This document shows, piece after piece, positions 1 to 64,000 of a stretch of 64,000 nucleotides of DNA (positions within the stretch are counted from its first letter, which is position 1; every line of letters begins with the position of its first letter). Location of the stretch: the NCBI GenBank assembly GCA_017468085.1, contig JAFUJR010000027.1, positions 80,691 through 144,690 on the forward strand. The letters are read 5' to 3'. The stretch comes from Clostridia bacterium (GTDB lineage Bacteria > Bacillota > Clostridia > Christensenellales > Borkfalkiaceae). The notes beneath the pieces were generated by a model that was given only the letters and a program-made list of their open reading frames with translations, had not been told where the DNA came from and did no database searches. A program made the position numbers and the translations under genes.

Positions 1-49
1 ACGTAAAGCCATAGAAGTTTTACGTAAAAAATCGGCGAATGAGGCTACC

Positions 50-1333
50 ATGTCTGCGTTGAAGTTCAAAAGAACAAAATTTGCGTGTTATGCGGCGTAC
101 TTTACGATGTCGTCCGTATTTTGCTTTCCCGCGTTGTTATTCACAACGTTCCACGATATGTACGGCATTTCGTACACGCTGTTGGGGACGCTCGTTTTAA
201 CCAACTTCTGCACCCAACTCGCAGTGGATTTAATATTCACTTTTTTCTCAAAAAAATTTAACGTAAAAATTATCGTGCGTATCATGCCGCTGTTGACGGC
301 GGCAGGGCTGCTTATTTATGCGCTCGTGCCTACTTTTTTCCCGAATATCGCTTATTTAGGGCTGTTATTGGGGACGGTTATTTTTTCAATATCGGCAGGC
401 TTTTCCGAAGTGCTTTTAAGCCCGACGATTGCGGCAATTCCCTCCAAAAATCCGCAGCGGGATATGAGTATGCTACATTCCTTGTATGCATTCGGCGTGT
501 TTACAGTCGCCATTATCACAACGGTGTATTTTAAAATCTTTAACACGGAAACTTGGGTATATTTGGCGCTCTTTTTCGCCGCTCTGCCCGTTATTGCCGC
601 GGTCTTGTTTATGACTTCGCCTCTGCCTAATATGGACGGCACGGAAAGTGCGCAGGGCGTAACAAAAACCAAGGACCGCATCATTGGTACGGCGCTTTGT
701 GTGGCATGTATTTTCTTTGGAAGCTGTGCGGAAAACGTAATGTCGAATTGGGTGTCGAGTTACGCGGAAAGCGCGCTTCATGTCGACAAAGCGATAGGGG
801 ATTTGCTCGGATTAGCAGGCTTTGCAATTTTACTTGGACTTATGCGTATGGGCTATGCCAAATTCGGCAAAAATATCAGCGTCGTCTTGCTTGTGGGTAT
901 GATTGGCGCGGCGGCGTGTTATTGGGTGGCGGGTCTGTCCTTGCACGCGGTTCCGGCGCTTGTCGCTTGTATGCTGACAGGCTTATTTGCCGCAATGCTT
1001 TGGCCGGGGACGCTCATTTTGATGGAAGAAAAAATTCCTTCGCCGGGCGTGGCGGCGTATGCGCTGATGGCGGCAGGGGGTGACCTTGGCGCGGCGCTCG
1101 CACCGCAACTTATGGGCGCTGTGGTCGATAACGTAGCCGCAAGCGGTTTCGCGGCGGAGCTTGGCGCAAAACTTGGCCTCACAGCCGAGCAAATCGGTAT
1201 GAAGACGGGTATGCTCGTTACCTCGCTTTTCCCTATTTTTGGTATGGTTGTGGTATTGGTAATCATCTGCTATTTTAAAAAGCATCCCTTAAACAAACCG
1301 CAAGGGTTGCCTTTAAAAGCGGGAAACGGATAA
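50..1333 (+). CDS. Major facilitator superfamily transporter
   Basis: Predicted cytoplasmic-membrane secondary transporter. Its 427 residues form about twelve hydrophobic segments in two halves, with a polar central loop near residues 190-215 and a short basic tail, which is the usual MFS size and shape. The chosen ATG has GAGG five bases upstream, and MSALKFKRTKF is a typical cytoplasmic lead-in to the first membrane segment. The frame has no stop back to the left edge of the window, so a longer N-terminus or a fusion to an upstream gene cannot be excluded. The substrate cannot be read from the sequence. The adjacent AraC regulator and MelA-type enzyme suggest a sugar, which is inference from context. 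Confidence 0.85.
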   Translation: MSALKFKRTKFACYAAYFTMSSVFCFPALLFTTFHDMYGISYTLLGTLVLTNFCTQLAVDLIFTFFSKKFNVKIIVRIMPLLTAAGLLIYALVPTFFPNIAYLGLLLGTVIFSISAGFSEVLLSPTIAAIPSKNPQRDMSMLHSLYAFGVFTVAIITTVYFKIFNTETWVYLALFFAALPVIAAVLFMTSPLPNMDGTESAQGVTKTKDRIIGTALCVACIFFGSCAENVMSNWVSSYAESALHVDKAIGDLLGLAGFAILLGLMRMGYAKFGKNISVVLLVGMIGAAACYWVAGLSLHAVPALVACMLTGLFAAMLWPGTLILMEEKIPSPGVAAYALMAAGGDLGAALAPQLMGAVVDNVAASGFAAELGAKLGLTAEQIGMKTGMLVTSLFPIFGMVVVLVIICYFKKHPLNKPQGLPLKAGNG

Positions 1334-1343
1334 TCAAACAAAT

Positions 1344-1382
1344 AAAAATCGACGTAACGGTATTGCCGATACGTCGATTTTT
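1344..1382. terminator. Bidirectional terminator between MFS and AraC genes
   Basis: AAAAATCGACGTA pairs with TACGTCGATTTTT around a loop that holds a smaller CGG/CCG stem. The runs of A on one side and T on the other allow it to end both the forward transporter transcript and the reverse regulator transcript. Confidence 0.8.
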
Positions 1383-1472
1383 TATTATTGAAAATCGAAA
1401 AAAAAGAACAAAACGTTAAAAATTGGAAACAAATAGGTATTGCATTATAAAAAAAGCTGTGTTATACTTACC

Positions 1473-2279
1473 TTATAAATGCGGTTTGCTTTCTTTCCGA
1501 TATTGTAAAGGCGAAGTTCCCGTATGTGCCTTGAATGCCTCCGAAAATCGTTGCAAAGAGGAAAAACCGACGAGGTAGGCGACGTTCTCAACGGTATGCG
1601 CGGAATTTTTTAAAAATTCTTTCGCTTTTTCAATACGAATTTTTGTTAAATATCGGTAAGGGGCTTCCCCCGTTTTTCGTAAAAACAGCGACGAGAAATA
1701 AGCGCGAGAAAATCCAAGTTGCGCCGAGAGCGACGAAATATCGATTTCTCTAAAATAATGGTTTTCCAAATAGCTGATAGCCGTTTCCACGGGGTCGTCC
1801 GCCGCCTTTTTAGGCGTTGATTTAACGGAATTTAACACCTCAAAAAGCACGTGCAGACAAGAAAAACTGTCCTCAATCTTATCTAAAAGGGCGTTTTTAA
1901 GGGAAATTAAGCCGCTTTTTTGATAACGCATAAAAAATTCTGCGTTTATGCGGCTGAGTAGTTCTTTGGCAAACGGGCCGCCGAAGGCGATCCACGAATA
2001 CTCCCAAGGCGTATCTTTATCTGAACAGTATAAAGTTATTTCTTCGGGCAAAATCAAAAACGCCTCGCCCGCTTCCAAAAAACGTTTTTCGCCGTTACGC
2101 TCAATATAGCCTCTCCCTTTTTCGATAAAGTGCAACAAAAAATAAGAGCGAACGGCAGGGCCAAAGGCGTGTAAGGGCGGCGTTTTATGTGTGCCGATCT
2201 CGTACACGACGATAGGGTCATTGGGCTGAAAAAATTGACGCACGTAATGAAATTTGGGATCGTAATCGGTATTCGGCAT
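1473..2279 (-). CDS. AraC-family transcriptional regulator
   Basis: DNA-binding regulator of about 268 residues. The N-terminal half is a cupin-like sensing domain, with the motif LLHFIEKGRGYIERNGEKRF. The C-terminal hundred residues contain the two helix-turn-helix units of the AraC family, including ISSLSAQLGFSRAYFSSLFL and VENVAYLVGFSSLQRFSEAF. A longer open frame exists upstream, but its first 24 residues are hydrophobic and unlike the family. The ATG at 2279 is preceded by GAGGTGG at good spacing. The gene is divergent from the melA-like gene across 75 bp, so it most likely controls that gene, and perhaps the transporter, in response to a galactoside. The ligand is inferred. Confidence 0.9.
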   Translation of the reverse strand: MPNTDYDPKFHYVRQFFQPNDPIVVYEIGTHKTPPLHAFGPAVRSYFLLHFIEKGRGYIERNGEKRFLEAGEAFLILPEEITLYCSDKDTPWEYSWIAFGGPFAKELLSRINAEFFMRYQKSGLISLKNALLDKIEDSFSCLHVLFEVLNSVKSTPKKAADDPVETAISYLENHYFREIDISSLSAQLGFSRAYFSSLFLRKTGEAPYRYLTKIRIEKAKEFLKNSAHTVENVAYLVGFSSLQRFSEAFKAHTGTSPLQYRKESKPHL

Positions 2280-2354
2280 AAACCACCTCGGTATAATTGC
2301 TATATTTACTATAGCATAATAAAATAAAAAAATCAATAGGAGAACGAACAAAAA
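2280..2354. promoter_or_regulatory. Divergent araC/melA control region with palindrome
   Basis: A very AT-rich 75-bp intergenic region between two divergent genes. Inverted repeat GCTATA-TTTAC-TATAGC lies at 2299-2315, flanked by TATAAT-like hexamers readable on both strands. It is a plausible operator for the adjacent AraC regulator. Exact -35 and -10 elements are not clear. Confidence 0.5.
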
Positions 2355-3665
2355 ATGAAAATTGTATTTTTAGGCGCAGGTAGTACCGTATTTGCAAAAA
2401 ACGTACTTGGCGATTGCATTTTGGCAGAAAATTTGCCTTGCTTTGATATTGCGCTCGTTGACGTCGACGAGGAGCGTTTAAACGAATCCTACGCGTTGAT
2501 TTGCGCGCTTCGCAATAAGTATAAGCCTGCGGTTACCGTCGAAAAATATCTTTCCACGGACGATAAGCAAACGGAGGCGGCGTTTGCAGGCGCTTCGTAT
2601 ATTATCAACGCTATTCAAGTAGGCGGTTACGAGCCTTGCACCGTTACCGACTTTGAAATCCCCAAAAAATACGGTCTTCGCCAAACGATTGGCGATACGC
2701 TTGGCATCGGCGGTATTTTCCGTGGCTTGCGTACGATTCCCGTTATGAAAAAATACGCGGATATTATCGAAAAAGTCTGCCCCAACGCCCTGTTCCTCAA
2801 CTATACGAACCCGATGAGCATCCTTTCGGGCTATATGCAACAGTACACAAAAGTAAAAACGGTTGGGCTTTGCCACTCTTGTCAAGTCGTAACAAAAATG
2901 TTGCGCGATTGGTTGGAAATGCCCGAATTGGACGAGGCAAACTTTACGCTGGCAGGTATCAACCATATGTGTTGGCTTTTGACTTTGCAGGATAAGGACG
3001 GCAACGATTTGTATCCCGCCTTGAAAGAAAAATTCAATCAAGTCCGCCCCAAATACGACCTCGTGCGTTTGGAAATAATGAATCGCTTCGGTTATTATAA
3101 TACGGAAAGCAGCGAGCACACTGCCGAATATCATCCCTATTTCATTAAAAAGGACCACCCCGAACTCATTGAAGAATTTAATATTCCCTTGGACGAATAT
3201 CCTCGCCGTTGCGTAAATCAAATTCGCGATTGGAAAGAACTTCGCGAAAAGATTATGCTCCCCGAAAACGTTAAGCACGAGCGTTCGAGAGAGTACGGCT
3301 CGCACATCATCGAAGCGTGCGAGACGGGCAAGCCTTATAAAATTTATGCGAACGTAATGAACGACGGACTCATCACCAACTTGCCGAAAAACGCTTGCGT
3401 AGAAGTGCCGATAATGGTGGACGAAAACGGTCTTAATCCCTGTGTTGTAGGGGATATTCCCGATCAGCTTGCGGCTTTAAATATGACGCATATCGCCGTA
3501 CATAATATGACCATCAAAGCGGCGGTTACGCTCGAAAAGAAATATATTTATATGGCGGCGTATCTCGACCCGCACACCCGCGATCAGCTCACTTTCGAGG
3601 AAATCAAAAACCTCTGCGACGATCTGATCGAAGCGCACGGCGATTGGTTGCCTAAGTTCCACTAA
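2355..3665 (+). CDS. melA: GH4 alpha-galactosidase / alpha-glycosidase, MelA-like
   Basis: Cytoplasmic NAD- and metal-dependent glycosidase of family GH4, which cleaves by an oxidation-elimination mechanism rather than a classical acid/base pair. The N-terminal Rossmann motif FLGAGSTVFAKN (residues 5-16) binds NAD. VGGYEPCTVTDFEIPKKYGL, TNPMS, the metal-binding CHS near residue 173 and the GINHM motif near 201 follow the pattern of Escherichia coli MelA closely, and the C-terminal AHGDWLP is also shared. The length of 436 matches the family (about 450). AGGAG lies upstream of the ATG. Alpha-galactosidase is the best reading, but GH4 members also include alpha-glucuronidases and 6-phospho-glycosidases, so substrate is less certain than family. 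Confidence 0.9.
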   Translation: MKIVFLGAGSTVFAKNVLGDCILAENLPCFDIALVDVDEERLNESYALICALRNKYKPAVTVEKYLSTDDKQTEAAFAGASYIINAIQVGGYEPCTVTDFEIPKKYGLRQTIGDTLGIGGIFRGLRTIPVMKKYADIIEKVCPNALFLNYTNPMSILSGYMQQYTKVKTVGLCHSCQVVTKMLRDWLEMPELDEANFTLAGINHMCWLLTLQDKDGNDLYPALKEKFNQVRPKYDLVRLEIMNRFGYYNTESSEHTAEYHPYFIKKDHPELIEEFNIPLDEYPRRCVNQIRDWKELREKIMLPENVKHERSREYGSHIIEACETGKPYKIYANVMNDGLITNLPKNACVEVPIMVDENGLNPCVVGDIPDQLAALNMTHIAVHNMTIKAAVTLEKKYIYMAAYLDPHTRDQLTFEEIKNLCDDLIEAHGDWLPKFH

Positions 3666-3681
3666 GTAAAACGAACCCCAA

Positions 3682-3710
3682 AAAGACCTCTGTTTACGGC
3701 AGAGGTCTTT
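3682..3710. terminator. Terminator between convergent melA and araC genes
   Basis: Perfect 11-bp stem AAAGACCTCTG / CAGAGGTCTTT with a 7-base loop between the stops of two convergent genes. The T-tract is short in both directions. Confidence 0.75.
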
Positions 3711-3713
3711 ACG

Positions 3714-4598
3714 CTATTTATTGGACGATTTGTTCACGGAGCGCACGTATTCGGTGGGGGATACGCCCACGTGTTTTTTGAAAAGGGAAGTCAGATAATG
3801 CACGGACGACATATTCATCGAGTACGCGATTTGGGTCAACGTTTGTTCGCCTTCAAGTAGGGTGGATTTGGTGTAATTTACGCGTAAATCGTTTAAGTAT
3901 TCCACGACGGATTTCCCAAACGCTTGCTTGAATTTTACGGAAAGGCTGGTTTTGTTGGTGTTAAACAAAAAGCAAAGCTCCTCGATGGCGATTTTTTGAC
4001 GGAAATTCTCGTCTAAATACCGTTTGATTTCATAAATTTGCGACTTATCTTCCGCGCTGATTTTGGGCGCTTGCTCCGTGTTGTCTATCTCTAAAACCAA
4101 ACGCAGACATTTAATTAAAAATACCTGCAAATAGTTTTTAATCAACTGATCCGCGCCGAATGCAAATTCTTTGCGTTTCTTCATATTTTTAAGGTTAGGC
4201 ACGTTGTAAGGAGGAAGATATACGGTGCGCGCTTCTTTGATGATTTCCGCCAACGTCTTTTGCAATTCTTCGGTGAGCGTAACGGGCGCGCGCGTCAAAG
4301 CGTCTAAGGCAGGGGCTTCGCATTCAAACCCGATAATGATGATATTCGGCGCAGTCGCTTCGTTGCAGGTCAAGGAGTGGGTTTGGTTCGCGCCGTGCAA
4401 AATCATTTGGTTTTGGTACAAGCCGCCTGTGTAATGGTCGGAGGAAATGCGTATATTCCCTTTGTCTACGTACACAAGCTCGCAAAACCCGTGCGAGTCG
4501 TCCACGGTATGATAGTTGGGCGTAAATTCAAAATAATGCACGTTCGCCAACCGCGTTACTTTCAAGTCGGATTTAAAAGAGCGTAATACAAACTCCAT
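3714..4598 (-). CDS. AraC-family transcriptional regulator
   Basis: Regulator of 294 residues with an N-terminal cupin-like domain (CELVYVDKGNIRISSDHYTG) and a C-terminal AraC DNA-binding domain. The two helix-turn-helix segments are IAIEELCFLFNTNKTSLSVK and LTQIAYSMNMSSVHYLTSLF. The start is supported by TTGGAG about eight bases upstream. It is divergent from the M24/ASRT/creatininase/glycosidase gene run, which is therefore its most likely target. It is not a close duplicate of the other AraC protein nearby, since the two share only family-level motifs. The effector is unknown. Confidence 0.9.
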   Translation of the reverse strand: MEFVLRSFKSDLKVTRLANVHYFEFTPNYHTVDDSHGFCELVYVDKGNIRISSDHYTGGLYQNQMILHGANQTHSLTCNEATAPNIIIIGFECEAPALDALTRAPVTLTEELQKTLAEIIKEARTVYLPPYNVPNLKNMKKRKEFAFGADQLIKNYLQVFLIKCLRLVLEIDNTEQAPKISAEDKSQIYEIKRYLDENFRQKIAIEELCFLFNTNKTSLSVKFKQAFGKSVVEYLNDLRVNYTKSTLLEGEQTLTQIAYSMNMSSVHYLTSLFKKHVGVSPTEYVRSVNKSSNK

Positions 4599-4656
4599 TT
4601 TGGTACTCCAAAAGAAAATTATTTACGATATTATACCAAAAAAATACGATTTTGTA

Positions 4657-4685
4657 AAGACAAAACGAGCAGTCCGTGATACAAT
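4657..4685 (+). promoter_or_regulatory. Extended -10 promoter of the M24 operon
   Basis: TGA-TACAAT at 4677-4685 forms an extended -10 element. A weak AAGACA -35 lies 17 bp upstream. The transcript would start about 30 bases before the GAGAGG ribosome binding site of the M24 gene. Confidence 0.5.
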
Positions 4686-4721
4686 AAAGAAAAAAATTAT
4701 TTTTGAGAGGTAAAAACTATT

Positions 4722-5894
4722 ATGGCAAGAGTATGTATCCCCGATTACGAATATCAGGAAAGAATTCAACGCGCGGCAAAGATGCTCCGTGAAAGAGGAC
4801 TTGACGTTATGGTGGTGGCTTCCACGGAAAGCGACTACGCAAACGCAAGATATTTCTCGGGCTTTTGGCCTGTATTTGAAAGAGCGGGCGTAGCGATTTC
4901 CGCAAGCGGCGCCGCAGCTTTGCTTGTTGGACCTGAATCGGAAGTTTTCGGCGCGGATTTCGGCAAAATCGAAAAGGTGTTCGTTCTCCGTGAATTTAGA
5001 GAATCGGCTGACCCCTCCTATCCCGAATTGACCCCGTCCACCTTTAACGACGTGTTTAAGGCAATCGGCGTTACGGGCGAAAATATCAAAATCGGTTTGG
5101 GTAGCTACGTAGAATGCACCTTGCCCATTTACGAGGGATTGAAGAATAGCTATCCCAAGGCAGAAATCGTAAAATGTAACGATATTATGGTCGATTTGCG
5201 TAAAATCAAGAGCGAAAACGAAATCGCTTGTCTTAGAGAAGGCTTCCGCATTATCGAAATTGCAACGGACGAAGTTATCAAGGCGTTAAAGCCGGGCGTA
5301 ACCGAACTTCAAATGGTCGGTATCGCACAGAAAGTCATTTATGAACACGGCGCAGAATACGAAGGGCTTCCTATGTACGTATTCTCCGAAGCAAGCACCC
5401 GCCACGCAATTTCCCGTTCGAGATACCGCGAAATCGGCAAAAACGATATCGTTCAGCTTAACCTTTCGGCGAAAATCGACGGTTATTCTCCCTCTATCGG
5501 TTTGCCCGTATGTATGGGTAAATTGGAAGGGGAACGCCGCGACCTTATCGAATTCTGCCGCAAGATGCACGAATGGACGGAACAACAGCTTAAAGCAGGC
5601 GTTTATGCGGACGACGTTGCAAAGCGTTTTTTGCAGATGTATAAGGACGCAGGCTACGGTAAAAACTACGTTTACGGCCCTTGCCACGGCACGGGTATGA
5701 TCGAGGTGGAAGCGCCTTGGATGGAAACCTCCACGCATTATCCTTTGGAAAAGAATATGACCTTCCAAATCGATACCTTCATCTCCGGTCCTACGTTCGG
5801 CTGCCGTTGGGAAAAAGGCGTTGCTATCCGTGAGGACGGCTGCGAAAGCTATACGGATTACCTTAAAAAAGGTATTATAGAGTTGGGGTTCTAA
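4722..5894 (+). CDS. M24-family (creatinase-like) hydrolase with altered metal site
   Basis: Pita-bread-fold protein of 390 residues. It has an N-terminal creatinase-type domain (about 1-160) and a C-terminal M24 domain. M24 peptidases bind two metals with Asp, Asp, His, Glu, Glu. Here the expected positions read Asn (VQLNLS, near 247), Ser (DGYSPS), His (CHGTG, near 321), Asp (FQIDT, near 351) and Glu (CRWEKG). Only the His and the last Glu are kept as in peptidases. That is not an Xaa-Pro aminopeptidase site. It is closer in logic to creatinase, which uses the same fold without metal. The next genes are an ASRT protein and a creatininase-family enzyme, one base and a few bases apart. Family is secure; activity and substrate are open. 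Confidence 0.8.
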   Translation: MARVCIPDYEYQERIQRAAKMLRERGLDVMVVASTESDYANARYFSGFWPVFERAGVAISASGAAALLVGPESEVFGADFGKIEKVFVLREFRESADPSYPELTPSTFNDVFKAIGVTGENIKIGLGSYVECTLPIYEGLKNSYPKAEIVKCNDIMVDLRKIKSENEIACLREGFRIIEIATDEVIKALKPGVTELQMVGIAQKVIYEHGAEYEGLPMYVFSEASTRHAISRSRYREIGKNDIVQLNLSAKIDGYSPSIGLPVCMGKLEGERRDLIEFCRKMHEWTEQQLKAGVYADDVAKRFLQMYKDAGYGKNYVYGPCHGTGMIEVEAPWMETSTHYPLEKNMTFQIDTFISGPTFGCRWEKGVAIREDGCESYTDYLKKGIIELGF

Positions 5895-5895
5895 T

Positions 5896-6258
5896 ATGAG
5901 CGTAGTAGGCAAAAAAGATTGGATTATTCCCGATTGCGAACTTCCTCCCGAAGGGGAGGGAGTCCTCAAGGGACACGAGAGTGTAATCGTCGTTAACGAC
6001 ACGAACGAAAAAGCCGTTATCAAAGTCAAATTGTATTTTGCGGATAAGGACGCTTACGAGGGTATTACTTGGGAAGTAGGACCGCAAAGAGTGCGCTGTT
6101 TTAGAATGAACAACGTAGAGGATATGTGCGGCTTTACCGTGCCTTTGGAAACGCAGTACGCAATGAAGTTGGAAAGCACGCAGCCCATCGTCGTGCAATA
6201 CGGCAGGCTTGACAACAGACAAACGAATTTGGCGTATTACACCACGTTAGCTTATTGA
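5896..6258 (+). CDS. ASRT-superfamily small-molecule-binding protein
   Basis: Small soluble protein of 120 residues resembling the Anabaena sensory rhodopsin transducer (Pfam PF07100). The recognised pattern is a short all-beta domain with HESVIVVNDTNEKAVIKVKL, then VGPQRVRCFRMNNV, then QPIVVQYGRLDNRQTNLAYY. The last segment closely matches the conserved PIVVQHTRLDSRQ of the family. The superfamily has been proposed to bind small molecules, often in sugar-metabolism operons. No rhodopsin gene is present here. The ATG lies one base after the stop of the M24 gene and the stop lies ten bases before the next ATG, so it is translationally linked. It probably senses or carries the pathway substrate, which is inference. 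Confidence 0.85.
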   Translation: MSVVGKKDWIIPDCELPPEGEGVLKGHESVIVVNDTNEKAVIKVKLYFADKDAYEGITWEVGPQRVRCFRMNNVEDMCGFTVPLETQYAMKLESTQPIVVQYGRLDNRQTNLAYYTTLAY

Positions 6259-6268
6259 GGTGAAAATT

Positions 6269-7003
6269 ATGATTTTAGACCATTCTTTTCCGCGCGAAAC
6301 GGATTACGTAAAAAAGAATAATATTCCGCTCGTTATCGTGGGCGGAACGGTAGAATACCACGGCGCGCATTGTTCCTACGGTTGCGATACGCTCGTTGCC
6401 GAAGGCTTGATTAAAAAACTCGCGGAAGAAAAAGAGCTTATGCTCGCGCCGACCATTTCTTACAGCCCTGCGAGTTATGCAGTCGGCGGCAGAAAGAGCG
6501 GTACGGTACACGTGCCCGAACGCGCGTTCGAGGATTACGTTTACTATGTATTTAAGAGCATGCTCTATTCCGGTTTTAGGAATATTTACGTGGTTATTCA
6601 CCACCAATTCGAGCAGGAAAGCGAAATGCCGATGACCCTTTGCTATCGCACGGCGGCAAAGCGCGCCACCATGGAATATTTGGAGGAAACGCTTGGCGAA
6701 GGTTGGTGGGGGAGCGAAAGTTACGCAAATTATTACGAGGAATTGGAGGGCGCAAACAATCCTTTTTCTTGGATAAAGGTTATCCCCACGATGTCCACGG
6801 CGGTACAAAACGCCACGGGCTACGACCACGCGGGCAAGTATGAAAGCTCCATTTTGATGGCGCTCTATCCCGACTGCATTAAGCTCGACAGAATCGACGA
6901 TATCAAGCATTGGTTCACTGAAAGCGCGCGCGAGGCGAATAAGGAACTCGGCGACGAGATGGTGAAGCAGTCCTTGGCGTACTTAAAAGAGGCGATAAAA
7001 TAA
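6269..7003 (+). CDS. Creatininase-family metal-dependent amidohydrolase
   Basis: Cytoplasmic hydrolase of about 244 residues. The zinc-binding signature GGTVEYHGAHCSYGCDT near residues 25-42 supplies Glu, His and Asp. HAGKYESS near 190 supplies the distal His/Glu pair typical of the family, which acts on cyclic amides and related C-N bonds. The usual NGHGGN motif is altered to VIHHQFEQ. A GTG nine bases upstream could also start the frame, but it overlaps the GAGGTG ribosome binding site, so the ATG at 6269 is preferred. The family also contains non-creatinine enzymes (deformylases, inosose-lactone hydrolases), so the product name should stay at family level. It is co-directional with the M24 and ASRT genes. 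Confidence 0.85.
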   Translation: MILDHSFPRETDYVKKNNIPLVIVGGTVEYHGAHCSYGCDTLVAEGLIKKLAEEKELMLAPTISYSPASYAVGGRKSGTVHVPERAFEDYVYYVFKSMLYSGFRNIYVVIHHQFEQESEMPMTLCYRTAAKRATMEYLEETLGEGWWGSESYANYYEELEGANNPFSWIKVIPTMSTAVQNATGYDHAGKYESSILMALYPDCIKLDRIDDIKHWFTESAREANKELGDEMVKQSLAYLKEAIK

Positions 7004-7004
7004 A

Positions 7005-9134
7005 ATGTTACCCGAAATTAAACGCGTAAAAATGCCGAAAAACGTCTTTCCTACCTTGTGGCAAGCCGTTCTTTTCCGCAATTACGGACTTATCAAGCCG
7101 CAAAATCTTGCGGCTGTTTTGTCTTGTAGCGAAGAAATTTTACACACGGAAGCGGAGCGCCTTGGGCTTTTGCGGACGGAATATAATCCCGATTGGGCGC
7201 AAAAAGGGTATATCACTCTTATTCGCAACAACTGGTTTTTGTTACCTTATAAGCAGCTTATAAAATTGCTTGGCATAGACGAGGCTCGTTTGGATTTTAT
7301 CCTGCAAAACGACGACTTTTTGTCCGTTAAACTTGGCGATTTTAAGCCGGAATGCGCAGAGGTTTCTTATGCGCCCTTGACGGAGGAGGAAAGCGCAAAA
7401 ACACAGCTCGTCGCGGACATGGTGCGCCCGTTTTTGCAAAATAGGGGAGAGCAACCCTTTAAATTTTTCCGAAATCCGTGCGCAGATAAGACGATCAAGC
7501 GTGCGGACGGCACGCGCATCGTGCACGGATATTTATCTCCCTGCGGCGACGCGTTCGATACGGATACGGAAACTCACCTGCCCGACGGCTTGCTTGCCGA
7601 ATATGCAAAGCAAGGGGTAAACGGCGTTTGGCTGCACGGCGTCTTGTCTACGCTTTCCCCTTATCCGTTTGACGAGGCGCAAAGCAATGGCTTTGAGGCG
7701 CGCCGTAAGGAAATGAAAAAGCTGGTTGCGCGCTTGAAAAGTTACGGCATTAAATTATATCTTTATATGAACGAGCCGCGAGGCTTGGCAGAGAATAAGT
7801 TCGGCAAATACAGCCACCTTATCGGCAGAAGGGAAAGGGGCTATGCCTCCCTTTGCTTCGAGCAAAAAGAAACGAGGGAATATCTTTACAATGCGGTAAA
7901 GGATTTGCTTTGCGCCGTACCTGACTTGGGCGGTATCATCACCATCACGATGAGCGAAAATCTCACCCATTGCCATTATTTGCCCAACACGAATTGTCCC
8001 GTCTGCAAAAATATTCCCCCCGAACGCACGGCGGCTTCTGTCAATAATACGATACAAAAGGCGATAAAAGACAGCGGCAGCGGGGCGGAGCTTATCGCCA
8101 ATCTTTGGGGGTGGTCGCCGTATATGGAATGGACGGAAGAACAGACCCTGCGCGGCGTGGAAATGTTGGATAAAGATATTTCCGTCATGTGCGTAAGCGA
8201 ATACGATTTACCCATCGTAAAGGGCGGTGTGGAAAGTAAAATCATCGATTATTCCATATCCAATCCCGGCCCCAGCCAAATCACGAAGAACGCCTTAAAA
8301 AAGGCGGTGGAAACGGGGCATAAGCCGTATGCGAAGATACAGATAAACAACAGTTGGGAGTGTTCCGCCGCGCCCTATTTGCCCGTGTTTGATTTGACCT
8401 TTGAACACCTGCAAAACCTTGCGAAAATCGGCGTAAAAGATTATATGCTGACTTGGACGCTCGGCGGTTATCCCTCGCCCGCAGCCAAACTCGTTGCCGA
8501 CTTTACGGCAAGCAAGGGGAATATGGATTTGTCGGCGTGGTATAAAGGGGTCTTTGGCGAAAATGCGGACGGGGTGCATAACGCAGTCAAAACAATATGC
8601 GATGCTTTCCGCGAATATCCGTTTAGCGTACAGAGCCTTTACCTTTCGCCAAAAACGCTTGGCGCGGCAAATCTTTGGACGTTGGAGGCAGAGGAAAAAC
8701 GTTCGGTGATGGTTTCTTATTGCTACGACGATTTTGAGAGCTGGATTTATCCTTATCCCTACGAAATTTATCTTTCGCAATACGAAAAGTTGTTAAAAGG
8801 TTGGGGGCAGGGTTGCGACGAACTGCAAAAACTGCCGTCCACACCCATGATAGACGAAATGAAAATTTTTGCCAAGGCAGCGTATTTGCATTTCGAAACG
8901 GACTATCTGCAAACGCGGTTTTCCTTTGAAAAACGGGATAAAGAAAAGCATTTGCAAAGCCTTATCCAAACGGCGGCGCGCGCCAAGGATAACGCGGAAG
9001 CGTTGCTTGCGCTTGTGCGCAAATGCCCGTTAATTGGTTTTGAAACGTCCAATCATTATTTCTACAACGAACGCAATTTAATCGAAAAATCCGTCAATAT
9101 GTCGCAAATTTTGGACGAATTGAAAAAAAATTAA
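7005..9134 (+). CDS. TIM-barrel glycoside-hydrolase-like protein
   Basis: Large cytoplasmic protein of 709 residues with no signal peptide. The first 150 residues look like a separate helical domain, with HTEAERLGLL resembling a helix-turn-helix edge. Residues 170-520 read as an alpha/beta barrel of the GH20/GH84-like kind: GVNGVWLHGVLSTLSPYPF, LKSYGIKLYLYMNEPRGL, GGIITITMSENLTHCHYL and NLWGWSPYM. CHYLPNTNCPVCK near 325 may bind a metal. A helical tail follows. Candidate acidic residues are the Glu of MNEPRG and of MSENLTH, but the catalytic pair is not assigned. It starts one base after the creatininase stop, closing the operon. A specific GH family is not claimed. Confidence 0.6.
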   Translation: MLPEIKRVKMPKNVFPTLWQAVLFRNYGLIKPQNLAAVLSCSEEILHTEAERLGLLRTEYNPDWAQKGYITLIRNNWFLLPYKQLIKLLGIDEARLDFILQNDDFLSVKLGDFKPECAEVSYAPLTEEESAKTQLVADMVRPFLQNRGEQPFKFFRNPCADKTIKRADGTRIVHGYLSPCGDAFDTDTETHLPDGLLAEYAKQGVNGVWLHGVLSTLSPYPFDEAQSNGFEARRKEMKKLVARLKSYGIKLYLYMNEPRGLAENKFGKYSHLIGRRERGYASLCFEQKETREYLYNAVKDLLCAVPDLGGIITITMSENLTHCHYLPNTNCPVCKNIPPERTAASVNNTIQKAIKDSGSGAELIANLWGWSPYMEWTEEQTLRGVEMLDKDISVMCVSEYDLPIVKGGVESKIIDYSISNPGPSQITKNALKKAVETGHKPYAKIQINNSWECSAAPYLPVFDLTFEHLQNLAKIGVKDYMLTWTLGGYPSPAAKLVADFTASKGNMDLSAWYKGVFGENADGVHNAVKTICDAFREYPFSVQSLYLSPKTLGAANLWTLEAEEKRSVMVSYCYDDFESWIYPYPYEIYLSQYEKLLKGWGQGCDELQKLPSTPMIDEMKIFAKAAYLHFETDYLQTRFSFEKRDKEKHLQSLIQTAARAKDNAEALLALVRKCPLIGFETSNHYFYNERNLIEKSVNMSQILDELKKN

Positions 9135-9146
9135 AACAAGTAAAAG

Positions 9147-9174
9147 GGCGCGGTGGCAAATTTGCCACCGCGCC
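9147..9174. repeat. Perfect palindrome after the glycosidase-like gene
   Basis: A 28-bp loopless perfect palindrome with GGCGCGGTGGCAAA as left arm. It lies between convergent genes and has no T-tract. The AAATTT centre flanked by GC-rich arms recurs at 63954-63985, so it may be a dispersed extragenic element as well as a transcript end. Confidence 0.6.
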
Positions 9175-9215
9175 TATCGTCATTATAAGTTGTTTTTACC
9201 GCCCAAATAGGGGAA

Positions 9216-9653
9216 TTATTGCTCCTTACCGCACTCCTTACAAAAACGGGAATCCCCGTCGATCAAAGCGCCGCAATGCTTACAGAATTTGGTCGCGCCG
9301 TCCGTGCCCTCAAAACCTTCTCTTGCCGCGCTTGCCACCGTTCTTATCGCGTCGCTTTGTATTTCCGCGTTTGTGCTGGCGATTTCCGTCATATCCTCTT
9401 TGTTTGCGGCTTGAATATGCTTAGTCATTTTTACCGAAAGTTTAGCGATTTCGGGGTAAAAACCAATAATACCGCAAGTAAAAGTAAGGAACACGCCAAG
9501 GCTGGACAATACGCCGCCCAAAATAAATTTCCATTCGTTTTCAAAATCGCCAAAGCCGACGATAACGAACACAATTCCAGTAATTGCAACGCAGAGGAAA
9601 AACGCCGCCAAAATCTTTAAAATCAAAAATACAACAGGTTTTTTCTTGCTCAT
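9216..9653 (-). CDS. Zinc-ribbon membrane protein, unknown function
   Basis: A 145-residue protein with a short basic N-terminus (MSKKKP), two hydrophobic segments near residues 7-33 and 42-66, a polar stretch and a C-terminal zinc ribbon CKHCGALIDGDSRFCKECG. The two CxxC knuckles are spaced as in the zinc-ribbon domains often found at protein ends in clostridia. The ribosome binding site AAAGGAGAG precedes the ATG. It is monocistronic and convergent with the glycosidase-like gene. Topology places the ribbon in the cytoplasm if both segments cross the membrane. No function can be inferred beyond that. Confidence 0.75.
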   Translation of the reverse strand: MSKKKPVVFLILKILAAFFLCVAITGIVFVIVGFGDFENEWKFILGGVLSSLGVFLTFTCGIIGFYPEIAKLSVKMTKHIQAANKEDMTEIASTNAEIQSDAIRTVASAAREGFEGTDGATKFCKHCGALIDGDSRFCKECGKEQ

Positions 9654-9733
9654 AAAACTCTCCTTTGGTTTTGTGCCTTGATAATATCATAAAAAAGGGG
9701 AGGTGTCAATAGTTTTTTAATTTTTTGCAATAG

Positions 9734-9758
9734 AAAAGCACGGTTTCCCGTGCTTTTT
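9734..9758 (-). terminator. Terminator of the ABC exporter operon
   Basis: Stem AAAAGCACGG / CCGTGCTTTT with loop TTTC lies just beyond the stop of the second exporter gene. Confidence 0.75.
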
Positions 9759-9778
9759 CCGTTTCATACAGCTAATAT

Positions 9779-11674
9779 TTACGCCGTTTTCATCAATTCT
9801 TCTTTGCGGTTTTGCAAGGTATACAAATCGAAATATCTGCCCTTCTTTTTCAGGAGCTCGTTGTGGTTGCCCTGCTCGATGATTTCCCCGTGCGAAAGGA
9901 CGATAATGTTGTCCGCGTGCTGTACGGTGGAAAGTCTGTGCGCAACGATAAGCATCGTGCCGATATTCATCATTTTTTCCAACGAATCTTGAATCAAAAC
10001 CTCCGTTTCGGTGTCGATATTCGCCGTCGCCTCGTCCAAAATCATCACCGCAGGCTTATGCACGATGGTACGCGCAAACGAAAGAAGCTGTCTTTGCCCT
10101 GCCGAGAAGTTGTTGCCGCGTTCCAAAATCTGATAATCCAAGCCTTTGTCCAGCTTGGTGATAAAGGAATCCGCGTTCACGTACTTGCATGCCTGCCAAA
10201 CCGCCTCGTCGTCGATACCTTCGCTGCGGAGCAGGATATTATCGCGAATCGTACCCGAGAAGAGGAATACGTCCTGCAACATCTGCCCGAAGTGCTTACG
10301 CAAAGAGGAAATTTTAATGGCTTTAATATCAATTCCGTCAATTAAAATTTGACCCTTTTGTATGTCGTAGTTACGGCAGATGAGGGACAAAATCGTCGTC
10401 TTGCCCGAACCCGTCGAACCTACGAACGCAACCGTCTGCTTGGCGTCGATTTTAAAGGAAACGTCTTTCAAAACCCATTCCTCACCCTCGTAGGCAAACC
10501 AAACGTTTTTAAACTCAATTTCGCCTTGAACGTCTGTCAATTCCCTTGCGCCAAGGCTATCCACCACGGTGGGCTGCATATCCATGATCGTGAAGATTTT
10601 TTCCGCCGACGCAAACGCCGATTGCAACCAGTTAAATTGCTCTGCAAGGCTTTGGATGGGGTTAAAGAATTTGGATATATACATATAGAACGAAACGACG
10701 ATTTCGCTCGTAACTACCTGTCCTAAAATCGCTTTCCCGTCGATTGCGCCTTTCGCACCGAGAAAGAAAAGACAGAGCACCGACACCATATACAGCATAT
10801 ACACGGTGGGGCGGAAGACGCCAAAGACGAAGATCTGTTGATATTTCGCCTTGCCAAGCATTGCGTTTTTCGTGCGGAATTCGTTAAGTTTCTTATCCTC
10901 GCGATTGAAGAATTGCGTAATTTTAATGCCCGAAAGGTTTTCGGAAAGGAAGGTGTTGATGTCCGTCGTGCCGTCTTTTACCTTGCGGTATGCACGGCGG
11001 GAGAATTTACGGAATAAAATGGTGAACAGCAAGATGAAAGGCACAAAGCAAAGCACCATCATCGTCAGCATATAATTTAAACAGAGCATCGCCACCAATA
11101 CGCCGATGATGACGAAGCAGTTTTTAATGAGGTTGACGATCAGGTTGGTGAACATCATCGAAACGCCGTTCGTATCGTTGGTTACGCGCGTAACCAATTT
11201 CCCGACGGGGATATGATTGAGCTGTTCGTGCGAGAGCTTTTCAATATGCTCAAACAAATCGATACGCAAATCGGAAATAATTCTCTGCCCGACCTTTTGC
11301 AATATGATCGATTGGAAATAGGTGCAGAGCAAGGAAACGACCAAAATGCCCGCGTATAAGCCGATCATCGTGAAGAGGTAGTTAAGTTGGAAACCGTCTT
11401 CCTTGATGATGCCTTGGATTTTACCGATAAGCAGAGGGGAAACGATATCGTACGCAATCGAGAATACCATCAAAAACAACACGAAGGCAAATTTGCCCCA
11501 ATAAGGCTTTGCGTATTTCAGCAAGCGCTTGACGATTTCCTTGTCGGAGATATTCCGTTCAAAGCCCATGCTCTCCTTCTTGTCTTTGATAAGGCAGTAA
11601 GCAAGAATGAAAAGGATAGACAGCGCGCCGAGAATGCCGCCCATGATAATCAGAGGATAATAATTCTTCCACAT
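9779..11674 (-). CDS. ABC exporter half-transporter, catalytically complete subunit
   Basis: Membrane exporter half of 631 residues. An extra N-terminal hydrophobic segment (residues 5-28) is followed by a six-segment type IV exporter domain (about 55-345) and a nucleotide-binding domain. Visible motifs are Walker A GSTGSGKTT, signature NFSAGQRQ, Walker B VMILDEATANID with the catalytic Glu, and switch His in IVAHRLST. It begins two bases after the stop of the partner gene, with GGAGGAGG inside that gene's end. Together the pair forms a heterodimer of the BmrCD or TM287/288 kind, in which this subunit contributes the Walker B Glu. Substrate could be a drug, lipid or peptide and cannot be read from sequence. 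Confidence 0.9.
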   Translation of the reverse strand: MWKNYYPLIIMGGILGALSILFILAYCLIKDKKESMGFERNISDKEIVKRLLKYAKPYWGKFAFVLFLMVFSIAYDIVSPLLIGKIQGIIKEDGFQLNYLFTMIGLYAGILVVSLLCTYFQSIILQKVGQRIISDLRIDLFEHIEKLSHEQLNHIPVGKLVTRVTNDTNGVSMMFTNLIVNLIKNCFVIIGVLVAMLCLNYMLTMMVLCFVPFILLFTILFRKFSRRAYRKVKDGTTDINTFLSENLSGIKITQFFNREDKKLNEFRTKNAMLGKAKYQQIFVFGVFRPTVYMLYMVSVLCLFFLGAKGAIDGKAILGQVVTSEIVVSFYMYISKFFNPIQSLAEQFNWLQSAFASAEKIFTIMDMQPTVVDSLGARELTDVQGEIEFKNVWFAYEGEEWVLKDVSFKIDAKQTVAFVGSTGSGKTTILSLICRNYDIQKGQILIDGIDIKAIKISSLRKHFGQMLQDVFLFSGTIRDNILLRSEGIDDEAVWQACKYVNADSFITKLDKGLDYQILERGNNFSAGQRQLLSFARTIVHKPAVMILDEATANIDTETEVLIQDSLEKMMNIGTMLIVAHRLSTVQHADNIIVLSHGEIIEQGNHNELLKKKGRYFDLYTLQNRKEELMKTA

Positions 11675-11675
11675 A

Positions 11676-13457
11676 TTACTTTTCCTCCTCCAATTTCTGC
11701 AATTCAGCCATCGCCTTATAGGCAGGGCAGGTTTCCATCAGCTCGTCGTTCGTGCCGACGGCAACGATTTTTCCTTCGTCGATAAAGACGATTTTATCCA
11801 TCTGCCGAATGGTGGAAATTCGGTGCGCAATCAAAATGGTCGTCTTGCCCTCGCGCTCCTTGGCAAGGTTGGCAAGCAGGGTGGTTTCCGTGCTTGTATC
11901 CACAGCCGAAAGAGAGTCGTCCAAAATCAAGATAGACGAATCTTTTAAGAGAGCGCGCGCAATCGAAATACGCTGTTTTTGTCCGCCCGATACGGTAACG
12001 CCGCGCTCACCGAGCACCGTTTCGTATTTTTCGGGGAATTCCTCGATATTGTCGTCAACCGCCGCCATTTTCGCCGCGTAACGGATTTTATCGGGGTCTG
12101 CTTTGTCGCAAGCAAACGCAATATTGTTAGAAATCGTGTCGCTGAAAAGGAAATTGTCCTGCGGCACGTAGGAAATGTGCTTGCGGAGGGAGGAAATCGT
12201 AACGTCGTTTACGTCCGTATCGTCTACAAACAGACAGCCGTCCGCTACGTTATAGTTACGGAGTAGCAAATCGACCAAAGTCGTTTTGCCTGCGCCCGTT
12301 CTGCCGATGACGCCCACGTTTTCGCCCGCTTCAATGGTGAACGAAACGCCGTTCAGCGCGTCGTAATCGCCCGTGAAATGTTTAAAGCGCAGGTCGCGGA
12401 ATTCAATTTTACCCTTGACGTCCGAAATCTCTTTTGCGTCGGGTTTATCCACAACGTCTTGCTTTGCGTCCATAAGCTCGCTGATACGGTTCAGGGAGGC
12501 TTTCCCGCGCGATACCATTTCGATAAGCTCGGAAACCGCCATAAACGGCCAAATGACCGAGTTAAATAAGCCGATGAATTTCATAAGCTCGCCTGCGTTT
12601 AACGTATCTTTATAGACGAGATAACCGCCGTAGCCCAAGATAACGCAGATGACCGATTCGACGAACAGCGTAACGAAGATACGCAACAGAACGGAATATC
12701 TCGTATATTCTACGTTTGCGTCCTCGTTTTCTTTACACAGCTTTTTAAACGCCCAAAGCTCTTTAAATTCCTTGACGAACGCCTTGATCACGGCAATGCC
12801 CGAAAAACTTTCCTGCGAGAAGTCGGAAAGGTTGGAAAAGGCTTGCTGTCTTACGTCCCATTTTTTCGTCATATACTTACCGACGATAAGGGAAACGGCA
12901 AGCAGGAATATCATAGGGATAAGGGAGAGGAGAGTCATCAGCCAATCGACTTGGAACATCTTGATGATCGCCATACTGCCAAGGAAAATGGCGTCGGCGA
13001 ACATCATAGAACCCCATCCGAAGCATTCGTGCACCGTCTCGATGTCGTTGGTGAAAAGGGACATCAGGTTGCCCACCTTATTCACTTGATAATATTGCTG
13101 TGATAAATTCTTGCAGTGGTCAAACATGCGAAGTCGCAAATCCGTTTCCATTTTGAGCGCCGAACCGAAGAAGCAAATTCTCCACAAAAATCTGCCCGCA
13201 ACCATTATGACAATGATCCACATCATCGGCTCGCACAGATATTTGAGCACGAAATTAAAATCGAACGCCAACCATTTGCCGTCTACTTGCACCATACGCG
13301 TACCGTCGATAAGGCTATTCAAGCCGTTGACCAAATATTCGTACAGATCGGGAATTTCCAGCTGCGCCAAATCTACGGCAATTAGCGATATCAACCCAAA
13401 AAGAAAGAGGTATAGATAGCGCAGATAGTACTTGTTGATATACTTTCCGAACAACAT
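11676..13457 (-). CDS. ABC exporter half-transporter, degenerate-site subunit
   Basis: First gene of the exporter pair, about 593 residues. It has six membrane segments (about 15-315) and a nucleotide-binding domain with Walker A GRTGAGKTT, signature TVSGGQKQR and Walker B ILILDDSLSAVD. The residue after the Walker B Asp is Asp instead of the catalytic Glu, which is the hallmark of the degenerate site in heterodimeric exporters. The switch His is present (IAHRIST). The ATG at 13457, preceded by AAGGA and encoding MLFGKYINKYY, fits the family better than an in-frame ATG at 13502, which has a GGGGAAAG upstream and remains possible. It is divergent from tldD. Confidence 0.88.
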   Translation of the reverse strand: MLFGKYINKYYLRYLYLFLFGLISLIAVDLAQLEIPDLYEYLVNGLNSLIDGTRMVQVDGKWLAFDFNFVLKYLCEPMMWIIVIMVAGRFLWRICFFGSALKMETDLRLRMFDHCKNLSQQYYQVNKVGNLMSLFTNDIETVHECFGWGSMMFADAIFLGSMAIIKMFQVDWLMTLLSLIPMIFLLAVSLIVGKYMTKKWDVRQQAFSNLSDFSQESFSGIAVIKAFVKEFKELWAFKKLCKENEDANVEYTRYSVLLRIFVTLFVESVICVILGYGGYLVYKDTLNAGELMKFIGLFNSVIWPFMAVSELIEMVSRGKASLNRISELMDAKQDVVDKPDAKEISDVKGKIEFRDLRFKHFTGDYDALNGVSFTIEAGENVGVIGRTGAGKTTLVDLLLRNYNVADGCLFVDDTDVNDVTISSLRKHISYVPQDNFLFSDTISNNIAFACDKADPDKIRYAAKMAAVDDNIEEFPEKYETVLGERGVTVSGGQKQRISIARALLKDSSILILDDSLSAVDTSTETTLLANLAKEREGKTTILIAHRISTIRQMDKIVFIDEGKIVAVGTNDELMETCPAYKAMAELQKLEEEK

Positions 13458-13581
13458 AATTGTTTTTTCCTTACAATATAAATTATAAACGAATTTTATC
13501 ATAGCACTTTCCCCGCTTGCTTGTCAAGCGTTTGCAATCGGCGTGCAATAGAAATAATCGATTATTTTTAGTTTTAAAGGC

Positions 13582-13610
13582 TTGACTATTCGTTTTTTTG
13601 ATAGTATAAT
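13582..13610 (+). promoter_or_regulatory. Promoter of tldD-tldE
   Basis: TTGACT and TATAAT separated by 17 bp, about 54 bases before the TTG start codon. A near-consensus sigma-A promoter. Confidence 0.8.
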
Positions 13611-13663
13611 GTTTGGTATATCTAAAAAAGCCGATACTTTAACGGCGCAAGGAGGAAATAAAC

Positions 13664-15001
13664 TTGTTTAAGTTCAGAAATGACAGCTATGCAGACGTGC
13701 GCATAGAAGACAGATTTTCCACCAACGTTTCTTTCATGAACGGAACGCTGAAGGAAATGAAGGAAAGAAAGGAAAAACGCGCGTTTATCCGCGTGTTCGA
13801 CGGCAAAATGTGGTATTATGCTTCTACGACGGATATCGCAGACGTGCAAAACAAGCTTGACGGGCTTTACGCGCAGGCAAAAAGCAACGCAAAAATCGAA
13901 AAGAACGCTACGGTCAAACGTTACCAAGTCAACGTAGAGGAAAAGATGGTTTTCACGGGCGCGTCCGTGCGTGATATATCTATTATGGAAAAGATGGCGC
14001 TCCTCAAAAAATATTTGCCCGTCTTAAGCGCCTCGCCCCTTATGGCGATGCCCCAAGCGATGTATCTTGACAGAAACAGCGTGTTCGAGTTTTATTCCAG
14101 CAAAGGCGCGGCTATCAAATACGATTATCAAACGTGCGGGCTTGTGCTCTCTTGTACGCTTGCCGACGGCGACAAGCATTTCTCTGCCCATCACCAAATC
14201 GGCGACGTATATTTCCATAAACTCAAAGGCAAAACCCGTATTTTGAAAGAATCCTTTGCCGAGCAGGTAGAATATATGCAGACCGCAGTTCCCATCGAGG
14301 CGGGGGAATACCCCGTAATTCTTTCCCCCGAGGCGGCGGGTATTTTCGCACACGAATCCTTCGGGCATAAATCGGAGGCGGACTTCATGCTCGCAGACGA
14401 GGGTATCCGCCGTGAGTGGCAAATCGGCAAAGAGGTCGCTTCGCCTTTGCTTACCATCGTCGATTGCGGTAAATCGCTTGGCAGCGGTTACGTTCCTTAC
14501 GACGACGAGGGTACGAAAGCGCGCAAGAATTACCTCATCAAGAAGGGCGTCTTGGCGGGCAGATTGCATAGCGGCGCAACGTCCGCGTACTTAAAGGAAA
14601 GAACGACGGGCAACGCGCGTGCGGTAAATTGCACGTTCGAGCCTATCGTTCGTATGACCAACACCTATATCGACAAGGGCGACCTTACCAAGGACGAACT
14701 TTTCGCAGGCGTCAAATTCGGTTATTATATCAAGAGCGTAAGCCACGGCTCGGGCATGAGTAAATTCACCATCGCGCCCAGCGTCGCTTACGAAATCGTA
14801 GACGGAAAAATCACCCGTCCCGTAAAAATCAGCGTTATAACGGGCGACGTGTTCACCACGCTCGGTCTTATCGACGGACTTTCCGATAAGGTAGAGTTTA
14901 TGAGCTTCGTTTCCGGCGGTTGCGGTAAAATGGAACAGAATCCGTTGCCCGTAGGCTTCGGCGGTCCGTACGTCCGCGTTTCCAAAATGTTCGCGCAGTA
15001 A
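13664..15001 (+). CDS. tldD: TldD-type zinc metalloprotease (U62)
   Basis: Cytoplasmic protease subunit of 445 residues. The HExxxH zinc motif HESFGH sits at about residues 230-235, in the context AGIFAHESFGHKSEADFML, and a Cys-rich, Gly-rich C-terminal half ends at VSGGCGKMEQNPLP. In characterised systems TldD pairs with TldE (PmbA) to degrade unfolded peptides and to trim microcin or antitoxin precursors. The start codon is TTG, placed by the strong GGAGGA seven bases upstream. The following gene is its expected partner, 12 bases away. No RiPP precursor was recognised next to the pair, so a housekeeping role is as likely as peptide maturation. Confidence 0.92.
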   Translation: MFKFRNDSYADVRIEDRFSTNVSFMNGTLKEMKERKEKRAFIRVFDGKMWYYASTTDIADVQNKLDGLYAQAKSNAKIEKNATVKRYQVNVEEKMVFTGASVRDISIMEKMALLKKYLPVLSASPLMAMPQAMYLDRNSVFEFYSSKGAAIKYDYQTCGLVLSCTLADGDKHFSAHHQIGDVYFHKLKGKTRILKESFAEQVEYMQTAVPIEAGEYPVILSPEAAGIFAHESFGHKSEADFMLADEGIRREWQIGKEVASPLLTIVDCGKSLGSGYVPYDDEGTKARKNYLIKKGVLAGRLHSGATSAYLKERTTGNARAVNCTFEPIVRMTNTYIDKGDLTKDELFAGVKFGYYIKSVSHGSGMSKFTIAPSVAYEIVDGKITRPVKISVITGDVFTTLGLIDGLSDKVEFMSFVSGGCGKMEQNPLPVGFGGPYVRVSKMFAQ

Positions 15002-15013
15002 GGAGGGGATATC

Positions 15014-16249
15014 ATGGAAAAAGAATACTTATTAAATAAAAGTAACGAAATCACCTTGAACGTTACCGACGGCAAAGTGGACTCCTATCGTGAAAAAGAC
15101 GAAACGCAATCCACCGTCCGCGTCTACGAAAACGGCACTATCGGCGTAGCGGGCGCACTTGGCGACCCCGACTTCGACGCACTCGAAAAAGAGGCGGCTG
15201 CAAAACTCGGCGGTATTCCTTATCCCTGCAAATTAAATGCAGGCGTTAAAAAGAGTATTATCCGCAACAAACCCGTAGTGTCGGAGAAGGACGTTTTGCG
15301 CGTAGGTAAACGCTTGGCGAAAAAGGTGGCGGCGGCTTGTCCCCGTTTCCTTATCAACGGCAAAATCCAAACCGCGCGCCGTCAAGGCAGCTATAAAAAC
15401 TCGCAGGATACCGAGCTCTCCTACGAAAATACGTCTTTTTATGCAAGTTTTATTTTAAAGGATAAAGATTCGTCCAACATTATGGACGCAAGCTACGGCG
15501 TTTCCGTTTCCCGTTACGGCAGTGTAACCGAACGGAAAATCGTTGACGACGTAAAAACCTTGCACGACGCGTATTTCGGCGAAAAGGTAACTTTGCCCGA
15601 CGGCAAATACCCCGTTATCCTCGCGCCCGTCGACGTCCTCGGTCAAATCGTAAAAGATTTCATCGCGGAATACTACGTTTCAGGCGGCTCTCTTTTCAAA
15701 GAGAAACTCGGCGAAAAGATTTTTAATGAAAATTTGACGGTTGCCGTGGACAGAAATCCCGTTACCAACCGTTCGGCGGCGTTCTACGACGCGGAAGGGG
15801 AAATTGCCCCTAACTACCGCGCAAATCTGATTCAAGACGGCGTATTCAAAAACGTGCTCAACTGCAAAAATACAGCGACGATGTTCGGCTTGCCTTTGTC
15901 TAAAACGGCAGCCGGCGCATACGACGGCGTTCCCTCCATCGGTTTCCCCGGCGTGTACGTAAAACCCACCGCAACCGACGTAAACGAACTTCTCGGCGCG
16001 GAAAAGGCGGTGTACGTCTTGATCACTTCGGGCGGGGATATCACCACGGAAGGGGTGCTCGGCTTGCCCGTGCAGCTCGCTTTCTTGGTTGAAAACGGAA
16101 AAATCACCAAGCGCGTTACCGATTTCACCATCAGCGGCAACGTACGGGACGTTTTGGGCGACGACTTCATCGGCGTAACCCAAAAGGACGTATTCACCAC
16201 CCCCCAAGAGGGCGTTTTGGTCGCAAAAATGAATCTTATTAATAACTAA
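15014..16249 (+). CDS. pmbA: TldE/PmbA-type partner protein
   Basis: Second half of the TldD/TldE complex, 411 residues. It shares the fold and C-terminal pattern of TldD (YVLITSGGDITTEGVLGLP, then DFTISGNVRDVLGDDF) but has no HExxxH motif, as expected of TldE, which is non-catalytic in the heterodimer. The ribosome binding site AGGAGGGGA precedes the ATG. The gene is co-transcribed with tldD, and no clear terminator follows before the repeats upstream of the importer operon. Confidence 0.9.
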   Translation: MEKEYLLNKSNEITLNVTDGKVDSYREKDETQSTVRVYENGTIGVAGALGDPDFDALEKEAAAKLGGIPYPCKLNAGVKKSIIRNKPVVSEKDVLRVGKRLAKKVAAACPRFLINGKIQTARRQGSYKNSQDTELSYENTSFYASFILKDKDSSNIMDASYGVSVSRYGSVTERKIVDDVKTLHDAYFGEKVTLPDGKYPVILAPVDVLGQIVKDFIAEYYVSGGSLFKEKLGEKIFNENLTVAVDRNPVTNRSAAFYDAEGEIAPNYRANLIQDGVFKNVLNCKNTATMFGLPLSKTAAGAYDGVPSIGFPGVYVKPTATDVNELLGAEKAVYVLITSGGDITTEGVLGLPVQLAFLVENGKITKRVTDFTISGNVRDVLGDDFIGVTQKDVFTTPQEGVLVAKMNLINN

Positions 16250-16313
16250 ATAAAAAAACTATCGAAAAATGCGAAAAATGCATAACAACGCCAGAAATTG
16301 TCAGTTTAATGCG

Positions 16314-16403
16314 TTTTTTCGATTAAAATCAAGAAAAATAATGGGTATTATCATTTTTTTCGATTAAAAAATACAAAACAATTTCATTTTTCGCTTAAAA
16401 AAT
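16314..16403 (+). repeat. Three imperfect direct repeats upstream of the Opp operon
   Basis: TTTTTTCGATTAAAA occurs near 16314, again near 16354, and as TTTTTCGCTTAAAAAA near 16388, immediately before the -35 box. An inverse-oriented ATCGAAAAA lies at 16261. The spacing is about 40 and 34 bp. They could be binding sites for a regulator of the importer. Confidence 0.5.
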
Positions 16404-16404
16404 C

Positions 16405-16433
16405 TTGACAAGATAAAAATATTGTGATAAAAT
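16405..16433 (+). promoter_or_regulatory. Promoter of the Opp-type importer operon
   Basis: Consensus TTGACA at 16405-16410, 17-bp spacer, TAAAAT at 16428-16433 with an extended TGA just before it. It should be strong. Transcription would begin near 16440. Confidence 0.85.
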
Positions 16434-16441
16434 AATTAAAA

Positions 16442-16486
16442 TCCACGGAGTAGACTCCTTGATGGGCAACGGAGAGGAGTCGTGGA
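16442..16486 (+). ncRNA. Structured leader hairpin of oppA mRNA
   Basis: The first 45 bases of the predicted mRNA fold into a long hairpin: TCCAC pairs with GTGGA and GACTCC with GGAGTC, with a six-base bulge GGAGTA and a 17-base loop. It lies 35 bases ahead of the GGAGGT ribosome binding site and has no T-tract, so it is not a terminator. It may stabilise the mRNA or sense something. It matches no riboswitch class I recognise. Confidence 0.4.
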
Positions 16487-16530
16487 AAAAAGAAAGAGAA
16501 AAAAATTTTTTTAAATTTTGGAGGTAACAC

Positions 16531-19287
16531 ATGAACAAGAAAATCAAGTCCTTGCTTGCATTGTTGATGGGTGTCGTTATGTCCACTAGTATCGTAGCTT
16601 GCGGCGACAACAACAAGCCCGATAACAGCGGTTCTAACAGCAACACGGAAAGCAACACTGACGGCGACGTAACAACGACGTTCGTTGAGAATGCGGACTA
16701 CACGACGATGGACGACTACAAAGCTTACTTAGCTGCTGACCTCGACGTTGTTAAAAACGCAATTGGCGCTTCGGTTAGCGCTGAAGTTGCAGCGGCTGTT
16801 GACGCGGCTTTGGCAGACGGCAAAGCGGCTATCGACGCGGCAACGGATATTCCCACGGCAAAGGCAGCGTACAAAGCGGCGGCAGAAGCTATGCAAAACG
16901 CAGTTCCCGCGGCAAACGGTACGTTCAACTTCTCCGGTCTTTCCGCTGCTGAAAAGACGAAAATTCTCGGTCAGTTGGAAGCATACGGTATCCGTAACGG
17001 TATGCTCGGCGTAACGTTGTTTGAAAACGGCGGTTACGTTCTTATTAATGATCGTATCCAGCTTGCAACCGAAAACTACATCTCCGGCTACGGTTTCGGT
17101 ATTTTGTCTGAAGGTAGCATTACCGCAGACCTCGAAGCAGAAAACAACGTGGATTGGAAGAGATATTATCACGCAGTAGAAGCTGCTGACCCCGGTACGG
17201 CAAACTATCTTAACAGCCAAGGCTCCGACGTTGGCGATTTCTATAGCTATATCGGCGCAAGCTATTATACCACTTTCATGAACAGCACGAAAGACGGTTA
17301 CGAATGGGTGCCCGAATTGGCTGTTGCTGATCCCGAGCCCGTTAACGGCTTAGACGAAAACGGTCAGGCGGCTACTTGGAGATTTGAGATCCGCAGCGGC
17401 TTGAAGTATAGCACGAATTCCGCAATGACTGATCGCGCGGCGTTCAACAACCGCGAAGTTGTTGCTGAAGATTTCATTACGCCTTTCAAATTGCTTCTTA
17501 ACCAAGCAAACAGCTATTACAGAGGCTCCGAATTGGCAAATCAAAGCGGTGCGGCTTCGATTGTGGGCGCTAAGGAATATTACGAAGCAACCAAGAACGC
17601 GGAAAAGGGTATTCTTTCCGACGACGTCGTTGACTTCAGCGGCGTAGGCGTTAAGGTTTACGAAGAAGAGGGTAAGACCTATTTCGAATATACGCTCGGC
17701 GCTCCTACGACGGCTTACTATGCTAGATATTACATCTCCAGCTCTTTGTATATGCCTATCCCTGAAGAGTTCATCGAATTGGTTGGCGTAGACAACTATT
17801 TGAACTTCAACTCCGATAAAACGACTTCTCCCGTAGACAACTCCCTCTCCTTAGGCGCTTACGTTTTGGAAAGATGGGATAGCGGTCAGCAGGTTGTATA
17901 CAAGAAGAACCCCAACTACGTATATGCTGATACGAAGTACAGCATCCCCGGCGTTCACCTCAATATTTTGCCTGCCGCTGCAGACGATAAGGAAGCTGTT
18001 ATTAAAGAATTCCTTGCAGGTAAAGTTGACTCCTGCGGTATCCCCGATACCTATCTTGCTGAATACAGCAACGACCCCCGTGCAAAGACCACGACGGGTG
18101 ATAGCTGCTTCAAATTGAACATGAACGCGCTCGATCAAGAAACCTGGATTTCCTTGTTCGGTGAAAACGGTAGCTACAGCCAGACCAGTGCAGATAAGTA
18201 CTGGACGGTTGAACCCGCTCTTTCTAACGCACACTTCCGTTTGGGCTTGTCCTACGCGCTTAACAGAAAGGCGTTTGCAGAATTGAAAGGCTCCGTTGGT
18301 ACGGCAAACTACTTCAGCTCCGACTATATGTCCGATCCCGAAAACGGTATTTCCTACAACGCAACGCAGGAACACAAGGACGCTGTAAGCTACTTGACCG
18401 ACGATACGGACGGCTACGGCTTCAATTTGGAACTTTCCCGCGACTACTTCCGTATGGCTCTTGACGAATTGGAAGCAGACGGTCTTATCGTACCCGGTAC
18501 GACGGAAAATCCCACCGTTATCGATATCGAAGTTGTTTGGATGTATCCTACGAACCAAGAAGGCTACCACAACCACGTTGCTAAATATTGGATGGACGCG
18601 TTTAACGATGAGTCCGTAACCGGCGGCAAGTATAAGTTGCAATTCACCTTCGACGTTGGTGAGGATTATATGTATTGCTACAACAAGATGTTGGCAGGTC
18701 AATACGACATCGGTTTCGGTTCCATTTCCGGTAACCCTCTCGATCCCCTTAACTTCCTTGGCGTTAACTCTACGAATGCTGCTATTTCCGGCGACTTCAC
18801 GTTGAACTGGGCTGTTAACACGAACACGTTGACCGAAGCGTTGGTATACAACGGACAACGTTGGTCCTACGACGCATTGTATCAATCCTCTCAACAGTTG
18901 ACGATTGTTGAAAACGGTTGCGAAGCAAGCGCATACGAATTGGCAAGCGTTACGCCTGAAACGAAGGACGACGGTAGCATGGTTGTAACGATTGTTCTTG
19001 AAAACAGTTCGGCGGTTGATGCACTTGCCCTTGACAAGCTCGTAATCTTCGGTGGCGGTTATAGCGTAGCTTACAACGAATGGGCTCTTGACGCGTCTAT
19101 GTATACCGTAAACTATGACGCTGAAGCTGATACGTTGACGATTGTTGCTACCCTTCCTGCATCGGAACTTGCTAAGGTTCCCGTTGACGCAAACCAGGGT
19201 CTTGACGTATATTTCACGTACACGATTGGTGAAGCGGCAGCGTCTGCATATGTAACTGCTTACGTTACTTTTAGTGTAGCAGAGTAA
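16531..19287 (+). CDS. Opp-type ABC importer substrate-binding lipoprotein, enlarged
   Basis: Extracellular solute-binding lipoprotein of 918 residues, against about 540 for OppA. The signal peptide ends in lipobox SIVAC with the lipidated Cys at residue 24. An Asn/Ser/Gly linker and an Ala-rich helical module (about 55-130) precede the family 5 binding domain (about 150-790), which contains GLKYSTNSA, LGAYVLERWDSGQQVVYKKN and FRLGLSYALNRKAF. A C-terminal beta-rich module (about 805-918, NGCEASAYELASVTPETKDD onward) resembles an Ig-like domain. It heads a five-gene importer operon and is followed by a hairpin that could raise its level relative to the permeases. Peptide or oligosaccharide ligands are both known for this family. 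Confidence 0.88.
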   Translation: MNKKIKSLLALLMGVVMSTSIVACGDNNKPDNSGSNSNTESNTDGDVTTTFVENADYTTMDDYKAYLAADLDVVKNAIGASVSAEVAAAVDAALADGKAAIDAATDIPTAKAAYKAAAEAMQNAVPAANGTFNFSGLSAAEKTKILGQLEAYGIRNGMLGVTLFENGGYVLINDRIQLATENYISGYGFGILSEGSITADLEAENNVDWKRYYHAVEAADPGTANYLNSQGSDVGDFYSYIGASYYTTFMNSTKDGYEWVPELAVADPEPVNGLDENGQAATWRFEIRSGLKYSTNSAMTDRAAFNNREVVAEDFITPFKLLLNQANSYYRGSELANQSGAASIVGAKEYYEATKNAEKGILSDDVVDFSGVGVKVYEEEGKTYFEYTLGAPTTAYYARYYISSSLYMPIPEEFIELVGVDNYLNFNSDKTTSPVDNSLSLGAYVLERWDSGQQVVYKKNPNYVYADTKYSIPGVHLNILPAAADDKEAVIKEFLAGKVDSCGIPDTYLAEYSNDPRAKTTTGDSCFKLNMNALDQETWISLFGENGSYSQTSADKYWTVEPALSNAHFRLGLSYALNRKAFAELKGSVGTANYFSSDYMSDPENGISYNATQEHKDAVSYLTDDTDGYGFNLELSRDYFRMALDELEADGLIVPGTTENPTVIDIEVVWMYPTNQEGYHNHVAKYWMDAFNDESVTGGKYKLQFTFDVGEDYMYCYNKMLAGQYDIGFGSISGNPLDPLNFLGVNSTNAAISGDFTLNWAVNTNTLTEALVYNGQRWSYDALYQSSQQLTIVENGCEASAYELASVTPETKDDGSMVVTIVLENSSAVDALALDKLVIFGGGYSVAYNEWALDASMYTVNYDAEADTLTIVATLPASELAKVPVDANQGLDVYFTYTIGEAAASAYVTAYVTFSVAE

Positions 19288-19320
19288 TCGTTAAACAAAA
19301 CATTTCGTAAAAAATGCAAA

Positions 19321-19356
19321 GGTGATAAGGCTTATTCTGTAAGCCTTATTACTTTT
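19321..19356 (+). terminator. Intercistronic hairpin between binding protein and permease
   Basis: GATAAGGCTTA / TAAGCCTTATT stem of at least ten perfect pairs, extended by wobble pairs, loop TTCTG, then a four-T run. It is probably a partial terminator or RNA-stabilising hairpin giving more binding protein than permease. Confidence 0.6.
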
Positions 19357-19380
19357 GTATAGAATAGGAGGAAGATAAAC

Positions 19381-20415
19381 ATGGGTAAATATGTTATTAA
19401 AAGAATACTATTGGCTGTTTTAACGGCATTTATAGTATTATCCCTCACGTTTATATTGGTAAAGCTGTTGCCGCCTGAAAAATCGGTAGGTAACGCAGTA
19501 ACGAGACAGGCGTATTACGATAATCAGGTATCTTTAGGATACATGATTTCAAGCAGATTTGAAATAGCCGGTCTTGAATTGGTAGATTTTGTAACGGCGA
19601 AAAACGGTACGCGTACCTATTATTACGAAGTACCGGTTATGGAACAGTATTTTAATTGGATCTCCAATATTCTTTTCCATTGGGAATGGGGTTATTCGCA
19701 AATTTTGGAACCCAACGTAAGCGCAACGGTCATCATCGGCGAAAGATTGGTTACTTCTATGAAGATCAACATCGTTTCGGTGCTCGTTTCTGTTCCGATT
19801 GGCATTTTACTTGGTATTTGGGCAGCGCTTAAGAAAAATACGCTCACCGACCATATTATTTCGACGTCGGTTATGATTTTAATATCTTTGCCGAGCTTCG
19901 TAATAATTACTTTCCTCATGCTGCTGTTGTGTTACAATAGCCATGTTTTGCCTACGCAGTGGCCGAATCCTACGGATCCCATCGGCGAAAAGATTTTGGG
20001 CTACATCCTTCCCGTATTCTGTTTGTCGTTAGGTTCGATATGCGGATACTGTCGTTTCGTTCGTGCCGAGTTGTGCGACGTTATGGCAAGCGATTATTTG
20101 TTGCTTGCCCGTACCAAAGGCTTGACGCGTAAGCAGGCGATTTTCCGTCATGCGTTAAAAAATGCAATGGTGCCTATTTTCCCTTCCATTCTTGCAGAAT
20201 TTATCGGCATTTTGGGTGGTTCCATGATATTGGAAAATCTCTATGGTATTCCGGGAATAGGTAGTTTATTTGTAAAATCGTTGACGGCGAAGGACTATAA
20301 TATTTTATTTGTTGATTTGGCTATTTTCACTACGCTTGGTTTGCTTGCAGGGGTAGTTTTGGATCTTTCCTATGGCTTTATCGACCCGAGAATTAGAATG
20401 GGGGCGAAGAAGTAA
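19381..20415 (+). CDS. Opp-type ABC importer permease, OppB-like
   Basis: Inner-membrane permease of 344 residues. The first membrane segment (about 8-28) is followed by an extracytoplasmic stretch of roughly 75 residues, then five segments of the BPD_transp_1 domain. The coupling-helix motif reads EYxx-like DYLLLARTKGLTRKQAIFRH near 235, and the C-terminal ILENLYGIPGIGSLFVKSL is typical of OppB/DppB. Its length is only slightly above the family norm (about 306), in contrast to its partners. AGGAGG precedes the ATG, and the stop codon overlaps the ATG of the next gene by one base, so translation is coupled. Confidence 0.92.
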   Translation: MGKYVIKRILLAVLTAFIVLSLTFILVKLLPPEKSVGNAVTRQAYYDNQVSLGYMISSRFEIAGLELVDFVTAKNGTRTYYYEVPVMEQYFNWISNILFHWEWGYSQILEPNVSATVIIGERLVTSMKINIVSVLVSVPIGILLGIWAALKKNTLTDHIISTSVMILISLPSFVIITFLMLLLCYNSHVLPTQWPNPTDPIGEKILGYILPVFCLSLGSICGYCRFVRAELCDVMASDYLLLARTKGLTRKQAIFRHALKNAMVPIFPSILAEFIGILGGSMILENLYGIPGIGSLFVKSLTAKDYNILFVDLAIFTTLGLLAGVVLDLSYGFIDPRIRMGAKK

Positions 20416-22340
20416 TGGCTCAATCTGTAGATTTAACAAAATATGAAATAAACGAAAATTCCTTCCGCTTTGTCAATGCAGACAGGCGGATTACGGATAC
20501 GCAATTACGAACCAAAGGCAGTTCTTTTGCTAAGGACGCGTTCCGACGTTTTTGTAAAAACAAGGCGTCTATTGTAGGCGCAATCGTTTTAGGGGTTTTG
20601 TTGTTGCTGTCGCTTATCGTTCCTCTTGTTTCCCCGTACAGTGTGAAAGTTGGGGACGCAAACATCAGCGAGCATTTCTTAGAACCCAAGCTTTTTGAAG
20701 CAGGAACGGGTTTTTGGGACGGAACGAAGACCTACAAAAAGACGGTGAATAGGGACGGTTCTATCAGCGGCGTTGTTTACGATACTGAAAACGAATGTCC
20801 CGCGGGCTTTGTTAAAGCCGCCGTAAGCAAGCTTGTCGTGGATACAGAGCCGACGTATATCAACAAAGCAACGTCGACTGGTTCGGGCGGTTATATGGTT
20901 TTTCAAACGGACAACGACGATTCGGAAAAAAACGCGCTCCTTTATAACTATCATTCCTTCCCCGTTACGGCGGACGGCGGGTATACGCTGTCTTATACGA
21001 TGTATGCGCAGGATGATATCAACGAAAGCAAATTAGGTAAATTCTGCGTATATCTGTTGGATGAAGAAACCGAGGAAAAGATAGTTTTGCAGGATTGGAC
21101 TTCCGAATATAACAACGCAACGTTTGATATCAGCGCAATGCTTGCCGAAAAGAATCTTTCTGTTTTAAATAAGTGTAAAATTTATTTTGAAATAGAGAAA
21201 ACGCCCAAGCAGAGCAATTATATTCTTTTGCAGAATCTCACGTTGTCTTGCGCAGATTCCGACGTGAATGAAAAACTTTCGGCGATTAGCTTCACGGACG
21301 CAACCAAAATGGTAAACCGTGCCGTTGTCGGGCAAGATTATCCCGCGGGATATTGGCAGTCAACGGGCGTTAAGGGCGTTTATGCTTCTAAAGTGTATTA
21401 TTGCGAATTCGTTTACGATACCTACGAAGTGGTGTACGGCAAAAGCGAAGAGGTTTATGCTATTTCCGACTTCCGTAAGTTGAAAGAGCAAGGGCTTTGC
21501 GATTTCGATGAAAAGGACATTATAGCAACCTTTACGCCGTTGAGCGATAAATGCCCGATAAGAGAAGTTCTCGACGTTACCAAAAATTCCAAAACGGGAA
21601 AGGTACAAAGCGTTAAGGTTAACGTACCCAAATACTATAAAATGGGCTACGACAAGATGCCTAAGCACCTTTTGGGAACGGACGAAAACGGTTACGATTT
21701 GATCACCTTGATGTTTACGGGCTTACGTACTTCCTTGTTGTTAGGCGTATGTACGGCGGCATTCTGTTTCTGTTTCGGTTTGGCTTGGGGTTCTATTTCC
21801 GGCTATTTTGGCGGCGCGGTTGACCTTGCAATGGAACGCTTTTGCGACATCTTAGGCGGTATTCCTTGGTTGGTTGTTATGACGCTTGCAATATTGCACT
21901 TCGGTAATGGTTTTGGCACCTTCTTTATGGCGCTGTGTCTTACCGGCTGGATGGGCACGGCGGCGCGTACGCGTACGCAGTTCTACCGCTTTAAGGGCAG
22001 TGAATACGTACTGGCAAGCCGTACGTTAGGCGCAAGCGATTTCCGTTTGATATTTAAGCATATTTTGCCCAATTCGCTGGGTACGATTGTTACTTCCAGC
22101 GTGCTTATGATTACAAGTACGATTTACAGCGAAGCGACTTTGGCGTATTTGAATTTGGGCTTGCAGGGGACGCAGGCGTTCGGTGTTATGATGGCGGCGA
22201 ATCAGCAATATATTCAATCCTTCCCGTTCTTGGTTATATTCCCTGCTATCATTATGGCTTTACTAATGATTTCGTTTAACTTGTTCGGTAACGGTTTACG
22301 CGACGCGCTTAACCCGACTTTGCGAGGTGCGGAGGATTAA
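20415..22340 (+). CDS. Opp-type ABC importer permease, OppC-like with large extracellular insert
   Basis: Permease of 641 residues, about twice the OppC norm of about 300. The N-terminus and first membrane segment (about 55-77, AIVLGVLLLLSLIVPLVSPY) and the last 220 residues (from KHLLGTDENGYDLITLMFTG) are ordinary OppC, including the coupling motif EYVLASRTLGASDFRLIFKH. Between them sits an insert of about 300 residues in the loop facing outside. It is beta-rich (YTLSYTMYAQDDINESKLGK; KVYYCEFVYDTYEVVYGKSE) with at least one repeat-like sheet pattern. The insert would lie where the binding protein docks, so it may contact that protein's extra modules. Codon use and operon spacing match the neighbours. 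Confidence 0.88.
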   Translation: MAQSVDLTKYEINENSFRFVNADRRITDTQLRTKGSSFAKDAFRRFCKNKASIVGAIVLGVLLLLSLIVPLVSPYSVKVGDANISEHFLEPKLFEAGTGFWDGTKTYKKTVNRDGSISGVVYDTENECPAGFVKAAVSKLVVDTEPTYINKATSTGSGGYMVFQTDNDDSEKNALLYNYHSFPVTADGGYTLSYTMYAQDDINESKLGKFCVYLLDEETEEKIVLQDWTSEYNNATFDISAMLAEKNLSVLNKCKIYFEIEKTPKQSNYILLQNLTLSCADSDVNEKLSAISFTDATKMVNRAVVGQDYPAGYWQSTGVKGVYASKVYYCEFVYDTYEVVYGKSEEVYAISDFRKLKEQGLCDFDEKDIIATFTPLSDKCPIREVLDVTKNSKTGKVQSVKVNVPKYYKMGYDKMPKHLLGTDENGYDLITLMFTGLRTSLLLGVCTAAFCFCFGLAWGSISGYFGGAVDLAMERFCDILGGIPWLVVMTLAILHFGNGFGTFFMALCLTGWMGTAARTRTQFYRFKGSEYVLASRTLGASDFRLIFKHILPNSLGTIVTSSVLMITSTIYSEATLAYLNLGLQGTQAFGVMMAANQQYIQSFPFLVIFPAIIMALLMISFNLFGNGLRDALNPTLRGAED

Positions 22341-22343
22341 GAT

Positions 22344-24590
22344 ATGGAAAAAAAGTTAGAAGTAAAAAATTTGACTATATCTTTCCGTACGCCAAACGGA
22401 AAGGTGCAGGCAGTCCGTGATATTTCTTTCGATTTGTACAAGGGTGAAACCTTGGCAATCGTAGGGGAATCGGGTTCGGGTAAGTCCGTAACCTCCAAAT
22501 CGATCATCGGTATTTCGGCGGCAAACGCCATCGTTGAAAACGGTCAAATTTTGTACGACGGGCAAGACCTCGTGCGTATTCCCGAAGAGGAAATGCACAA
22601 GTTGCGCGGCGACAAAATCGCGATGATTTTCCAAGACCCGCTTTCCGCGCTCGACCCTATCGTGCGTATCGGTCAGCAAATCACGGAAGCAATGCTTTTA
22701 AAGAACAAGGAAAGCCGTAAAAACGCGCGCAAGGAGTTCAACAAAAAACTTGCAGTATTAGCGCAAATGATGACGGCTGCGGTTGAGCATGGCGCATTGA
22801 AAGGCGGCCCTCTTGAAAACTTCAACCAAATTGCCGAATATATTACTACGTTCGATAAATTCAATATTAAGGCAATTCAGCTTGAAAACAGCTACAACAC
22901 TGCGCGTAATGCGGCGGGCGAAGCTACTGCAATGATCGACGATTTCCTTTTCCTTGTAGAAAAGCGCCAAAAAGTAGACGTTTCCACGACGGTGAAAGCC
23001 GTGCTTCGTAAGCTGAAAGCCGTCAACGACAAATATTTTATGGGCGGCTCTGTTGAACAACTCAACGCGTACATGGTAGCCCTTAACGAGATTAAAGGCG
23101 AGAAAAAAGACGTCAATCCCGCAGTGGAGCAATTCACCAAGATCCGCGCTTGGTTGCAAGAAATTCTCAATCAACCGCAGTACAACTTCTTCCGTATCGG
23201 CTATTATCTCTACAAGAATCCGACGGAAGATTTAAGCACGATTCCTGCGGAGGAGGCAAACAAAAAGGCATACGACTTCTTGATGACGGATTATATGACG
23301 ACCTTCTTGCAGTTGGAAAAAGCCGCGATTGCTTATTCCATGCAGGCGTCGATTGCCGCCAAGAAAGAGGCTATCGTCGCGCTCGAAGAAGGCGTGCAAT
23401 TCTTCACGAAGGGCAGTTTTACCAAGAAGGAAGCGTTTGGGCGTTTTAAGAGCTTGAACAAGATCGTTCGCGCTACCATCGACCCGTTGGCTGTTATCAA
23501 AGACAACATCGCTTATACCTTCGGTAGTGCGCTGAATACGGAACTTGACAAGTATTTCTTCTACGTGGTGAATAACCCGAAGGAAGAAAAGCGTTTCGAT
23601 AAGCAAACGGCAAAGCACGAAGCGCTTATTCAACGCGGTAAAAGTGTGGATTGGAAGGTCGTTCCTAAATCCGTCGTTCCTCTGGAAATGCAAATCCAAA
23701 CGATTGTTACCGTCTTGTCGCGCGTTATAGATAAATTTAAGGCGGACGTTGCCAATGCGGAGAACGTAGACCTTGACCAACAGACGGTTGCTTTGGTTGA
23801 CTATTTAAAAGAAACGGCGTCTAAGGTCGTTTATAAAATCACCCCCCGCCTCGCAAAGGAAAAGGCGATCAAGTTGATGGAGGAGGTCGGTATTCCCGAA
23901 CCCCGTATCCGTTACAGACAATATCCCTTTGAATTTTCGGGCGGTATGCGTCAACGTATCGTTATCGCAATCGCATTGTCGGCAAACCCCGACATTTTGA
24001 TCTGCGACGAACCGACGACGGCGCTCGACGTTACCATTCAGGCGCAAATTCTCGAACTTATCAACAGATTGAAAAAGGAACGCAATCTTTCCATCATTTT
24101 CATCACGCACGACTTGGGCGTCGTTGCAAATATGGCGGACAGAATCGCGGTTATGTACGCAGGTAAAATCGTGGAATACGGCACGGTTGACGACGTTTTC
24201 TATAATCCTCGCCACCCGTATACCTGGGCGTTGCTTTCGTCCATGCCTGACTTGGACACCAACGAAAAGCTGGACGCAATCCCCGGTACGCCGCCTAACA
24301 TGATTTATCCGCCCGTGGGCGACGCGTTTGCGGAAAGAAACAAATACGCAATGCAAATCGACTACGAAATGCAGCCGCCGATGTTCCAAATTTCGCCTAC
24401 GCACTTCGCGGCTACTTGGTTGTTGCATCCCGATGCACCTAAAGTAGATATTCCTAAAAATATCACCGACAGAATTCAGCGTATGCGCAACAGACGTGAG
24501 GCGCAGAGCGCGGAAACGGCGGCAAAAACGCAACCCGAAGCTGTTGAAGAACAACCCGCTCCCGTAGCGGAAACACAGGATCAAGAATAA
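22344..24590 (+). CDS. Opp-type ABC importer ATPase, OppD-like with about 375-residue insert
   Basis: ATPase subunit of 748 residues against about 335 for OppD. Walker A GESGSGKSVTSKS (about 38) and Q-loop MIFQDPLSALDP (about 94) are followed by an insert from about residue 120 to 498. The chain then resumes with LAKEKAIKLMEEVGIPEP, signature FEFSGGMRQR, Walker B ILICDEPTTALD and switch His ITHDLG. All catalytic motifs are intact. The insert is charged and predominantly helical by eye (KKLAVLAQMMTAAVEHGALK; EAIVALEEGVQFFTKGSFTK) and sits in the helical subdomain that contacts the permease. I do not recognise it. The C-terminal OppD substrate-specific tail is present, followed by a low-complexity Glu/Pro-rich end. 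Confidence 0.88.
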   Translation: MEKKLEVKNLTISFRTPNGKVQAVRDISFDLYKGETLAIVGESGSGKSVTSKSIIGISAANAIVENGQILYDGQDLVRIPEEEMHKLRGDKIAMIFQDPLSALDPIVRIGQQITEAMLLKNKESRKNARKEFNKKLAVLAQMMTAAVEHGALKGGPLENFNQIAEYITTFDKFNIKAIQLENSYNTARNAAGEATAMIDDFLFLVEKRQKVDVSTTVKAVLRKLKAVNDKYFMGGSVEQLNAYMVALNEIKGEKKDVNPAVEQFTKIRAWLQEILNQPQYNFFRIGYYLYKNPTEDLSTIPAEEANKKAYDFLMTDYMTTFLQLEKAAIAYSMQASIAAKKEAIVALEEGVQFFTKGSFTKKEAFGRFKSLNKIVRATIDPLAVIKDNIAYTFGSALNTELDKYFFYVVNNPKEEKRFDKQTAKHEALIQRGKSVDWKVVPKSVVPLEMQIQTIVTVLSRVIDKFKADVANAENVDLDQQTVALVDYLKETASKVVYKITPRLAKEKAIKLMEEVGIPEPRIRYRQYPFEFSGGMRQRIVIAIALSANPDILICDEPTTALDVTIQAQILELINRLKKERNLSIIFITHDLGVVANMADRIAVMYAGKIVEYGTVDDVFYNPRHPYTWALLSSMPDLDTNEKLDAIPGTPPNMIYPPVGDAFAERNKYAMQIDYEMQPPMFQISPTHFAATWLLHPDAPKVDIPKNITDRIQRMRNRREAQSAETAAKTQPEAVEEQPAPVAETQDQE

Positions 24591-24607
24591 TACAAGGAGG
24601 ATGAAAT

Positions 24608-25939
24608 ATGTCTAATGAACAAAATGTACAAAGCGTAAATTGTCCTCAATGCGACAATCCTGCGCAAGCGGTGCAAGCCAACGACGAGGTTTTGTTGAAG
24701 GTCGAGCATCTTTGCCAATATTTCCGTATGGGCAACCGCGAGCTGAAAGCGGTAGACGACGTCAGCTTTGAAGTAAAAAAAGGGGAGGTTTTCGGGCTTG
24801 TAGGCGAGTCCGGTTGTGGTAAAACCACGACGGGCAGATCCATCATCAAACTTTACGATATAACCTCCGGCAACGTCTATTTCAACGGCGAAAGGGTGGG
24901 GGCAGGTACGCGTTCATATAGGGACGCAATCAAAAATGCTCGCCGCGCCGCCGCGCAAAAGACGAGGGAATTAAAGGCGGAGTTGAAGGCTGATCCTAGC
25001 CGTGAGGCAGAAATCGCAGCCGAACTTGCCGCTTTGCAAGAAAGCACCGCCGCAATCGTCGCGGAAAATAAAAAACTTATCCGTGAAGCAAAGTGCAGCG
25101 AAAGAACGGCTAATAAAAATTATACGGAAAAGCTCGTGCAGGAATTGGAAGCGGAATACGCCCCCAAATTTGCCGAGGCAGAGGGCAACGAAGAGGAAAC
25201 GAAGAAGTTGCAAAAAGAGTTTGCGGCTAAGCGCCGCGAGGCAAAGAGAAATCGTTTGATGACGCAAATTCAAATGATTTTCCAAGACCCTATCGCATCC
25301 CTCGACCCTCGTATGACGGTCCGTGATATTATTGCCGAAGGCTTGATCATCAACGGTATTCGCGATAAAAAGCGCATCGACGAAAAGGTGTACGAGATTT
25401 TGGAAACGGTTGGCTTGGTGCGCGAGCACGCAGACCGTTACCCTCACGAATTCTCGGGCGGTCAACGTCAGCGTATCGGTATTGCGCGCGCCGTCGTCAT
25501 GCAACCCGAAATGATTATCGCGGACGAACCTATTTCCGCGCTCGACGTATCTATTCAAGCGCAGGTTATCAACCTTTTGAACGATTTGAGAGAGCGCTTG
25601 GGGCTTACCATTCTCTTCATTGCGCACGATTTGTCCGTTGTTAAATATTTCTCGGATAGAATCGGCGTTATGTACTTTGGTAAGATGGTCGAGCTTGCTT
25701 CCTCGGACGACTTATTCAAAAATCCTTTGCACCCTTATACCCGTTCGTTGTTGTCGGCAATACCTTTGCCTGACCCGCATTACGAAAAGCAGCGTACAAG
25801 GGTAACCTACAACCCCATTGCAGAGCACGATTATTCTAAGGATTTACCTACGATGCGTGAGGTTGCGCCCGGACACTTCGTATATTGCAACGATGCGGAA
25901 GAGGCGAAGTATAAGCAAATACTTAAACAGGCAAACTAA
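24608..25939 (+). CDS. Opp-type ABC importer ATPase, OppF-like with charged coiled-coil insert
   Basis: Second ATPase, 443 residues against about 330 for OppF. A short N-terminal extension contains CPQC. Walker [14 protein letters not shown] is near residue 77. An insert of about 115 residues (about 97-215) rich in Glu, Lys, Arg and Ala ([20 protein letters not shown] onward) precedes the Q-loop [14 protein letters not shown]. It is likely a coiled-coil hairpin. Signature [12 protein letters not shown], Walker [13 protein letters not shown] and switch His IAHDLS follow. The insert position differs from that in the OppD partner, so the two were gained separately. It closes the importer gene set, with GGAGG before its ATG. 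Confidence 0.9.
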
Positions 25940-25963
25940 TAGAGATAGGATGGTTAAAACGTA

Positions 25964-26374
25964 ATGTCGGGTAATAAAAAATCAATACTAATTAAATATT
26001 TAGTGTGCTTTTGCATTGCCGTGGCGCTCGTTTTCGTTATACTCCTTATTCAGGGCTTTTTTAAGGATACCGTGAAAGCGAATATGCACGTTCTCCACAA
26101 CGCTTTCTTTGCAACGGGCGCGTTAATGATGCTCTTTTCGGGCTTATTATTCGTAACGGACGAGGGGGCTTTTCTCGGCGTTGGGTATGCCTTTGGCAGA
26201 TTGGTAAAAACGTTGTTGCCTTTTTGGGGAAAAGACCACGAAACTTATGCGGAATATCGCGAACGGAAAGAAAGCAAAAAGAAAACCAGTACAGTCAAGC
26301 TCAGCCTTTTGTTGACGGGCTTGGTGTTCTTCCTTATCAGCTTGATATTCTTAGTAATTTGGCACAACGTTTAA
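25964..26374 (+). CDS. DUF3899-family membrane protein
   Basis: A 136-residue protein with hydrophobic segments near residues 10-30, 45-68 and 110-132 and a charged cytoplasmic stretch (KDHETYAEYRERKESKKK) between the second and third. The layout and the TGALMMLFSGLLFVTDEGAF motif match the small DUF3899 family of Bacillota. It follows the ATPase gene by 24 bases and precedes the operon terminator, so it is co-transcribed with the importer. The function of the family is unknown. An accessory role in the transporter is only a guess from position. Confidence 0.75.
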   Translation: MSGNKKSILIKYLVCFCIAVALVFVILLIQGFFKDTVKANMHVLHNAFFATGALMMLFSGLLFVTDEGAFLGVGYAFGRLVKTLLPFWGKDHETYAEYRERKESKKKTSTVKLSLLLTGLVFFLISLIFLVIWHNV

Positions 26375-26419
26375 GTCAATAAAACAGAATAACGTACGCG
26401 CTTGATAACGTACGTATAA

Positions 26420-26454
26420 ATAGCCGCCGCGCATACAGCGCAGGCGGCTATTTT
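26420..26454 (+). terminator. Terminator of the importer operon
   Basis: TAGCCGCC and GGCGGCTA form the stem, with inner CGC/GCG pairs, followed by TTTT. Confidence 0.8.
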
Positions 26455-26647
26455 CATGCTCCTTTTAATAAAAACTATGCCCAAATTCCGCTTCCAATAG
26501 GACGTTTTGTATATAGTTTAACAAAATAAAAACCGTTTATTCCCGCAAAAAAAGGTAAAAAACGGTAGGTTGGCGCGGTTTGAGCGCAAACTGCGTGAAT
26601 TATGACAAACATTCCTAAAAATTTGACAACAAACGATTGACAAATTA

Positions 26648-26700
26648 TGATATAATGCAACCTGTATAATAGCGATTTTATATTTAGAAATCGCAAGGAG
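26648..26700 (+). promoter_or_regulatory. Promoter and leader hairpin of the small peptide gene
   Basis: TGA-TATAAT at 26648-26656 is an extended -10 element. Two TTGACA hexamers upstream are at non-standard spacing. GCGATTT/AAATCGC (26672-26694) would form a hairpin directly upstream of the AAGGAGG ribosome binding site. The rest of 26455-26647 shows no gene. Confidence 0.5.
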
Positions 26701-26712
26701 GAAAGATACAGG

Positions 26713-26829
26713 ATGAAAAAAGAGTATCAGGATGTAGCTTTAGAAATTGTTCTCCTTATCGAGGACGCGGTGCGTTGCTCCAATGAGTATAGCGTTGGCG
26801 ACGACACAAGTGAGGACATTTTCGACTAA
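26713..26829 (+). CDS. Small acidic peptide, 38 residues
   Basis: Short ORF with an AAGGAGG site 11 bases upstream. The peptide has an ordinary Lys/Glu start, a hydrophobic middle (VALEIVLLIEDAV), a single Cys and a strongly acidic tail (GDDTSEDIFD). It resembles, by eye, short uncharacterised clostridial peptides with a conserved pattern of alternating hydrophobic and acidic residues ending in a Ser/Gly/Asp-rich tail. It lies 26 bases before the giant secreted protein gene and shares its only promoter. It has no cleavable signal peptide. It could be a ribosomally made peptide precursor, a chaperone-like partner or a leader. Function unknown. Confidence 0.55.
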   Translation: MKKEYQDVALEIVLLIEDAVRCSNEYSVGDDTSEDIFD

Positions 26830-26855
26830 GGCAAAAGAAAAGGAGGAAACTAAGT

Positions 26856-29800
26856 ATGACAAAAATTACGAAGAAAATTGTTGGTTTAATTTTTGGCGCA
26901 ATCGCTTTCGTTGCCTTTTCTTTCGGGCTCGTATTCACGACGCCCCAAGTCAAGACGGCAAAAGCAGAAAGTGTCGCGGTTACGTTCAGCCAAGCGTTAT
27001 CTGAAGGACACGACAACGAAAAGACGGGCTATTTGCAAGTGCGTATGGATACGGACGGTTTAACTTGGAACGGCTCTTACAACGATAAGTTGGTAAGTGA
27101 ATTGCCCGGTAACGTTGCCAACCACGTTACTGTAAACGGTAGTACGTTGACCGAGCTTTCCAATATGAACACAAGCACGTTGCCGGTTATCGTTACCATG
27201 CAACCTGCAGGTTCGTTTAGCTTTATCCGCGTATGGGTACCTACCGACTTTATGACGGACAGTCAATTATACTCTTTGGGTATAATAGACGGCTTTTCGT
27301 TTGTAGACGACGGAACGAACGGAACGGGAACGACCTTTACCAGTTCGGCGATTGCCTATTCGCGTAGTGTGCAACTCGGCGGTTTTACCAACGTAAAGAA
27401 TTATTCGGATAAAACCGAACTTTTGACGGCTTCCGACGTTACCATCGGTGATGCGGTAATGGCGAATGTCGATTGTTTAGAGGTGGAAATTACTGCCTCA
27501 AAATTGAGCAGTTATTCCTATGAGATTATGGGTAGTCCAGCTGCGGCGCAACTTATGCGTAATATGGTTCACATCAACGGTAAATCTGTTGAAACGTGGA
27601 ATACACAGCTTATTGCAGAAGATCCTGCATACGAAACGGCTTATGGTATGTATAGATGTTTCCCTCAAAATTCCGCTACCTCGGGACACGAAAAATTCCA
27701 TAGACCGATTGGTCTTTACGCTACGGATACGGGTTTGAAATTGCATATTTTCTATAACGTAATTGCAAATTTTGACGAAATCGTTATCACGCTTAGCGAA
27801 GGCTGTACTGGTGAGCTTTCCACGATTGTTACGGAAAGGGTTTCCAAAACTGTATGGACGCAGGAAGCCGTGAATATCACCAGTATGCTGACTTTCTTGG
27901 ATAACACCTCTGCGAACGCAGCTTCCGAAGGTTATAAAAACTATTATATTCATTTGAATGATTCTTCAAAAACCTATTGGAGCAAACCTCCCATGGGCGG
28001 CGTTTTGAATGAGGGCGATCCCCTGGGCGCGAACGGCGGTCAAACGCAAATGCGTTATATTTACTTCAATGGCACGTCTCTTTACGATATAAATAAAGGC
28101 GATGACGGTAGTTATGGTTCCACGCAAGCGAACATCGCAAACGGCAGTGTATATGCGCCAATTGTAGTATGGATGACCAGTGAGGTCGGCGGTTCGGTAA
28201 AGCTTTACGTGCCTGACTTGTTTGGCGGCGAGGGTACGACGGCTGCGGAAAACCATAAGGAAATTATTTTCAAAAAGGGCTTTGCCATTTATGAAAACGG
28301 CGTTTCCTGCTACCTTTCAAACGACGTTGTTTTCACCAACGACGGCGCAGGTAATTGGACGAAGGAAATAAAAGGTATTGAAATCGAAACCGAAGTTACG
28401 GGCATTATCACCAAAGCAAACCGTACGGACGGCGGCACAAACGAAAGATTTTTTATCATTCAGCTTTCCAACAACGACTATTCGGGTGCATCTACGACGA
28501 GTATCTTGGACTTTAGTTCTTTGTTCGGTTATATCGACGTTGGCGGCACGGTTATAAACAGCACTCCTAGTGAACCTTTCTTCAACGTATGGGGGGTTGA
28601 AAACAGCGTTGCGTTCCGTATTTCCGGTTGGACGGCGGAAAACGTGCAACAAGCACCTTACATCACTATTAAAGCGGGCGCAAAATTCCCTTCCTATAAT
28701 ACGCAATATAACGGCGGCGCTTTGACGTATTACGTAACGACGGAAGATATTACGTTTAATCACGACGTTCCCAACGATACGTGGACGGTTGCTACGCTTA
28801 GCGGGGAAGAGTATACCGTAACCTTCACGGTAGACGGCGCAACCTACCATACGGCAACGGTTACGGGCGGCGCAACGGTGAGCGCGCCTGAAGCGCCTAC
28901 CAAGGCAGAGGATGAAAACTATACCTACACCTTCAACCAATGGCTGTTGGATGGCGAAGCGTACGATTTTAATACGACGGTTACAAGCGATATCACCCTC
29001 GTTGCAGAGTTCACGGCAACGCAAAAAGCAGGGGATAAAGATATCACGAGCGAACTTGCGTTTGTTCATCAAGATCAACAATACAACGGTACGGAAACGT
29101 ACATGATTAAAACCACCAACGCTTATTGGACGAAAGCGGCAATGCAAGGCGGTTGCTTGAACGAATACGACCCTGAAAATGCAGGCGGCGGTCAGGAAGT
29201 TTTGAAATATATCTATTTCAACGGCACTTCGCTGTACGATATCAATAAAAACGAACACGGTAGTTTCGGTTCCGAACAAGGCAATATTGTAACCGGCGGC
29301 ATTTACGCGCCTTTCTTGGCAACGGTTGGCTTAGACGGCACGTATAGTTACGTTCAAATTCATATGCCCACCTTGTACGGTGGCGAGGGGACGACGGCAA
29401 ACGAAAACCATAAGAGCTTTGAGGTGAAATCAGGGTTTGCGTTGACGGAAAACGGCGTTACTTATAAGGTTACGCAGGATATCAAATGGGTCAACCTTAA
29501 CGGCAACTGGGTAAACGGAAATTCGACCTTTGCGGCTGACACCGTTGAAATCGGCAACCTGCGCGTTGACGGCGATGCAAACGAGCTTTATAAAGTGGAT
29601 ATTGTTTCCGAAAGCTGGAACGTTACGTGTAATTACTACGATTTCATGTACGATGGGAATTATGCGGAATATCGTAAATTTTTCTTCATTAACGGCGTAT
29701 CCGTTTACGATATCAATACGAATACGGACGACAGCGAATACGTTTACAGTACGTTCCCGATGACGGGTAGCGATGATAGCACATTTGCGCATCCCGTATT

Positions 29801-32800
29801 GATTCAAGCCATGAACCAGGGCGGCGACCCTTATACGATTACCCTTTGGATTCATAAAAACTATATCAATAGCTTAGACGGGGAAATCGTGGTAACGCTC
29901 GGCGCAGGTTATAACGTGTATACGGACGGTCTTGCGTTGGCGGAAGACGTAAGCTATGCTTTGAATTTTACAGTAGAAATTGACAACGGTACCAATTCGT
30001 ACTCGGCGACTATGTTCCAGGGTACGACGGTAGGTAGCTTGGGCACGCCTTCAAAATCCATGACCTCTACCACGAAATATGCGTTCGAGGGTTGGTATGA
30101 CGCGAATACGGATACGAAGCTTTCTGCAGAAACGGTTATTACAGCGGATATGAGCCTCGAGGCAAGATTTACTGAAACGACGGTAAACCTTATTGAAACG
30201 GATATTGAAACGGCAACCTATTTCATTAATGATGAGGATAATAAGGATAGATGGTTCTATTTCACCCTTACCGAACACGACTATCCTACCGATGTAAGCA
30301 CGGATGACTTTACCAATGATTACGTGAAGAGTATCGGGCTTTTGGATATGGTTACCTTGATAGGTGATATAACGTTGGGTAGTACTTCGGTTACGGAAGC
30401 AACGCTCGCGGAAATTTATACCGCGAACGGATACGGCGAAGCTATATACATGAATATTTGGGATACGACCAATTATTTGGGTACGATTGCATTCCGTATC
30501 CCCGGCGTTAACACCATTACGGAAGTGGTTGTAGAAGAAGGCGCGTTCTTCCCTTCTTACGCCTATGTATCGGGGAGCACGACGGTAGAAACCTATTATA
30601 TGCTTCCCAAAACGGTAACGGCGATCAACAATAACGAAGAGGGCTTAAATGGCGTGCTCGTTCCCGAACAGTCGGCGGCGTATGATATTCAAATGGCAGA
30701 GGGCGCAGGCGTTCGTTTGTCCGCAGGTAACGATTATACCACGAGCGGACTTCGTTTTGAAACGAAGATTTCCGTAGACGACGTGGTGGCTTTGGCTACG
30801 CTTGTAGACGACGGCGTTTATGATAACGTTGAATTCGGTACGCTTATCGTGCCTAAGGATTATATGGTTGGCGGCTTGTTCACACACGAGTGGTTAGCAA
30901 GCAACGGCTTTAATTATATTGACAAAATAGCCTCCGTAACAGCGGAAGCCGACACGGGGATCTACGAATTCGCAAAGGAGGAGGACGGATATTATTCCTA
31001 CTTCTTGTCCATTGTTAATTTGAAAGAGACGAATCTGAACAGAGAGTTTGTCGGTCTTGGTTATATTAAGATTTCTGTGGGCGAAGATATTATCTACGTT
31101 TATGCAGATTATGAGTCCACTAATGCGCGTTCGGCGTCCTTCGTTGCAAATGCGGCAATCAATGACCGCAGTGAAGAAGCGACGGACGAATATGATAACT
31201 ACATTGAAGAGGGCAACAACTATTCGCCTTATACGGAAGTAGACCTTGAATTCTTAAAAGGATACATTACGTGGACCGAAACCTCGGCTGTTGCGTCCGA
31301 AGCGTTGACGGATTTGTCCGTCAAGGGCGGTGTCCAAACGATTACGCCTACTACGCAAGCGCTTGCAGGTCCTTACGTAGAGCTTGTGTATAAAACCAAC
31401 GTAAACGTTTGGGGCGTATTCACTTACACGGACGGTAGCAAGACGGCAAATGAGGACTTCTACTTGCAGGCAGGCACGACGAGCCATAAGCAATACCTCG
31501 ATATTTTCCGTTCCAACGGCGTAGGCTACGGTATGGATACGAGCAACTTGTCTATGACCTCCATCAAATTCACCAATGCAGAGTTGGCAACCAGCAGTGC
31601 ACCTGCAGGCGAAGTGCAGATTTTCGGTCTTTATTCGCAGAACAAAACGGTGGATATGGATAACCAAGAGATTTACCTTACGGTAGATCAGATAGACGGT
31701 TCTCAAATGACGGTGGGTGCGCACCTCGGTCTTGGCGGCGCGCTTACCTATCTTGCAAAATCGGGCATTTACGAAGGTGTAACAAATGCGTCTTATAATA
31801 GCGGTAACGTTCAGTTAAGTACCAGTACTAGTACTTTTGTTGAAACACATAAAACAAATTTGTGGGGTACTTCGTCGGAAGCAGGCTATTATGGACACGC
31901 AACCAGCAGTAAAGCGGCAGACGGTGCAGTTAACCTTATCAATAACTACGACGCAGGTCGTCAAATTCAGCAATCTTGGTATGCACAAGTCGGCGGCAGC
32001 GATAGCGCAACTGCAGGTGAAAACGGCTATACGCGTGCATTCTGTAAAACGGAAAGTTCTACGGGTAAATATTGGCCGTACAACCCCGTTCAAGCAGGCG
32101 ACGTTGTAAGTAACCCCGGTCAAATCGTCGATTATGAAATTACTGACAGCTATATCTACGTAAAAACACGTGCAATGGACTGGGCAAAGGGTAAAGGCAG
32201 CGATAGCCTTTCCGGTACGGTAGAGGGCGGCGTTACGACGAAGTCGTATATGGAAAATTACTATCGTTTGAAAGACGACGGTACGCTTACCGTAAACAAT
32301 TCCTTCGTGGATTGGAACGGCTTCACCGATATGGGTGATTGCGAGTGGGCTTCTACCGAGCTTCCCGCAGTATATCCCGTTCAAACCTTAAACTATTACG
32401 TAACGAATATGGACGGCGACGGTAGCTGGTCGGATGCACTTGAATACAGATCCGATTTGGCTAGTTGGGTCAGTGCAGATACTAGCGTAAGACAAACAGG
32501 CGATGAAAGCAAGGTGGAAAATTGGTTCGCTTGGGCAAACGGTGGAAGTGGCTCTGCAATCGGTTTGGGTATGTATATTCCTAACGTATACAGTTTTGTT
32601 TCGGGTAGATCTAAACAGAGTAATGCGAATTCGGTATCTGCGAACCGCAACTCGAGCAGCAATATCTTAGCCGAAAAAGGCTTGATGTCCAATATGCAAG
32701 ATATCCAATATACTTATCAGAGTACGTACGTATCCAACACCAGCTATACGGCGCCCGGCGTTCTCTTCCGTATGGAAGCCTACGTGCCTATCGAATATAG

Positions 32801-32948
32801 CTACGTGCTTTGCGTAAATACGGTGGATAACATCCGTTCGACCTTCAAAAACATCTATGATAACGGTACGGTTACCAACGCAGGCAACGCGTACGAAAAG
32901 GTTGGTCTTGACGCATGGGCTCGTGCAGACAAGGTTTGGACCTGGTAA
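26856..32948 (+). CDS. Very large secreted modular protein
   Basis: Extracellular protein of 2030 residues. The signal peptide likely ends at AKA-E (37/38). Two copies of a domain of about 170 residues (about 340-510 and 728-900) share YIYFNGTSLYDIN and GGEGTTA-ENHK. Two Listeria-Bacteroides-type (Flg_new) repeats (about 650-722 and 1035-1105) read TFNQWLLDGEAYDFNTTVTS and FEGWYDANTDTKL. A beta-rich module follows near 1495-1600. The last 430 residues form a distinct unit with INNYDAGRQIQQSWYAQ and YWPYNPVQAGD, which looks like a carbohydrate-active beta-sandwich but is not assigned. There is no LPXTG, SLH or dockerin. It probably acts on or binds polysaccharide outside the cell. Confidence 0.75.
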   Translation: MTKITKKIVGLIFGAIAFVAFSFGLVFTTPQVKTAKAESVAVTFSQALSEGHDNEKTGYLQVRMDTDGLTWNGSYNDKLVSELPGNVANHVTVNGSTLTELSNMNTSTLPVIVTMQPAGSFSFIRVWVPTDFMTDSQLYSLGIIDGFSFVDDGTNGTGTTFTSSAIAYSRSVQLGGFTNVKNYSDKTELLTASDVTIGDAVMANVDCLEVEITASKLSSYSYEIMGSPAAAQLMRNMVHINGKSVETWNTQLIAEDPAYETAYGMYRCFPQNSATSGHEKFHRPIGLYATDTGLKLHIFYNVIANFDEIVITLSEGCTGELSTIVTERVSKTVWTQEAVNITSMLTFLDNTSANAASEGYKNYYIHLNDSSKTYWSKPPMGGVLNEGDPLGANGGQTQMRYIYFNGTSLYDINKGDDGSYGSTQANIANGSVYAPIVVWMTSEVGGSVKLYVPDLFGGEGTTAAENHKEIIFKKGFAIYENGVSCYLSNDVVFTNDGAGNWTKEIKGIEIETEVTGIITKANRTDGGTNERFFIIQLSNNDYSGASTTSILDFSSLFGYIDVGGTVINSTPSEPFFNVWGVENSVAFRISGWTAENVQQAPYITIKAGAKFPSYNTQYNGGALTYYVTTEDITFNHDVPNDTWTVATLSGEEYTVTFTVDGATYHTATVTGGATVSAPEAPTKAEDENYTYTFNQWLLDGEAYDFNTTVTSDITLVAEFTATQKAGDKDITSELAFVHQDQQYNGTETYMIKTTNAYWTKAAMQGGCLNEYDPENAGGGQEVLKYIYFNGTSLYDINKNEHGSFGSEQGNIVTGGIYAPFLATVGLDGTYSYVQIHMPTLYGGEGTTANENHKSFEVKSGFALTENGVTYKVTQDIKWVNLNGNWVNGNSTFAADTVEIGNLRVDGDANELYKVDIVSESWNVTCNYYDFMYDGNYAEYRKFFFINGVSVYDINTNTDDSEYVYSTFPMTGSDDSTFAHPVLIQAMNQGGDPYTITLWIHKNYINSLDGEIVVTLGAGYNVYTDGLALAEDVSYALNFTVEIDNGTNSYSATMFQGTTVGSLGTPSKSMTSTTKYAFEGWYDANTDTKLSAETVITADMSLEARFTETTVNLIETDIETATYFINDEDNKDRWFYFTLTEHDYPTDVSTDDFTNDYVKSIGLLDMVTLIGDITLGSTSVTEATLAEIYTANGYGEAIYMNIWDTTNYLGTIAFRIPGVNTITEVVVEEGAFFPSYAYVSGSTTVETYYMLPKTVTAINNNEEGLNGVLVPEQSAAYDIQMAEGAGVRLSAGNDYTTSGLRFETKISVDDVVALATLVDDGVYDNVEFGTLIVPKDYMVGGLFTHEWLASNGFNYIDKIASVTAEADTGIYEFAKEEDGYYSYFLSIVNLKETNLNREFVGLGYIKISVGEDIIYVYADYESTNARSASFVANAAINDRSEEATDEYDNYIEEGNNYSPYTEVDLEFLKGYITWTETSAVASEALTDLSVKGGVQTITPTTQALAGPYVELVYKTNVNVWGVFTYTDGSKTANEDFYLQAGTTSHKQYLDIFRSNGVGYGMDTSNLSMTSIKFTNAELATSSAPAGEVQIFGLYSQNKTVDMDNQEIYLTVDQIDGSQMTVGAHLGLGGALTYLAKSGIYEGVTNASYNSGNVQLSTSTSTFVETHKTNLWGTSSEAGYYGHATSSKAADGAVNLINNYDAGRQIQQSWYAQVGGSDSATAGENGYTRAFCKTESSTGKYWPYNPVQAGDVVSNPGQIVDYEITDSYIYVKTRAMDWAKGKGSDSLSGTVEGGVTTKSYMENYYRLKDDGTLTVNNSFVDWNGFTDMGDCEWASTELPAVYPVQTLNYYVTNMDGDGSWSDALEYRSDLASWVSADTSVRQTGDESKVENWFAWANGGSGSAIGLGMYIPNVYSFVSGRSKQSNANSVSANRNSSSNILAEKGLMSNMQDIQYTYQSTYVSNTSYTAPGVLFRMEAYVPIEYSYVLCVNTVDNIRSTFKNIYDNGTVTNAGNAYEKVGLDAWARADKVWTW

Positions 32949-32990
32949 GTTTTTAGCTGAATAAAATCAGGGCAACAAACAAAAACAAAG

Positions 32991-33016
32991 GGGAATACCG
33001 CAGGGTATTCCCTTTC
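32991..33016 (+). terminator. Terminator of the giant secreted protein gene
   Basis: GGGAATACC-GCAG-GGTATTCCC followed by TTT and a T-rich stretch. Confidence 0.8.
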
Positions 33017-33091
33017 GTTTAGTATAAATATAATTATCCATTATTTGCTAAAAATTTATCGATTTGAACGATTTAAAATTATAAAATACTC

Positions 33092-33120
33092 TTGATATTT
33101 TGATTAAAAAATGATAGAAT
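33092..33120 (+). promoter_or_regulatory. Promoter of the hydrogenase operon
   Basis: TTGATA, 17-bp spacer, TAGAAT with an extended TGA directly before it. Start of transcription expected near 33127, about 40 bases before hydC. Confidence 0.75.
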
Positions 33121-33169
33121 ATAAATAATGGACATATTTTGTCAATATTAGCTACAAAGGAGGCCGAAC

Positions 33170-33658
33170 ATGGCTCATTTGCAAGAAGCGGCTGTGCGTA
33201 AAATCAACGAGATCTGCGATAGATACGTCAATGATAAAACGCCGCTTATGATGATTCTCAGCGACATCCAAAAAGAATACGGATACATTCCCTTAGAGGT
33301 GCAGGAGCTCGTTTCTAAAAGAACGGGCGTTTCCGTTGCGGAAATCTACGGCGTTGTAACCTTTTATTCTTTTTTCTCTTTGCAACCCAAAGGAAAATAC
33401 GTCATTGGCGTATGCTTGGGTACGGCATGCTACGTAAAGGGCGCGCAACAGGTACTTGATAAATTTTCCGAAATTATCGGTATTAAACCCGGTGAAACGT
33501 CTACGGACGGCTTGTTCACGCTCGACGCGCTCCGTTGTATCGGTGCGTGCGGTATTGCGCCCGCCGTTACCATCAACGGCAAGGTATATCCCAAACTCAC
33601 CGTGGACGCCGTTCCTAAGGTAATTGCAGAATATAAAGCTATGGAGGAAAACGCATAA
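33170..33658 (+). CDS. hydC: NuoE-like [2Fe-2S] subunit of bifurcating [FeFe] hydrogenase
   Basis: Thioredoxin-fold subunit of 162 residues, homologous to NuoE and to HydC/HndA. The four cluster Cys occur as CLGTACYVKG near residue 83 and CIGACGIAP near 124. It passes electrons inside a cytoplasmic NAD(P)-linked [FeFe]-hydrogenase. AAAGGAGG lies upstream of the ATG. The stop overlaps the next start by one base (TAATG), so the subunits are translationally coupled. With the two following genes it makes the three-subunit HydABC arrangement, which in Thermotoga and Moorella couples NADH and ferredoxin oxidation to hydrogen production. Bifurcation itself is inferred from subunit composition. Confidence 0.92.
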   Translation: MAHLQEAAVRKINEICDRYVNDKTPLMMILSDIQKEYGYIPLEVQELVSKRTGVSVAEIYGVVTFYSFFSLQPKGKYVIGVCLGTACYVKGAQQVLDKFSEIIGIKPGETSTDGLFTLDALRCIGACGIAPAVTINGKVYPKLTVDAVPKVIAEYKAMEENA

Positions 33659-35541
33659 TGCTCAAGAGTTTTGACGACCTTCAAAAAAAGTGCGCGCAAT
33701 GCGCGTCCTGTCTTGACGCTAAATTTACGGGCGCAGACGGAAAAAGACACATCGTTCTTTGCGGCGGTACGGGCTGCTTATCTTCCCGCTCCGACGAAAT
33801 TACGGCGGAATTCAATAGGCTTGTAGCCGAACACAACGTCCAGGATAAGGTAACCGTCAATCAGGTAGGTTGCTTTGGTTTTTGTTCACAAGGTCCGTTC
33901 GTAAAAATTTACCCCGAAGACACCCTTTACCGCCTCGTGCAGGTAGAGGACGTTGCGGAAATTTTTGAAAAGGACGTTCTCGGCGGGGAAATCATCGACA
34001 GACTTTTGTACGTTGATCCCAACACCGAACAAAAGGTAACTAAGCAAGAAGATATCAACTTCTATAAAAAACAGGTACGCGTTGCGCTTCACGGGTGCGG
34101 CAGTATCGACCCTGAGGACATCAACGAAAGTCTTGGCGCAGGCGCATTCCAAGGTCTTGCGCGTGCTTTGCAGATGTCGAGAGAGGACGTTATTAAGGAA
34201 GTGCTGGATTCCGGGCTTCGCGGCAGAGGAGGCGGCGGCTTCCCTACGGGCAGAAAGTGGCAATTTGCTTACGCACAACCTGATGGCGAAAAATACGTCG
34301 TATGCAACGGCGACGAGGGCGACCCCGGCGCGTTCATGGACCGTTCCATCTTGGAAGGTAACCCCTTGGCGGTTATCGAAGGTATGATGATTGCGGGCTA
34401 TGCAATCGGCGCGCAAAACGGGTATTTTTACGTACGCGCAGAATATCCCATCGCGGTCAACAGATTGAAGATGGCAATCCAGCAAGCGGAAGAACTCGGC
34501 TTGCTCGGCGACAATATTTTGGGCACGGATTTCTCGTTTAGAGTACATATCCGTCTTGGCGCGGGCGCGTTTGTCTGCGGTGAAGAAACGGCGCTTTTGA
34601 ACTCGATTGAGGGTCAGCGCGGTATGCCGCGTACCCGTCCTCCTTTCCCTGCGGTAAAGGGGCTTTGGGAAAAGCCCACCATCGTCAACAACGTAGAATC
34701 CTTGGCTTGCGTACCGTATATTTTGCGCGAGGGCGCGGCGGCGTTCTCTAAGCACGGTACCGAACGCTCTAAGGGTACGAAGGTATTTGCGCTCGGCGGT
34801 AAAATCAACAACGTTGGATTGGTGGAAATCCCTATGGGTACGACCTTGCGCGAACTCATTTACGATATCGGCGGCGGTATCCCGAACGGCAAAAAGTTTA
34901 AGGCTATCCAAACGGGCGGCCCTTCTGGCGGTTGTTTGACGGAAGAGGACCTCGACGCGGAAATCGACTTCGACAACCTCGTTGCAAGAGGTTCGATGAT
35001 GGGCTCGGGCGGCGCTATCGTCATGGACGAAGAGAACTGTATGGTCGACGTTGCAAAATTCTACATGGAATTCATCTGCGACGAATCCTGCGGTAAGTGC
35101 ACTCCTTGCAGAATCGGCACGAAGAGAATGCTCGAAATTTTGACGCGCATCACCGACGGCAAGGCAACCTTGAAGGATTTAGACGAATTGGAAGAGCTGG
35201 CAAACAGTATTAAGAGCAACTCTCTTTGCGGGCTTGGTCAAACTGCGCCCAACCCCGTATTGTCCACGCTCAAACATTTCCGTGATGAATACGTTGCGCA
35301 TATCGTCGATAAAAAATGCCCTGCGCATATCTGTAAAAACCTTATGCAGTACGAAATTATCAAGGATAAGTGCTTTGGCTGCGGTATGTGCGTAAGAGCT
35401 TGTCCCGCAAACGCGTTTATCAAGACGGATTATATCGCGCCCGGCAAAAAATTGCCCGCATACACCATCGACCAAGATAAGTGTATCAAGTGCGGTATGT
35501 GTATTGCTTCTTGTAAATTCAAAGCAATTATTAAAAAGTAA
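33658..35541 (+). CDS. hydB: NuoF-like flavoprotein subunit of bifurcating [FeFe] hydrogenase
   Basis: FMN- and NAD-binding subunit of 627 residues. An N-terminal thioredoxin-like [2Fe-2S] domain (CGGTGC, GCFGFC; about 30-95) precedes the flavin/NAD core with GLRGRGGGGFPTGRKW (about 188), NGDEGDPGAFMDR and GAGAFVCGEETAL. The NuoF-type [4Fe-4S] site is CGKCTPCRIG (about 482). Two ferredoxin-type clusters close the chain (CFGCGMCVRACPANAF and CIKCGMCIASCKF). The extra N- and C-terminal cluster domains distinguish HydB/HndC from respiratory NuoF. It transfers electrons between NADH, ferredoxin and HydA. Confidence 0.94.
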   Translation: MLKSFDDLQKKCAQCASCLDAKFTGADGKRHIVLCGGTGCLSSRSDEITAEFNRLVAEHNVQDKVTVNQVGCFGFCSQGPFVKIYPEDTLYRLVQVEDVAEIFEKDVLGGEIIDRLLYVDPNTEQKVTKQEDINFYKKQVRVALHGCGSIDPEDINESLGAGAFQGLARALQMSREDVIKEVLDSGLRGRGGGGFPTGRKWQFAYAQPDGEKYVVCNGDEGDPGAFMDRSILEGNPLAVIEGMMIAGYAIGAQNGYFYVRAEYPIAVNRLKMAIQQAEELGLLGDNILGTDFSFRVHIRLGAGAFVCGEETALLNSIEGQRGMPRTRPPFPAVKGLWEKPTIVNNVESLACVPYILREGAAAFSKHGTERSKGTKVFALGGKINNVGLVEIPMGTTLRELIYDIGGGIPNGKKFKAIQTGGPSGGCLTEEDLDAEIDFDNLVARGSMMGSGGAIVMDEENCMVDVAKFYMEFICDESCGKCTPCRIGTKRMLEILTRITDGKATLKDLDELEELANSIKSNSLCGLGQTAPNPVLSTLKHFRDEYVAHIVDKKCPAHICKNLMQYEIIKDKCFGCGMCVRACPANAFIKTDYIAPGKKLPAYTIDQDKCIKCGMCIASCKFKAIIKK

Positions 35542-35554
35542 GGAGGAATGAACT

Positions 35555-37324
35555 ATGGCGAAAGTAAATATTAAAATCGAAGGCATTCCTTTTGAAGTAG
35601 AGGCAGGTTTGACCGTTTTAGAAGCGGCAAAGGCTTGCGGATTTGAAATTCCGTCCCTTTGCGCATTCAACCACGGCGAATGCTCTAAAGGCTCTTGTCG
35701 CGTATGTCTTGTAGAGGCAACGGGTGCAAGAGGTTTGGTGGCGTCCTGCGTTTATCCCGTTGCGGATGGCATGGAAATCACCATTTCCTCCCCTAAGGCG
35801 ACGGCGGCAAGAAGAACTTCCGTTGAACTTCTTCTCTCCAACCACAACAAAAATTGTCAACAATGCGAAAAGAACGGAAACTGCGAGCTTTTGCACGTAG
35901 CCAAAATCACGGGCGCACGCGACGATATGTATCAAGGCGAGCAAACACCCACGACGCTTGACAAAATCAGTCCTTCTATCGTTAGAGATACCTCTAAATG
36001 TATCCTCTGCGGCAGATGTGTAGAAAGATGCAAAAACGCGCACGGTTTGGGAATTCTCGGCTTTGAAAAACGCGGTTTCAACACCATCGTTGCGCCTGCG
36101 GAAAACAGAAGTTTCGCGGCCTCGCCTTGTATTCTCTGCGGTCAATGCGTAAGCGTATGTCCTACGGGCGCGCTTATGGAAGTTTCCGAAATCGACAAGG
36201 TGGACGAGGCAATGAAGGCAGGGAAGTACGTAGTCGTACAAACCGCCCCCGCAGTAAGAGCGGCGCTCGGCGAAGAATTCGGTATGCCTATCGGATCGCT
36301 CGTTACGGGTAAAATGGTTTCCGCGCTCAAACGCCTTGGCTTTAAAAAGGTATTTGATACTAACTTTGCGGCAGACCTTACCATTATGGAAGAGGCAACG
36401 GAATTGCTCGGCAGAATTAAAAACGGCGGCAAACTTCCTATGATTACTTCTTGCTCGCCCGGTTGGGTAAATTATGCGGAATATAACTACGGCGATTTAC
36501 TTGGGCATTTGTCCAGTTGTAAATCCCCGCACGAAATGTTCGGCGCGGTTTTAAAGAGCTATTACTGTGAAAAGAACGGTATCGACCCCAAGGATATGTT
36601 CGTCGTTTCCATTATGCCCTGTACGGCAAAGAAATACGAAAAAGACCGTCCCGAGCTTTCCGTAAACGGTTTGCAGGACGTAGACGCAGTACTTACGACG
36701 AGAGAGCTTGGTAAGCTCATCAAGCGTTCGGGTATCAATTTTGTAAAATTGCCGGACAGCGATTTCGATAACGATATCGTAGGCGATTACACAGGCGCAG
36801 GCGTTATTTTCGGTACGACGGGCGGCGTTATGGAAGCGGCTCTCCGTACGGCGGCGTTTAAACTTACGGGCAAAGAGTTGGATAGAGCGGAGCTTCACGA
36901 GGTTCGCGGTTTGCAGGGCATTAAAGAGGCTTCTTACGACCTTGGCGGCGTGCAGGTAAACGTTGCCGTTGCGCACGGCATGAAGAACGCGAAAGTACTT
37001 TTGGACGAAATTAAGGCGGGTACGAGCAAATATCACTTTATCGAAATTATGGGCTGTCCCGGCGGTTGCGTGGCGGGCGGCGGTCAGCCGTACGTTAAGC
37101 CTTGCTTCCTTCCCAACGAGGACGCGGACATTTTGGATACTTACAAATCCAAGCGCGCGGCGGCTCTTTACAGTGAAGACGAAAGCAAAGCGCTCCGTGC
37201 TTCGCATAAAAACCCTCAAATTATTGCGCTTTACGAGCAATTCCTTGGCGAACCCAACTCGCACAAGGCGCACGAATTATTGCATACGCATTATGCGGCT
37301 AAGGAAAAATATCCCGAAGCATAA
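35555..37324 (+). CDS. hydA: [FeFe] hydrogenase catalytic subunit
   Basis: Cytoplasmic hydrogenase of 589 residues. Domains in order: plant-type [2Fe-2S] ferredoxin (CAFNHGECSKGSCRVC), His/Cys-ligated [4Fe-4S] site (HNKNCQQCEKNGNC), two [4Fe-4S] clusters (CILCGRCVERC, CILCGQCVSVCP) and the H-cluster domain. All three signatures are present: TSCSPGW (about 297), MPCTAKK (about 353) and MGCPGGCVAGGGQP (about 498). The accessory cluster set matches the group A multimeric enzymes. Maturases HydE, HydF and HydG are not in the window. AGGAGG precedes the ATG, 13 bases after hydB. Confidence 0.95.
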   Translation: MAKVNIKIEGIPFEVEAGLTVLEAAKACGFEIPSLCAFNHGECSKGSCRVCLVEATGARGLVASCVYPVADGMEITISSPKATAARRTSVELLLSNHNKNCQQCEKNGNCELLHVAKITGARDDMYQGEQTPTTLDKISPSIVRDTSKCILCGRCVERCKNAHGLGILGFEKRGFNTIVAPAENRSFAASPCILCGQCVSVCPTGALMEVSEIDKVDEAMKAGKYVVVQTAPAVRAALGEEFGMPIGSLVTGKMVSALKRLGFKKVFDTNFAADLTIMEEATELLGRIKNGGKLPMITSCSPGWVNYAEYNYGDLLGHLSSCKSPHEMFGAVLKSYYCEKNGIDPKDMFVVSIMPCTAKKYEKDRPELSVNGLQDVDAVLTTRELGKLIKRSGINFVKLPDSDFDNDIVGDYTGAGVIFGTTGGVMEAALRTAAFKLTGKELDRAELHEVRGLQGIKEASYDLGGVQVNVAVAHGMKNAKVLLDEIKAGTSKYHFIEIMGCPGGCVAGGGQPYVKPCFLPNEDADILDTYKSKRAAALYSEDESKALRASHKNPQIIALYEQFLGEPNSHKAHELLHTHYAAKEKYPEA

Positions 37325-37336
37325 CGAAATAAATAA

Positions 37337-37365
37337 ATCCCCTGCTGCAAAAAACAGTAGGGGAT
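37337..37365 (+). terminator. Terminator of the hydrogenase operon
   Basis: ATCCCCTGCTG / CAGTAGGGGAT stem of 11 pairs (one wobble) with a seven-base loop, shortly after the hydA stop. Confidence 0.75.
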
Positions 37366-37393
37366 ATTTACTGCAAAAAAATAAAAATGCAGG

Positions 37394-37405
37394 TACCATG
37401 TACGC
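37394..37405 (+). repeat. Short direct repeat, left copy
   Basis: TACCATGTACGC, identical to 38570-38581. In both copies TT follows one base later. Together they bracket the reverse-strand alpha/beta hydrolase gene. Could be chance or the scar of an insertion. Confidence 0.3.
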
Positions 37406-37474
37406 GTTCACGTAAATGTCTTTGTACAAAATGCGGCCCACATGAGGAATTTAGAGCTTTTAAATTACATAAAT

Positions 37475-37509
37475 AAAGCAAGGATAGGCACTTTGCCTAT
37501 CCTTGCTTT
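37475..37509 (-). terminator. Terminator of the alpha/beta hydrolase gene
   Basis: Perfect 16-bp stem AAAGCAAGGATAGGCA / TGCCTATCCTTGCTTT with a three-base loop, directly downstream of the reverse gene. T-rich on both exits, so it may work in both directions. Confidence 0.8.
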
Positions 37510-37523
37510 CGTGTTCTATAATT

Positions 37524-38525
37524 TTATTTATGCCAAACGACGTCAAGCTCAACTTGGTCGCGTGCGGTAATTTCTCTCTTGTCTAAATCGTAATCTACCG
37601 TTACGACTTTATCCAAAGAGGGGAGGAAAACGGAAAAATGCTTCGTAACCAAATATCCGCCGACGACAAAGCTACCTTTGCGCGGTATTTGAATGGTCGA
37701 GCGGTGAGCGGATATATTCTCGCGGCAAACACGCTCCATTTCCGCGTATTGTTCAGGGGTGATATTCCCAAAATGTTCGCGTGTGCCTACGCCGTCCATC
37801 GAATAAACACGGACGGATTTACCTAATTCTTCCGCCCGTTTTTGATAAAGAGCGGTCAAGGAAAAGGGCACTCGTATATCCGTCGTACCGTGGCAAATTT
37901 GTACGCTTGTCATAAGGTTTGGCAAAAGCGCAAGACCACTACGAGAATTATAAGCCTCACGATTGTTTTCGGGGTTAGGGCAAATCCAAACGTCCATTTC
38001 ATCGCGGAATTCACCCAACTTACTGTCCGTTTGATACCATTCGTAATAATCGCTTATAGGACACATCGCATTGACTGCGGAAAATAAATCGGGGAATTTT
38101 GCGGCGATTGCCAAGGCGTTTCCTCCACCTCCGCTTCCGCCCTCAAAATAAATTAAATTCTTTTCGAGTACGTATTCACTATATTCCTTTAAAGCGAAAC
38201 GAATAGCGTCGTATACGTCGTATAATTCCAAACCGTTGCAATCGGGGGCGCCCGTCGAATACGCTCTCCCGCGCATATCCACTTCCACCAAAAGATAGGG
38301 GCTTTGTGGTTTGTCGTATTCTACGTTCGTATCGATAGACATATGCCAACCGTGCGTCGTGGCAACCAAACAGCTTGCCTTTTCGGGCTTGTAAATTTTT
38401 ACGGCAAAGGTAACGGATGGCGTAATGGAAGAGCTTACTAATCGTAAATCGCAATAGGGCGCAAATTTTTCTTCAACCTTTGCTTTTTTCGCGCGTATCG
38501 TATCTTCGAATTTTTCAAAATTCAT
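37524..38525 (-). CDS. Alpha/beta-hydrolase, prolyl-oligopeptidase-like esterase
   Basis: Cytoplasmic serine hydrolase of 333 residues with no signal peptide. The nucleophile elbow is FEGGSGGGGNALA near residue 130 (Ser in GGSGG). The acid is likely in HGTTDIRVPF near 215 and the catalytic His in GTREHFG near 248. The core resembles acetyl-xylan esterase or peptidase S9-like hydrolases. The C-terminal 60 residues form an extra beta segment. GAGGA precedes the ATG. A separate SGNH hydrolase gene lies just upstream on the same strand, so the two may be co-transcribed from the promoter near 39208 and act on acylated sugars. The substrate is not established. Confidence 0.75.
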   Translation of the reverse strand: MNFEKFEDTIRAKKAKVEEKFAPYCDLRLVSSSITPSVTFAVKIYKPEKASCLVATTHGWHMSIDTNVEYDKPQSPYLLVEVDMRGRAYSTGAPDCNGLELYDVYDAIRFALKEYSEYVLEKNLIYFEGGSGGGGNALAIAAKFPDLFSAVNAMCPISDYYEWYQTDSKLGEFRDEMDVWICPNPENNREAYNSRSGLALLPNLMTSVQICHGTTDIRVPFSLTALYQKRAEELGKSVRVYSMDGVGTREHFGNITPEQYAEMERVCRENISAHRSTIQIPRKGSFVVGGYLVTKHFSVFLPSLDKVVTVDYDLDKREITARDQVELDVVWHK

Positions 38526-38569
38526 AAATTTTCCTCGTTAAAGAAAGTAAAAAAATGTGAAAGGGAGAT

Positions 38570-38581
38570 ACCATGTACGCA
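38570..38581 (+). repeat. Short direct repeat, right copy
   Basis: Second copy of TACCATGTACGC. It is preceded by GGGAGA and continues as a short open frame MYALNYSKLL, which looks like the start of a gene similar to the MFS gene at 50 (MSALKFKR) but stops after 13 codons. Confidence 0.3.
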
Positions 38582-38586
38582 TTGAA

Positions 38587-39141
38587 TTACTCAAAGCTCT
38601 TAATCATTTCGTAAACTTTGGCAGAGTAAGCCGCCGCGCCTGCCGCAGAAGGGTGAATTTTATCCTCGCAGATATATTTATCCAAATTTTGGATGGCAAT
38701 CGAATACAAATCGTTGATTTTAAAACCCATACCTTGAAGTAAGGGAACGAGGATTTCGTTGCGGCGCGCAATATCCGCGTTTTTATTATACGGATAATCT
38801 TCCGCAACGGGCGTCGTGGTGGCAAAAATAACGTTAGGGGTGATTTGCTTGAGGAGACTTGCCACCCGCAACATGTTTTCTATATATTCTTCGTCTGAAG
38901 AAAATAATCGCCCCTCGTTAAACAAATCGCTCACGTCCCAAAGTCCGTTGTTCCAATGGATAATATCAGCGTCTTTAATTTGTTCGTGATAATCGAACAG
39001 CATACGTAAGGTGTATTTTACAAAACGGCAATTTTCTTCGGGTTGCCAAACTTCGTAATCGTCGCCAAGCATTTCGGGGACTTTTCCTCCGTATCCCAAC
39101 ATACGGATAGAGTCGCCCAACAATACGACTTTCTTTTTCAT
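38587..39141 (-). CDS. SGNH/GDSL-family hydrolase
   Basis: Small esterase-like enzyme of 184 residues. Block I GDSIR holds the nucleophile Ser near residue 11. HWNNGLWD near 82 corresponds to the Gly/Asn oxyanion blocks, and DKIHPSAAG near 163 provides the Asp-x-x-His pair. The length is typical for minimal SGNH hydrolases. No signal peptide is seen. AGGAGG lies seven bases before the ATG. Likely substrates are acetylated sugars or lipids. The pairing with an alpha/beta hydrolase downstream suggests a small deacylation unit. Confidence 0.82.
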   Translation of the reverse strand: MKKKVVLLGDSIRMLGYGGKVPEMLGDDYEVWQPEENCRFVKYTLRMLFDYHEQIKDADIIHWNNGLWDVSDLFNEGRLFSSDEEYIENMLRVASLLKQITPNVIFATTTPVAEDYPYNKNADIARRNEILVPLLQGMGFKINDLYSIAIQNLDKYICEDKIHPSAAGAAAYSAKVYEMIKSFE

Positions 39142-39160
39142 AAACGCCTCCTAAAAATGA

Positions 39161-39180
39161 GTATATCTAAGTATATCTAA
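39161..39180. repeat. Tandem 10-bp repeat in the SGNH gene leader
   Basis: GTATATCTAA occurs twice in direct tandem between the SGNH promoter and its ribosome binding site. Possible regulator binding site. Confidence 0.45.
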
Positions 39181-39208
39181 TTATAACTCGCAAAAATATA
39201 ATTGTCAA
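39180..39208 (-). promoter_or_regulatory. Consensus promoter of the SGNH hydrolase gene
   Basis: On the reverse strand, TTGACA and TATAAT with exactly 17 bp between them. Full consensus. Confidence 0.85.
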
Positions 39209-39280
39209 CTCTTTGAAAAAAGTTCCTTTCGCGAAAATAAAAAAATTTGTGTTCCTATATTATAAACTTTTTTCAAACGC

Positions 39281-39316
39281 TTGACAGACGGCGTGTATAT
39301 ATTTTATAATATATAC
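39281..39316 (+). promoter_or_regulatory. Promoter of the purine operon with overlapping palindrome
   Basis: TTGACA at 39281-39286 and TATAAT at 39305-39310, 18 bp apart. The -10 box lies inside an inverted repeat GTATATAT-TTTATA-ATATATAC (39295-39316), a plausible repressor site. No purine (xpt-type) riboswitch motif is visible downstream. Confidence 0.75.
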
Positions 39317-39382
39317 AGAAACGGATTTTCGTAAAAGTGCGGAAAACGCGTAGGATAGGGTAGAGAAAGAGAGGACCTTTTT

Positions 39383-39526
39383 ATGAGAAGTATCCGAACG
39401 GTGAAAAAACAAATAAAAATCCAGATTTTTTCCGCGCGTGCTATTCAAAGCGGCGACGCGTGCTTTTCGGGAGCGCAAACCGCGCTTTTTCGGTGGATGA
39501 ATATAATGAATGGGGTGCAATCATAA
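39383..39526 (+). CDS. Putative 47-residue leader ORF of the purine operon
   Basis: ATG preceded by GAGAGGA at good spacing, about 65 bases downstream of the predicted transcription start. It encodes a basic N-terminus (MRSIRTVKKQIKIQIF) and an unremarkable tail. Its stop codon (39524-39526) falls inside the loop of the terminator-like hairpin at 39510-39540. A ribosome finishing this ORF would cover the hairpin, so translation could control attenuation. Whether it is translated is not known. No run of a single regulatory codon is seen. Confidence 0.4.
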   Translation: MRSIRTVKKQIKIQIFSARAIQSGDACFSGAQTALFRWMNIMNGVQS

Positions 39527-39550
39527 AGATTGCGCTCCATTTTGATTTTT
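39510..39550 (+). terminator. Attenuator-like terminator upstream of purE
   Basis: ATGGGGTGCAATC / GATTGCGCTCCAT, 13 pairs with two G-T wobbles, loop ATAAA, then TTTGATTTTT. It lies between the promoter and the first gene of the purine operon, where premature termination would be regulatory. Confidence 0.7.
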
Positions 39551-39586
39551 AATTTGCATAATAAATTTACAAAACGAGGAGAGATT

Positions 39587-40075
39587 ATGAGTAAAGTCGG
39601 TATTTTAATGGGCAGTAAATCGGATTTCGAGGTGGTTAAACCCGCAGTCTCCGTGTTAAAGAAATTCGGGGTAGAAACGGAGGTTCGCGTTATCTCCGCG
39701 CACCGCACGCCTGACGAAGCGCATGAATTCGCGGCTACGGCAAAAGAACGCGGTATGGAAGTGCTTATTTGCGCGGCGGGCAAAGCGGCGCATCTTGGCG
39801 GTGTGATTGCGGCGCTTACCACGCTTCCCGTCATCGGTCTACCCGTTAAGACGGATATGATGGGCGGCTTGGATAGCTTGCTTTCCATCGTCCAAATGCC
39901 TTCGGGTATTCCCGTGGCGACGGTTGGGGTAAACGGCGGTGAAAACGCAGGCTTGCTCGCCCTTCAAATTCTTGGAATTAAATATCCCGAAATTGAGGCG
40001 CAGCTCGTCCAATACAAAGAAAATATGAAAGCGAAAATCAACGCCGACGACAAGGCGCTGCAAGAACTTCTGTAA
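39587..40075 (+). CDS. purE: N5-CAIR mutase (phosphoribosylaminoimidazole carboxylase catalytic subunit)
   Basis: Class I PurE of 162 residues, which moves the carboxylate of N5-CAIR in de novo purine synthesis. Seen directly: MGSKSDFEVV near the N-terminus, the catalytic VISAHRTPDEA (His near 45), CAAGKAAHLGG and GLPVKT. The typical start is the ATG at 39587 with GAGGAGAG before it. A longer in-frame start lies inside the attenuator region and is unlikely. First gene of the operon, 24 bases before purF. PurK, which would make N5-CAIR, is not in the window. Confidence 0.93.
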   Translation: MSKVGILMGSKSDFEVVKPAVSVLKKFGVETEVRVISAHRTPDEAHEFAATAKERGMEVLICAAGKAAHLGGVIAALTTLPVIGLPVKTDMMGGLDSLLSIVQMPSGIPVATVGVNGGENAGLLALQILGIKYPEIEAQLVQYKENMKAKINADDKALQELL

Positions 40076-40099
40076 AACACCATCTCGGAGGATGAATCC

Positions 40100-41512
40100 A
40101 TGGCAGTATTTGGTATTTTCGGTACGGAAACGGCAAACGTAGCGTCCAGCGTTTATTACGGGCTGTACGCGCTTCAACATCGTGGACAAGCAAGCTGCGG
40201 AATCGTTGTCAACGACGACGGCGTTTTCCATGCATATAAAGATTCGGGGCTTGTCAACGAAGTTTTTTCGGGCGACGTAATAAAATCGCTTGGTTTAGGT
40301 CAGCTTGCCGTCGGCAATGTCCGTTACGGAACGGCAGACACGAAAGACCGTATCAATGCAGAGCCCATCGTCGTTAATCACAGCAAGGGAAAAATGGCAA
40401 TTTCGTTGGATGGGAAACTTGTCAACGGCACGGATTTGCGTCAAGAAATGGAGTTGCAAGGCTCTATTTTTCACACGGGCAACGACGCGGAAATTATATC
40501 CGCGGTTATCATCAAAGAACGTATTTCTTCCGCGTCAATCGAGGAGGCGGTAAGTAGGGCGATGGTGCGCTTGAAGGGTGGTTTTTCTCTCGTCGTGATG
40601 TCCCCTCAAAAACTGATTGTCGCACGCGATCCGAGCGGTATGCACCCGCTTTGCTATGGAAAACGCGACGACGGCGAATATGTCATTTCCAGCGAGAGTT
40701 GCGCCCTAAATTCCGTCGGTGCAACCCACGTCCGCGACGTCGACGCAGGCGAAATCATCGTATTCTCTAAGGAGGGCGTTCGCTCCCTTCGCGAACATTG
40801 CGGAACAAAACCCGAACGGCTTTGCGTGTTCGAATATCTCTACACTGCCCGTCCCGATTCCGTTATTGCGGATTTCTCGGTACACCTCGCAAGAAAGCGC
40901 GCGGGCGCAATCCTTGCAAGGACGATTCCCGTCAGGGCGGACGTCGTCATCGGCGCGCCCGATTCGGGTATTGACGCGGCGATAGGCTATGCAGAGGAGT
41001 CGGGCATTCCCTACGGACTTGGTCTTATCAAAAATAAATATATCGGCAGAACGTTCATCGACCCCGGTCAAAATCTCCGTGAGGATAAGGTGAAGATAAA
41101 ACTGAATCCCGTCTCGGAAACGATTAAGAATAAGCGCGTGGTACTCGTAGACGATTCTATCGTACGCGGTACGACGATGGCGCGCGTAGTCAAGCTCTTG
41201 CGCGAAGCAGGCGCGAAAGAAATTCACGTCCGTTCCACCGCCCCTAAATTCCTCAACCCCTGCTATTACGGCACGGATATTTCCTCTCGGGATTCGCTGA
41301 TTGCGTGCAAGCATACGACGGAGGAAATGGCAAAAATCTTCGGCGCGGATTCCGTCGGTTTCTTACCCGTAGAGGAAGTGTTTAACCTCGCTAAGGACGG
41401 TAAGTGTAAGGGCTATTGCGCGGCTTGCTTCGACGGCAACTATCCCACGGAAATCCCTACGAAGCCTGCGGAAAATAAATACGACAGAAAAATTTCCGAA
41501 AGCAAAGAATAA
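40100..41512 (+). CDS. purF: Amidophosphoribosyltransferase lacking the glutaminase nucleophile
   Basis: PurF-family enzyme of 470 residues, which normally transfers ammonia from glutamine to PRPP. The PRPP-binding motif VVLVDDSIVRGTT (about 348) is intact, and Cys near residues 241, 388 and 434-441 plausibly match the iron-sulfur ligands of the Bacillus subtilis type. The N-terminus is aberrant. The family reads C-G-V-F-G with Cys1 as nucleophile after propeptide removal, whereas this chain starts MAVFGIFG, with Met where Cys belongs. The glutamine site HNGNLVN also reads LDGKLVN. No upstream in-frame codon supplies a Cys before a stop. The start follows CGGAGGA. The enzyme may use free ammonia or a partner glutaminase. 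Confidence 0.88.
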   Translation: MAVFGIFGTETANVASSVYYGLYALQHRGQASCGIVVNDDGVFHAYKDSGLVNEVFSGDVIKSLGLGQLAVGNVRYGTADTKDRINAEPIVVNHSKGKMAISLDGKLVNGTDLRQEMELQGSIFHTGNDAEIISAVIIKERISSASIEEAVSRAMVRLKGGFSLVVMSPQKLIVARDPSGMHPLCYGKRDDGEYVISSESCALNSVGATHVRDVDAGEIIVFSKEGVRSLREHCGTKPERLCVFEYLYTARPDSVIADFSVHLARKRAGAILARTIPVRADVVIGAPDSGIDAAIGYAEESGIPYGLGLIKNKYIGRTFIDPGQNLREDKVKIKLNPVSETIKNKRVVLVDDSIVRGTTMARVVKLLREAGAKEIHVRSTAPKFLNPCYYGTDISSRDSLIACKHTTEEMAKIFGADSVGFLPVEEVFNLAKDGKCKGYCAACFDGNYPTEIPTKPAENKYDRKISESKE

Positions 41513-41545
41513 TCAACGAAAAATAAACAATGGAGAAAAGATAAA

Positions 41546-42574
41546 ATGGCAATTTCTTACAAGGACAGCGGCGTTGACGTAACCAGAGGTTACAAGGCAG
41601 TCGAACTCATGAAAAAACACGTTAAATCTACTTATGATAACAACGTTATCGGCGACCTCGGCTCTTTCGGCGGCTTTTATTCGATTGCAGGCGAGAAAAT
41701 GGAAGAACCCGTCCTCGTTGCGGGTACGGACGGCGTAGGCACGAAGCTGAAATATGCGTTTTTATTGGAAAAGCACGATACTATCGGTATCGACGCAGTG
41801 GCGATGTGCGTAAACGACATCGTTTGTCAGGGCGCAAAGCCTTTGTTTTTCCTCGATTATTATGCTTGCGGCAGATTATATCCCAAAGCGGAGGCGGAAG
41901 TGGTAAAAGGCATTGCGGAAGGCTGCCGTCAATCGGGCTGTGCGCTCATCGGCGGCGAAACGGCGGAAATGCCCGGTTTCTATCCCGACGGAGAATACGA
42001 CCTCGCAGGCTTTGCGGTTGGCATCGTGGACAAGAAAAAGGTCATCAACGGCAAAACCATCAAGGCGGGCGACGTTATCATCGGCTTGAAATCCACGGGC
42101 GTGCATTCCAACGGTTATTCTCTCGTTCGTAAGCTCTTTGGCGACAGCGATAAGGCGGTTTTGGAAACGTACGACGAAGAACTCGGCGCAACGGCGGCGG
42201 AAGTCCTTTTAAAACCCACGCGCATTTACGTAAAGAGTATTCTCACTTTGATCGAAAAGGTAGAGGTGAAGGGCATCGCGCACATCACGGGCGGCGGCTT
42301 TATCGAAAACGTACCCAGAATTTTACCCGAGGGCGTATCTGCGGAAATCGATAAGAATTCCTACGAAGTGCCCCCCGTATTTAAGGTAATGCAAAAGCGT
42401 GCAGGTATCACGGACGAACAGATTTACAATACCTTTAATATGGGTATCGGTATGATGGTCGTCGTTTCTCCTGAAAACGTGGACGCGGCAATCGAAAGTT
42501 TGAAAGCTACCGGTGAAGACGTAGCGGTTATCGGGCGGATCATCGAAGGCAATAAAAAGGTTGTTTTGAAATAA
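41546..42574 (+). CDS. purM: Phosphoribosylformylglycinamidine cyclo-ligase (AIR synthetase)
   Basis: PurM of 342 residues, the ATP-dependent ring closure of FGAM to AIR. Recognisable segments are [20 protein letters not shown] at the N-terminus, [15 protein letters not shown] (about 53), [47 protein letters not shown], and the C-terminal THITGGGF-like [15 protein letters not shown]. Length and motifs are typical. It lies 33 bases after purF and one base before purN. Confidence 0.95.
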
Positions 42575-42575
42575 T

Positions 42576-43190
42576 ATGAAAAAAATAGCGGTATTCGCGT
42601 CGGGCGGCGGTACGGATTTTCAATCTATCATCGACGCCAACGCGCGCGAACAATTTTGCGAAATTGAATATTTGGTAGCCTCTAAGCCCGAAATAGGCGC
42701 GATTGACCGCGCAAAGAAAAACGCTATCAATACGCTCGTTTATGATAAAACGACGGAAACGAAAGAGGCATTTTACGCGCGCGTAGCTTCAATCCTCAAA
42801 AATGCGGGCGTGGAATACGTCGTGCTCGCAGGTTGGCTGTTGGTCGTTCCCGCAAGTTTTATCAAGGAATTTGAAAACGCGGTTATCAACGTTCATCCGT
42901 CTTTAATCCCTTCCTTTTGCGGAATGGGTTATTACGGGCTTCGCGTACACAAAGCCGCGATTGAATACGGCGTTAAATTAAGCGGCGCAACCGTCCATTT
43001 CGTAGAAGCGGACGTAGACGGCGGCGCAATTATTATGCAACGGAGCGTTCCCGTCGAGCCGGACGACACGCCCGAAAGTTTGCAAGCAAGAATATTAAAA
43101 GTAGAGCACGTTATGCTCCCCGAATGCGTAAAACTCCTTTGTAAAGGCAAGGTGCGCAAGATAGGCAGAACGGTATATATCGACGATTGA
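42576..43190 (+). CDS. purN: Phosphoribosylglycinamide formyltransferase
   Basis: Folate-dependent GAR transformylase of 204 residues. The GGGTDF nucleotide-site loop, catalytic NVHPSLIPSF (Asn and His near 107-109) and VDGGAIIMQRSVPV with the conserved Asp are present. It uses 10-formyl-THF to make FGAR. The frame starts one base after the purM stop, so translation is coupled. Confidence 0.93.
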   Translation: MKKIAVFASGGGTDFQSIIDANAREQFCEIEYLVASKPEIGAIDRAKKNAINTLVYDKTTETKEAFYARVASILKNAGVEYVVLAGWLLVVPASFIKEFENAVINVHPSLIPSFCGMGYYGLRVHKAAIEYGVKLSGATVHFVEADVDGGAIIMQRSVPVEPDDTPESLQARILKVEHVMLPECVKLLCKGKVRKIGRTVYIDD

Positions 43191-43194
43191 CGTT

Positions 43195-43470
43195 ATGGAT
43201 ATCGTCATCGAAATTTTGTTGGAAGTCTATATGGAACTGATGTTCCTTATCGTGCCTGAAAGCAAGCGGCGAAAAAAGCATTACATAATTGCCGTGCTTA
43301 TCGCGTGTATAACAGCTTTCGGGTTTATGGCATTGGCTTTTTGGGGCGTTGTCCTTATTGTTGAAAAAGAAAATGCCATGGGTTGGCTGCCTCTATTTAC
43401 GGCAATCGTTTTGTCAATCGCACAAATTATTTTCGGTATCATTTTATATAACAAAAGACATAAGAAGTAA
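43195..43470 (+). CDS. Small membrane protein within the purine operon
   Basis: A 91-residue protein with hydrophobic segments near residues 3-20, 31-55 and 63-84, separated by basic loops (ESKRRKKHY) and ending in KRHKK. It sits four bases after purN and 20 bases before purD, fully inside the operon, and has no relation to known purine enzymes. I do not recognise a family. A transporter accessory or simple passenger are both possible. The start could also be an internal Met (MELMFLIV), since the upstream ribosome binding site is weak. Confidence 0.6.
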   Translation: MDIVIEILLEVYMELMFLIVPESKRRKKHYIIAVLIACITAFGFMALAFWGVVLIVEKENAMGWLPLFTAIVLSIAQIIFGIILYNKRHKK

Positions 43471-43490
43471 ACGAAAAAGGAAATAAAACT

Positions 43491-44765
43491 ATGAACGTTT
43501 TGGTGATAGGAAACGGTGGCAGAGAGCACGCAGTCGTGCGCGCCCTCAAAAATTCCCCGAAGGTGGATAAAATTTACGCTATGAAAGGCAACGCGGGCAT
43601 TGCGGAGCTTGCCGAGCTTGTAAACGTTGATTATTGCGACGTCAAGGCGGTTGGCGATTGGGTGGATAAAAAAGGGGACGTTGATTTTACCGTCGTAACC
43701 CCTGACGACCCGCTCGCTTTGGGACTTGTAGACGAATTGGAAAGCCGCGGACACCGCGCATTCGGTCCGCGCAAAAACGCGGCGATTATCGAGGCGAGTA
43801 AAGCGTTTTCCAAAGAATTGATGAAAAAATACGGTATTCCCACGGCTAAATACGAAACCTTTAACGATTATGAAAAGGCGGCGGCATATATCGAAACTTG
43901 TCCTATCCCCGTCGTTTTAAAGGCGGACGGACTTGCGCTTGGCAAGGGGGTGCTTATTTGCAAAACGCGTGAGGAAGCGCGCGAGGGCATTAAAGAAATG
44001 ATGCTCGAAAGTAAATTCGGCGCGGCGGGCAATACGGTTGTTGTGGAAGAATTTTTGGAAGGTCCTGAGGTTTCTTGTTTGGCTTTCACGGACGGAAAGA
44101 CGATGGTTCCGATGATTACAAGCTGCGACCATAAGCGCGCAAAAGACCACGATGAGGGTTTAAATACGGGCGGTATGGGTACGTTTTCTCCTGCTCCTTT
44201 CTTTGGCGAAAATTCCGCAAAAGAGGTTATGGAAAAGATAATGCTCCCTACCATGTATGCGATGAACGCCGAAGGCAGAACTTTCAAGGGCGTCTTGTAT
44301 TTCGGGCTTATGAAGACGAAAGACGGGTATAAGGTCATTGAATATAACTCCCGCTTTGGCGATCCGGAAACGCAGGTTATCCTGCCTATGCTCAAAACCG
44401 ACCTTATGGAAATTTTCGAGGCAATCGTGGACGGGCGCCTTTCCGAAATTAAGGTTGAATGGGAGGAGGGCGCGTGCGTGTGCCTTGTGCTCGCAAGCGG
44501 CGGTTATCCCGAAAAATATGAAAAAGGTAAAGCTATCGCCTTTGGGGATTTGGACGAAGATATCGTTATCTATCACGCGGGCACGGCTTTGAAGGACGGA
44601 CAGCTTGTTACGAGCGGCGGCAGAGTGCTCGGCGTCGTAGCAAAAGGCGCGGACGTCGAGGCGGCTCGTCAAAAAGTTTATAAAAACGCACAAAAAATTC
44701 ATTTTGACGGCATGTATTACCGTAGCGATATCGGGGTAAAATATCGCGACGTGCAAAGAGATTGA
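43491..44765 (+). CDS. purD: Phosphoribosylamine-glycine ligase
   Basis: GAR synthetase of 424 residues, an ATP-grasp enzyme joining phosphoribosylamine and glycine. Features seen: MNVLVIGNGGREHA at the N-terminus, the ATP-grasp core KADGLALGKGVLICKTREEA (about 140-165), GPEVSCLAFTDG, YNSRFGDPETQ with metal ligands (about 285) and a C-terminal domain. In this operon it uses the product of the unusual PurF, which is unstable, so direct handover would matter. AAAGGAAA lies upstream of the ATG. Confidence 0.95.
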   Translation: MNVLVIGNGGREHAVVRALKNSPKVDKIYAMKGNAGIAELAELVNVDYCDVKAVGDWVDKKGDVDFTVVTPDDPLALGLVDELESRGHRAFGPRKNAAIIEASKAFSKELMKKYGIPTAKYETFNDYEKAAAYIETCPIPVVLKADGLALGKGVLICKTREEAREGIKEMMLESKFGAAGNTVVVEEFLEGPEVSCLAFTDGKTMVPMITSCDHKRAKDHDEGLNTGGMGTFSPAPFFGENSAKEVMEKIMLPTMYAMNAEGRTFKGVLYFGLMKTKDGYKVIEYNSRFGDPETQVILPMLKTDLMEIFEAIVDGRLSEIKVEWEEGACVCLVLASGGYPEKYEKGKAIAFGDLDEDIVIYHAGTALKDGQLVTSGGRVLGVVAKGADVEAARQKVYKNAQKIHFDGMYYRSDIGVKYRDVQRD

Positions 44766-44774
44766 GGGTTAATT

Positions 44775-47700
44775 ATGATTTACAGAATTTATGTAGAAAA
44801 GAAAGACAACGTACAAGCAAAAGCGGAGGCGGCAAACGTTAAAACGCTGCTCAATATCGTACCCGAGGATTTTCGTTTAGTCCTTCGTTACGACGTGGAG
44901 GGGATCAGCGAATCGGAATTTAAAGACGCAATCGGCACGGTATTTTCCGAACCGCCCGTCGACAACGTCTATTTGGAAAACTTGGAAATTCCCGAGGGGT
45001 ATAAATCTTTTGTCGTTAGCTATTTGACGGGGCAATACGATCAACGCGCGGATAGTGCGGCGCAATGCGTACAACTCCTCACCCAAAAAACCCGCCCCAA
45101 CATTAAGTGTGCAAGGGTGTACTTGGTAAAGGGCGTTACGGACGAGGAATTCGCCGCGATCCAAAAACATATCATCAACCCCGTAGAAAGCGAGGAAGTC
45201 AGCGCGGAAAAACCCGAAAAGCTTACGCGCGAGAGCGTAGCGGGCGCGCCCGTAGAATCCGTCGACGGATTTATCCAAATGAGCGACGAAGAAATTGCGG
45301 CGTATCATAAATCTTTGGGCTTTGCGATGAGCGTCGCCGACCTCATTTTCGTGCGCAATTATTTCCAATCGGAAAAACGCGATCCTACGGAAACGGAACT
45401 TAAAGTTATCGATACGTATTGGTCGGACCATTGCCGACATACGACGTTTGCAACCGAGTTGAAAACCGTGAATATCACGTCTAAAAACCCGCAGATCCAA
45501 AACGCCTACCACCTTTATCAGGATTTGTACCAAGAACTCAACGGACAGCGCCCCGACAAATATCCTTGTCTTATGGATTTGGCAACGATTGCGGCAAAAA
45601 AATTGAAGAAAGACGGCATTCTCGACAATCTCGATATCTCTGAGGAAATCAACGCTTGCTCTATCCAAATCAAAGCGGAAATCGACGGCAAGGAAGAGGA
45701 TTACCTCGTTATGTTTAAAAATGAAACGCACAACCACCCGACGGAAATCGAGCCGTTTGGCGGCGCGGCAACCTGCCTCGGCGGCGCGATCCGCGATCCG
45801 CTCAGCGGCAGAACTTACGTCTATCAGGCAATGCGTATCACGGGCGCGGCAGATCCGAGGGAGAAATTGCGCGATACGCTGGCGGGGAAACTTCCTCAGC
45901 GCGCCATCACCAAGCGCGCGGCGGCAGGTTTTTCCTCTTACGGCAACCAAATCGGTTTGGCGACGGGTATCGTAGACGAGGTTTACCACGAGGGCTATAA
46001 AGCAAAGCGTTTAGAAACGGGCTTTGTCGTCGGCGGCGCAAGAAAGGACATGGTCTATCGCGAAACGCCTAAGGCGGGCGACGTTATCGTCTTGCTCGGC
46101 GGCGAAACGGGTCGCGACGGTTGCGGCGGTGCGACGGGTTCTTCCAAAGCGCATGATACGAAATCGGTGGAAACCTGCGGCGCAGAAGTACAAAAGGGCA
46201 ACGCGCTCACGGAAAGAAAAATCCAACGCTTGTTCTTGAATAAGAACGTTACCCGCAAAATCAAAAAATGTAACGACTTTGGCGCGGGCGGTGTTTCCGT
46301 AGCGATTGGCGAGCTTGCCGACGCTTTGGATATCGACCTCAACAAAGTACCTAAAAAATACGACGGCTTGAACGGTACGGAGCTTGCTATCTCCGAATCG
46401 CAAGAACGTATGGCAGTCGTTATCGACAAAAAAGACGTGGACGAGTTTATCGCGCTCGCGGCAGAGGAAAACCTTTCCGCCACCCCCGTGGCAGTCGTTA
46501 CCGATACGGGCAGAATGAAGATGTTCTACAATGGCGAGACGATAGTTGATTTGTCCCGTGAATTCCTTAATACCAACGGTGTTAAACAGGAAACGAACGT
46601 CGAAATTGCCGACGAAATCAGCCCTTGGTTCAACAAAAAAACAGGCTTGGATTTTGAAACGGAAACGAAAAAAGTCCTTGCCGACCTCAACGTCTGCACT
46701 AAGAAAGGTTTAAGCGAAAACTTTGACTCTACCATCGGCGCAAGAACGGTATTTATGCCCTTCGGCGGTGAAAAACAGCTCACGCCTGCAATTGCGATGG
46801 CGGCGAAAATTTGCGGCGGCGAAACGGACGTTTGCACCGTTTCCGCATACGGCTATTCGCCGTACCTTATGGAAACCAGCCCGTTTATCGGTGCAATTTA
46901 CTCCATTGTCGGCTCCGTTTCCAAGGTCGTCGCAACGGGCGCAAACTATAAAGATATTCGTTTGACTTTGCAAGAATTCTTCCAAAGAATGACGAATGAC
47001 CCCAAGGTTTGGGGTAAGCCTGCGGCGGCGCTTCTCGGCGCAGTTGCCGCGCAGATAGGGTTGGGGCTTGGCGCAATCGGCGGTAAGGACAGTATGAGTG
47101 GTACGTTTGAAAATCTTCACGTTCCGCCCACGCTTATCTCGTTCGCGCTCGCACCGGCAAAGGCAAGCCAACTCATTACCAACGTTTTAAAGGGCGGTGA
47201 AAAACTCTACCATATCCCCGTACCCAAGGACGAGTATTCCGTGCCCGATTTTGAGGCGCTTAAAAAAGCATATACGGAAATTTATAAACATATCCAAAAC
47301 GGAAACATCACCTTCGCAACCGTCGTTGAAAACGGCGGCGTTGGCGCGGCGGTAATCAAGTCCGCACTCGGCAATACCGTCGGCGTGGAATTTGCGCTCA
47401 CCGCAGACGAATTATACACCGAGGCTTACGGCGATTTGGTTATTTCCTTGAAAGACGAAAGCGCGTTCGATGGCAGCATTTTCAAAAAATGCGTGGGGCA
47501 GGTACGCGGTGAAAACTATATTTGCGGCAATCAGTCCGTTTCCTACAACGATGCGGCGGACGCGTTTATGGAAACGCTCGAGGGTGTGTTCGCAACTACC
47601 GCTCCCGCGTCGGGCAATGCCGAAAAATGCGATTATATTGGCGGTATAAAATACACGAATATTGCTACGAAACTCGCAAAGCCCCGCGTGTTTATTCCCG

Positions 47701-48476
47701 TATTCCCGGGCACGAACTGCGAGCTTGATACTGCGCGTATGTTCCGCCTTGCGGGCGCAGACGTACAGACAGTCGTTATTCGTAACCGTTCCGCCGCAGA
47801 CATTGAGGCGAGCGTTGCAGACGTCGTAAAAGCGATTAAAAACGCAAATATCATCGCCTTTCCGGGCGGTTTCTCAGGCGGGGATGAGCCGGACGGCAGC
47901 GGTAAGTTTATCGCAACTACCTTCCGCAACCCGTATATCGCTGAGCAAATCGAGGAGCTTTTAAACAATCGCGACGGTTTGGCAATCGGTATTTGCAACG
48001 GCTTCCAGGCGCTCATCAAGCTCGGTCTTGTGCCTTACGGACATGTAAAAGAGATGACGGCGGATTCGCCTACCCTTACGTTCAATAACATTTCTCGCCA
48101 TATTTCGTCTATCGTCGACGTGCGGGTGGCGTCCAACCTTTCGCCTTGGCTTTCCGCTTGCAAGGTGGGAGAGGTTTACAAAGTGCCCGTTTCCCACGGC
48201 GAGGGAAAAATCGTCGCTCCGCTCGCAGAGCTTGAAAAGATGAAAGTAAACGGACAAATCGCTACGCAGTACGCAGATTTGAACGGCAACGCAACCATGG
48301 TATGCCCGTTTAACCCCAACGGTTCTACTTGGGCGATTGAGGGTATCACTTCCCCCGACGGCAGAGTGCTTGGTAAAATGGGGCATAGCGAGCGTATTGG
48401 CGACAATCTGTACAAGAATATCGAAGGCAATTTCGATATGAAAATTTTCGAAAGCGGCGTTCGTTACTTCAAGTAA
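44775..48476 (+). CDS. purL: Phosphoribosylformylglycinamidine synthase, single-chain
   Basis: Large FGAM synthetase of 1233 residues combining all functions that other bacteria split into PurS, PurL and PurQ. The PurS-like N-terminal part and linker are followed by two ATP-binding halves (DTYWSDHCRHTTF near 214; FKNETHNHPTEIEPFGGAAT near 316; GKDSMSG near 770). The C-terminal class I glutaminase has PVFPGTNCELD, GGFSGGDEPDG, nucleophile Cys in GICNGFQ (about 1073) and the SHGEGK pair (about 1140). Unlike PurF next door, its glutaminase site is complete. The clostridial single-chain arrangement is recognised. Confidence 0.95.
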   Translation: MIYRIYVEKKDNVQAKAEAANVKTLLNIVPEDFRLVLRYDVEGISESEFKDAIGTVFSEPPVDNVYLENLEIPEGYKSFVVSYLTGQYDQRADSAAQCVQLLTQKTRPNIKCARVYLVKGVTDEEFAAIQKHIINPVESEEVSAEKPEKLTRESVAGAPVESVDGFIQMSDEEIAAYHKSLGFAMSVADLIFVRNYFQSEKRDPTETELKVIDTYWSDHCRHTTFATELKTVNITSKNPQIQNAYHLYQDLYQELNGQRPDKYPCLMDLATIAAKKLKKDGILDNLDISEEINACSIQIKAEIDGKEEDYLVMFKNETHNHPTEIEPFGGAATCLGGAIRDPLSGRTYVYQAMRITGAADPREKLRDTLAGKLPQRAITKRAAAGFSSYGNQIGLATGIVDEVYHEGYKAKRLETGFVVGGARKDMVYRETPKAGDVIVLLGGETGRDGCGGATGSSKAHDTKSVETCGAEVQKGNALTERKIQRLFLNKNVTRKIKKCNDFGAGGVSVAIGELADALDIDLNKVPKKYDGLNGTELAISESQERMAVVIDKKDVDEFIALAAEENLSATPVAVVTDTGRMKMFYNGETIVDLSREFLNTNGVKQETNVEIADEISPWFNKKTGLDFETETKKVLADLNVCTKKGLSENFDSTIGARTVFMPFGGEKQLTPAIAMAAKICGGETDVCTVSAYGYSPYLMETSPFIGAIYSIVGSVSKVVATGANYKDIRLTLQEFFQRMTNDPKVWGKPAAALLGAVAAQIGLGLGAIGGKDSMSGTFENLHVPPTLISFALAPAKASQLITNVLKGGEKLYHIPVPKDEYSVPDFEALKKAYTEIYKHIQNGNITFATVVENGGVGAAVIKSALGNTVGVEFALTADELYTEAYGDLVISLKDESAFDGSIFKKCVGQVRGENYICGNQSVSYNDAADAFMETLEGVFATTAPASGNAEKCDYIGGIKYTNIATKLAKPRVFIPVFPGTNCELDTARMFRLAGADVQTVVIRNRSAADIEASVADVVKAIKNANIIAFPGGFSGGDEPDGSGKFIATTFRNPYIAEQIEELLNNRDGLAIGICNGFQALIKLGLVPYGHVKEMTADSPTLTFNNISRHISSIVDVRVASNLSPWLSACKVGEVYKVPVSHGEGKIVAPLAELEKMKVNGQIATQYADLNGNATMVCPFNPNGSTWAIEGITSPDGRVLGKMGHSERIGDNLYKNIEGNFDMKIFESGVRYFK

Positions 48477-48493
48477 AAAAGGGAGGGCAGTAA

Positions 48494-49249
48494 ATGATTG
48501 ATTTTCATACGCATATATTGCCCCATCTCGACGACGGGGCAAAGGACACGGCAATGGCGAAAGCGATGCTTGAAGCCGAGTGTAAGCAGGGCGTAACGGA
48601 CGTTCTGTTCACACCCCATTATTATGGCAGAAAACACAGCCCCGCCCGCTTTTTAGAAAAACGTAACGAGGCTTGGGCGCATTTAAAACCCAACGTTCCC
48701 GAGGGCTTGACCGTCCATCTCGGCGCGGAGGTGCATTTCACGGGCGTGAACGTCCCCGACTACGACGAGCTTTGCAAGCTTTCTATCGCGGACACGAAGT
48801 ATATTTTAATTGAATTTCCGTTCACCAATAAGTGGACGCACGACCTTTTAGAACAGCTTGGCGATTTCGTTTACGAAACGGGCTATACGCCGATTATCGC
48901 GCACGTAGAGCGCTATCGCGAGGTTCTCAGCCGTCCTGCTTATTTGACGGAACTTATCGATATGGGCTGTCTGTTGCAGGTTAACGCCAGCGCGTTTGAA
49001 ATGAAGCGCGAAAAACGCTTGGCGCTTGCTCTTCTTAAACGCGGTTGGATTCATTGTATCGGCACGGACGCACACGATATGGGCGTGAGAAAACCCAATT
49101 TTTCGGTGGCAAAAGCGGCAATGCAAGAGGCGGGCTTTGGCGAAAGCTGGGATAAGATCCAAGCCACGATGCAAGCGATTTTGCGCGGAGAAGAGGTAAA
49201 ACCGCAAATGGATAAGCCGATTAAAAAATTTTTAGGCAAATATATTTGA
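48494..49249 (+). CDS. PHP-domain protein-tyrosine phosphatase, CpsB/YwqE-like
   Basis: Metal-dependent phosphatase of 251 residues of the bacterial CpsB/CapC/YwqE type. The metal ligands appear in order: DFHTHILPHLDDGAKD at the N-terminus, TPHYYGRK near 42, GAEVHF near 75, PIIAHVERYR near 133 and IGTDAHDMGVRKPNF near 190. Such enzymes usually counteract a tyrosine kinase in capsule or exopolysaccharide control. No kinase or polysaccharide genes are in the window. It lies 17 bases after purL with GGAGGG before the ATG, so it is probably co-transcribed with the purine genes. Confidence 0.85.
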   Translation: MIDFHTHILPHLDDGAKDTAMAKAMLEAECKQGVTDVLFTPHYYGRKHSPARFLEKRNEAWAHLKPNVPEGLTVHLGAEVHFTGVNVPDYDELCKLSIADTKYILIEFPFTNKWTHDLLEQLGDFVYETGYTPIIAHVERYREVLSRPAYLTELIDMGCLLQVNASAFEMKREKRLALALLKRGWIHCIGTDAHDMGVRKPNFSVAKAAMQEAGFGESWDKIQATMQAILRGEEVKPQMDKPIKKFLGKYI

Positions 49250-49327
49250 TAAAATACGGGAATTGCGTTTGAAACGCGCGTTTTCGTGTTACAATAATAA
49301 TGAAAAATAAAAAAGGAGATTACTATT

Positions 49328-49528
49328 ATGGCAAAAATCACCAAAGATACTTTGATTGCAGATTGCTTGCAAATCAACCCCAACGCACCTGACATTTTGT
49401 TGTCGGCAGGTATGCACTGCTTCGGTTGTGCACTTGCACACGGCGAAACGGTTGAACAGGCTGTTGCCGTTCACGGCGAAGACTTGGATTCCTTGCTCGC
49501 TAAATTAAATGAAGGCTTGGAAGACTAA
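49328..49528 (+). CDS. DUF1858-domain protein
   Basis: A 66-residue protein consisting of one DUF1858 domain: ITKDTLIADCLQINPNAPDI, then SAGMHCFGCALAHGETVEQA with the conserved CxxC. Related domains occur at the N-terminus of iron-cluster repair and hybrid-cluster-associated proteins, which suggests a redox or iron-sulfur role in this anaerobe. AAAAGGAG precedes the ATG. A TACAAT box at 49290-49295 may be its own promoter. It ends just before a strong terminator. Confidence 0.85.
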   Translation: MAKITKDTLIADCLQINPNAPDILLSAGMHCFGCALAHGETVEQAVAVHGEDLDSLLAKLNEGLED

Positions 49529-49544
49529 TTTTAAATGCGCAATC

Positions 49545-49575
49545 AAAAAGAGCGGTGTAAAACCGCTCTTTTTCT
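49545..49575. terminator. Terminator after the purine operon and DUF1858 gene
   Basis: AAAAAGAGCGGT-GTAAA-ACCGCTCTTTTT, a 12-bp perfect stem with T-tract. It is convergent with the cupin gene and could act both ways. A second weaker hairpin follows at 49586-49612. Confidence 0.85.
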
Positions 49576-49653
49576 TTATGTAATAAAAACACAGGTCAAA
49601 GCCTGCGTTTTTATAATATTGTCGTGAGTTTTTATTTTTAAATTATAACATCG

Positions 49654-50079
49654 TCAATCTTCGGCTAAATCCGAGTCCAATTTCGTTTGATGAATCGTTC
49701 CAAACGGGTGTTGGGGCGGCGCGTAAACCGAATAGACTTTCAAAGGGCAAGCGCAGGAATTGATAACGTTGTGCCACGTACCTGCAGGAATAACGATTGC
49801 GTAATTTGAATTTATCTTTCCAACCAACTTTACGTTTTGTTTTGTTTCGCCCATATAAACGGTGGCGCAACCACTTTCGACTTTAATAAATTGGTCTAAA
49901 TCGTCGTGTGATTCTAATCCGATTTCACCGCCAACGGGAATAGACATCACCGTCACCTGCAAATGTTTTCCCGTCCAAATCGCCGTGCGAAAATTTGTAT
50001 TGCGACAAACTTCATTATGTATATTTAAAAGTTGAGGCTGTGAACCCAAGTCTTTATTGTTTTCCGATTTATAAAACAT
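49654..50079 (-). CDS. Cupin-domain protein
   Basis: Small beta-barrel protein of 141 residues. The two cupin motifs are visible: GLESHDDLDQFIKVESGCAT (about 54-73) with the metal-binding His and Glu/Gln positions, and IPAGTWHNVINS (about 97-108) with the second His. It resembles the widespread clostridial single-cupin proteins annotated as mannose-6-phosphate isomerase-like or simply cupin. AAAGGAG lies eight bases before the ATG. The mRNA has a long leader containing a structured element and terminator, so expression is probably attenuated. No substrate can be given. Confidence 0.85.
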   Translation of the reverse strand: MFYKSENNKDLGSQPQLLNIHNEVCRNTNFRTAIWTGKHLQVTVMSIPVGGEIGLESHDDLDQFIKVESGCATVYMGETKQNVKLVGKINSNYAIVIPAGTWHNVINSCACPLKVYSVYAPPQHPFGTIHQTKLDSDLAED

Positions 50080-50181
50080 ATATAAATCTCCTTTGTTTTT
50101 GCTATTATTATATGCAAAACGGTTAAATTTGGTATAATAAAAACGGGAAAGAGAAAGGCATTTATTTGATTGTGATGATGA

Positions 50182-50318
50182 CGAAAAAGCGAACCCCTCT
50201 CAAGTAGAGAGGGGTTCGCTTTAATTTCACTGTGGTGACCCTTAACCAACCTAAATCGAACCTTTTGATTTACAGTGAATGCTTTGTTCTTGTTTTTTTG
50301 CTCACTCGGCATATTATA
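50182..50318 (-). promoter_or_regulatory. Riboswitch-like attenuator leader of the cupin gene
   Basis: On the reverse strand a TATAAT box (50318-50313) is followed by an RNA with an 8-bp P1 stem (TTCACTGT/ACAGTGAA). P1 encloses a small hairpin AAATC-loop-GATTT and a second GGT/ACC arm. A perfect 16-bp terminator (50186-50222, arm AAAGCGAACCCCTCTC) and a T-run follow. The loop of the first hairpin carries GGTTC, followed by G at the start of the stem. GGTTCG is complementary to CGAACC in the terminator's 5' arm and could form an antiterminator or pseudoknot. It resembles no riboswitch class I can name. About 100 bases separate the terminator from the cupin start. Confidence 0.6.
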
Positions 50319-50399
50319 ACGAACCGTTTTTATCTAATAGACATATATTATATATATACCGTTATAAACGGAAATACAAAGTGGATGGATTGATTATAT

Positions 50400-51755
50400 A
50401 TGGGTGTAACTAATTTTAATAAAGAATTAAGCGCAACGCAAATTTCTTGCGAAGAATCGTTTAACGTTCGGTTGTCTTTAACGGCAGAACCCGATATCAC
50501 CGCAAATCCCGTGGATATCGTATTGATTTTAGACCGTTCGGGTAGTATGTCCGGAAGCGCGATTGCAAACCTTAAAAACGGCGCAAAAGCCTTCGTCGAT
50601 ATCATTTATAACGCTACCGGTGGAACAAATGGTCAAATTGCCGGCGGAACGCATATCGGGATTGTAAGTTTTGCCGATATCGCCACACAAAACCAGCCGT
50701 TGATTACCGATATTAACGATTTGAAAACGTCTATTGACGGCTTATCCGCAGGCGGCTCGACAAATCACGCCGATGCTTTTACGAAAGCCACGGAGCTTTT
50801 ACAAAATTCAACTGCAAACCAGCAGTTTATGATTATGTTTACCGACGGTTTTACGACTGCGGGCGGCAACCCCAACCCGATTGCGACCACCGCAAAAGCG
50901 CAAGGCATAATCATTTACTCTATCGGACTTTCAGGAAACGGTGGAATTGACGAACAGGCATTGGAAGATTGGGCGTCTGATCCATCTTCTTCCTATGTTG
51001 TTATTACCCCCGACGATACGGAATTGGAAGAAATTTTTGAAGAAATCGCTGAAAATATTTCCAAGCCGGGGGCAACAAATATCGTTATTACCGATAAAGT
51101 ATTGCCTTGCTTTGCCGTAACGGCTTTATCGTCCCCCACCAAAGGCACGGCAACCATGTTGGATTCAAATACAGTCGAATGGAAAATCGATGAGCTTGGC
51201 GTGAACGGTAGCGAAGGCGCAGTTTTTGAATTTACCGTTCGCCGTACGGGCGATTGCGATGGGGAAACGGAAGTAAATGAGTCTATCGAGTACAGCGACA
51301 CGGAAGGCAACGTCGTAAATTTCCCTTCTCCTACGTTGCTTGTAGTATGCGACGTGCCCATTGTAGAGCCTTGTCCTGAACCTGTCGATTATACGGCAAT
51401 TGGTTGTTTAGATACAATTGTGTTCGACGCAGGCAATATCGAAATGCAATCGATTGGACGGATTGTAAAAGTAGATTTTACTTTAAAAAGCGTTTGTCCC
51501 AACAAGCGTGTGGCAGTAGCGATTATCTTAAATGAAGTGGATGGTGAAGGTAACGAACACAAACGCGGCATGAAGACGTTGACGATTCCCGCGCATACGC
51601 AAAATAGTTGTCGAGATATTTTAGTTCGTTGCGTAAAATTCGTTTTACCAGAAGATTTAGACGTTTTTGACACGACGGGTATGTGTAACGAACGTAATTT
51701 GCGCGTAAGAGTGTTGGCAAATTATATAGACAACAATTTTGAATGTTGTGAATAA
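50400..51755 (+). CDS. VWA-domain protein with Cys-rich C-terminus
   Basis: Protein of 451 residues. Residues 1-40 form a short beta segment. A von Willebrand factor A domain (about 38-225) carries the MIDAS motif DRSGSMSG, the Thr in GGSTNHADAF and the Asp of MFTDGFTTAG. A beta-sandwich like DUF11 follows (about 230-315), then a C-terminal region with about a dozen Cys. No signal peptide, sorting motif or membrane segment is seen, which is odd for an adhesion-type protein. It may leave the cell by another route or be part of a spore or cytoplasmic assembly. The gene is monocistronic, with only a weak ribosome binding site. Confidence 0.75.
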   Translation: MGVTNFNKELSATQISCEESFNVRLSLTAEPDITANPVDIVLILDRSGSMSGSAIANLKNGAKAFVDIIYNATGGTNGQIAGGTHIGIVSFADIATQNQPLITDINDLKTSIDGLSAGGSTNHADAFTKATELLQNSTANQQFMIMFTDGFTTAGGNPNPIATTAKAQGIIIYSIGLSGNGGIDEQALEDWASDPSSSYVVITPDDTELEEIFEEIAENISKPGATNIVITDKVLPCFAVTALSSPTKGTATMLDSNTVEWKIDELGVNGSEGAVFEFTVRRTGDCDGETEVNESIEYSDTEGNVVNFPSPTLLVVCDVPIVEPCPEPVDYTAIGCLDTIVFDAGNIEMQSIGRIVKVDFTLKSVCPNKRVAVAIILNEVDGEGNEHKRGMKTLTIPAHTQNSCRDILVRCVKFVLPEDLDVFDTTGMCNERNLRVRVLANYIDNNFECCE

Positions 51756-51761
51756 CATGAA

Positions 51762-51792
51762 AAGCACAGGGCAATTCCTGTGCTTCTTTTTT
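51762..51792 (+). terminator. Terminator of the VWA gene
   Basis: AAGCACAGG-GCAATT-CCTGTGCTT followed by CTTTTTT. Between here and the marR promoter (51793-52010) I see no gene. Confidence 0.85.
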
Positions 51793-52010
51793 GGTGAGCC
51801 TAATGTTAATTATCCGAACTCTGTTTTGCCCGTTGGGAACGGTTTTGGATTTATTATAAAACTTTAATTTTACGGAAAAGCAAGTTAAAAAATTGCACTT
51901 TCCAGCGAAGAAAAATCGGATTCCCAACAGGAGTCTGATTTTTCTTTTAGCAATATTTCTTACATATAAAAAATTTTTATAATAGAAACTTTGTATCGCT
52001 CATATATATC

Positions 52011-52066
52011 TTGTTGACATCACAACGAGTTTATGGTATAATATACTTGTTGTAATTACAACAAGT
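52011..52066 (+). promoter_or_regulatory. marR promoter with two matching operators
   Basis: TTGACA (52014-52019), 17-bp spacer, TATAAT (52037-52042). Two sites of pattern TTGTTG-N6-CAACRA overlie it. One at 52011-52028 covers the -35 box. The other at 52047-52064, within a 22-bp perfect palindrome (52045-52066), covers the expected transcription start. The centres are 36 bp apart. This is a textbook layout for repression by the MarR protein encoded directly downstream. Confidence 0.85.
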
Positions 52067-52076
52067 TGGAGGGGTT

Positions 52077-52541
52077 ATGCAAGAGAGATTTAAGGAATTT
52101 ACCGTTCTGATCGCAAATATCAATAGGTGCATTTATAAAATTAAAACCGAAGAAATGGCGGATTTTAATTTAAAAAGCTCCCACGTTTCGTGCCTTTACT
52201 ATATTTATAAAGAAGATTCTCTTACGGCGAAGGAGCTTTGTGACGTTTGCGGAGAAGATAAAGCCAATATTTCTCGTGCGATAAAATATCTTGAAAGTAA
52301 CGGGTATTTACTTTGTAATGCAAAGACGCCAAAAAGATACCAAAGCCCGTTGCAACTGACGGATAAGGGTAAAGAAGTAGGAAAATATATTACTGAAAAG
52401 ATTGACTCCGTATTGAGTTATGCAAGCGTAGGGTTAAGTGAAGAATACAGAAAGATTATGTATCAAAGCCTTAATTTGATAAACGATAACCTAAATAAAT
52501 TGTGCGACGGTTATAATGCAGACGAAAAGGAAAACATTTAA
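52077..52541 (+). CDS. MarR-family transcriptional regulator
   Basis: Winged-helix repressor of 154 residues. The DNA-binding core is SLTAKELCDVCGEDKANISR followed by AIKYLESNGYLLC and the wing YQSPLQLTDKGKEVG. Dimerisation helices flank it. GGAGGGG lies directly before the ATG and the gene begins ten bases after a perfect palindrome, so autorepression is very likely. It is the first gene of a six-gene run encoding alcohol and aldehyde dehydrogenases, a YhhN protein, a HAD phosphatase and a membrane peptidase. The inducing ligand may be an aldehyde, alcohol or lipid product, which is inference from the operon content. Confidence 0.9.
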   Translation: MQERFKEFTVLIANINRCIYKIKTEEMADFNLKSSHVSCLYYIYKEDSLTAKELCDVCGEDKANISRAIKYLESNGYLLCNAKTPKRYQSPLQLTDKGKEVGKYITEKIDSVLSYASVGLSEEYRKIMYQSLNLINDNLNKLCDGYNADEKENI

Positions 52542-52543
52542 GA

Positions 52544-53749
52544 ATGAATATTTTGAAAAAGGCATATTGTAGAATTTTTCAAACGGCGTTCCATTTGGCT
52601 TTGCCGTTTTTACCCTACCGAGAACCAAAAATATTGAACAGTATAGAAGAATTGCCGAATCGGTTAAGGGAATTGTCTATAAAGTCTGTTCTTTTGGTAA
52701 CGGACGAGGGAATCAGAAACGCAGGTATTACAAAGCCGCTTGAAACTTTATTAAAAGAAAGCAAAATAAAGTGTGTGGTGTACGATAAAACTCGCGCAAA
52801 TCCTACGGTGGATAACGTAGAAGAAGCGCGGAGATTATATATTGACGAAAAATGTGAATGTTTGATTGCTTTTGGCGGCGGTTCGTCAATGGACTGTGCA
52901 AAAGCACTTGGCGCGCGTATTGCCTATCCGAAAAAGAGTTTAGGACAATTAAAAGGCGTTTTGCGTGTTCTTCGTAAAATTCCTACGCTTATCGCTATTC
53001 CCACAACGGCAGGAACTGGAAGCGAAGTAACGCTTGCGGCGGTTGTTACCGACAGCGAGAAACAACATAAGTATACGTTGATGGATTTTACGCTTATTCC
53101 GCGTTATGCTGTTCTTGATCCGACGGTAACTTATTCTCTTCCCCCGCATTTAACGGCAACGACGGGTATGGACGCTTTAACCCACGCAGTAGAAGCGTAT
53201 ATCGGGCGTTCTACAAGCAAAGAAACAAGACGGAAAGCTTTGGAGGCAACGGCGCTTGTTTTCGGGAATATCGAAAAAGCCTACGCGAATGGGAAAGATT
53301 ACGAGGCAAGAGCAAATATGCTCAAAGCGGCGTATCTCGCAGGCGTTTCCTTTTCAAAATCCTACGTTGGATATATTCACGCAGTTGCACACTCGCTTGG
53401 TGGGCAATATAACGTACCGCACGGGCTTGCAAATTCCGTGTTGATGCCCATCGTACTCGAATCGTATGGCAAAACCGCCTATAAAAAATTGCATAAGCTC
53501 GGTATTGCGGCAGGAGTTTCTTCCGAAAACGATACGCGCGAGATCGGCGCGGAAAAGTTTATAGCGGCGATCAAAGAACTGAACGCACGTATGGGAATCC
53601 CCGAAAAACTAACGGGGATAAAAAAAGAAGATATACCGCAAATGGCAAAACACGCGGAGAAGGAAGCAAATCCTTTATATCCCGTACCCAAACTTATGAA
53701 CGCAAAAGAATTAGAAAAATTTTATTATCAAGTAGCGGATTGGAGTTGA
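52544..53749 (+). CDS. Iron-containing alcohol dehydrogenase
   Basis: Type III (Fe-dependent) NAD(P)-linked alcohol dehydrogenase of 401 residues. FGGGSSMDCAKA (about 108) binds the nucleotide. IPTTAGTGSEVTLAA follows near 150. The metal ligands are the Asp and His of GMDALTHAVEAYIG (about 208), and the His residues of HAVAHSLGGQYNVPHGLANS (about 278-292). The N-terminus starts with an extra basic/hydrophobic segment (MNILKKAYCRIFQTAFHLAL) not usual in the family. It starts two bases after the marR stop. Confidence 0.92.
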   Translation: MNILKKAYCRIFQTAFHLALPFLPYREPKILNSIEELPNRLRELSIKSVLLVTDEGIRNAGITKPLETLLKESKIKCVVYDKTRANPTVDNVEEARRLYIDEKCECLIAFGGGSSMDCAKALGARIAYPKKSLGQLKGVLRVLRKIPTLIAIPTTAGTGSEVTLAAVVTDSEKQHKYTLMDFTLIPRYAVLDPTVTYSLPPHLTATTGMDALTHAVEAYIGRSTSKETRRKALEATALVFGNIEKAYANGKDYEARANMLKAAYLAGVSFSKSYVGYIHAVAHSLGGQYNVPHGLANSVLMPIVLESYGKTAYKKLHKLGIAAGVSSENDTREIGAEKFIAAIKELNARMGIPEKLTGIKKEDIPQMAKHAEKEANPLYPVPKLMNAKELEKFYYQVADWS

Positions 53750-53753
53750 AATT

Positions 53754-55136
53754 ATGAATATTCAAAATATAGACGAAATTATCGAAAGCCAACGCAAATT
53801 TTTTCAAAGCGGCGCAACGCTTTCGGTTAAATTCAGAATAGAAATGTTGAAAAAGCTGTATAACGCAGTAAAAAAATACGAAACGGAAATCGGCAAAGCC
53901 TTGACTGCCGATTTGGGTAAAAGCGATTTTGAAGGCTTTATGTGTGAAACGGGTTTGGTGCTGTCTGAAATCGGTTATATGATCAAGCACACGAAAAAAT
54001 TCGCAAAAGCGAAAAAGGTGCATACGCCCCTTGCGCAGTTTGCGTCCAAAAGCTACAAAAAGCCGTCGCCTTACGGAAACGTACTGATTATGAGTCCGTG
54101 GAATTATCCCTTTCTTTTGACGATAGATCCGATTGCCGACGCGATTGCGGCAGGAAATACCGTCGTTGTAAAACCGAGCGCATATTCACCCGCTACGAGC
54201 GCGGTCATTGAGAAACTCTTAACGGAATGTTTTCCGTCCGAATACGTTGCCGTTATCACGGGTGGGAGAAAGGAAAACGCGGCTCTTTTGGAAAAGAAAT
54301 TCGATTTCGTATTCTTTACGGGTAGTCAAACCGTAGGCAAGGAAGTATTACGCCATACGGCGGAGCATTTGACCCCTGCCGTGTTGGAGCTTGGCGGAAA
54401 AAGTCCCTGTATCGTCGATAGTAGCGCGAAGATCAAGTTGGCTGCAAAGCGTATCGTGTTCGGAAAATATTTGAACTGCGGACAGACCTGCGTTGCGCCC
54501 GATTATATCCTTTGCGAGAAGTCGGTAAAAGACGAACTTGTGAAAGAAATTATTGTACAAATCAAAAAGCAATACGGCGACAAACCGCTTGAAAATCCCG
54601 ATTACGGAAAGATCATCAACGAGAAACATTTTGAGCGTGTGTTCGGGTTGATCGCGCCGCAAAAAGTTGTATTTGGTGGGGGCAGGGACGCGTTGAAATT
54701 AAAAATCGAACCGACTGTAATGGATAACGTTACTTGGAACGACGCCGTTATGCAGGAAGAAATTTTCGGCCCGATTATGCCGATTTTAACGTTTGATGAT
54801 TTTGACGACGTTTACAAGCTTTTGAAAGATAAACCAAAGCCTTTGGCGTTGTATCTTTTCTCCGAAAATAAAAAACATATCCGCGAGATCACGGAAAGGT
54901 GTTCTTACGGGGGTGGGTGCATCAACGATTGCGTTATCCACCTTGCAACGAGCGAAATGGGTTTCGGTGGCGTTGGCGAAAGCGGAATGGGTTCTTATCA
55001 CGGAAAAGAGGGTTTTGACGCCTTTTCCCATACGAAAAGTATCGTAGATAAAAAGACTTGGATGGATCTTCCTATGCGTTATCAACCGTATAAAAAAGGC
55101 TTTTTCGGCAAATTGTTGCATATATTTTTGAGGTAA
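53754..55136 (+). CDS. Aldehyde dehydrogenase, class 3-like
   Basis: NAD(P)-dependent aldehyde dehydrogenase of 460 residues. Shown by SPWNYPFLLTIDPIADAIAA (Asn of the oxyanion hole near 115), FTGSQTVGKEV, LELGGKSPC with the general-base Glu near 210, catalytic Cys in NCGQTCVAPDY near 244, and QEEIFGPIMPIL. The length and the hydrophobic basic C-terminus (KKGFFGKLLHIFLR) resemble the class 3 fatty-aldehyde type, which can sit on the membrane. With the alcohol dehydrogenase it could interconvert long-chain alcohols, aldehydes and acids. Confidence 0.92.
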   Translation: MNIQNIDEIIESQRKFFQSGATLSVKFRIEMLKKLYNAVKKYETEIGKALTADLGKSDFEGFMCETGLVLSEIGYMIKHTKKFAKAKKVHTPLAQFASKSYKKPSPYGNVLIMSPWNYPFLLTIDPIADAIAAGNTVVVKPSAYSPATSAVIEKLLTECFPSEYVAVITGGRKENAALLEKKFDFVFFTGSQTVGKEVLRHTAEHLTPAVLELGGKSPCIVDSSAKIKLAAKRIVFGKYLNCGQTCVAPDYILCEKSVKDELVKEIIVQIKKQYGDKPLENPDYGKIINEKHFERVFGLIAPQKVVFGGGRDALKLKIEPTVMDNVTWNDAVMQEEIFGPIMPILTFDDFDDVYKLLKDKPKPLALYLFSENKKHIREITERCSYGGGCINDCVIHLATSEMGFGGVGESGMGSYHGKEGFDAFSHTKSIVDKKTWMDLPMRYQPYKKGFFGKLLHIFLR

Positions 55137-55138
55137 AA

Positions 55139-55849
55139 ATGAAGAAAGTATTTAATTTACAAAATATTGTTTTGGCGTTAAACGTTTTGATCATCACCGC
55201 AATTTTTGTTTTGAATTATTTTTACCAAAGCAACGGTTTCGATTTTACGTTAAAATGTATTTGTAGCGGCTCATTTGCATTGTTGGGCGTCATCAATCTT
55301 GTTTACGCGCTGAAAACGAAACAAACGAACGCTAAATTTTATATCGGTATGTCGGCGGGACTCGCTCTTGCTTTTCTCGGCGATTATCTGATAGGCTACG
55401 ATTTCATTATCGGCGCGGCAACTTTCGCGCTCGGACACGTATGCTTCGTTGTGGCTTACTGCTTTCAGCAAAAGCTGAAAACGCTCGATTATATTATCAG
55501 CGGAGTTTTGTTCATAGGCGCGGCTGTATTTTTGCTTTTCTCGCCGATTCTTACCTTTGAAGTTCCTGTATTCCGTATCGTTTGTATCGTTTACGCGCTG
55601 ATCATTTCAATAATGCTCGGAAAAGCTATCGGGAATTTGGTTCGCGATAAAAATATAGTTACGGGAATACTTGCTTTTGCGAGCCTATTATTCTTTATTT
55701 CCGATTTAATGTTGGTGTTGGATTGGTTTGTCGGGATTTGGGATTGGACGGATCATGCTTGTATGGGGACGTACTATCCCGCACTTTGTTTCTTGGCGTT
55801 ATCTATGTATCTGAAAATAAGGAAAGATAGGAGAAAAACAAATGATTAA
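55139..55849 (+). CDS. YhhN-family membrane protein, putative lysoplasmalogenase
   Basis: Polytopic membrane protein of 236 residues with about eight hydrophobic segments. The conserved acidic motifs of the YhhN/TMEM86 family are present: ALAFLGDYLIG near residue 80 and FFISDLMLVLDWF near 185. Vertebrate TMEM86B cleaves the vinyl ether of lysoplasmalogens and releases a fatty aldehyde. Anaerobic clostridia make plasmalogens, and a fatty-aldehyde dehydrogenase lies next door, so the same reaction is plausible here, by inference. Its 3' end overlaps the next gene by eight bases. Confidence 0.8.
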   Translation: MKKVFNLQNIVLALNVLIITAIFVLNYFYQSNGFDFTLKCICSGSFALLGVINLVYALKTKQTNAKFYIGMSAGLALAFLGDYLIGYDFIIGAATFALGHVCFVVAYCFQQKLKTLDYIISGVLFIGAAVFLLFSPILTFEVPVFRIVCIVYALIISIMLGKAIGNLVRDKNIVTGILAFASLLFFISDLMLVLDWFVGIWDWTDHACMGTYYPALCFLALSMYLKIRKDRRKTND

Positions 55850-56552
55850 AGTTGTTTTGTTTGATTTAGACGGAACGTTGCTCCCGATGGATCAAGACGT
55901 ATTTGTTAAAACTTATTTTGGCGGAATAGCTAAAAGACTTGCTTTGCGCGGCTATGAAGCGGAAGGTTTGATTTCTGCGATTTGGGCAGGTACGGCTACG
56001 ATGATAAAGAATGACGGAAAGAAAACCAACGAAGCCGTATTTTGGGATAAATTCACGGAAATATATGGAGAAAACGCAAGAGCCGACGAGCCGTATTTTG
56101 ACGAATTTTATAGGCTTGATTTTGATAAGGTCCAAAGCTCTTGCGGTTACAATCCAAAAGCACAGGAAACCGTTGTAAAGATTAAATCTATGGGTTTACG
56201 TGTTGCGCTTGCAACAAATCCTATTTTTCCTACGATTGCAACGCAAAAAAGAATTGCTTGGGCAGGATTATCTCCCGATGACTTTGAATTATATACTACA
56301 TACGAAAATTCTCGTTATTGCAAGCCTACCCTTGAATATTATAAGAATATTATCAAGCAATTAAGTGTTAAAGCGGAAGATTGTTTAATGGTCGGAAACG
56401 ACGTTTCGGAAGATATGGTTGCTGAAATGCTCGGTATGAAAGTATTTTTATTGACCGATTGTTTGATAAATAAGAATCAAAAAGAGATAAACGTTTATCC
56501 GAACGGTGGTTTTAGCGAATTATTGGACTATATTAAAACCATTGTGGAATAA
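55842..56552 (+). CDS. HAD-superfamily hydrolase
   Basis: Cytoplasmic phosphatase-like enzyme of 236 residues. Motif I is LFDLDGTLLP with the nucleophile Asp at about residue 8, motif II is ALATNPIF near 126, motif III is the Lys in YCKPTLEYY near 165, and motif IV is VGNDVSEDM near 185. A helical cap sits between motifs I and II. Small phosphoesters are the usual substrates. Overlap with the upstream gene indicates translational coupling. Its role in the operon is unclear; a phospholipid-derived phosphate ester would fit but is not shown. Confidence 0.85.
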   Translation: MIKVVLFDLDGTLLPMDQDVFVKTYFGGIAKRLALRGYEAEGLISAIWAGTATMIKNDGKKTNEAVFWDKFTEIYGENARADEPYFDEFYRLDFDKVQSSCGYNPKAQETVVKIKSMGLRVALATNPIFPTIATQKRIAWAGLSPDDFELYTTYENSRYCKPTLEYYKNIIKQLSVKAEDCLMVGNDVSEDMVAEMLGMKVFLLTDCLINKNQKEINVYPNGGFSELLDYIKTIVE

Positions 56553-56561
56553 GGAGTTTTT

Positions 56562-58940
56562 ATGAATAAGATTAAAAGAATAATCAATATTTTACTTGGA
56601 GTTATTTTATGCTTTTTCTTTGTGGTTTCTATTGTAGATACCGAAGAAACGCAAAAGAAAACCAACTTCAATCAAACAAATATAACCACGCACATTGAAA
56701 AGCTGTCCGAAAACGGACCACGCTCCATTATGGATACGGAAGCGAATCAAAAGGCGCTTGAATATCTCATAACTACGGTAGAGAGTTACGGAATAACCGA
56801 AGGCGATACAACGGAAAAACCCGCCTATGTTATTCAAGATTTTGTTGCGGAAGACACCGACCATCAGAATTGGTATTTGAGTAATTTAATCGTACATATT
56901 CCTGCAAACGGAACGCAAAAAACGGGCGAAGCGGTTATGTTTATGGGGCATTTTGATTCCGTACCAATGGGGCAAGGCTCGTCCGACGACGGCGTATCTT
57001 GCTCGGTAATGTTGGAGGCGATTCGGTACTATCTTGATAAAATGCAAAACGGTTATACGCTTTCCAACGACTTGTTGTTTGCATTCGTCAACGGCGAAGA
57101 GTTCGGTATGTACGGCTCGGAAGCAATGGCGGAAGAATTTACGGGCTTTAATAACGTAATACAGCGCACGAAATTCGTAACCAATCTCGAATCGCGCGGC
57201 ACGAGCGGAACGCTCATTATGTTTGAAACGGGCAAAAATAATTATAATACCGTCAAATTATTTTCCGAAGTGAATAAGAATTTGTTTACTTGCTCGATTG
57301 CAACGATGGTTTACGATATGATGCCGAATAATACCGATTTTACGACGTTCAAAGCGGCTTATCAAGGCGTAAATATGGCGAATATCGGCAGCGGCGAGAA
57401 TTATCATACGCAGAATGATTCGCCCGATAACATCGGTATGAGTTATCTTTCTCAACAGGCGCAAATCGTAGACGGGCTTATCGATAAGCTCGGCAATTAC
57501 GAATTATCAAAATTATATGACGCGGACGAATCCGCTATCTTCTTTTCGTATTTGAATATTACGACGGTCGTTTACAATCATACCGCCGTGATCGTGTTTG
57601 CGATTATCGGTATCGTAATGCTTGCGGCGAATATTTTGCTTTCGATATTCTATCGCAAGGAAAACAACGTCGGCAAAACGGCAAAGGCAATCGGAGCTAT
57701 CGTTGTCGGATTGATCATTGCAGCAGTAGTAACGTATGCTTGCTATTTCCTTTTCCAACTGATTGCCGCGTTGTTTGGCGTTATTGATATACATATGCTC
57801 GGAACGATTACCTATTCCAATATAGCAATCGTTATCGGAATCGGTATATTGTCGTTGGCAATCACGGCACTTACAACGCATTTCGCTTGTAAATGGCTGA
57901 AAATCGAGCGCAGGGATATGACGAGAGCATTTGCTTATATACACGTATTTTTAGGTATCATCGTTTCTTTCGCCTTACCCGACGCAAGTTATTTATTTAT
58001 GTTCAGCGGTATTATGCTGATGATCAACGAACTGTTGGTTACGGGATTAAAGAAGATCGATTTCGCGCAATATCACGGCGAGTTGCTTGCTACGGCGTTG
58101 TATTTACCTATCGTTATTCCCGTTATTTTCCTTGCGACGTCCGCTTTGGGTATGACGATGGCTTACGTTTACGGGCTTGTATTTGCGCTTACCGTATTCG
58201 GCGTGGGTATCTGCATTACGCCTATTTGTGAATACTCGTCCGTTCGCACGGCAATAAAAGCAAGCAAAAACGTTATTCAAGAAAAGAAAGAGGTTGGTCG
58301 CTTTGAAAAGGTCAACGTAAAAGTATCGGCTTGGGAAGGTGCATTACATATTTTAGCCGTTGCATTGGTAATACTTTTCGTCGTTAGCGTAATTCCTTCT
58401 AACGCAAGCGTGAATTTGCAAGGCAAGCAAAATAACGCAAAATTACCGTGGGACGACGCGCTCGTGTACGTCGTAGATGAAAACGGCGACAGCGAGTACC
58501 GCATTTACGATTTGAACGCATACCGCGCGTTGAAAAAGTATGCGCCCGAAATGGAATACGATACCGACCATTACGTTGGCGATGGCGAGGAAAAGAATAT
58601 CGGCGTTTCTATTCTTTCCACGTTTGAGGACAATACGCTTTCGGTCAAGAAAAACGAAGGAAAAACCATTGTGTATCTCACATTTACAAACGAAACGGCG
58701 GAATCATTTACCATTGACGACGGCACAACCGTAAAAACTTATGAATTTGGCGAAAATAAGACTTGGGGTATTGCCATCCATTATGATTGTACGATTACGG
58801 TAAACGGTGGCTCGGCAAAGGTTGAATATAAAGAAGTGATACGCGATTATGCTTTATTGATACCCGAAGAATACGCGAATGACGATAATAAATTACATTT
58901 TAACTTATGGCTTATGAATAGTTATTTGTTGCGCGAATAA
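56562..58940 (+). CDS. Membrane-bound M28-family metallopeptidase
   Basis: Membrane protein of 792 residues. An N-terminal anchor (about 8-25) leads to an extracytoplasmic M28 domain (about 45-320) with GHFDSVPMG (His, Asp near 130), SSDDGVS, VNGEEFGMYGSEA (Glu pair near 178), NLESRG and HTQNDSPDNIG (His near 287). Eight or nine membrane segments follow (about 345-625), then a C-terminal extracytoplasmic beta-rich domain (about 635-792). The layout is like Fxna/ERMP1-type and vacuolar membrane M28 proteins. It is the last gene of the marR operon and probably trims peptides at the cell surface. Confidence 0.88.
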   Translation: MNKIKRIINILLGVILCFFFVVSIVDTEETQKKTNFNQTNITTHIEKLSENGPRSIMDTEANQKALEYLITTVESYGITEGDTTEKPAYVIQDFVAEDTDHQNWYLSNLIVHIPANGTQKTGEAVMFMGHFDSVPMGQGSSDDGVSCSVMLEAIRYYLDKMQNGYTLSNDLLFAFVNGEEFGMYGSEAMAEEFTGFNNVIQRTKFVTNLESRGTSGTLIMFETGKNNYNTVKLFSEVNKNLFTCSIATMVYDMMPNNTDFTTFKAAYQGVNMANIGSGENYHTQNDSPDNIGMSYLSQQAQIVDGLIDKLGNYELSKLYDADESAIFFSYLNITTVVYNHTAVIVFAIIGIVMLAANILLSIFYRKENNVGKTAKAIGAIVVGLIIAAVVTYACYFLFQLIAALFGVIDIHMLGTITYSNIAIVIGIGILSLAITALTTHFACKWLKIERRDMTRAFAYIHVFLGIIVSFALPDASYLFMFSGIMLMINELLVTGLKKIDFAQYHGELLATALYLPIVIPVIFLATSALGMTMAYVYGLVFALTVFGVGICITPICEYSSVRTAIKASKNVIQEKKEVGRFEKVNVKVSAWEGALHILAVALVILFVVSVIPSNASVNLQGKQNNAKLPWDDALVYVVDENGDSEYRIYDLNAYRALKKYAPEMEYDTDHYVGDGEEKNIGVSILSTFEDNTLSVKKNEGKTIVYLTFTNETAESFTIDDGTTVKTYEFGENKTWGIAIHYDCTITVNGGSAKVEYKEVIRDYALLIPEEYANDDNKLHFNLWLMNSYLLRE

Positions 58941-58976
58941 CGCCATTAGCACAACTTTGTTTAAGTCTATGTAAGA

Positions 58977-59014
58977 AAAAAACGAGATTTGGAAATTTTC
59001 AGATCTCGTTTTTT
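58977..59014 (+). terminator. Terminator of the marR operon
   Basis: AAAACGAGAT / ATCTCGTTTT stem extended by A-T pairs to 12 bp, 14-base loop TTGGAAATTTTCAG, then a T-run. Its sequence is related, in inverted orientation, to the palindrome at 59026. Confidence 0.85.
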
Positions 59015-59025
59015 ATATATCAAAC

Positions 59026-59059
59026 AGAACGGGATTTATAAATTTCCAAATCCCGTTCT
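59026..59059. repeat. Palindrome related to the preceding terminator
   Basis: AGAACGGGATTT / AAATCCCGTTCT, 12 perfect pairs, loop ATAAATTTCC. The reverse complement aligns with the terminator at 58981-59010 (about 24 of 30 positions by eye). No T-tract. Confidence 0.6.
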
Positions 59060-59436
59060 TAAATAAACTGTTTATTGTTTATGATTTTTCTGTTTTTCCT
59101 TTTTCGTTCTGCGGAATAAGTAATGGTGTGAGTTTGACCGTCCCCATAATAAATTATGGTTTGATAATCCCGTCCATATTTACCGTTTTGGAGTGTTTTC
59201 CCGATAATAAATAACCGAATCGATGCAAAAGAGTAAATACATACATCGCTACTATTGATATAACAAATTTATTTGCAAATCTTTCTTTTATATATTTTTG
59301 AACTTAATTTTTTCCATGCTAATTTGCGTTTTAAGTAGTATGTCCTATATCAAGCAATTTCTTATAAGGTCAACGAATTATTAAAATCCTATAAAATTAT
59401 TTGTTTTTTCTAAATCCATTTTTATAATATTCCAAA
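59060..59436. other. Gene-free AT-rich stretch
   Basis: About 377 bases with no supported gene, repeat or RNA. Short open frames on either strand lack ribosome binding sites and family resemblance. Base composition is more AT-rich than the operons to the left, as in the following degenerate genes. Confidence 0.6.
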
Positions 59437-59996
59437 TTAAACTTCCGATCCAAAAAAACTATGACCCAGCATACTTTTTAGATTTCCTTGAAAATTTAAT
59501 CTCAATTCCGATAGCTTTTGTAAATCTCGCGGAAAACAAATTGCGCTGTTTTTCTTTAATTCTACCGCGTTACTTTTTTGCAATACTTCCGCTACAAATT
59601 GCGAGCAAAAATAGCGATATTTTTGCTTTATCGGGATATGGAATAAGCCGAATATTAGTCCTAATTTCGCATAACGGTATAGTCCTTTATTTAGGACAAA
59701 ATCATTTAATATCTTTTTAATTGAATTGTAAACCGTTTCAGTAACTTTCAACTCGTAGAGTTGGCAAGGGAAAGGCTCACGGTTGGACTTTATGTATTTT
59801 GAAATTTTTTCGACGATAAAACCTTTGTTTACAAAACTATAAAAAGTGTCTAAATCTTCTTCAAGTCCGATAGCTGCATGGGTATAATAAAAACCTGAAA
59901 AAAACCTATGGCTTTTGAACGGTTATCCGAAAATCTGGTCAATAAAACATACACTTTTCTAAGACTTTTATTTTCATTTTCAAGCGACGGTTTCAT
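59437..59996 (-). pseudogene. Frameshifted permuted papain-like (YiiX-type) cysteine hydrolase
   Basis: Reading the reverse strand from an ATG at 59996 with AAAGGAAA upstream gives MKPSLENENKSLRKVYVLLT and RFSDNRSKAIGFF. The frame is then lost at a run of seven T (plus-strand A-run 59898-59904). Adding one T restores one continuous protein of about 186 residues that continues SGFYYTHAAIGLEEDLDTF and ends FFGSEV. The His of THAAIGL and the Cys of YRYFCSQFVAEVL are the expected catalytic pair of permuted NlpC/P60-like amidases. So this is either a recent one-base loss in a homopolymer, phase variation or slippage, or a sequencing error. Function if intact would be thiol amidase or esterase. Confidence 0.75.
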
Positions 59997-60042
59997 TTCT
60001 ATTTCCTTTAATTTTATTGAAATGATTATAGATTATAAATGT

Positions 60043-60086
60043 TAAATAAATACTAAATAAATACTAAATAAATGTCAAATAAACAT
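60043..60086. repeat. Four tandem 11-bp repeats
   Basis: TAAATAAATAC, TAAATAAATAC, TAAATAAATGT, CAAATAAACAT in direct tandem between the frameshifted peptidase and the recombinase remnant. AT-rich iteron-like array, possibly a slippage product in decaying DNA. Confidence 0.65.
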
Positions 60087-60170
60087 TAAAAGCATGGATT
60101 ATTTTCACATTCTTTCTAGCCGTAAATACATAGGCAAATAGAAGTTGAAGGATACAGTGGTTGAGATAGT

Positions 60171-61025
60171 ATGCCTTCAATTATCGACAAAGATTTATTT
60201 GAAAAGGTACAAAAGCGAATAGCGGTAAATACTCGCGCCCCTGCTACGCATAAGGCAAAGGAAGAATATTTGTTATCAACGAAAATTTTTTGCGGCAAGT
60301 GCAACGCGATAATGTTTGGCGAAAGCGGAACGAGCAAGACGGGAAAGACCTACACTTACTACAAATGCGCCAACCAAAAGAAACGGCATACTTGCGACAA
60401 GAAAACGATAGCGAAAGACAAGATAGAAAATGCCGTTGCGAAAGCCGTTATGGAAAAGGTTATGGACGATAACCTAATGGAAGAATTGGCATATCGGCTT
60501 TACGATTTACAAAAGCAAGAAAGCAATATTTTGAACGCCTTGCAAATTCAGTTAGCGGAAGTAGAACAAGGCATAGAAAATATGCTCAACGCCATACAAA
60601 GCGGTATCGTTCTTGATTCAACGAAGAAACGACTTGCGGACTTGGAAGAACGGCAAAAGGAACTTACCATAGAAATAACGCAAGAACAAATAAAAAGACC
60701 TGCCCTTACGAAAGAGCAGATATTGTTCGGAATACATAAATTTAGAAAATGCGATATTTCCACGAAAGAAGGCAAGCAAAGGTTGATAGACAGCTTTGTG
60801 AATAGTGTATATTTATTCGACGATTACGCTTTGCTAACGTGCAATTTCAAGGAAGGTACGACGAAAATCACACTTGACGATATAGAGAACTCGGGGTTTG
60901 GAGATTTTGTGAAAGCACAAAAAAATAAACCCGAACAAAAGTGTTCGGATTTATTTGAAGTTGGTGACCTTATCGGGACTCGAACCCGAGTTTGCGCCGT
61001 GAGAGGGCGCCGTCCTAACCGCTAG
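60171..61025 (+). pseudogene. C-terminal remnant of a large serine recombinase
   Basis: Open frame of 284 residues matching only the middle and end of a large serine recombinase. It has the end of the recombinase domain (MPSIIDKDLFEKVQKRIAVN), a zinc ribbon (CGKCNAIMFGES, then CANQKKRHTCDKK) and a coiled coil (about 110-180). The N-terminal resolvase catalytic domain with its Ser nucleophile is absent. In the same frame upstream, IEVEGYSG is followed by a TGA (60162-60164) and then DS-MPSII, so recognisable sequence runs through a stop. The last residues read into a tRNA terminator and the tRNA-Glu gene, so the natural end is lost too. It is the scar of an element once integrated here. Confidence 0.8.
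60920..60958 (-). terminator. Terminator of the tRNA operon inside the recombinase remnant
   Basis: On the reverse strand AAATAAATCCGAACA pairs with TGTTCGGGTTTATTT (15 pairs, one wobble), loop CTTT, then a run of T. It follows tRNA-Glu by a few bases. Confidence 0.8.
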
Positions 61026-61036
61026 ACGATAAGGCC
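60962..61036 (-). tRNA. tRNA-Glu (CTC)
   Basis: Full cloverleaf on the reverse strand: acceptor GGCCTTA/TAAGGTC, anticodon loop CTCTCAC with CTC at 34-36, T-loop TTCGAGT, discriminator A and encoded CCA. Last tRNA of the cluster and adjacent to the recombinase remnant. Confidence 0.93.
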
Positions 61037-61070
61037 TTGTTGTATTTTTTCATAGTATAATACGTTTTTT

Positions 61071-61116
61071 ATGTAAACAGTTCGATTTTAGAGGTCCAAA
61101 ATCGAACTGTTTACAT
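61071..61116. repeat. 19-bp perfect inverted repeat between tRNA genes
   Basis: ATGTAAACAGTTCGATTTT pairs perfectly with AAAATCGAACTGTTTACAT around the loop AGAGGTCC. It lies between tRNA-Lys(CTT) and tRNA-Glu(CTC). No T-run follows on either strand, so it is not a standard terminator. It may be an RNA processing signal or a trace of the lost mobile element. Confidence 0.7.
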
Positions 61117-61117
61117 T

Positions 61118-61193
61118 TGGTGGACGATCAGGGACTCGAACCCTGGGCCCACTGATTAAGAGTCAGTTGCTCTACCAACTGAGCTAATCATCC
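61118..61193 (-). tRNA. tRNA-Lys (CTT)
   Basis: Cloverleaf with acceptor GGATGAT/ATCGTCC, anticodon stem-loop CTGACTCTTAATCAG giving CTT, T-loop TTCGAGT, discriminator A and encoded CCA. Confidence 0.93.
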
Positions 61194-61200
61194 ACACGTC

Positions 61201-61276
61201 TGGTGGTCCATCGGAGGCTCGAACTCCGGACACCAGGATTAAAAATCCTGTGCTCTACCAACTGAGCTAATGGGCC
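61201..61276 (-). tRNA. tRNA-Lys (TTT)
   Basis: Cloverleaf with anticodon loop TTTTTAA (TTT at 34-36), T-loop TTCGAGC and encoded CCA. The acceptor GGCCCAT/ATGGACC has a C-A mismatch at position 3-70. The rest of the molecule is regular. Confidence 0.92.
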
Positions 61277-61315
61277 AAATAGTGGGCGCTATTCATTTTT
61301 GTGTATGCCACATAG

Positions 61316-61391
61316 TGGCTGGGGTGGCAGGATTTGAACCTACGAATGCCGGAATCAAAATCCGGTGCCTTAACCACTTGGCGACACCCCA
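61316..61391 (-). tRNA. tRNA-Gln (TTG)
   Basis: Starts TGGGGTG with GCCAAGTGGTTAAGGC D-arm, anticodon loop TTTTGAT (TTG), T-loop TTCAAAT, discriminator G and encoded CCA. A typical glutamine tRNA with the weak U1-A72 pair. Confidence 0.94.
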
Positions 61392-61408
61392 ATATGGGAT
61401 TAAAAAAG

Positions 61409-61486
61409 TGGGGCGGGCGACGAGAATCGAACTCACGACCTCCAGGGCCACAATCTGGCGCTCTAACCAACTGAGCTACACCCGCC
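61409..61486 (-). tRNA. tRNA-His (GTG)
   Basis: Carries the histidine-specific extra G at -1 opposite discriminator C. Anticodon loop TTGTGGC gives GTG, and CCA is encoded. The closing pair of the anticodon stem is A-C, a minor irregularity. Confidence 0.92.
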
Positions 61487-61496
61487 ATATATGTTG

Positions 61497-61573
61497 TGGT
61501 GCGCCTGAAGAGATTCGAACTCCTGACACACGGCTTAGAAGGCCGTTGCTCTATCCAACTGAGCTACAGGCGC
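61497..61573 (-). tRNA. tRNA-Arg (TCT)
   Basis: Acceptor GCGCCTG, D-arm GCTCAGTTGGATAGAGC, anticodon stem-loop ACGGCCTTCTAAGCCGT giving TCT, T-loop TTCGAAT, discriminator A, encoded CCA. Confidence 0.93.
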
Positions 61574-61595
61574 ATAAACGACACGCTCTTTTAGT

Positions 61596-61669
<74 letters not shown>

Positions 61670-61709
61670 ATTTCGTCGCACTTCACCGCTGTATCGACAA
61701 CGCTTGTAT

Positions 61710-61738
61710 ATAATAGCATTATTAAATTAAATTGTCAA
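61710..61738 (-). promoter_or_regulatory. Promoter of the tRNA operon
   Basis: On the reverse strand TTGACA, 17-bp spacer, TATTAT, about 40 bases before tRNA-Gly. The remaining gap up to 61927 is AT-rich with no supported gene. Confidence 0.85.
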
Positions 61739-61927
61739 ATAATTTTCGCCACTTTTTACAAAAAAAATGCTAAAATTTTCAATAATTTTCAAAGTGAACG
61801 TTTTTTTCATAAAAATGTAAAAATTTAACTTTCTAAAAAAAACGAAAAAATTTCGCCATTTTATACCAAATTTAAAAAAAGTATGGTATAATATAATTAT
61901 CGCGTTAAAAAGCCGCTTTTTCTTGCT

Positions 61928-62302
61928 TTATCGTATTACGAAAAAGGACAAGCCCGAGCGGAAGAGCAAGACCCATAAATAGACGTTTAAAACGCCCAAC
62001 AGCGGCATTAGTACCATCAACAAAAGGTCGGTGCGCTTATATTTAAATAAAAACATGCACACGTAAATGGTAATCGCGCCCCCAAGCGCGCCCGTTATAT
62101 ACAACCTACCCGTAGGGCGAAGGGGCAGTTTCGATGTGCTAGACGCTTTTTGCTCGGCGTTTTCGCTTGCGGAAAGCAACGGCTCGGCTTGTGCGTTTAA
62201 TTCGTCTTGTTTTTCCTTATCTCTAAGGCTTTTGACAAGAAGAAATGCATAAAAATTCACGGCGATAATATAAGCGATAAGCAATATATACAGTAGTATC
62301 AT
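61928..62302 (-). CDS. DUF1294-like membrane protein
   Basis: Small membrane protein of about 124 residues. The first hydrophobic segment ([20 protein letters not shown]) is followed by a polar linker rich in Glu, Ala and Ser and then [19 protein letters not shown] and a last segment [18 protein letters not shown]. The Gly-Gly segment with FKYKR is the DUF1294 signature. The ATG at 62302 is chosen; a TTG at 62320 would add six residues. Neither has a clear ribosome binding site. It is divergent from purH with only about 50 bp between. Function unknown. Confidence 0.65.
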
Positions 62303-62353
62303 ACGTTTAGTATGGCTCAAAATTACGCAAAAAATAACATAGGTGGTTCAATT

Positions 62354-63892
62354 ATGAAAAAAAGAGCTTTGGTAAGTGTTTCTGACAAAACTGGCATTGT
62401 GGACTTTTGTAAACGCTTGATCGCGTGTGATTACGAAATTATATCCACGGGCGGCACGGCAAAGGCGTTGCAGGACGCAGGACTTCCCGTTATCGGCATC
62501 AGCGAGCTTACGGGCTTTCCCGAATGTCTTGACGGCAGAGTGAAAACGCTTCACCCCGTCGTGCACGCAGGGCTTTTGGCTATGCGCTCCAATCCCGAAC
62601 ACATGGCGCAGCTTGAAAAGCTGAATATCAACACCATCGATGTCGTTGCCGTAAACCTTTATCCGTTCAAGGCTACCATCTCCAAACCGGACGTTACCTT
62701 TTCGGACGCGGTGGAAAATATCGATATCGGCGGGCCTACAATGCTTCGCGCGGCGGCGAAAAATTATCAAGACGTAGCCGTCGTAGTAGACCCCAAAGAC
62801 TATGAAAAGGTACTTTCCGAGCTGGAAAGCGGCGAAGTTTCGCTCGATACCAAAAAATATCTTCAATATAAGGTATTTGCGCACACGGCTGTGTACGATA
62901 GCATGATTTCCAACTATTTGGCGCAACAGCTTGATATTCGTTTCCCCGACAGCATCACCTTTGCATACGAAAAAACGCAGGATATGCGCTACGGCGAAAA
63001 TCCCCATCAGGGCGCAAGCTATTACAGCGAAGAATTTATCCGCGCAGGCTCTCTCTCCAAGGCAAAACAACTTTGGGGCAAGGAACTTTCCTACAACAAT
63101 ATCAACGACGCAAACGGCGCGTTGGAGCTTGTCAAGGAGTTTGACGAGCCCTGCGTCGTGGCTTGTAAGCACGCAAATCCTTGCGGCGTTGGTACGGGCA
63201 AAACCATTTACGAAGCGTATATCAAGGCTTACGAATCCGACCCCGTTTCCGTGTTCGGCGGCATCTTGGCAATCAACGGTACGGTGGACGAGGCTACCGC
63301 AACGGAAATTAACAAAATTTTCATTGAAATCGTTATTGCGGAAGCATTTACCGACGGTGCGCTTGAAATTTTAAAACAGAAAAAGAATATTCGACTGCTT
63401 GAATTGCCTGATATTAAGGCAAAGCGCGAGGCGAGCGCGTACGATATGAAAAAGGTGTACGGCGGCTTGCTTGTGCAGGACTACGATAATACGCTGTTCG
63501 CGCCCGAAAATCTTAAAGTTGTAACCAAGCGCGCGCCCACGGAAGAAGAAATGAAGGCGATGCTTTTCAACTGGAAGGTGGTAAAACACACAAAATCCAA
63601 CGCAATCGTCGTCGGTAAAGAGGACAGAACGACGGGTATCGGCATGGGGCAAACCAACCGTATTTGGGCAGCACAGCAAGCGATTGCGCACGCCGGCGAC
63701 GAGGTAAAAGGCTCGGTCATGGCAAGCGATGCCTTCTTCCCTTTCCCCGATTGCGTAGAGGAGTGCGTAAAGGCGGGTATTACGGCAATTATTCAACCGG
63801 GCGGAAGTATTAAGGACCAGCTTTCCATTGACGCGTGCGACGAAGCAGGTATAGCCATGATTTTCGTCGGCGACAGACATTTCAAACACTAA
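62354..63892 (+). CDS. purH: Bifunctional AICAR transformylase / IMP cyclohydrolase
   Basis: Last two steps of IMP synthesis in one protein of 512 residues. The N-terminal cyclohydrolase domain has [29 protein letters not shown] and GRVKTLHP. The transformylase domain has [13 protein letters not shown] and [12 protein letters not shown] (Lys/His near 275), followed by AWGGI-like [11 protein letters not shown] and [18 protein letters not shown] lies before the ATG at 62354; an ATG 42 bases upstream is in frame but poorly placed. It is separated from the other pur genes by about 14 kb. Confidence 0.95.
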
Positions 63893-63910
63893 TTTCGAGG
63901 TAGCATAGCG

Positions 63911-63944
63911 AAAAGCCGCGGCGAATACAGCCGCGGTTTTTTTT
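63911..63944 (+). terminator. Terminator of purH
   Basis: CCGCGGC / GCCGCGG stem with flanking A-T pairs, loop GAATACA, then eight T. Confidence 0.88.
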
Positions 63945-63953
63945 CTACTGAAA

Positions 63954-63985
63954 AAGGGCGTTGGGGAAATTTCCCCAACGCCCTT
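63954..63985. repeat. Perfect palindrome after purH
   Basis: A 32-bp loopless palindrome with left arm AAGGGCGTTGGGGAAA and centre AAATTT. It resembles the palindrome at 9147-9174 in starting AAGGGCG and in its AAATTT centre. Confidence 0.65.
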
Positions 63986-64000
63986 AAAATAGGTAAAAAC

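Follow-up and report, generated by a model that had tools for sequence, protein, structure and literature searches.

Among described systems, the OppABCDF and DppABCDF importers are closest to the locus presented here, with the E. coli Dpp structure (PMC12136057) as their representative. The gene set, the domains, the catalytic motifs and the use of two unlike ATPases are common to both systems. Our locus adds large inserts in OppC, OppD and OppF, an OppA of permuted type and a DUF3899 gene, and it does not have the C-terminal set of four Fe-S cysteines. The best NCBIfam matches of the two ATPases were the mollicute OppD (NF043079) and OppF (NF043078) models, both of which are enlarged. The mollicute OppF model has its insert at the same site as our OppF, whereas the insert of the OppD model lies before the Q-loop (between Walker A and Q-loop) and ours after it. 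Membership was rejected for OppD (474 bits against a cut-off of 740, with the insert elsewhere) and for OppF (412 bits against 800). OppD/OppF of the mollicute type were present in two genomes of the same order as the window (L176, L177). Tp0684/MglB-2 (PMC4990184) is likewise a tethered binding protein with a permuted chain order; it belongs to another class (Type I/cluster B sugar binders) and has its start strands placed at the end, whereas in our OppA the end segment is placed at the front. Searches of open-licence PMC papers listed none that deals with a permuted OppA or with inserts paired between OppD and OppF, and the name DUF3899 occurred in none of them.

The window, the whole stretch of 64,000 nucleotides that was analysed, contains a binding protein, two permeases and two ATPases in a single gene run, and the canonical Pfam domains of such an importer were found in all five proteins. 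All features given below are on the + strand. The sizes and coordinates listed in the sequence-only reading were reproduced for OppA (918 aa, 16531..19287), OppB (344 aa and near normal in size, 19381..20415), OppC (641 aa, 20415..22340), OppD (748 aa, 22344..24590) and OppF (443 aa, 24608..25939). A DUF3899 gene (25964..26374) belongs with the opp genes and is an addition to the unit as first described. The operon is a predicted peptide importer and represents a distinct subfamily of six genes, oppA-B-C-D-F and DUF3899.

The OppD insert (residues 118-512, 22695..23879, limits that take in a little of the core) lies after the Q-loop and before the signature. It is about 390 residues long and helical, with hydrophobicity period peaks at 95-100 degrees in 73 sequences. 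The OppF insert is charged and helical (residues 97-218, 24896..25261, again with a little of the core) and lies between Walker A and the Q-loop. As had been noted, the ATPase motifs are intact, with Walker A/B, signature, D-loop and H-loop kept in both proteins; the catalytic motifs were also retained in 106 OppD and 99 OppF sequences. The insert pair is known from more than a hundred relatives. Both inserts occurred together in all 113 loci with a readable OppF, and neither insert of this kind was found in 26 comparison pairs. The gain was placed on one branch of the tree (58 rows, support 100/99), which makes the coupling of OppD and OppF one evolutionary event. Many of the counted rows are close relatives. 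The pair is conserved, cytoplasmic, gained once and never apart in the loci read.

Such inserts could be lineage-specific padding with no shared function, and the distance from Walker A to the Q-loop in OppF indeed varied from 76 to 294, and tails and anchors varied as well. However, neither insert was lost in the 113 readable pairs, and the distance from Walker A to the signature in OppD was confined to 462-517 residues in 118 rows. Moreover, 25 columns were nearly invariant in 73 OppD inserts, which speaks against the earlier alternative that the extra parts are unconserved. We consider padding highly improbable.

Searched singly against Pfam and NCBIfam, the inserts gave nothing above a curated cut-off (lowest Pfam E 0.0026) and only weak matches in PHROGs, and a known domain was rejected for them. 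Among solved structures no relative was accepted for the OppD insert, as two designed proteins were the only matches (E 0.013 and 0.15). With regard to the Fe-S clusters, the window OppD has one cysteine (554) and OppF one in its C-terminal region (427), short of the set of four. The C-terminal cysteines were also missing in the insert-free OppD of L038 and in the insert-free OppF of L038, L041, L042 and L044, and the inserts therefore did not clearly replace the clusters; this candidate explanation was rejected.

ABC transporter ATPases form a head-to-tail dimer. In such a dimer, one ATP site would be formed jointly by the signature of OppD and Walker A of OppF. The two inserts are predicted to leave the fold on the side of that site, so that they most likely meet. 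We infer that the two inserts most likely act as a clamp that would stabilise or regulate closure of the OppD-OppF pair. A natural fusion of OppD and OppF in one locus (L197) fits this reading. Against it, the lengths of the OppD and OppF inserts were weakly correlated (Spearman 0.27, n 99), and the OppF insert is very short in four loci (Walker A to Q-loop 76-77).

The DUF3899 protein perhaps takes part in this clamp. It matched PF13038 (E 1e-12) with 48.6 bits, over the gathering cut-off of 23.4 bits, and contains three hydrophobic segments. To our knowledge, this family has no known function. The gene was located after oppF in 101/101 insert-bearing rows with enough sequence. In two other orders, 56 of 60 loci had it next to genes of opp type, and there it was often on the opposite strand. 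None was found in 14 control genomes, B. subtilis included, and Opp importers in general thus do not need DUF3899. From its adjacency in relatives, the DUF3899 membrane protein is probably a sixth component of this importer.

In the outer half, the OppC insert (residues 78-417, 20646..21665) is placed between TM1 and the GTD motif in an alignment of 32 inserts and is extracellular by position. The helical hydrophobicity peak at 95-100 degrees was absent in these 32 sequences. Comparison of the inserts identified an extra part present in the window type only (approximate limits 20748..21284), which we read as jelly-roll-like. Its Pfam match to MAM was below the cut-off (E 0.0026), as were the matches to DUF5003 (E 0.002, L208) and BclA_C (E 0.0038, L298) in OppC of relatives. 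The permuted-type OppA and the OppC with the extra domain were found together in seven loci from two families, here called type 2, and within this type the proposal that the outer parts are enlarged together holds for all seven. The window OppB was 70-74% identical to that of five loci of another family and 41% identical to that of L040 from its own genus. The A-B-C half of the window belongs to this second, rarer outer type.

The window OppA has a lipoprotein-like N-terminal start, followed by an Ala-rich helical module (about residues 50-126, 16678..16908) that was delimited from sequence and composition only; stretches resembling it were also seen in the starts of type-2 relatives. Pfam placed the SBP_bac_5 domain at residues 275-749. 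An HMM of the segment that closes OppA in relatives matched residues 131-190, and in a profile-profile comparison this C-terminal segment aligned with residues 134-213 (16930..17169; E 5.5e-6, 15% identity over 74 columns). The profile behind both matches included the type-2 L208. A second BLAST alignment, of residues 118-190 with L040 residues 764-835, was weak (23.9 bits). The rest of the core (residues 212-750, 17164..18780) aligned with residues 55-706 of the 847 of L039 OppA (profile-profile E 5e-32). The usual end is replaced by a C-terminal module (about residues 790-918, 18898..19284) that is beta-like by composition and did not match the relatives' C-terminal profile. A match of this profile to the end of L208 OppA was discarded as an artefact, L208 itself being inside the profile. 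Comparison of the window OppA with solved structures gave 0 matches, and no relative was found in viral contigs.

With the type-2 rows removed from the profile, the segment was absent at the end and matched at the front in 7/7 type-2 OppA, with modest scores for single sequences (9-17 bits), and the N-termini of 52 held-out type-1 OppA did not match. Alternatively, the N-terminal segment may have been taken from another binding protein and merely resemble the displaced piece, a possibility also raised, for their own protein, by the authors who described Tp0684/MglB-2 as a circularly permuted sugar-binding protein (PMC4990184). The low identity fits such an origin, but the reciprocal pattern of front and end in type 2, together with the unmatched type-1 N-termini, makes it unlikely. 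The chain order of a circular permutant, with the usual end segment at the front and missing from the end, is well supported for window-type OppA at the level of sequence. Accordingly, of the extra OppA modules proposed earlier, residues of about 134-213 are displaced core and not an added module. The permutation would shift the point at which the lipid anchor meets the binding protein, and would free a new C-terminal end for another module.

The trees of OppB and OppD/F were in conflict (AU p 2e-41 and 2e-6). The operon is a mosaic in which a type-2 outer half is joined to ATPases resembling those of its own genus, and the outer and inner halves have different evolutionary histories. This bears on the sequence-only reading, in which one coordinated system was enlarged on both faces, so that a large substrate or partner would dock on the outer domains and a regulator on the inner ones. 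Insert-bearing rows are also large in OppA (787-1016 aa) and OppC (500-1001 aa), ranges that omit L037, L103 and L195 where their ORFs were short or broken. Both ATPase inserts were present in 5/5 type-2 loci with readable ATPases (the contigs of G184 and G231 end there), which counts towards coordination. However, insert-free relatives also have an enlarged OppC (507-585 aa), in paralogues ordinary ATPases go with an OppC of about 640 aa, and the inner inserts accompany both outer types. Because ATPase inserts may be present or absent beside an enlarged outer half of the common type, the data do not support coordination between the two faces, and given also the conflicting trees we judge it very unlikely.

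On balance we favour, as somewhat probable, a six-gene Opp subfamily with the insert pair as an ATPase clamp and a mosaic outer half with OppA in permutant order. More tentatively, and possible rather than probable, this would be a new Opp subfamily whose genuine sixth subunit, here and in further orders of the phylum, is DUF3899. Its paired inserts would serve at one ATP site as a regulatory clamp or as a dock for a peptidase, and the window lineage would combine it with an exchanged outer half and a natural circular permutant as OppA. The system offers a natural test of the modularity of ABC importers, with two ATPases whose matched domains were gained once and have not been seen apart, and with outer halves of another history set over them. 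Among peptide-binding proteins, its OppA is a probable circular permutant, and the position of the DUF3899 gene links this uncharacterised membrane family with peptide importers.

Upstream of oppA, domain matches identified TldD (13664..15001), a possible functional partner, and PmbA/TldE (15014..16249), which ends 281 bases before oppA. The cytoplasmic inserts might be a docking platform from which peptides, once imported, pass to TldD/TldE or a similar peptidase, thereby coupling import and cleavage. The two genes neighbour opp in two different arrangements. They precede oppA in the window and in L040 and L045, two genomes of the window's genus; in 6/6 loci of family f6, all of one genus, they come directly after DUF3899. 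Yet TldD was seen in at least 8 of 118 insert-bearing rows, a lower bound from limited stretches, and we find the docking platform doubtful compared with a clamp.

The positions and sizes of the five opp genes given by the sequence-only reading were correct when checked on the ORFs, and the ATPase motifs it had called intact were confirmed in OppD and OppF. Pfam searches found the canonical domains in the opp proteins. The unit (window 16531-26374, + strand) has a sixth gene, which starts 24 bases past oppF and encodes a DUF3899 protein of 136 aa with three hydrophobic segments. Genes for TldD and PmbA/TldE lie upstream of oppA in the same orientation. Downstream of the operon, an ORF at window 26856-32948 (+ strand) encodes a protein of 2030 aa that begins with a signal-like sequence and had no Pfam match at E 0.01.

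Co-occurrence of the cytoplasmic inserts of OppD and OppF was determined in 118 loci carrying the OppD insert (the window, 8 from the first fetch, 76 named loci and 33 later ones), with identical OppD proteins dropped. All 113 with a parsable OppF also had the OppF insert, with a Walker A-to-Q-loop distance of 76-294 residues, above the usual, and many of these loci are near relatives and not independent events. The commonest distances were 157-158 (44/113), 135 (12/113) and 163 (10/113) residues. The other five had a split OppF (L083), reached the contig end (L144, L148), were unparsed (L129) or encoded a fusion (L197). Among 29 comparison loci, OppF was readable in 26 and the distance was 48-68 residues; each of the remaining three (L178-L180) encodes one OppD-like protein of about 660 aa. 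The co-occurrence proposed by the sequence-only reading held for the OppD/OppF pair, which is fixed, but not for the outer half, which has a history of its own. Both inserts were also found in two loci beyond the 118 (L297, L298), and one further locus with an unparsed OppD (L196) stands outside the counts.

Some ATPases had unusual architectures. L197 encodes a natural OppD-OppF fusion of 1233 aa (5156-8854), and here TldD/TldE come after DUF3899. The lone proteins of L178, L179 and L180 (659-671 aa) occupy the place of OppD, a separate OppF was not found in these loci, and they are possibly insert-free OppD-OppF fusions. Hydrophobic, membrane-like segments were seen in five OppF proteins: within the insert, with a weak DUF3592 match, in L199 (4860-6533), in an N-terminal extension in L190 (7856-10306) and L122 (9523-11133), and at the C-terminus in L082 and L084 (both 9871-11316).

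In OppD the insert follows the Q-loop and precedes the signature; in OppF it separates Walker A from the Q-loop. Alignment of 73 OppD inserts gave 44% mean column identity; 2 columns are invariant and 25 nearly so, and hydrophobicity has a period of 95-100 degrees, as in an alpha-helix. Charged and prone to helix formation, the OppF insert is conserved at its base and varies in its middle. In an ATPase dimer arranged head to tail, the two inserts would flank the site formed by the OppF Walker A and the OppD signature, so that they are probably in contact and may regulate or stabilise this shared site. In E. coli Dpp, the complex is stabilised by C-terminal Fe-S domains (PMC12136057), whereas the corresponding cysteines are absent from the window OppD and OppF, as they are from some insert-free relatives. 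The window OppD also differs from mollicute-type OppD (model NF043079), in which the insert precedes the Q-loop, and scored 474 bits against this model (cut-off 740). Two of the comparison loci in the window's order, L176 (6079-7824) and L177 (6338-8098), encode mollicute-type OppD with the insert before the Q-loop, end-to-end matches just below the cut-off (710 and 722 bits), an ordinary OppF and an OppB of 523-539 aa.

The importer is a known kind in an unusual variant, widespread within its order. Of 396 genomes in the order, 60 had a match to the OppD-insert profile, whose sole match in a phylum sample of 398 genomes was the window's own genome. Named genomes contained 242 stretches that code for a relative; the best 80 were retained, and operons were read in these and in 40 of the 60 matching order genomes. 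By their titles, the best 80 belong to Clostridia or its families, apart from an unspecified Bacillota bin and an Acholeplasmatales one; many titles give deer, sheep, goat or cattle gut as the sample.

In a tree of the OppD and OppF cores with inserts removed (58 loci, 34 insert-bearing), a single branch with support 100/99 set the insert-bearing loci apart from the rest. Eight loci without inserts form the sister group, and these already have a large OppC of 507-585 aa (complete ones) and a large OppA of 686-778 aa, from which we infer that the outer part was enlarged before the paired inserts were gained. The OppB and OppC core tree (52 loci) requires four changes of the insert label, and well-supported branches force three or more of them, so the outer and inner halves have different histories; both trees carry long-branch warnings. 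OppA, OppB and OppC of the window and of genome G018 are similar to the proteins at five loci from a different family, f19, and these seven loci form the rarer type 2 of the outer half. The window OppB is 70-74% identical to the five f19 loci versus 41% to L040 of its own genus, whereas OppD and OppF are 69% and 77% identical to L040 versus 57% and 64% to L208. A quick OppB tree (26 loci) grouped the five tested type-2 loci and the OppD/OppF tree did not. Joining the type-2 loci in the OppD/OppF tree was rejected (p-AU 1.6e-6), as was joining the window, L031 and L040 in the OppB tree (p-AU 2.3e-41), with groups picked after the identities had been seen and on quick trees of 26 loci. A window OppA search of 282 genomes of the order matched five at E 1e-40 (its own and four of genus g19). 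Both inserts were present in all five type-2 loci with readable ATPases; the other two, L295 and L296, lie on contigs that end before the ATPases can be read. In place of the proposed coordinated system enlarged on both membrane faces, the analysis indicates a fixed OppD/OppF pair and an outer half of separate history.

The window OppA is probably a circular permutant, judging from its alignments. The C-terminal segment of its relatives is unmatched at its end, and a profile of this segment, which included one type-2 locus (L208), hit residues 131-190, with 13.6 bits over the whole protein and 11.4 over its best stretch, compared with maxima of 8.6 and 4.6 among 200 shuffles. Profile-profile comparison with the same profile matched residues 134-213 (probability 86%, E 5.5e-6, 74 columns), and four other parts of the window OppA gave <1% each. 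The remaining core is in the usual order (window 212-750 to L039 55-706 of 847, E 5e-32). With a profile built from half of the common type-1 loci and excluding type 2, 52 held-out type-1 N-termini scored at most 4.6 bits and seven distinct type-2 N-termini 9.1-16.9 bits; type-1 C-termini scored at least 69.7 bits, and those of type 2 at most -1.2 bits or had no match. The sugar binder Tp0684 of Treponema pallidum is a known example of a permuted binding protein, and its authors propose a connection with tethering (PMC4990184).

In 32 aligned OppC inserts the common part is about 200 residues with low identity (14-21% to the window, L031 excepted). The window-type insert has roughly 120-180 residues extra, with uncertain limits, which we read as jelly-roll-like; its Pfam matches were all sub-threshold and to differing families. 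The largest OppC ORF seen (1001 aa) is in L210 (8756-11758).

DUF3899 was downstream on the same strand in all 101 insert-bearing loci with at least 2.6 kb beyond oppD. Of the eight sister loci lacking inserts, six had it in this position too (the L166 stretch was too short and none was found in L041). It was above cut-off in 5 of 249 genomes of the phylum sample and in none of 14 named control genomes, including B. subtilis, L. lactis and E. coli. It adjoins opp genes in four of those five (own genome included), the exception being G662; a sub-threshold match in G434 likewise does not. Two other orders of the phylum had it in 94/150 and 49/98 genomes. Among the best 30 loci from each, an opp-like gene of at least 40 bits lay within 1.5 kb in 56/60, with a weaker match in two more, and DUF3899 was frequently on the opposite strand. 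It was placed after oppF, before oppA, between oppA and oppB or after oppC, and these differing placings beside opp genes argue for a functional tie. No mention of DUF3899 by name was found in the open-licence PMC papers searched.

In the window, L040 and L045 the TldD/TldE genes precede oppA; in all six loci examined from family f6, which belong to one genus, they follow DUF3899. TldD was within the stretches covered in 8 of the 118 insert-bearing loci, and the association is a lead, not a rule. In genome G000, with a listed contamination of 5.44%, contigs C23 (55000-73000) and C29 (20000-38000) carry the same set of ORFs in inverted orientation (L048, L049), probably an assembly duplicate or a strain copy.
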